A stretch of DNA of 24,298 bases from Eggerthellaceae bacterium. GTDB lineage: Bacteria > Actinomycetota > Coriobacteriia > Coriobacteriales > Eggerthellaceae. Location of the stretch: assembly GCA_003452695.1 (NCBI GenBank), contig DMNP01000319.1, positions 1-24,298 on the forward strand. Direction: 5' to 3'. This document shows positions 1 to 24,298 of this stretch, piece by piece; within the stretch, counting starts at the first letter, position 1, and the number at the start of each line of letters is the position of its first letter. A program made the translations under genes and the position numbers. The notes below the pieces were generated by a model that was given only the letters and a program-made list of their open reading frames with translations, did no database searches and was not told where the DNA came from.

Positions 1-97
1 GCTGGCCGGGCCGTGGGCAGTGACACGATTGCAACAGATTGCATGTCTCTCTTGCTCGACCGACCCGCGGGCTGCATAGAGTGACTGTAACTAGCGG

Positions 98-103
98 TAT
101 AAT
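98..103 (+). promoter_or_regulatory. -10 box (TATAAT) for the UPF0210 gene
   Basis: A perfect TATAAT lies about 80 bases before the ATG of the only plus-strand gene. No good -35 hexamer is found 16-18 bases upstream (CATAGA at best), so the promoter may be weak or activator dependent. Nothing else is seen in the first 97 bases except a short direct repeat of GATTGCA (27-33 and 37-43). Confidence 0.5.
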
Positions 104-183
104 CCTGGCATGCGAATCGCCGGGATGCTACGCGCGGCACATTCACGACTGGCCTGCACCCAACAGAACACGAAGGGAACACC

Positions 184-1548
184 ATGCAGATAACACCCGC
201 AGAAGTTGCAGAGACCTTGGCCATGGTGGCCGAACAACACCTGGACATACGCACCATCACGCTCGGCATGAACCTGCGGGGCTGCACGGATGCCGATGTC
301 CACACGGTTGCGCTGAAGGTATACGACCGCATGACCCACGCTGCTTCGCAGCTCGTTCCGACAGCCGAGCAGCTGGAGCGGGAATTCGGTATACCAATCG
401 TGAACAAGCGCATCTCGGTTACCCCCATCGCGGAAGTGTGCGCGGCGGTAACCTCGCACGACCTGAGCCCCATCGCCCAGGCCATGGACCGTGCAGCCAA
501 GGAAGTTGGCGTCGATTTCGTCGGCGGGTTCTCAGCGTTGGTGCACAAAGGCGCTTCGATTGCAGACACCAAGCTTATGGAGTCGATACCCGAAGCCTTG
601 GCAACCACCGACTTCGTCTGCGCTTCGGTGAACGTGGGGTCCACGCGCGCGGGGATAAACATGGACGCCGCCTACAAGATGGCGGGCATCATCAAGCAGG
701 CCGCCGAGCTGACGGCCGACCAACAGTGCATCGGGGCGGGCAAGCTCGTCGTCTTCTGCAACGCCGTTGAGGACAATCCGTTCATGGCGGGCGCCTTCCA
801 CGGTTCGGGCGAGGCGGACGAGGTGGTGAACGTCGGCGTGTCCGGACCCGGCGTTGTGCGCGCCGTGCTTGCCGGCATGCCGAAAGATGCAGACATCGAA
901 ACGATTGCCGAAGCGATAAAGGCCACCGCCTTCAAGATAACCCGCGCGGGCGAGCTTATGGCCCGCGAAGCATCCAAGCGCCTCGGGGTGGTGAAAGGCA
1001 TTCTGGATCTTTCCCTGGCGCCGACCCCCGCGGAAGGCGATTCGGTTGCCGAGATTCTGGAAGCAATCGGCGTGGGCTCCTGCGGCGGCCCGGGAACGAC
1101 AGCGGCGCTGGCCATGCTGAACGACGCCGTGAAGAAGGGTGGCGTCATGGCGTCAAGCTCGGTGGGCGGGCTGTCGGGCGCCTTCATCCCCGTGTCCGAG
1201 GACGCCGGGATGATCCGCGCTGCGGAAGAGGGGGCGCTGTGCCTGGAGAAGCTTGAGGCCATGACCAGCGTGTGCTCGGTGGGCCTGGACATGATAGCCA
1301 TACCCGGCGACACATCCCAAGAGGCGATATTCGGCATAATCGCCGACGAGTGCGCCATCGGCATGATAAACAACAAGACGACCGCCGTGCGGCTTATCCC
1401 CGCCATCGGAAAGACCGTGGGAGATCGCCTGGATTTCGGGGGATTGCTGGGCTACGCCCCGGTCATGCCGGTGAACGGTTATGCGGGAACCGTGTTCGCC
1501 CACCGCGGCGGCCGCATGCCAGCGCCCCTGAACAGCCTGAAGAACTAG
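184..1548 (+). CDS. UPF0210 / DUF711 family protein (PFL-like fold)
   Basis: The 454-residue protein matches the UPF0210 family in length and in its whole N-terminal pattern: [12 protein letters not shown] near residue 20, then [16 protein letters not shown] near residue 68, and a Gly-rich C-terminal half ending in [22 protein letters not shown]. The family is known structurally to resemble pyruvate formate-lyase-type barrels, but no reaction is established. The ATG is preceded by AAGGGA at good spacing. In many bacteria this gene follows a small ACT-domain gene (UPF0237). No such gene fits in the 183 bases visible upstream, and a TATAAT there suggests transcription as a single gene. It ends at a 12-bp hairpin and is convergent with the next gene. 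Confidence 0.93.
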
Positions 1549-1571
1549 GGCGAGAATGGGGCAGCAACAAG

Positions 1572-1602
1572 ATGGGCCGGAAGGACGGCTCTTCCGGCCC
1601 AT
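1572..1602. terminator. Perfect 12-bp hairpin between convergent genes
   Basis: ATGGGCCGGAAG (1572-1583) and CTTCCGGCCCAT (1591-1602) pair perfectly around a 7-base loop, 23 bases after the stop of the UPF0210 gene. No T-run follows on either strand, so it may be a bidirectional terminator of the weak-U type or an mRNA 3' end stabiliser. Confidence 0.6.
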
Positions 1603-1631
1603 TCGAGCAATCGATGCGATGAGGGCGTCTT

Positions 1632-1658
1632 AAAAAAGCACGTTTGGGGACGTATCCC
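1632..1658 (-). terminator. Possible terminator after the coiled-coil gene
   Basis: On the minus strand a short hairpin, GGGA-TACG-TCCC (UACG tetraloop), overlaps the stop codon region. It is followed nine bases later by a run of six T (A1632-1637 on the plus strand). The stem is short, so the call is tentative. Confidence 0.35.
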
Positions 1659-2803
1659 TAGATGCTGGACATCTCGCTGAGCGTGATGTTGTACCACTTC
1701 AGCCAGTTGGGCGGGCAATAGGTCCGGGCACCCGACATGGTAATCGTGTATCCGTAGCCCTTGGAAAGCCCGCGTGCGTGGGCGTCGATTGCCGCCTCCC
1801 ACGACGGCCACTCCGCAGCGAGCGCCGCGGGGTTCGAATCCGCCGCACCCCAGCCCCAGGCGTTGTGGGGGCGGATGCATATGCTGCCCTTGCCGCTCTC
1901 GATGGTGGAAATGGAAGCCGACCACCGCGGGTCGATGCAGTACTTCCACGCCGATTTCGCGAAGTTCTTTCCCTGTCCGGCAAGCGGCGATCCTTCGAGA
2001 TACGCGTCGAGTCGCGGAGCCCATTCGGCCACGAACTCGTCCTCGGTGGCATGCCAGTTCGCCCCGTCGTCCAGACCGGATGCATCGCCCGTCAGCGTCT
2101 CGGCGGAATCGCTCTCTTCCTTCTCGGAGCTCTTGCTGCTCGATTCCTTGCTATTCTTGCTCGAGCTGGACGTAGACGACACGCTTACGCCGCGCGATGC
2201 CTCGGCCTGGGCCTTGGCTATGCCCTCGCGTTGGCGCAAGGTGCGTATTTCGTACACCGCCTCGAGCGAAGCATTCGCTTCCTGCATCTTCGCCTCGGAT
2301 TCGGCTCGTACCGCCTCCACCTCGGAACGGGCCGCATCCACCCGCTCTTCTAGCTCCTTGCTGCGCTTCACTTCCTCGGCGTTTGCGCGCGTTATGCGGT
2401 CGATGTATTCGGTCTGGGCGATGAATTCGTCCAGCGACTGGGAATCCAGCAGCATGTCGATGGTGGTGTAGTGGCTGCTCTGCTGCTTGTACAAGGCGCG
2501 CGCCGCATCGTCGCTGCGCTCTTGCTGGGCGGGCAGCAGATCCTCGAGCACGTTTGCCCGCTGGGCCAGGCAGAACGCCTTCGCGCTCATCTTCACGCAG
2601 GCCGTGCGCGCTTCGCGGTATTCCGCATCGGCCTTTTCGATGACCGACGCCGCCTCTTCGCCGGCCGAAGCCACCATGTATTCTTCAGCACTGGCGGAAT
2701 TTGCCGGCAGGGTGGCTGCCAGCAGCGCCGCCGTGGCGCAGGCTGGAATCGCGGCGCATACACGCCAGCGCAAGCCGGGAATGATGCTGCAGTTGCGGTT
2801 CAT
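1658..2803 (-). CDS. Secreted coiled-coil protein with lysozyme-like C-terminal domain
   Basis: I place the start at the ATG at 2803 (381 residues) because AAAGGACGAGG precedes it and a signal peptide follows at once: a basic start, a hydrophobic run at residues 15-32 and a likely cleavage after NSASA (39). The frame is open further upstream to 2896 but without a ribosome site. Residues 47-200 form a coiled coil resembling the N-terminal part of PcsB/CwlO-type hydrolases (MLLDSQSLDEFIAQTEYIDRI). A Ser/Glu-rich linker (about 200-250) leads to a C-terminal domain with SISTIESGKG and NAWGWG, as in lysozyme/glucosaminidase-like peptidoglycan hydrolases. Glu302 is the likely catalytic acid. I infer a cell-wall remodelling role outside the membrane. 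Catalytic activity is not certain. Confidence 0.85.
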   Translation of the reverse strand: MNRNCSIIPGLRWRVCAAIPACATAALLAATLPANSASAEEYMVASAGEEAASVIEKADAEYREARTACVKMSAKAFCLAQRANVLEDLLPAQQERSDDAARALYKQQSSHYTTIDMLLDSQSLDEFIAQTEYIDRITRANAEEVKRSKELEERVDAARSEVEAVRAESEAKMQEANASLEAVYEIRTLRQREGIAKAQAEASRGVSVSSTSSSSKNSKESSSKSSEKEESDSAETLTGDASGLDDGANWHATEDEFVAEWAPRLDAYLEGSPLAGQGKNFAKSAWKYCIDPRWSASISTIESGKGSICIRPHNAWGWGAADSNPAALAAEWPSWEAAIDAHARGLSKGYGYTITMSGARTYCPPNWLKWYNITLSEMSSI

Positions 2804-2834
2804 GTGCACCTCGTCCTTTCGAGTGTGGCTTGTC

Positions 2835-2840
2835 ATTATA
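2835..2840 (-). promoter_or_regulatory. -10 box (TATAAT) for the coiled-coil gene
   Basis: A perfect TATAAT on the minus strand lies 31 bases before the ATG at 2803. The -35 position falls in TTTTCT, inside the T-tract of the terminator of the giant gene, so terminator and promoter overlap. No strong -35 is seen. Confidence 0.5.
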
Positions 2841-2854
2841 TCGCGCATCACGTC

Positions 2855-2881
2855 GCAAAGAAAACCCTTCTGCCAAAGGTT
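2855..2881 (-). terminator. Rho-independent terminator of the giant surface gene
   Basis: Minus-strand AACCTT pairs with AAGG-G-TT across a TGGCAG loop (plus 2863-2881), with one bulged G, and is followed by a T-rich tract TTTTCTTT. It lies about 45 bases after the stop of the giant gene. Confidence 0.6.
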
Positions 2882-2924
2882 CAAGAGAACACCCAACTAG
2901 AAGGGTTACCCTGAATTACCGCAC

Positions 2925-5900
2925 CTATTCCTTGCGCTTGCGTCTCGCGACAACGAGCACGATTAACGCTAATACGATGAGGGCGACCGTGAGCGCAATC
3001 GCGGCAACGGGAATTGCGTCGCCGGTCTTTGCCGTATTTGATTTCGCATTCGCGCCACTCGTCGTACTCGCGCCACTCGTCTTCGATTCCTTTGCGGCTT
3101 CCTGTGTCGGAGCAGCTTTCACGACGAACTTGGCAGCGGCGTTGCCGTCGTCGAAAACCGTCGTGACCTCATGGTCGCCTGTGGACAGCGTCTCGAGGAT
3201 GGTCGGTTTCAACGTGAGGATGACACTACCAGACTTGGCATCGTAGCCCGAAGAGGCAACGTCCTTGCCGTCAATTTTCACACCTGTGAAGTGCCTGAAC
3301 GTCGAGGCGTCTTCAAACGTGCGCTTAATCGTGAACGTGAGTCCGTCGCTGCTTCCTTTCGTCCATTCGGCTCCATCGCCAGCAGTGAACCGATAAGCAT
3401 ACGTTGCTGGGATTTCACGCGTTTCGGATTCACCGCAGCGCGAGCATGTGCGCATCTCCAATCCATCAGCAGACTCCGTTGCGGGTTCCTTTTCAATCCA
3501 CTCGCCCCACGCGTGGCCGAGCGGCTTGACGTCGGCCAGGGTCTTCTCCTGCTTGGCGAAGGCCGCGTTCTCGAACGTGGCGGTGTAGGTGGTCTCGCCG
3601 GGCTGCTCGCAGGTCGCCGGCGTGGCCTCCTGCTTGGCGACCTTGCCGTTCTCGAGGCTCGCGACCTCGGTCTCCACCGACTCGCAGCCCTCGCGCGTGC
3701 AACTCCGCTTGGCCGCGACCGAGCTGCCGTCTGCTGCCCACTCGTAGGACGGCTCGCCCCACTCGTGGCCGAGCGGCTCGACGTCGGCGATGGTCTTCTC
3801 CTGCTCGGCGAAGGCCGCGTTCTCGAACGTGGCGGTGTAGGTGGTCTCGCCGGGCTGCTCGCAGGTCGCCGGCTTGGCCTCCTGCTTGGCCACCTTGCCG
3901 TTGGCGACGCTGGCCTCCTCGGCCTCGGACGCGGTGCACCCCTCGCGCGTGCAGGCGCGCTTGGCCGCGACCGAGCTGCCGTCCGCCGCCCACTCGTAGG
4001 ACGGCTCGCCCCACTCGTGGCCGAGCGGCTCGACGTCGGCGAGCGTCTTGGTTTGCTTGGCGAAGGCCGCGTTCTCGAACGTGGCGGTGTAGGTGGTCTC
4101 GCCCTTCTCGGTGCAGGTGGCCGGCGTGGTCTCCTGCTTGGTGACCTTGCCGTTCTCGAGGCTCGCGACCTCGGTCTCGGCGGCCCCGCAGCCCTCGCGG
4201 CCGCATGTGCGCTTGGCCGTCATCGAGCTGCCGTCCGCCGCCCAGTCGTAGGCCGGCTCGCCCCACTCGTGGCCGAGCGCGGGCAGTTCAACCGTCTTCG
4301 TCTGGGGCATGAACCCTTCGTTCTTGAAGAGTTGGGACGCGACAGTCGCCGAGCCCTTCTCGGTGCAGGTGGCCGGCGTCACCACGTTCTTCGTCCCAGT
4401 CGTCGTCTCATCCTCGAAATGCGATAGGTCGCGCTTGCAGACGCGCTTCGCCGTCACCTTGGTGTCGTCCTTGTTCCATGCGTAGGTCGCCCCGTCCCAG
4501 TCGTGGCCGAGGGCGTGAACGGCAACGTCATCCTCATGGACCCATTCGGCGCCGGCGAAGTCCTTGAAGCAGAGGCCGCAGGGGTTGTCGCCTTCCGAGC
4601 ACTTCCAGTAATCGATGTTGCCGTCATCCGTGCAGGTGGCGGCTTTGGCCTTTATATACGCAAAGCCATGGGCATGCGTTTCCTCGGGGATGACGCGCGT
4701 CTGCACATGGGTTGAATCATGGGAGCACTCCCTCGTCATGAGGCCCTGCTCCGTCTCGGTCGCGGGCTTCGTCACTGTCCATGCGCCCCAGCTGTGGCCG
4801 ATGGCATTGACGACGGTGTCCTCCTGCTGGATCTGTTTCGTGCCGGCCTCGTCCGTGAAGCACAGCTCGCAAGGGTCGTCGCCCTCCGAGCACTTCCAAT
4901 ACTCGATGTTGCCGTCGTCCGTGCAGGTGGCGTCCTTCGCATCGACGTGCGCGAGGCCGTGCACGTGCTTCGTCTTGGGAACCTGGCGGTATTCGATATG
5001 GGTGGCGTCGTTGGCGCACGTGCGCTTCTCGGTACCCCATGACGTCTCGGTCGCCTGCTGCGAGGTTTCCCATGCGCCCCAGCTGTGGCCGAGCGCGTGG
5101 ACGACGGTGTCCTCTTGGGGGATCCATTTCGAGCCGGCCTCGTCCGTGAAGCGCTGGCCGCAGGGATCGTCGCCCTCCGAGCACTTCCAATACTCGATGT
5201 TGCCGTCGTCTATGCAGGTGGCATCCTTTGCCTCGACGTGCACGAGGCCGTGCACGTGATCCGTCTTGGGAATGGCCCGGAACTGGAAATGCAGCGGGTT
5301 TCGCTTGCAGAGTCGCAGCCTAACGCCCATTTCCGTCTCAGACGGTTCGTGTGTTGTAGTCCATGCGCCCCAATCGTGGCCGAGCGCGGGAATCTCCTCG
5401 GTTGTCTCGGAGAGGACCTCGGTGCAATCGGAACAGCACTCGACCACATTGCGCGAACCGGCCGTGATGCAGGTTGCGGGTTCGGTTTCGATTGTAAGCT
5501 TGGTCGGGGTGTGCTCATGGCCCTCGATCTTGTTGATGGCGTACGTCACGCCATTGTTGACGCCGTCTTTCTGGATAACGGTCTCGTATCCTTCTATGCT
5601 TTCCTGCGTGATGGTGTACTCGGAGTCGTCGTTACCCATGTCGAAGTAGAACGGCCACTCGCCATCCGAATTCTCGGTGACCGTCGTCGAGTCGATCTTC
5701 ACGCCGTCCTTCAGCAAGTTGACCGTCACGCTATCCGGGCGCTTTTTCGCTGCGTTCTCGTCATCGGCCCAGTACACGAAACCCGTCGGAAGCCTCGATG
5801 CCTTATGGGCGATGTTGAGCACGACGTAACCGTTAACGGACGTAGCATACCCGTCGATCTTGTCTTCCATGATGCGGTAGTAAACGGCGGTGCCGTCCAT

Positions 5901-8900
5901 GTACGCGGGTTGCTCTCCGAAATCGAATTTCCAATCGTCGGACGCGAAGACCTCCTTCGATCCCCATGCCTTGTCGTTGGCGTAAAGGTGCAGTTCCACG
6001 GAATCGGGACGTTGCGCATCTGTGACGTCGCCGTCGTTCCACATGACGGTTCCCGCAACGGTAGTCTTGTCCGCGGGCGTGTGGGTGAGCGTGACAAGGA
6101 AACCCGTAAAGGGCAAGCTGGTTACCGAGCTCGTATACTTCGCTCCCCAATCGCCTTCCATCACGGGCTCGACGGTCTCCACCTTGCCCGGGTAGACATG
6201 CCGCCAGTTGTCATATTTGGTGACCGTGAATTCTTGTGTGTCGTTCACCTTGAGCTTCACCGAATCCGGCTGCAAGCCGTCCTTGTCATGCCCGTCTTTC
6301 CAGACGATCGCGACCGGCGTTCGCTCCCCACTACTCCACTGGGCCGTGAAGGTGACGTCTTCCGTGACAGTGAACGAAGCACCGGGCTGATAGTCGCCGC
6401 CGTCGCTTTGGTCCTTGTCTTTGGTCATCGTCCAGCCCTCGAAAAAGACGCCCGTCGAGCTGGGAACGTCGTAGATGCACTCCGGAATGGTGATCGGCGT
6501 GCCCTTGATGACGGAATAGGTCTTCGTGTCGCTTCCGCTCAGCCCCGACTTCGCGGTGACCGTGCAGTACTCAAGGCCGTCGAAGTAGTTCGAGCCCCAG
6601 ACCAGCTTGCAGTTACGCGGGTTCGCGGCGTCCATGTTCACCAGGCCGAGGTACGTGCCCTCCCGGTTCAGCAAGACGCCGCCCTCGCCGAACATCGCAT
6701 CGAGGACATCGTCTGCGATATCAAGCGGGGTGTCTTGCGGCGGAACCCTGGTGTCGGTGCCGTTCGTTCCCACCGAGTAGTAGTAGTCGATGCGCGTGTC
6801 CAGGTTCGTCGGCAGGTCGCGACCACCGTAATACGCATAGAAATTGGTGAGGTTGTTGATCTTCGCAGCCGCAGCGTCCTTGTAGCTGCCTTCGGGCCTG
6901 TCGACCTCCTTCAGGCCGATGCCGCTGACCAAGCCGCCTATCAGCTCGGCGTCCTCGCTGCTCGCGGATAGCACGATCTTTCCACGGCAATCCTTCAACT
7001 GGGGATACGCGGTGTACTTTTTGAAGAGCACACCGTCTTCCATATACAAATAAGGCTCTCCGGTGGAAGGATTGATCTCCATCGACAGGTCACGCAGGTG
7101 CGCCTGTATCCGCTCCATGCCCTCGTCGTACACGTCATCGACGCTGTCAATCTGAACGCCCATGATGATGGTCTCGGTGGGATGCTCCTTCAGGAACTCC
7201 TTGATCCATCCCAGCGTCGTTTTGAAGGTGAGGAAATCATCGTCGTGGTCCTTGCAGAAATAGGAACCGGCGTTGGGGTCTTTCCCGTGAAGCAGGTAGA
7301 GGCTCTCGCCGTCGTCGCGCTTCTTCACCGGGTAGCCCTGCTTTGCGTAGAACGTGTTCAGGCGGATGTCCAAAGAGCGCACGCCCATGTCGAGCTGCTC
7401 GTCGATATAGGCCGTCTGGCAATTGGCGAACTTCTGGAAGAACTTGGAAACCTCGATTGGCGTGTCCAGGCCACCGAAGAGGCCGCCGCCTATCAACCCG
7501 AGCGGGCCGGCAATGACTTCGCCAAGAATAGAACCGAGAGCAGCCCCTCCCAAACCGGCATATATCGAAAGATTGCCCGTGCTGATGTTCCCCTCGACTT
7601 TGGCCGTGCCGGAGTCGTGCGTGCCGGGCAAGTTGATCTCGTTCAAGCGGCGTTCGCCCGAGATTCCCGCCATCCAATTCTTGCTGTTCAGCGTGTTGTA
7701 GTCGCGCACGACCTGGCTGTTAGTCTCGATGAACGGCTTCTCGTCGATGTCCTTGAGCTTGAGGATCGCCTCGTTGTCTTTTTTGTGGACCACATAGCCT
7801 TCGTTGGAGAAGAAGTAGTCGTAGGGGTCCACGGTGGGGTTCTTGTCCCCGTACCCCTTGGTGAACGGCGTGCCCAGCTCGTCTTCCTGGTACACGCCCA
7901 CCTTGGCGCCCTTCTGCAGGGCAGCGGTGAAATGGATCTTGTTGCCCGCCTTCAGGTAGACATCACTTCCGCCGTTGTTGTCGCTCACCACGACGGCGCC
8001 CTCCATGTTGAGCGCTTTGGCGTGCTGCGACACCCAGATGCCGCCGCCGCCTTCGAATGCGCTGTTGTTGATGATGGTTCCTCCGACAAGGCTTATCGTG
8101 GCCTCGTCGTTGACGTAGGCGCCGCCGCCGAGGCCCTTGGCCTCGTTGTTCGTGATGACGGAACCGGTCACGGTCGCGCTCCCGAAGTGCATCAGCAAGC
8201 CGCCGCCGGAGTGGCCCGCCTTGTTGGAGTCGATGGATGTGTTGTCAATCGCCATCTTGCCATACGAGCAGATGCCGCCGCCATCGTAGGGCGTCTCGTT
8301 GCCGGAGATGGTGCTGCCGACGATGGTCGTATCGCTGTCGCCGTTGGCGTAGACACCGCCGCCTTCGCCCTTGGCGGAGTTTTTGCTAATCGTGCAGTTG
8401 GTGATGGTTGCCTTGCCCTTGTTGTTCACGCCCGCGCCGCCGTCTTCGGTCGCGCGGTTGCCGGAGATGTCCACGCCGGTCAGCGTGATGGTGCCCGCGT
8501 CGTTGTAGATGCCGCCGCAGTCGACGCCCGTGTTGTCCGTGATGGCGCCGCCCGTCATGTTGAACGTCTTGTGCACGTAGACGCCGCCGCCGCGGTAGCC
8601 CGCCTTGTTCCCCGTCACGGCGGTGTTGTTCAGCGTGACCGTGCCGAAGCTGTAGATGCCGCCGCCGTTCTCCGTCGAGTTCCCGGTTATGGTGCAGTCG
8701 GTGAGAGTGAGCTCCTTCGTGCCGTTGTAGATGCCGCCGCCCTCCTCGTCAGCCCGGTTGCCCTTGACCGTGCAGTTCTTGAGCGTGGCCACACCCTTGT
8801 TGTTGATGGCGCCGCCGCCGTAGTCGCTCGCGTTGTTGTCCATCAAGGTGACGTTTTCGAGGTTGATGGTGCCATGCTCGTGGACGTAGATGCCGCCGCC

Positions 8901-11900
8901 GTCGTCGCCCTTGTTCCCGGCGACGAACCCTCCGGTCATGATGAGGGTGCCGTACACGAAGATGCCACCGCCGGACTTGCTTGCGCGGTTGCCGACAATA
9001 GCGCCGCTTTCGATGGTGCAGGTGGAACCCTCGTGGATGTTGATGGCGCCGCCGTGCGCGGCATAGCCACCCGTAATCATGCCCGCGCCAGCGCTGTCCA
9101 TTATGGTAAGCGAGGAGTTGTCGCTCAGCTCGAACACATGGCCGTCGGAATCCGAGTCGTCCAGGTGCCTGTCCAGCTTGTGCCCGCAAAGATCGATGTT
9201 TACGTTCTTGCCTTTCAGGTGGAGGCGGTCGTCATCGTCTGTTGCCGTGATGTCGTTTTGCAAGCCGATCAGCTTCCACTGATTCTCGTCGGCGTTTATT
9301 GCGTTCTGGAGCTCCTTCCAGCTGCTCACCGAGACGTCGGGCGCCAGCCGGATGAGGTAGAGCTCGTCATGCATGACCACGAGCCGGTCGGTTGCCTCGT
9401 TGTAGGTGAACACGCTCAGCGCACGCCCATCGTTGCCGGTTTCCGTAAGGCCGCTTGTGAGTGGGCTGGGCGGATCCTGCGTGGCGACGTCGAGCTTGGC
9501 GCCCTCGCCCAACTCGGACACCACGGTGATCACCGAGCCTGCGCTTACCAGGATGTTCTTGCCCGCAGGCGCGATGTTGCCCGTCACGGAGGGTTTGCCG
9601 CCCACATTCAGCGTGCTGCTGGCCTTGAACCCGATGCCGCCGGCGCTCGACGTGCCCTCGTTGGACGTGATGCTGCCGCCGGTGACGTTGACCGTGCCCA
9701 CCGAGTAGACGCCGCCGCCGTTTTCGGCCTTGTTGCTGTCGATGGAGCCGCCGGTGACGTTCAGCGTGCCGTGCACGTAGACGCCGCCGCCGTTGTCCGC
9801 CTGGTTGCCCGTGACGCGGCCGGCCTCGATGGTGCAGGTGGCGTTCGGCTGCACATTGATGCCGCCGCCGTTTTCCGCATAGCCGCCGGTGATTTTACCG
9901 TCCTTGCCGGCGCTGCTGTCCGTGACGATCAACGTGGCCCCGTCCATGACCTCGATGACGTGGCCGTCCTTGTCGGAGCTGCCCCGGTTGCGGTCGATAG
10001 TGTGGCCGTTCAAATCGATGGTGACGGTCTTCCCCTCGGGGACCTTCAGCTGGTCGTCACTGTCGATGGCCTTCCAGTCCCGGTCGAGTTTGAGCGTGCC
10101 GCCGTCTTCGGTGTCACGTATCTTCTTCTGCAGCTGGGGCCATTCGGATTTGACGATTTCGGCATCGCCTTTCCAGCCTTGAACGATCGAATACCCCGGT
10201 TTGGCGAAGAAGTAGTCGGCGGGGTCGGCGCCTGAGTTATACTTTTGGAAGTCGTAACAAATCAGGCCTACTTCAGGATTGCCGCTTACGCCAATCCACG
10301 ACCCCTCAAGGCTGCCGGCTACGCGGATGGTAGCCATATTGTCAGAGATTCCAACGATATGGACATCGCCGCCGCTGTTGTTCTGCACGATGACTTTGCC
10401 CTGTACGGCCATGAAATCACTTAAATAGATACCACCGACTTCAAGGTCTGCAGAATTGTCCGTGATGGTGGTATTCATGACGAACGGATTTGCCCCTATC
10501 GAGTAAATTGCTCCGCCTCGCTCCACAGCCCGGTTGCCCGTAAACGTGGACTCAAGGACGGTCAACAAACCCGACTCGCAGCCGACGGCACCACCACAGC
10601 TATGTGCAGTGTTGTCGGACACGACACAAGACTCAAGCTTTGTCCTGGTGTCTAGCCCATTAAAGCTGTATACGGCACCACCATCGACCTTAGCCTCGTT
10701 GCCGCGTATCTCGCTGTTGCTTACGCTTAGGGTGGACTCGACGTTCAAAATGGCGCCGCCGCTCCCGTCGGTTGCCTTGTTGTCCTGAATGCGCACGCCA
10801 TCGGCCTGGAATTGGGTTCTCCGCGTAAGGGTGACGGCACCACCTTGCTTTGCCTCGTTGTTCGTCAAGGCGCCACCGGTCATGTCTACACTGCCGCTAA
10901 TAATGAAGATGCCGCCGCCCCCGACACCCTGGTCTTCGAATTCCGATGCGTTTCCTTTGGCGGTATTGCTGCCGATAACCGTATTGCTGATTGTGAGGAT
11001 CTCCCCACTGCTGTGGCAGACCACGCCGCCGCCATAGCCCTCTGTGGCGTTGTCGTCGATTATGCTGTCCGTAATCGACCCATTCGGGATACCGTCGACG
11101 TATATGCCGCCGCCGCCGACCCTGGCCGTGTTCTTCAAAATGGTAAGGCCGCTGAGCAACATCCGGGCGCCACTATGGGCGTTTTCGCTATAGATTCCGC
11201 CACCAGAGATATAGGACTTGTTGTATCTGATTATGCCGCCCGTGGCTTCAAGTTTGTTGGCGCTGTAAATGCCGCCACCACAAGCTGATGCTTCGTTGTA
11301 CGCAAGCTGGCCGCCCCTCATCACAAGCTTGCCGCCGTTGTAGATGCCAGCACCGCAGTTCGTTGCGATATTGTTTTCAATCGACCCACCTTCGAGGTAG
11401 AGCGTAGCCCCCGGGTGGATGTAAATTCCACCACCATCTCCGGTGAACCCGCCAGTAATGGCCCCGGCACCAAGGCTATCCTTGATGGTTATTTCGACAC
11501 TGTCCTCATCACCGTTGTCAAGCTCGAGCACACTGCCATTATCTTGGTCGCAATCCCTGAGGTTGCGATTGATTTTCTTGCCGTTCAAGTCGATGGTGAC
11601 GCTTCTTGTTACCCAAAGTGTTTTGTCTTCGTCTTCTGCGACGATGTCGCCGGAAAGCGCGATCGTTTTGTATTCCTCGTCGTCAAGCGCCGCCTGCAAA
11701 GCTTTCCAGTTGTTCACCTCGATGTCTGCTGGCGTGCGCTTATGGTAGAGCTCTCCATCTTCCTTAATCACCAGCTGATCGGTTCCGCCTGCGTTGTAGC
11801 TGAAGTTGTCGATTGTGCCCTTGGGCGTGGCCGACTTGCCTTCCAGCCCGTACGTTATCGCGTAACTAAGGGTGTTCTTGGTAGCGACGTCCAGCTTGGC

Positions 11901-14180
11901 CGTATCCGCAAGCTTGTCGACGATCGTGATGGCGTTGCCTTCGTTCTCGCCCAGCAGGATGTTCCCTCCCGAGGGGGCGGTGTTGGACACCACGACCGGG
12001 GCGCCCTTCACGTTGAGCGTGGCGCTGCCGCAATGGTGAATGCCTCCGCCTTCCTCGTCTGCCCTGTTAAGGGCTATATTGCAGTCGAACAGGTTGAGCT
12101 TACCCGCATTGAGGAAGATTCCGCCGCCGTCGTCTTTTGCCGTGTTGCTGGTTATCCGCGTGTCGCCACTCACCTCGGTTGTGCCGGAGCCGGCGTAGAT
12201 TCCGGCGCCATTGCTTGCCGTGTTGGCCATTACGAAGGCGCCGGCGACAGTGGCCACGCCAAGCGTATAGATGCCGCCGCCGTCGGAGTCGGCGCTGTTC
12301 CTCTCGATGAAGCCGCCCGTTATGGTCAACGCGCCATCGCTGTAGATGCCGCCGCCGTTCGTTGCCCGGTTCTCGGTAATGAAACCGCCCTCTATGGCGC
12401 AGGTGGCGCCTGGCAGGACGTGGATGCCGCCGCCGGCATAGGAATACCCGCCCGTGATCTGGCCGCTGCCGGCGCTGTCCTTCACGGTGAGCGCACCGTT
12501 CACCTCGATGACCGAGCCACCGTCGACAGCCTCTTTGGCTTTGCCGAGGTTGCGGTCGAGCTTGTGGCCGTTAAGGTCGATGGTGATGGTTTTCCCGCCG
12601 CGAATCTTCAGCGCCGAATTCTCAGGGGCTGCTTTCCAGTCCTTGTCCAACGTGATGGTGGAGCCGTTATCCGCAGCGTCGATCTGCTTTTGCAGGTGCA
12701 CCCAGTCGGACGCGACGACCATGGCCTCGCCATCGTTGTTCGCTAGAACGGAGAAGCCAGGTTGGGCTTCGAAGTACTTTTCGGGATCCTCTCCCGGATT
12801 CTTTTCGTGAAAACCCTTGGTGAACGTGCCGGTGGAATCCTGCAAGACCACGTTCACGTTCGCGCCGTCCGTGAGCGGGTCGGACACGGTAAGCTTCTTG
12901 CCGTCGACCAGGCATACATCATTGGCCTTGTTGTCTGCAACGACGACCTTGCCGGCGATGTTGACGGCCTTGGTTCCACCAGCCACCCAGATGCCGCCGC
13001 CGCCGTTCATGCCCGTGTTCTCCGTGATTGAAACGTCGGTGAGGTTCAGCGTGGCGTCGTTGTTGATGTAGATGCCGCCGCCGTGGGCTTCGGCCCTGTT
13101 CTCATGCAACGTGAGTACCTCTGCGCTGACCGTGCCGTCGTTCACGCGAATCGCGCCGCCAGATTTCGCCGCCTTGTTCCTCTCGAAGATGCAACTTTGC
13201 AATGTGACCTTACCGTAGGAGCGAATCGCGCCGCCGTCCGTATTCGTCTCGTTGTCTGAAATGTTCGTGTTGACAAGTGTGGCGCTGCCGTAGGTGCATA
13301 TGCCGCCACCGCTTTCGGACTTGTTGCCTGTGATAGTGCAGCTATTGAGCGTAATGTTGCCGTCTTCGCCGTTGTAAACGCCGCCGCCCTCGGCGTCCGA
13401 AACGTTATTGCTGATGGTGCAGTTCGTGAGCGTCGCAGTGCCCTTGTTGTTGACGCCCGCGCCGCCGGCGCCGCGCGTGCTGTTGCCCGATATGGTTACG
13501 TCGCTCAGCTTGATGGTGCCGCCGTGGTTGTAGATGCCGCCGCAGTCGCCACCGATGTTGCCAGAGACAGAGCCGCCGGTCATAGTCAGCTCGCCGTAGA
13601 CGAAGATGCCGCCGCCGTTGTACGCCTGGTTGCCGGTGATGGCGCCGGACTCCACGATGAGATGGCCCTCTCCGCCGATGACGATGCCGCCGCCGTTCTT
13701 ATCGTAGCCGCCGGTGATTTTGCCAGTCTGCCCGGTGCTGGAGTCCCTGATCGTGAGCGTGCCCTCGTTCACGTCGAAGACGTGGCCTTTGTTGTCGTCC
13801 TGCGACGTGAGGTTGCGGTTGATGGTGTGGCCGGCCAGGTCGATGGCGAAGCTGACGCCCTCGCGCTTGACCACCAGCGTTTTGTTGTCGGGACCGGCAG
13901 TTATGTCGGCGACCAAGTAAATCGTCTTCCCATCTTCCACGTTGTTGATGGCGGTTTGCAGATCGCCCCAGGTGCCGGCCTCGAGATCGCCTTCGGCTTG
14001 GGCGGAAAGCCCGCCAAATCCATTTTCAGAATTCGAAAGGAGGCCGCTCGCCCTCAAGGAAAAATCACTGGGAGCAGCGTTTCCCGTTTCAGCCATCGCG
14101 CTGAATGGAGCGATAGGGCATAAGCCGAATGCCAGGACGAAAGCAAGCAGTACGTTTGCGGTCTTCTTCATGAGCTTCAT
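2925..14180 (-). CDS. Giant cell-surface protein: beta-helix adhesin with PI-PLC, Cna-B and tandem Cys repeats
   Basis: This is a 3751-residue secreted protein. The ATG at 14180 follows GGAGATCAACT. The ATG at 14219 has no such site. A signal peptide (MKLMKKTANVLLAF to about residue 31) is followed by five beta-helix modules starting at Trp 71, 493, 825, 1347 and 1621. Each module opens with a cap (TIDLNGH, then ITGGY) and continues with many N-x-A-x-x-GGGIY repeats, as in chlamydial Pmp-type right-handed helices. A PI-PLC X domain follows (about 2165-2527; INLPGTHDS with His2188, GVRSLDIR near 2266, LLHG with His2298). Next come an InlB-type repeat (about 2540-2612), three Cna-B-like domains (about 2614-2885), Cys-containing tandem repeats (about 2890-3560), and a C-terminal membrane segment with an RRKRKE tail. 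TAKTG at 3716-3720 sits where LPXTG is expected. Likely role: wall-anchored adhesin or enzyme acting on phosphatidylinositol or GPI lipids. This is inferred from domains only. Confidence 0.92.
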   Translation of the reverse strand: MKLMKKTANVLLAFVLAFGLCPIAPFSAMAETGNAAPSDFSLRASGLLSNSENGFGGLSAQAEGDLEAGTWGDLQTAINNVEDGKTIYLVADITAGPDNKTLVVKREGVSFAIDLAGHTINRNLTSQDDNKGHVFDVNEGTLTIRDSSTGQTGKITGGYDKNGGGIVIGGEGHLIVESGAITGNQAYNGGGIFVYGELTMTGGSVSGNIGGDCGGIYNHGGTIKLSDVTISGNSTRGAGGAGVNNKGTATLTNCTISNNVSDAEGGGVYNGEDGNITLNSCTITGNKSESGGGICTYGSATLVNTNISDNETNTDGGAIRSYGKVTLQSCIFERNKAAKSGGAIRVNDGTVSAEVLTLHENRAEAHGGGIYINNDATLNLTDVSITENTGMNGGGGIWVAGGTKAVNIAGKVVVADNKANDVCLVDGKKLTVSDPLTDGANVNVVLQDSTGTFTKGFHEKNPGEDPEKYFEAQPGFSVLANNDGEAMVVASDWVHLQKQIDAADNGSTITLDKDWKAAPENSALKIRGGKTITIDLNGHKLDRNLGKAKEAVDGGSVIEVNGALTVKDSAGSGQITGGYSYAGGGIHVLPGATCAIEGGFITENRATNGGGIYSDGALTITGGFIERNSADSDGGGIYTLGVATVAGAFVMANTASNGAGIYAGSGTTEVSGDTRITSNTAKDDGGGIFLNAGKLNLFDCNIALNRADEEGGGIHHCGSATLNVKGAPVVVSNTAPSGGNILLGENEGNAITIVDKLADTAKLDVATKNTLSYAITYGLEGKSATPKGTIDNFSYNAGGTDQLVIKEDGELYHKRTPADIEVNNWKALQAALDDEEYKTIALSGDIVAEDEDKTLWVTRSVTIDLNGKKINRNLRDCDQDNGSVLELDNGDEDSVEITIKDSLGAGAITGGFTGDGGGIYIHPGATLYLEGGSIENNIATNCGAGIYNGGKLVMRGGQLAYNEASACGGGIYSANKLEATGGIIRYNKSYISGGGIYSENAHSGARMLLSGLTILKNTARVGGGGIYVDGIPNGSITDSIIDDNATEGYGGGVVCHSSGEILTISNTVIGSNTAKGNASEFEDQGVGGGGIFIISGSVDMTGGALTNNEAKQGGAVTLTRRTQFQADGVRIQDNKATDGSGGAILNVESTLSVSNSEIRGNEAKVDGGAVYSFNGLDTRTKLESCVVSDNTAHSCGGAVGCESGLLTVLESTFTGNRAVERGGAIYSIGANPFVMNTTITDNSADLEVGGIYLSDFMAVQGKVIVQNNSGGDVHIVGISDNMATIRVAGSLEGSWIGVSGNPEVGLICYDFQKYNSGADPADYFFAKPGYSIVQGWKGDAEIVKSEWPQLQKKIRDTEDGGTLKLDRDWKAIDSDDQLKVPEGKTVTIDLNGHTIDRNRGSSDKDGHVIEVMDGATLIVTDSSAGKDGKITGGYAENGGGINVQPNATCTIEAGRVTGNQADNGGGVYVHGTLNVTGGSIDSNKAENGGGVYSVGTVNVTGGSITSNEGTSSAGGIGFKASSTLNVGGKPSVTGNIAPAGKNILVSAGSVITVVSELGEGAKLDVATQDPPSPLTSGLTETGNDGRALSVFTYNEATDRLVVMHDELYLIRLAPDVSVSSWKELQNAINADENQWKLIGLQNDITATDDDDRLHLKGKNVNIDLCGHKLDRHLDDSDSDGHVFELSDNSSLTIMDSAGAGMITGGYAAHGGAINIHEGSTCTIESGAIVGNRASKSGGGIFVYGTLIMTGGFVAGNKGDDGGGIYVHEHGTINLENVTLMDNNASDYGGGAINNKGVATLKNCTVKGNRADEEGGGIYNGTKELTLTDCTITGNSTENGGGIYSFGTVTLNNTAVTGNKAGYRGGGVYVHKTFNMTGGAITDNTGVDCGGIYNDAGTITLTGVDISGNRATEDGGAGVNNKGKATITNCTISKNSAKGEGGGVYANGDSDTTIVGSTISGNETPYDGGGICSYGKMAIDNTSIDSNKAGHSGGGLLMHFGSATVTGSVITNNEAKGLGGGAYVNDEATISLVGGTIINNSAFEGGGGIWVSQHAKALNMEGAVVVSDNNGGSDVYLKAGNKIHFTAALQKGAKVGVYQEDELGTPFTKGYGDKNPTVDPYDYFFSNEGYVVHKKDNEAILKLKDIDEKPFIETNSQVVRDYNTLNSKNWMAGISGERRLNEINLPGTHDSGTAKVEGNISTGNLSIYAGLGGAALGSILGEVIAGPLGLIGGGLFGGLDTPIEVSKFFQKFANCQTAYIDEQLDMGVRSLDIRLNTFYAKQGYPVKKRDDGESLYLLHGKDPNAGSYFCKDHDDDFLTFKTTLGWIKEFLKEHPTETIIMGVQIDSVDDVYDEGMERIQAHLRDLSMEINPSTGEPYLYMEDGVLFKKYTAYPQLKDCRGKIVLSASSEDAELIGGLVSGIGLKEVDRPEGSYKDAAAAKINNLTNFYAYYGGRDLPTNLDTRIDYYYSVGTNGTDTRVPPQDTPLDIADDVLDAMFGEGGVLLNREGTYLGLVNMDAANPRNCKLVWGSNYFDGLEYCTVTAKSGLSGSDTKTYSVIKGTPITIPECIYDVPSSTGVFFEGWTMTKDKDQSDGGDYQPGASFTVTEDVTFTAQWSSGERTPVAIVWKDGHDKDGLQPDSVKLKVNDTQEFTVTKYDNWRHVYPGKVETVEPVMEGDWGAKYTSSVTSLPFTGFLVTLTHTPADKTTVAGTVMWNDGDVTDAQRPDSVELHLYANDKAWGSKEVFASDDWKFDFGEQPAYMDGTAVYYRIMEDKIDGYATSVNGYVVLNIAHKASRLPTGFVYWADDENAAKKRPDSVTVNLLKDGVKIDSTTVTENSDGEWPFYFDMGNDDSEYTITQESIEGYETVIQKDGVNNGVTYAINKIEGHEHTPTKLTIETEPATCITAGSRNVVECCSDCTEVLSETTEEIPALGHDWGAWTTTHEPSETEMGVRLRLCKRNPLHFQFRAIPKTDHVHGLVHVEAKDATCIDDGNIEYWKCSEGDDPCGQRFTDEAGSKWIPQEDTVVHALGHSWGAWETSQQATETSWGTEKRTCANDATHIEYRQVPKTKHVHGLAHVDAKDATCTDDGNIEYWKCSEGDDPCELCFTDEAGTKQIQQEDTVVNAIGHSWGAWTVTKPATETEQGLMTRECSHDSTHVQTRVIPEETHAHGFAYIKAKAATCTDDGNIDYWKCSEGDNPCGLCFKDFAGAEWVHEDDVAVHALGHDWDGATYAWNKDDTKVTAKRVCKRDLSHFEDETTTGTKNVVTPATCTEKGSATVASQLFKNEGFMPQTKTVELPALGHEWGEPAYDWAADGSSMTAKRTCGREGCGAAETEVASLENGKVTKQETTPATCTEKGETTYTATFENAAFAKQTKTLADVEPLGHEWGEPSYEWAADGSSVAAKRACTREGCTASEAEEASVANGKVAKQEAKPATCEQPGETTYTATFENAAFAEQEKTIADVEPLGHEWGEPSYEWAADGSSVAAKRSCTREGCESVETEVASLENGKVAKQEATPATCEQPGETTYTATFENAAFAKQEKTLADVKPLGHAWGEWIEKEPATESADGLEMRTCSRCGESETREIPATYAYRFTAGDGAEWTKGSSDGLTFTIKRTFEDASTFRHFTGVKIDGKDVASSGYDAKSGSVILTLKPTILETLSTGDHEVTTVFDDGNAAAKFVVKAAPTQEAAKESKTSGASTTSGANAKSNTAKTGDAIPVAAIALTVALIVLALIVLVVARRKRKE
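3505..4260 (-). repeat. Three tandem 252-bp units (84 aa) in the giant gene
   Basis: Units 3505-3756, 3757-4008 and 4009-4260 have exactly the same length and nearly the same sequence. Each encodes LGHEWGEPSYEWAADGSS, a CxREGC pair, NGKV, PATC and TYTATFENAAFA. They form part of the stalk just before the wall anchor. Near-identical DNA allows unequal recombination, so unit number may differ between strains. Confidence 0.9.
4503..5375 (-). repeat. Three tandem 291-bp units (97 aa) in the giant gene
   Basis: The anchor word GTGGCCG recurs at 4503, 4794, 5085 and 5376, giving an exact 291-bp period. Each unit encodes H-(V/A)-HG, KxATCxDDGNIxYWKCSEGD, an NPC or DPC motif, LGHxWGAW and a closing R-x-C. 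Four or five cysteines per unit outside the cell suggest disulfides or metal binding. An 81-residue shorter relative (4261-4502) joins this array to the 84-residue array. Confidence 0.88.
6600..7690 (-). other. PI-PLC X catalytic domain within the giant gene
   Basis: The encoded segment has the two histidines of bacterial phosphatidylinositol phospholipase C in their family contexts: LPGTHDS (His2188) and YLLHG (His2298). The GVRSLDIR strand and ETIIMGVQID also match. Bacterial enzymes of this family cleave phosphatidylinositol, and some release GPI-anchored proteins. Here the histidines are 110 residues apart because of a Gly-rich hydrophobic insert (about 2207-2240). Confidence 0.82.
7691..13972 (-). 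repeat. Beta-helix region: five modules of GGGI-type repeats
   Basis: About 2090 residues consist of strands of roughly 20-25 residues carrying N-x-A-x-x-GGGI(Y/F/W). Module starts by nucleotide are 13970, 12704, 11708, 10142 and 9320. Every module begins with W-x-x-LQ-x-x-I, a TIDLNGH or VNIDLCGH strand and an IT-GG(Y/F) turn. Modules 1, 2, 3 and 5 contain the longest helices, and module 4 is short. Modules 1 and 5 share runs such as TGGxVxGN and NNKGxATLxNCT, pointing to internal duplication. Confidence 0.85.
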
Positions 14181-14233
14181 AGTTGATCTCCGTTCGAAAC
14201 AGCAACGCAAACACATCAAAGACGCAATATGCC

Positions 14234-14263
14234 TATTAAGAAATAATTTTCGCAGATTTGCAA
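14234..14263 (-). promoter_or_regulatory. Promoter of the giant surface gene
   Basis: On the minus strand TTGCAA (14258-14263) and TTAATA (14234-14239) are separated by 18 bases, about 54 bases before the ATG at 14180. The surrounding 60 bases are strikingly A+T rich compared with the rest of the window, which fits a promoter. Confidence 0.5.
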
Positions 14264-14303
14264 CTTGAAATGCAAGAGAATGCCCAAGTCCGCGACGCTT
14301 TTG

Positions 14304-14324
14304 AAAAACCCGCTTCGGAGGGTT
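14304..14324 (-). terminator. Terminator-like hairpin upstream of the giant gene
   Basis: On the minus strand AACCC and GGGTT pair around TCCGAAGC (with an inner C-G closing a CGAA loop), followed by a T-run. It would end readthrough from the ygjP-type gene before the promoter of the giant gene. Confidence 0.5.
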
Positions 14325-14379
14325 ACCATCACTCTATGCAGCCGACGGGCGGTCGAGCAAGAGGGGCGTGCGACTGCTC

Positions 14380-14417
14380 CAACTAGAAGAGTTGCTGCCC
14401 GGGCGGCGGGCGGCAAC
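14380..14417. repeat. Two overlapping inverted repeats between ygjP-type gene and giant gene
   Basis: CAACT-agaag-AGTTG (14380-14394) overlaps a stronger hairpin: an 11-base arm 14391-14401 pairs with 14407-14417, with one T-G pair and a 5-base loop. A third repeat, GGGGCAT/ATGCCCC, lies at 14456-14482. No T-run follows. They could be a weak terminator for the ygjP-type gene or operator sites for the giant gene. The rest of the 371-base gap shows no gene. Confidence 0.45.
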
Positions 14418-14551
14418 CGAGAAGGCACTATCCCTCGATTGCCAAACCCGGCACAGGGGCATGCTGGGTGCTCATATGCCCCATCGCCCGCGCGCGGCGG
14501 CAGAACGGGGAAAGCCCGGCCTGGGGCCGCGCAACATAAATCGGTGCTTTC

Positions 14552-15112
14552 CTAGCGCAGCTTTGCGCGGCGTTGTCTCCAGTCGGGCATGACGCGGGTC
14601 ATCAGCTCGTGGAAATCGCTGCCGTGACCGGGAACGAGCAGGTGGCAGAGCTCGTGGACCACCACGTATTCCAGGCATTCGGGGGGATACAGCGCCAAGC
14701 GGACGTTAATGCAGATGCGCCCAGTCTGCGGTTGGCAGCTGCCCCAGCGGCTCTTCATGTTGCGGTAGGCCAACGTGCCGGCCTTCACGCCCAAGATGGG
14801 CTCCCATGCCGCCACGAGCGCCGGCACGCAAGCCTGCACGACCTCCCGCCAGGCGCTGACCTCCGCCGGCGATGCGGCCTCGGCCTGGGCCATGGGCGAG
14901 CTCAGCGTTCGCCGAACGCCTTCTTCTATCCAGGCGCGGCGACTGCGCACGAAACGCTCGACGTCGCGCAGGGGCGTGCCGCGCGGGACGGACACCTCGA
15001 CGTGCGCATCGGCACCGGTCACTCGCATGTTCATGCGCCGGATTCCCTTTTCGACCACCCATACTTCCAGGTCGTCGACGAACACGAGGTGCGAGCTATA
15101 CACCTTGGGCAT
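14552..15112 (-). CDS. YgjP-type (DUF45) zinc metallopeptidase
   Basis: The 186-residue protein has the family signature of YgjP/DUF45 predicted metal-dependent hydrolases: RWGSCQPQTGRICINVRL, then VVHELCHLL with HExxH at His153-Glu154-His157, and His163 in GHGSDFHELM as probable third zinc ligand. The family is widespread and related to SprT-like peptidases. Its substrate is unknown, and it is expected to be cytoplasmic. I chose the ATG at 15112. A TTG directly before it (15115) is an equally possible start. AAGGGGGG just upstream serves as ribosome site and lies inside rsmI. The 17-base overlap with rsmI indicates translational coupling. Confidence 0.88.
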   Translation of the reverse strand: MPKVYSSHLVFVDDLEVWVVEKGIRRMNMRVTGADAHVEVSVPRGTPLRDVERFVRSRRAWIEEGVRRTLSSPMAQAEAASPAEVSAWREVVQACVPALVAAWEPILGVKAGTLAYRNMKSRWGSCQPQTGRICINVRLALYPPECLEYVVVHELCHLLVPGHGSDFHELMTRVMPDWRQRRAKLR

Positions 15113-15980
15113 CAAGCCCCCCTTCGCGCTGCTTTGCGGTCATCGCCAGCTCGTAGGCCTCGTTGCGCGCGATGCCGAACTCGACGGCCAGCTTCTTTGC
15201 GACCTCCTTCGGGCGCAGACCCCCCTCTAGCAGCTCGATGGCGCGCGCGGCCGCATCGCCCCGCGCCGCTTCGCCGTCTGCCTGGCACTCGGCCTCGTTG
15301 GGGCCGTCTATCACGATGACGATCTCGCCCTTCACCGTTGGACGCTGCTCGAAGACGGCCAGCACGTCTGCGGCGGGGCCGCGCACCACCTCTTCGTGAA
15401 CTTTGGTCAGCTCGCGGCACACGGCAAGCTCGCGCAAGGGAAGCGCAGACGCGATGGAACGCAGCGCGCTCGTCAGGCGATGCGGGCTTTCGTAGAAGAC
15501 GAGCGCGGCCTGAAGCAGCTTCAACTGAGCGAGCAGCTGCGCTCGGGCCGCCTCCTTGCGGGGGAAGAAACCGCCGAAGTAGAACGCCGGCTGCACGCAG
15601 CCGCTCGCCACAAAAGCCGTGGCAACCGCCGTGGGGCCGGGAAGCACTTCGACTGGGGCGCCGGCATCGCGGGCGGCGCGCACCAGGCGCAGGCCGGGGT
15701 CGGACACGCCGGGCATGCCCGCATCGGTGCAGTAGGCCACGACCTGGCCTGCAAGGACGCGGGCCACGATGTCGGACGCACGCGCCGCGAGCACGTTCTC
15801 GTCCAAACGCTCCATGCGCACGCCCTCGATGCCAAGCGCGGCGAGCAGCCGCCCGGTCACCCGCGTGTCCTCCGCGCATACGACATCTGCCCCGCGCAGG
15901 GCGTCTATCGCGCGCGCGGGCATGTCGCCGAGGTTGCCGATGGGCGTGGGGCACACGACCAGCTTTCCCTGTTCAGGCAA
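15096..15980 (-). CDS. rsmI: 16S rRNA (cytidine-1402-2'-O)-methyltransferase RsmI
   Basis: The 294-residue protein carries all RsmI landmarks in order: PTPIGNLGD (residues 11-19), CAEDTR, YCTDAGMPGVSDPG, LPGPTAV, GGFFPRK, YESPHR and ELTKVHEE. Tetrapyrrole-methylase-fold enzymes of this type use S-adenosylmethionine to methylate the ribose of C1402 in the 16S rRNA decoding centre. The start is TTG at 15980, preceded by AGAGGAG at good spacing. No better ATG lies nearby. The 106 bases to the upstream activase gene hold no clear terminator, so these genes may be co-transcribed. The end overlaps the ygjP-type gene. Confidence 0.95.
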   Translation of the reverse strand: MPEQGKLVVCPTPIGNLGDMPARAIDALRGADVVCAEDTRVTGRLLAALGIEGVRMERLDENVLAARASDIVARVLAGQVVAYCTDAGMPGVSDPGLRLVRAARDAGAPVEVLPGPTAVATAFVASGCVQPAFYFGGFFPRKEAARAQLLAQLKLLQAALVFYESPHRLTSALRSIASALPLRELAVCRELTKVHEEVVRGPAADVLAVFEQRPTVKGEIVIVIDGPNEAECQADGEAARGDAAARAIELLEGGLRPKEVAKKLAVEFGIARNEAYELAMTAKQREGGLDAQGV

Positions 15981-16086
15981 TTCCGCTCCTCTTATCCGTT
16001 CCCCGCATCATGCCGAGCGCAGCTGTTTCCGCCGCCGCACGGACGTGAATACTCAATCGGGCTGCTTTTCGCGGTCGGACCGGCCG

Positions 16087-19000
16087 CTAGCCTTCCATGT
16101 TGGCCTTCGCCACGCTGATCATCAGCTTGATTCGATTCAGCTGGTTCACCTCGCTCGCGCCGGGGTCGTAGTCCACCGCAACGATGTTGCTTTCGGGATA
16201 GCGGCGGCGCAGCTCCTTTATGACCGCCTTGCCGACCACGTGGTTGGGCAGGCAGGCAAAGGGCTGCGCGCATACCACGTTGGGCGTGCCCGTGCGGATG
16301 AGTTCTACCATCTCGGCGGTGAGCAGCCATCCCTCGCCCATGGAATTGCAGGTGGAAAGGATCTCCTCTGCATATTCACCCAGCGTGAAGATGTCGGTCG
16401 GAGCCTCGAAGCGCACCGATTTCTTCAGAGCGTCCACCATGGGCTTGCGCATCGTGGCCAGCAGCTGCAGTGCGGCGCGCGCGCCGATCGCCCCCTTCGT
16501 GGAACGGCCGAGCGGGTCCTTTTGGAAAATGCGGCCGACGATGCCGAACAGGAAGAATTCCACGAGCCCCGGGACGACGGCCTCGCAACCTTCGCGTTCG
16601 ATAACATCGACCACCTGGTTGTTTGCGGTGGGATGGAACTTCACCAAGATTTCGCCCACCACGCCGACGCGCGGCTTGCTGCCCTCGCCGACGAGCGGCA
16701 AGGTGTCGAAGTCGTCCACGATAGCGCGGCAGGTCTTGCCGAACTCGCGGCGGTTCGTGCCAGCGCCCACCTGCTTCTTGCACACGTCCATCCAATGGTC
16801 GAACAGGCGCTGCGCAGCGCCGGGCTCGGCTTCGTAGGGGCGCGTGCGGTACAGCGCCATCATCAGCAGGTCGCCGTAGCTCAGCGCGTACACGGCCTGC
16901 TTCAACATGGGCACGGTAAGGTCCCAGCCGGAATTGTGCTCGTCCAGATGCCCCTGCAGCGCAAGCGATATGACCGGCACATGGCCAAGCCCCGCGGCCT
17001 TCAGCGCCTTGCGTATAAGCGCGATGTAGTTGGTCGCCCGGCAGCCGCCGCCCGTCTGGGTTATGAGCACGGCCAGGCGGTCGGTGTCGTAACGTCCGCT
17101 CGTGACCGCTTCCATGATCTGGCCGGTTACCAGAATGGATGGATAGCAGATGTCGTTGTTCACGTACTTCAGGCCGGCATCGACCGCGCCGTGGTCCACC
17201 GAAGGCAACAGGTCCAGATTGTAGCCGTAGGCGTGGAAGATGGGCACGAGCAGCTCGAAATGATAAGGGGCCATCTGCGGCGCCAAGATGGTATAGCCCG
17301 ATTCCTTCATCTCTTTGGTGAACTCGACGCGGGGGAACTCCGTGGACAGTTTCTGTTCGATGGAAACGGGCTCGTCCCCCATCACCAGGTCGGACTCTTG
17401 CTTGCTGCGCGTCGAATGAGACATCCTGTCCGCCACGACCGACGCCGCGTTGGCCAGCGTCTCGCCCGTGCGGTTTTCGCGCGCGCCCTCGAAATCCCTG
17501 ATGGCGGCATCCATGCTTGCAAGGGTCATCTCGGCGGCGGCCACGGCAGGGCACGATTTCTCTATCAGCGCCGCACGGTCGGCTTGCGCCTGTTCTTCCT
17601 GCTGGTCGCGCAGGGCGGCGAGCAACGACCTTACGCGGATGCGCGCGGCGCCGAGGTTCGACACCTCGTCGATTTTCAGCACCGTGTACACCTTGCCGGC
17701 CGCCTCCAGAATTTCCTGAACCTGGTCGGTGGTCAGGGCGTCCAGGCCGCACCCGAAGGAGTTCAGCTGAATCAGGTCCAGATCGCGGCGCTGCGTTGCC
17801 ACCTTTGCTGCGGCATACAGGCGCGTATGGTACATCCACTGGTCCACCACGCGTATGGGACGCTCGAGCGTTCCCAGATGGGCGATGGAATCCTCGGTGA
17901 GCACGGCCAGGCCATAGCTTGTCAGCAGCTCGGGAATGGCGTGGTTAATCTCGGGGTCGTTGTGGTAGGGGCGTCCTGCCAGCACGATGCCGTGCGTTCC
18001 CGTCTCCTCCATCCAGGCCAGCGTTTCCTCGCCCTTGGCGCGCATGTCTTCCTTGAACTTCGCATCCTCGGCCCAGGCAAGCTCCACCGCTTCGGCTATC
18101 TCCGATTTGCTCGGCACGGGGGCATGCTTGCCAACGATTTGCTTGAAATGATCCGACAGCTCGTAGTACAGGCGCTTCTTCAGATGGTCCTTCTGGTCGT
18201 AGGGCAGCCACGGGTTCAGGAAGGGCGGCGCGTCCGGCTCGCGCAGATCGTCCACGTTCAGGCGCAGCGCTTCCGAATAGCTTGCGACGATCGGGCAGTT
18301 GTAGTGGTTCCCGGCACCCTCGTCTTCTTGCCGCTCCCATTTGGCGCAGGGCATCCAGATGAAATCGGGGCGCTTGCCCAGCAGGTTCATCACGTGGCCA
18401 TGGCTGAGCTTCGCCGGGTAGCACACCGATTCCGACGGCATGGACTCGATGCCCGCCTCGTAGGTCTTCTTCGTGGAGGGGTCTGACAAGATCACGCTGA
18501 ACCCGAGCTTCGTGAAGAAGGTGAACCAGAACGGATAGTTCTCGTACATGTTCAGGACGCGGGGGATTCCAACCGTTCCGCGGGGCGCGGCGTCGCGCGC
18601 AAGGGGCTCGTAGTCGAAGAGGCGATGCGCCTTGTAGTCGAACAGGTTCGGCACGTTTGCATCGCTCGTCGTGCCACCGGCAAGGCCGGCGCCTTTCTCG
18701 CATCGGTTGCCGGTGATGAATCGGCGATGCTTTCCCTGGGCGTCCTTGCCGAAATCGTTGATGGTGAGCAGGCAGGCGTTCGAGCACCCCTTGCAGCGCA
18801 CGGTGCGGTGCGTCGGCTGCAAGGCGTCCAGCTGCTCGCGCGTGAGCAGCGTCGAGTGCACCTCGCCGCCTTGGCCGGCATGCGCCCGGTCGCGGGCGAG
18901 GAGGGCAGCGCCGTATGCGCCCATGTTGCCCGCGATGTCGGGGCGGACCGCATCCACCCCGGCAAGCTGCTCGAAAGCGCGCAGCACGGCATCGTTCAGG

Positions 19001-20709
19001 AAGGTGCCGCCCTGCACGATAACGTGTTCGCCCACATCGTGCGGATCGCGAATCTTTATAACTTTGAACAGCGCGTTCTTAATGACCGAAATCGCAAGGC
19101 CGGCGGCGATGTCGCCGACGGTCGCACCCTCTTTCTGGGCTTGCTTCACGCGGCTGTTCATGAAGACGGTGCAGCGGCTTCCCAGGTCGACGGGTTGTTG
19201 CGCTTCTATGGCCGTCTTAGCGAACTCGGAGACGTCCAGCCCCAGGCCGCTCGCAAAGCTTTCGATGAAGCTTCCACACCCGGAACTGCAGGCCTCGTTC
19301 AGCATGATGTGGTCGATAACCCCGTCCTTCACGCGCAGGCACTTCATGTCCTGGCCGCCGATGTCGAGGATGAACTCCACATTGGGAAGCATTTCCCGCG
19401 CACCGCGCAGGTGCGCCACCGTTTCTATCTCGCCCGAATCCACCTGCAACGCCTGCAGCAGAAGGCCTTCGCCGTATCCCGTTACCGTCGAATGGGCAAT
19501 GGTCACGAGCGGACGGCCATCGGCATCTGCGGGCAGGTCGTCGTAGAGCGCGGCGAGCGCCGTGCGCGCGCATCCGAGCACATCGCCCTTGTTGGACACG
19601 TAGTGGGACCACAGGATGTCGCCGTCGCGGCCGATGAGGACCGCCTTGAACGTGGTCGACCCGGCGTCAATTCCCAAATAGGCCTCGCCGCGATAGGTTG
19701 CGAGGTCGCCGCGCGCAACGCGCTCGGCCGCATGGCGCTCGACGAACCGGGCATGCTCTTCCTCGCTGGCAAACAACGGCGCCAATCGCACGACCTCGGA
19801 GCCCTGCAAATCTCCCAGGCTATGCAGTCGGGCTATCACGTCGTTCAGGCGCTCGGGGCGTATGCCCTCCACTTCGCCGCCCGCCACTGCACAGCCGCTT
19901 GCCACGAACAGGTGGGCGTTTTCCGGAACGATGATGTGCTCTTCGTCCAGGTCGAGGGTTTCATAGAAGCGCTTGCGCAGCTCCGGCAGGTACTGCAGCG
20001 GGCCGCCGAGGAACGCGATATGGCCGCGTATCGGGCGGCCGCACGCCAATCCGCTGATGGTCTGCGTAACAACCGATTGGAAGATGCTCGCGGCGATGTC
20101 CTCTTTGCGCGCGCCCTCGTTCAGCAGCGGTTGCACGTCGGTTTTCGCGAACACCCCGCAACGGCTGGCTATGGGATAGATGGTCTCGTGGTTGGCCGCC
20201 AGCTGGTTCAGGCCACCTGCATCGGTGTTCAGCAAAGCCGCCATCTGGTCGATGAAGGCCCCCGTTCCACCCGCGCACGTGCCGTTCATGCGTTGCTCTA
20301 TCGAACGCCCGAAATAGATGATCTTCGCATCTTCTCCGCCAAGCTCTATGGCCACGTCGGTCTTGGGTATGAAGGTTTCCACGGCGGTCTTGCTCGCGAT
20401 TACCTCCTGCACGAATTCCACTCCAAGCCATTTCGCCAACAGCAGGCCGCCCGACCCCGTGATGGCAATGGTCATTTCCCGGTCGCCGTATTCGGGCGCG
20501 GCCGCTTCGAGCACCTGGGCGATGGTCGCGCGCACATCCGAATGGTGCCGCTGGTAGATGGACCAGACAACGTTGTCGTTGCGGTCGAGTATGGCCAGCT
20601 TCACCGTGGTCGAACCCACGTCGATACCGGCCCTCAGATCCGTCTTGCGCGATACTGCCACCTCGTTGCCCGACGGTATCTCGACATAGTCCCTGCCTTT
20701 GTACTTCAT
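16087..20709 (-). CDS. Large 2-hydroxyacyl-CoA dehydratase activase-like fusion (two BadF/HgdC ATPases, DUF2229, HgdB-like part)
   Basis: The 1540-residue protein contains two actin-fold ATPases of the HgdC/BadF type. The first has [11 protein letters not shown] at residues 27-37, [11 protein letters not shown] and SRCGVF. The second begins near 344 with [11 protein letters not shown], then [18 protein letters not shown] and SRCTVF. Each keeps both cysteines that hold the shared [4Fe-4S] cluster in HgdC. A Cys-rich stretch follows ([10 protein letters not shown], near 638), then a DUF2229-type region ([15 protein letters not shown], near 711; SESVCYPAK) and a C-terminal part recalling dehydratase subunits ([23 protein letters not shown] near 1341). 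Such fusions are common in anaerobic Clostridia and Coriobacteriia, but the substrate is unknown. The ATG at 20709 follows GAGGAG. No dehydratase genes adjoin it. Confidence 0.9.
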
Positions 20710-20758
20710 ACTGCGATACTCCTCGCCGCATTTCTTCCCGTTTGTTCTTGAAACTCGT

Positions 20759-20764
20759 ATTGTA
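20759..20764 (-). promoter_or_regulatory. Possible -10 box (TACAAT) for the activase fusion gene
   Basis: TACAAT on the minus strand lies 49 bases before the ATG, inside a short palindrome CGTA-TTG-TACG. The matching -35 is poor (CCCGTA). This is only a suggestion. Confidence 0.3.
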
Positions 20765-20849
20765 CGAAACCGATGCGGGAATACGGGCGTCATCCGCCAC
20801 CCGTCACCCATTCGCTATGTTGGCGCGTCTTCAGAGGCTCGTTCCGGCT

Positions 20850-20874
20850 GCCGGGCGGGCGGAAAGAGCCCGGC
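20850..20874. terminator. Inverted repeat after tlyA
   Basis: GCCGGGC (20850-20856) and GCCCGGC (20868-20874) pair perfectly with an 11-base loop, about 27 bases past the stop of tlyA. It lacks a T-run, so it may be a weak terminator between tlyA and the activase gene. Confidence 0.4.
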
Positions 20875-20900
20875 ACCGCTGCGCTTGCCCACGCCGCTGC

Positions 20901-21641
20901 TCACTCGTGGCCGTACACGGCGTGCACGAGGTATTCCACGTTGCCCGACTGCTTTCCCCGTATGGGGGACTCCATCGAGCCCAGGCAGCGGAATCCGCCC
21001 GATTCGAGCGAATCGATTACCTCCCGAAGCGTGCGTGCGCGCACGCTTTCGTCCTGCACGAGCCCGCGCGAGTCGGTTTCCCCCTGCCGCGATTCGAACT
21101 GCGGCTTCACCAGGCCGACGAACACGGAGCCCGGACGGCAGAACCGGGCGAAGACCGGCACGAGCCCTGCGAGACCGATGAAGCTGAGGTCGGCGACGAG
21201 CATGTCGAACGGGGCGCCGAGGGCTTCGGGGTCGGCATGGCGTATGTTGGTGCGCTCGAACACCTTCACGCGGGCGTCTTGCCTCAGCTTCCACGCCAAA
21301 TCGCCGTAGCCGACGTCCACCGCGGCCACTTCGGCTGCCCCCGCTTGCAGCAGGCAATCGGTGAAGCCGCCGGTTGAGCAGCCGATGTCCATGCAGCGAA
21401 GGCCCGCAACGTCCACTTCGAAGGCGTCGAGGGCGCCTTTCAGCTTGAAGCCGCCACGCGACACGTATGTGGCTCGCGACTTCACGCTTATCTGCGCATC
21501 GGGGCGCACCCGCTGTGCCGCGCTGGTGGCATAGGCGCCGTCGACCATCACCTCGTGGGCCAAGACGGCGCGCAGGGCCTGCGCCTCGTCGGCAAAGGCC
21601 CCGCGTTCCACGAGCAGCGTGTCCAGGCGTAGCTTCTTCAA
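20901..21641 (-). CDS. tlyA: TlyA-family rRNA (cytidine-2'-O)-methyltransferase (S4 + FtsJ-like)
   Basis: The 246-residue protein starts with an S4 RNA-binding domain (KLRLDTLLVERGAF; residues 1-65). A linker with YVSRGGFKLKGAL follows, then a Rossmann methyltransferase with SAM motif DIGCSTGGFTDCLL (near 85), VADLSFIGL and LVKPQFE. TlyA 2'-O-methylates rRNA, and in mycobacteria it governs capreomycin sensitivity. The old name haemolysin is misleading. The start is TTG at 21641, placed directly against the TAA of asd with no gap and no clear ribosome site, so translation likely depends on reinitiation after asd. Length and motifs are normal. Confidence 0.94.
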   Translation of the reverse strand: MKKLRLDTLLVERGAFADEAQALRAVLAHEVMVDGAYATSAAQRVRPDAQISVKSRATYVSRGGFKLKGALDAFEVDVAGLRCMDIGCSTGGFTDCLLQAGAAEVAAVDVGYGDLAWKLRQDARVKVFERTNIRHADPEALGAPFDMLVADLSFIGLAGLVPVFARFCRPGSVFVGLVKPQFESRQGETDSRGLVQDESVRARTLREVIDSLESGGFRCLGSMESPIRGKQSGNVEYLVHAVYGHE

Positions 21642-22688
21642 TTACGGCAGCAGGAGTTGCGCTATCTGCACGGCGTTCAGGGCCGCGCCCTTGCGGATCT
21701 GGTCACCCACGCACCAGAACTGCAGGCCATTGGGAATGGTCGGGTCGGTCCGCAGCCTGCCCACGTACACGTCGTCCGTGCCGGCGAGCAGGCCGGGCAT
21801 CGGGTAGACGTTGTTGGCCGGGTCGTCCATTACGGTCACCCCCGCCGCAGCGGCAAGGGCTGCCCGCGCATCATCAAGCGCAATGGGACTTTCGAATTCC
21901 ACGTTCACCGACTCGGCATGGCAGCGAAGCGACGGCACGCGCACGCAGGTAGGTGCCACTGCGATATCGGCATGGAAAATCTTCTTGGTTTCCACCACCA
22001 TCTTCCATTCCTCCTTGGTCGAACCGTCTTCCAGGAAGACGTCGATATGGGGAATGCAGTTGAAGGCGATCTGGTGAGCGAAGGCGGAAACGGTCAGCTC
22101 GTCGCCGCGCTTGCCTTCCAGGTATTCTGCCGTCTGGTCGTAGAGCTCGGCCATCGCGGGGGCGCCTGCACCCGAAGCCGCCTGATACGACGACACGACC
22201 ACGCGCTTTATCGGCGATACGTCGTGCAGCGCCTTCAGAGGCAGCGACATGATGATGGTCGTGCAGTTGGGGTTTGCGATAACCCCGTTGTGCCAGCTCA
22301 CATCTTCGGGATTCACTTCGGGAACGACGAGCGGCACGTCGTCTTCCATCCGAAACGCGCTGGAATTGTCCACCATGACGGCGCCTGCATCCACCACCGC
22401 CTGGCGCATTTCGCGGGAAACGCCTGCTCCCGCCGAGAACAACGCAATGTCCACGCCCTCGAAAGCCGCAGGGATCATCTCCTGAACCACGAGGTCGCCG
22501 GGCTGCACGCTACCGCAGCCTCCGAAGGGAATTGCCTTGCCCGCAGAGCGCGCGCTGGCCAACGCCCGCACCTCGCTCGCCGGAAAATCCAGGTCGTGAA
22601 GGACGTTCATGAATTCCTGCCCCACTGCGCCAGTGGCCCCCGCAACCGCCACGACCGGGTTTGCGGGTATGCCCTTGCTCCATGCCAT
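21642..22688 (-). CDS. asd: Aspartate-semialdehyde dehydrogenase
   Basis: The 348-residue enzyme reduces aspartyl phosphate to aspartate semialdehyde with NADPH, the branch point to lysine/diaminopimelate, threonine and methionine. Seen: the nucleotide-binding loop GATGAVGQEF near residue 17, NPNCTT with catalytic Cys142, SSYQAASGAG, and RVPSLRCHAESVNVEFE with the conserved Arg and His. The ATG at 22688 follows AAAGGGGAAACAT. The frame is open to 22727, but the extra residues do not fit the family. It is the first gene of a probable two-gene unit with tlyA, and no aspartokinase gene is nearby. Confidence 0.96.
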   Translation of the reverse strand: MAWSKGIPANPVVAVAGATGAVGQEFMNVLHDLDFPASEVRALASARSAGKAIPFGGCGSVQPGDLVVQEMIPAAFEGVDIALFSAGAGVSREMRQAVVDAGAVMVDNSSAFRMEDDVPLVVPEVNPEDVSWHNGVIANPNCTTIIMSLPLKALHDVSPIKRVVVSSYQAASGAGAPAMAELYDQTAEYLEGKRGDELTVSAFAHQIAFNCIPHIDVFLEDGSTKEEWKMVVETKKIFHADIAVAPTCVRVPSLRCHAESVNVEFESPIALDDARAALAAAAGVTVMDDPANNVYPMPGLLAGTDDVYVGRLRTDPTIPNGLQFWCVGDQIRKGAALNAVQIAQLLLP

Positions 22689-22725
22689 ATGTTTCCCCTT
22701 TGCTCTCCAGGCGCGTTCGCCTGCC

Positions 22726-22731
22726 ATTACA
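22726..22731 (-). promoter_or_regulatory. Possible -10 box (TGTAAT) and palindrome upstream of asd
   Basis: TGTAAT on the minus strand lies about 38 bases before the asd ATG, with a weak -35 (GCTACA). Just upstream are a perfect palindrome TTGTTAACAA (22761-22770) and a small hairpin CCCTT-taatg-AAGGG (22771-22785). These may be regulatory or the 3' end of the preceding transcript. Confidence 0.3.
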
Positions 22732-22803
22732 ACACGTTCAAACCAAACTGTAGCAGCGCTTTGTTAACAACCCTTTAATGAAGGGGCCGTATCCCCGCGA
22801 GCG

Positions 22804-23017
22804 GTGCGTTTGGCATGCGGCGGGAGGCCGCGCCCCGAGACGCCCCGCCGAGCACGCGCGGGCAAGAGCATTCGTCGCTCCGGCGCAGCAGCTGCGGAAC
22901 TCGGCCGCTGCGCGGCCTCAAACAGTCCTCGCTCCCGCTGCGCCTGCGCTCCTCATTGCCCGCGAGAGCTCGGCGGGGCGTCTCGGGGCGCGGCCTCCCG
23001 CCGCATGCCAAACGCAC
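22804..23017. repeat. 214-bp imperfect palindrome with perfect 50-bp arms
   Basis: Bases 22804-22853 are the exact reverse complement of 22968-23017. Pairing resumes inside: 22857-22865 with 22956-22964 (CGCGGGCAA) and 22882-22889 with 22937-22944 (GGCGCAGC), plus smaller hairpins in the centre. It occupies most of the 337-base gene-free gap between asd and the 67-residue gene, beginning eight bases after the stop of the latter. It has no open frame of interest. It could be a REP/MITE-like element or a very strong mRNA 3' structure. Confidence 0.9.
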
Positions 23018-23025
23018 GGGCCCGT

Positions 23026-23229
23026 CTAATCGCCGTTCTTCAGTTTTTCCATGCGCAGGTTGCATACGGAATACGGCTTGTTCTCGTACAGGCGAAACGT
23101 CTTGTAGCCGCAGTTCCCATAGCCGCTGCATGCACGGCATTTCACCACTTCGATGCCTTGGCCGAGAAGGTCTTCGTCGGTAAGCGGCTTGAACCCGCGC
23201 TTCGCCATTACCGCTGCAAGGTCTGCCAT
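23026..23229 (-). CDS. 67-residue four-cysteine protein, function unknown
   Basis: I do not recognise this protein. It starts at the ATG at 23229 with an ideal ribosome site (AGGAGG, 7 bases before). Cysteines lie at 31, 34, 40 and 56 (C-x2-C-x5-C-x15-C) in KCRACSGYGNCGYKTFRLYE and PYSVCNLR, which suggests a small zinc or iron-sulfur site. No signal peptide or membrane segment is seen, so it is probably cytoplasmic. It has its own likely promoter (TATAAT at 23305-23310), a leader with two hairpins, and a giant palindrome just after the stop. Good ribosome site, sensible composition and motif make it a real gene. Confidence 0.75.
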   Translation of the reverse strand: MADLAAVMAKRGFKPLTDEDLLGQGIEVVKCRACSGYGNCGYKTFRLYENKPYSVCNLRMEKLKNGD

Positions 23230-23256
23230 GTTCTTTCCTCCTGCCTCCGCTAACGT

Positions 23257-23280
23257 GGAGGCCCGGTTGCCCGGGCCTCC
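23257..23280 (-). promoter_or_regulatory. Leader hairpin (10-bp stem, GCAA loop) before the four-cysteine gene
   Basis: GGAGGCCCGG and CCGGGCCTCC pair perfectly around GCAA, a GNRA-type tetraloop when read on the minus strand. No T-run follows, so it is not a standard terminator. Its 3' arm contains CCTCC, which is complementary to the AGGAGG ribosome site about 20 bases later. A second hairpin, CTGGT-TCG-ACCAG, lies just before it (23288-23300). Confidence 0.6.
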
Positions 23281-23304
23281 TACAGTTCTGGTCGAACCAG
23301 TGCG

Positions 23305-23310
23305 ATTATA
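23305..23310 (-). promoter_or_regulatory. -10 box (TATAAT) for the four-cysteine gene
   Basis: A perfect minus-strand TATAAT sits 19 bases after the stop codon of the upstream gene. It would start a leader of about 70 bases that includes both hairpins. The -35 position (CTAGCC) is poor. Confidence 0.5.
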
Positions 23311-23329
23311 CTTGCACCATCGCCGACGG

Positions 23330-24298
23330 CTAGCCGCGCTTCGCCAGTTCGAGCAAGAAGTTCACGTTCTCGTCGAGCAGCATCTCGTCTATGTTTTCGA
23401 CGACGTCGTCGGCACTGCCCTTCAAGGCCGGCCTGCCATCTTCCACGCCCAGCAAGTGCATGGCCTGCAAACCGGATTTCTGAACTACCGTCGTGATGCT
23501 ATCGTAACCTGCAAGGCTTACGGTGCCGGGGGCTATGCCCGTTGCCGCCGTGGCCTGACGCATATAGCGCTTCACGCGCGAAGACGCCTTCAACTTGCGG
23601 TAGCGCCCTTCTTCGGAAGCCGTTGCAAGCTCGCCGAGACCAAGCGATTCCACCTCTATGATCATGCATCCCCGCAACTCGTCGCGATGCGCTTCGACGA
23701 ACGCCCGCGCTCCATCGTGCAGCTCGGTATCCGAACCTATTGCGACGAACCAGACCTCGGTATTGAACAGCGGGTTGCGGAAATGGTAGATCTGCTCGAT
23801 TTCCTCTGCAATCGCATCTTCTTCCACGGGTTCGGGCGCGGGCTCTTCGACGGGTAGCTCGTCTTGCGGCTCCTCGTTGGTGGACAAGGTGCTTACGTGG
23901 CCCAGCTTCAAGCGCGAGAAGGCGCCGCCGTTCCAGCGCGAACCGGCGTGGCCCTCTTCCTGTTCGGGCGCATCGTCGTATTGGTCGTCGTACTGTTCAT
24001 CCCGGAAGCTTTCCCATCCACCGCGCTTGCGGCCCACTTCGCGCGCGCTGAAATCTTCGTCTACGTTCAGCCATTCCTGGGGGGTTTCCTCGAGCTGCTC
24101 CTTGCCCTTGCGGCGGAAGCGGCCGAGCAATCCCTGCGCGCGCGATTCGGGCATGTCCACGTCTGCAGAGTCGCCTGCCACCGCAGTTTGCCGGGCAGCC
24201 GCAGCACGGCCCGAAGCGCTCGGACGCCTGCGAGGCGTCGGGGCCGTGCGCTCGCGCGGGGCGGGTGCAGCCTGTTCGGACGGCGCTTCCGCGAATTC
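23330..24298 (-). CDS. C-terminal part of a larger protein with a degenerate M28-peptidase-like domain (partial)
   Basis: The frame stays open to the window edge, so the N-terminus is missing and at least 322 residues are present. A GTG at 24181 could be taken for a start, but no ribosome site supports it and the coding pattern continues beyond. The visible N-terminal 160 residues are low-complexity: Ala/Pro/Arg, then basic, then very acidic (DEQYDDQYDD; PVEEPAPEPVEE). The last 155 residues (NTEVWFVAIGSDTELHDGARAFVEAH; GCMIIEVESLGLGEL; SADDVVENIDEMLL) follow the C-terminal half of M28 aminopeptidases. The usual Glu-Glu is replaced by Asp-Thr and the late metal-binding His position reads ALKGSADD. 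Probably a non-catalytic relative, so family assignment is tentative. Confidence 0.6.
   Translation of the reverse strand, partial: EFAEAPSEQAAPAPRERTAPTPRRRPSASGRAAAARQTAVAGDSADVDMPESRAQGLLGRFRRKGKEQLEETPQEWLNVDEDFSAREVGRKRGGWESFRDEQYDDQYDDAPEQEEGHAGSRWNGGAFSRLKLGHVSTLSTNEEPQDELPVEEPAPEPVEEDAIAEEIEQIYHFRNPLFNTEVWFVAIGSDTELHDGARAFVEAHRDELRGCMIIEVESLGLGELATASEEGRYRKLKASSRVKRYMRQATAATGIAPGTVSLAGYDSITTVVQKSGLQAMHLLGVEDGRPALKGSADDVVENIDEMLLDENVNFLLELAKRG
24204..24249. repeat. Nested inverted repeat inside the partial gene
   Basis: Outer arms GCACGGCCC (24204-24212) and GGGCCGTGC (24241-24249) enclose inner arms GACGCCT (24223-24229) and AGGCGTC (24233-24239) with a GCG loop. It falls in the low-complexity Ala/Pro/Arg part of the coding region. 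Confidence 0.6.

Follow-up and report, generated by a model that had tools for sequence, protein, structure and literature searches.

Background

The phosphatidylinositol-specific phospholipases C (PI-PLC) of Bacillus cereus/B. thuringiensis, Staphylococcus aureus and Listeria monocytogenes (Pfam family PF00388) are secreted bacterial enzymes. Their key catalytic residues are His32, Asp33, Arg69, His82 and Asp274, as given in PMC9572076, which also states that helix B of the B. thuringiensis enzyme, with Trp47, inserts into membranes. The residues nearest to myo-inositol in 1PTG are Asp198, Arg163, His32, Arg69, Lys115, Trp178, Asp33, Ser234, Asp180 and Tyr200, according to PMC4934513. The second group of described proteins relevant here is that of the Chlamydia Pmp-like and other right-handed beta-helix adhesins.

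The stretch of DNA analysed here (24,298 nucleotides from an Eggerthellaceae bacterium, hereafter the window) joins these two kinds of protein in a single gene. Unlike the secreted enzymes, its PI-PLC-like domain is embedded in a protein of 3751 amino acids, lacks Lys115, Arg163 and the QDxY motif, stays under the Pfam cut-off and presents 60 residues instead of 12 at the place of helix B. It resembles the Pmp-like adhesins by matches to PF13229 and PF02415 above cut-off, but differs from them by its Gram-positive-type tail, the lack of an autotransporter end and the enzyme domain following the arm. No publication on this architecture or role was found by title or opening of the abstract, most subscription papers being outside the reach of the search. 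Here, giant surface proteins have the fold of secreted virulence factors built in as a conserved component, and the comparison of at least 47 database proteins separates what is conserved in them (the catalytic residues and the architecture) from what is not (the inositol contacts). The retention of the catalytic set, as opposed to the loss of the inositol contacts Lys115, Arg163 and QDxY, in this embedded family constitutes the new observation, together with the long, mostly hydrophobic segment standing in place of the membrane-binding helix B in the clade of 18 domains to which the window belongs.

Results and discussion

Gene and domain architecture

An uninterrupted minus-strand frame of the window (2925-14219) corresponds to one giant gene, whose likely start, the ATG at 14180, is preceded by GGAGATCAACT and leads to a 3751-residue product. 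A database protein of equal length (P0002) differs from it at only 9 of the 3751 positions, all inside 3493-3520, and the frame is therefore not a one-off assembly effect. The motifs named in a preliminary description of this DNA are located at His2188, 2266-2273 and His2298 of the translation, and the observation made there is confirmed. The features of the gene are the following.

2925..14180, minus strand: giant surface protein gene (ATG at 14180, 3751 aa, Shine-Dalgarno-like GGAG upstream of the ATG)
14094..14180, minus strand: signal peptide-like start (residues about 1-29, ...FSAMA/ET, direct reading of the translation)
7761..14093, minus strand: right-handed beta-helix arm (residues about 30-2140; five modules, each starting W-x-x-LQ)
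6567..7742, minus strand: PI-PLC-fold domain (residues 2147-2538)
7614..7619, minus strand: catalytic His2188-Asp2189, equivalent to B. cereus His32-Asp33
7428..7607, minus strand: 60-residue segment with a Gly-rich hydrophobic insert (residues 2192-2251), at the place of interfacial helix B
7362..7370, minus strand: Asp2271-Ile-Arg2273, equivalent to B. cereus Asp67 and Arg69
7287..7289, minus strand: catalytic His2298, equivalent to B. cereus His82
7152..7154, minus strand: Gln2343, replacing the inositol-contacting Lys115
6960..6962, minus strand: Ser2407, replacing the inositol-contacting Arg163
6630..6632, minus strand: Asp2517, equivalent to B. cereus Asp274
6339..6536, minus strand: InlB/Listeria-Bacteroides-type repeat (weak; PF09479, 16.4 bits for a cut-off of 27)
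5541..6308, minus strand: three Cna-B-like domains (residues about 2625-2880; PF05738, 96.4 bits, 2 stretches)
3381..5525, minus strand: Cys/LGHxW repeat stalk (seven LGHx[WY] motifs C-terminal of the PI-PLC domain in P0002)
2928..3038, minus strand: sorting-signal-like C-terminus (NTAKTGD, TM, RRKRKE; without the LP of LPXTG)

The arm is of the beta-helix/Pmp-like adhesin type, with PF13229 (135.1 bits) and PF02415 (33.1 bits) both above cut-off, and also matches PF20585 (33.4 bits). In P0002, 27 GGG[IVLA]-type motifs are found by regular expression upstream of the PI-PLC domain and none downstream, and three W-x-D...P-x-S motifs account for the Cna-B-like domains. No Pfam family was reported for the Cys/LGHxW stalk in the search of the window protein. 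Pfam matches and motif positions agree with the preliminary description in placing the PI-PLC domain between the beta-helix arm and the stalk.

Identity of the PI-PLC domain

The match of the window to PF00388 (14.3 bits for the whole protein, 19.9 for the domain) does not reach the gathering cut-off of 23.1 bits. The family search proposed in the preliminary description thus fell short of the Pfam threshold, but its assignment of a PI-PLC fold holds, the profile and predicted-fold evidence, which identifies a PI-PLC barrel, outweighing the sub-threshold score. In the genome search, the near relatives G162:C4 (25.3 bits) and G001 (24.2 bits) exceed the cut-off, and PF00388 is matched at E <= 1 in 16 of the 19 rows of alignment A2. 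The score depends on the tool at one place, the same region of L040 obtaining 26.2 bits in the genome search and 21.5 in another. The structure model was built from alignment A4 (38 rows), which contains 26 free-standing relatives and therefore leans to the known fold; the A3 profile, made without free-standing relatives, provides an independent test of the fold. An earlier model from alignment A1 (12 rows) was set aside (pLDDT 58.0, pTM 0.60). A chance or artefactual origin of the motif is rejected on the basis of the profile, the fold and the database relatives. The barrel is a true PI-PLC barrel of the bacterial type and forms the fixed middle part of a giant surface protein family whose tails are of the sortase type.

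Distribution and phylogeny of the family

A domain-scored database search, restricted to proteins of 0.55-1.75 times the length of the window protein and to the 1754 candidates sharing most words, retrieved at least 47 proteins at E <= 1e-3, the protein cluster of the window included, with identities to the window domain down to 29%. By regular expressions, beta-helix motifs of the GGG[IVLA] type precede the domain in 47/47 and follow it in 0/47, and the Cna-B-like motif follows it in 34/47 and precedes it in 0/47. Named hosts are Olsenella intestinalis, Eggerthellaceae bacterium, Lachnospiraceae bacterium, a sheep Atopobiaceae MAG and two uncultured Coriobacteriaceae (RUG12923 and RUG10972, the prefix of which we take to stand for rumen genomes). 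Among 396 genomes drawn from the class to which O. intestinalis belongs, 13 match the domain at 1e-5, eight of them at 1e-40 or better and the five weaker ones with sister or distant kinds, and PF00388 is present in 34 (above cut-off in 33); from these counts, the embedded domain is patchily distributed. Four genomes (G002, G162, G290 and G341) carry PI-PLC-like domains on two contigs each, of the embedded and/or sister kinds. Querying with the domain, with a reach of about 215-686 aa, returned seven proteins, and the A3 profile at least 58 (7999 scored), of which 48 have PF00388 in their precomputed annotation.

In a tree of 80 rows, obtained by a quick method with SH-aLRT support and no bootstrap, the 47 domains together with L014 and L015 (frame lengths 3314 and 3387 aa) form one side of a branch supported at 98, with 22 free-standing rows outside.

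Probable surface display and other tethered PI-PLC-like proteins

The window protein was read as ending in NTAKTGD, then a transmembrane stretch, then RRKRKE; an LPXTG-type motif is absent from it, NTAKTGD standing there instead. The tail of the O. intestinalis relative is MPATGD, and a TGD tail was detected by regular expression in 20 of the 47 relatives, the remaining ones ending otherwise or being cut off. The sortase family PF04203 is above cut-off in all six relatives' genomes searched. Together with the signal-peptide-like start, these elements make the location of the window protein on the cell surface, proposed in the preliminary description, probable.

Tethered PI-PLC-like domains extend beyond the window family in this class, so that tethering in itself is less surprising. 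A simpler precedent is provided by the canonical-type PI-PLC of the gut species Collinsella aerofaciens (WP_320678096.1; L042:5287-7776 of NZ_OY725717.1), a protein of 829 aa named “phosphatidylinositol-specific phospholipase C” by RefSeq, with 36.3 bits to PF00388. Like the window protein, it belongs to the Coriobacteriia and carries its PI-PLC domain on a protein with an anchor-like tail (C-terminal DTGD-TM). Unlike it, it is short, has PF00388 as its only Pfam family, with neither beta-helix nor Cna-B, and by our reading keeps Arg at position 163 and QDKY; its identity to the window domain is 24.9% over 69% of the query. PF00388 lies in a frame of 832-842 aa in 12 of the 34 genomes harbouring this family. 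A further frame of 1137 aa (L040:2341-5751) contains a ricin-B-type lectin domain followed by the PI-PLC-X match with the two scores mentioned above, and an STGD-TM tail.

Three giant Coriobacteriia proteins with List_Bact repeats (L037, L038 and L039; frame lengths 2459, 2020 and 2005 aa, and 19, 15 and 13 List_Bact stretches, respectively) resemble the window protein by their TGD/TRD-type tails. Their domains (L021, L018 and L024, respectively) belong to the two nearest sister branches of the window family, but they lie near the N-terminus, and catalytic residues have been lost from two of them. In L037, PF00388 was not reported by Pfam and the domain was detected by phmmer.

Catalytic residues

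Residues were paired by aligning A4 with the B. cereus chain 1gym in HMMER and by the A4 profile positions. All five catalytic equivalents are present in the window domain. Across the 47 embedded domains, His32 is retained in 46, the sole exception being P0039 with Asn instead, and Asp33, Arg69, His82 and Asp274 in 47 each, which extends to the family the intact catalytic set previously noted for the window. The corresponding counts for the 26 free-standing relatives are 26, 24, 26, 26 and 24 (2 gaps). The embedded family has therefore kept the two His, the Arg and the two Asp.

The two sister branches differ in this respect. L016 and L021 retain the five residues. L018, L019, L022 and L024 form a single branch (SH-aLRT 100), in which L018 keeps only His32 and Asp274, L022 only Arg69 and L024 none, the motif of L019 reading PGTYHSG. 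These four, in Coriobacteriia surface-protein frames of which two were shown to have List_Bact repeats, are likely pseudoenzymes on the basis of their residues.

Head-group site

The equivalences of Gln2343 to Lys115 and of Ser2407 to Arg163 were counted along ungapped stretches of the alignment, and position 163 was corroborated by the R163K mutant chain 7ptd in the same alignment. Lys115 is present in 1/47 embedded domains, Arg163 in 1/47 (with 5 gaps) and QDxY, which holds Asp198 and Tyr200, in 0/47; this last region aligns poorly and its loss is to be read as absence of the motif. By comparison, the free-standing relatives display Lys115 in 25/26, Arg163 in 23/26 (1 gap) and QDxY in 23/26. 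These 26 rows are our selection from the proteins of the profile and domain-query searches; they are mostly near kin (14 in one branch) and do not amount to 26 independent tests, and P0052, counted within them, stands apart in the tree. Seven other A4 rows (P0049, P0050, P0056-P0060), fragments or intermediates, were kept outside; Lys115 occurs in one of them (P0058) and Arg163 in none, four being gapped there. The intermediate P0056 has QDxY and lacks both Lys115 and Arg163. The known inositol grip has thus been lost across the embedded family while the catalytic residues stayed.

The preliminary description had inferred a lipid- or GPI-cleaving activity at the host cell surface or mucus. As regards PI or GPI, since the residues contacting inositol in B. 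cereus are replaced across the embedded family, this activity is weakened, and the residue pattern somewhat disfavours a host-directed PI/GPI role. That the enzyme cleaves PI or GPI in the canonical way while held on the surface of host cells, gripping inositol by other, family-specific residues, is the alternative that survives best, although we consider it rather unlikely. It agrees with a fold and a catalytic set like those of true PI-PLCs, with the Arg occupying position 115 in 11/47 embedded domains, by which a positive contact would sometimes be kept, and with the tethered C. aerofaciens enzyme and its Arg163 and QDKY. Neither the loss of Lys115 nor that of Arg163 alone excludes PI, since by our count the Listeria enzyme has Glu at position 163 and the RefSeq-named PI-PLC of Collinsella Ser at position 115. 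Against it stands the near absence of Lys115, Arg163 and QDxY altogether from the 47 domains.

Hydrophobic insert at the place of helix B

The interval from the catalytic His-Asp to Gln2255, a conserved residue, contains a segment of 60 residues (2192-2251) in the window domain, against 12 residues (36-47, helix B) in the aligned B. cereus chain. The same segment comprises 37-68 residues of variable sequence in P0002-P0019, which form one branch of 18 domains, hereafter the window clade (SH-aLRT 99, in a tree including the insert columns). The rim loops contain the ectodomain's most hydrophobic 19-mer in 16/18 proteins of the window clade, versus 5/29 of the others; P0015 and P0019 fail this test and P0009 is close to a tie, and in P0026 the hydrophobic stretch is found in the following loop instead. 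For the window itself the margin is small, with a hydropathy of 1.60 for the insert against 1.48 for the next ectodomain stretch, and the insert is poorly modelled (pLDDT < 50 at domain residues 75-88). The window clade has a long, mostly hydrophobic segment in place of the membrane-binding helix B.

Proposed function

The reading that we favour, and to which we give about an even chance, is that of a PI-PLC-type phosphodiesterase which is held on the surface, engages membranes and recognises an altered head group. What is computed is the fold, the architecture, the catalytic residues, the missing inositol contacts, and the position and hydropathy of the insert; the activity of the domain, its membrane dipping, its substrate and its target cell are what we infer from them. 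In this scheme, the beta-helix arm would extend outwards or serve for binding, the Cna-B/Cys-repeat stalk would keep the protein attached to the wall, and the enzyme lies between the two. As the two His, the Arg and the two Asp are retained, a phosphodiester beside a free hydroxyl would be expected to be cleaved via the usual cyclic-phosphate route. With the long, mostly hydrophobic segment in place of helix B, the enzyme of the window clade probably dips into a membrane facing the bacterium. Since the family as a whole has lost the residues that hold inositol, the head group recognised probably belongs not to plain PI but to a modified inositol glycolipid or some other polyol phospholipid.

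The existence nearby of a non-catalytic use of the fold, in the sister clade that lost its catalytic residues, counts against this reading. The barrel could itself be a binding module, that is a lectin-like or membrane-docking part of the adhesin in which catalysis is incidental or lost, as the four degenerate Coriobacteriia domains and the Asn of P0039 would suggest; we regard this as improbable, since the conservation of the catalytic residues in 46-47 of the 47 domains, despite identities down to 29%, is unexpected under selection for binding only. Action on bacterial material, either phosphodiester glycolipids or teichoic-acid-like polymers of neighbours or of the cell itself, would fit the few named hosts, which are gut or uncultured bacteria, and the room left by the lost inositol contacts for non-inositol polyol head groups, but the hydrophobic insert suggests a bilayer over a wall polymer and we hold this last alternative to be quite improbable.

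Beyond the phosphodiesterase with altered head-group recognition favoured above, we tentatively propose, as a speculative extension, a new class of surface-held phosphodiesterases on adhesin arms in gut Coriobacteriia and other anaerobes, which would have kept the chemistry, exchanged the inositol grip for another head-group specificity, gained a membrane-dipping insert, and would dock on and cut a glycolipid of the facing cell. The separation of conserved catalytic residues from replaced inositol contacts sharpens the initial idea of GPI cleavage at the host surface into the question of which head group these proteins recognise. If the target were a host or protozoal glycolipid, gut commensals would have a direct way to remodel the surface of the cell they face.

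Gene neighbourhood and mobility

The giant gene is surrounded by the following ordinary genes.

184-1548, plus strand: DUF711
1658-2896, minus strand: PcsB-coiled-coil-like protein (24 bits for a cut-off of 27), directly downstream of the giant gene
14552-15115, minus strand: YgjP-like
16087-20811, minus strand: acyl-CoA dehydratase activase
20901-21641, minus strand: TlyA-type methyltransferase
21642-22727, minus strand: aspartate-semialdehyde dehydrogenase

An origin from a mobile element was considered and rejected: the 11.5-kb gene region has no megablast match in the plasmid collection, no relative of the domain was found in viral contigs, and protein searches with the domain returned one record (Collinsella) from plasmids and one unannotated record from phages (26.9% identity over 46%). 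In O. intestinalis, the one relative examined for this purpose, the neighbourhood differs, the gene being flanked by a nucleotidyltransferase-hexapeptide gene and an RmlD gene. In the window, the C-terminal part of the 1658-2896 product resembles, by our reading, a cell-wall hydrolase, with no Pfam match, and the 20901-21641 product is a TlyA-family rRNA methyltransferase scoring above the cut-off of the subfamily TIGR00478 and below that of the equivalog.
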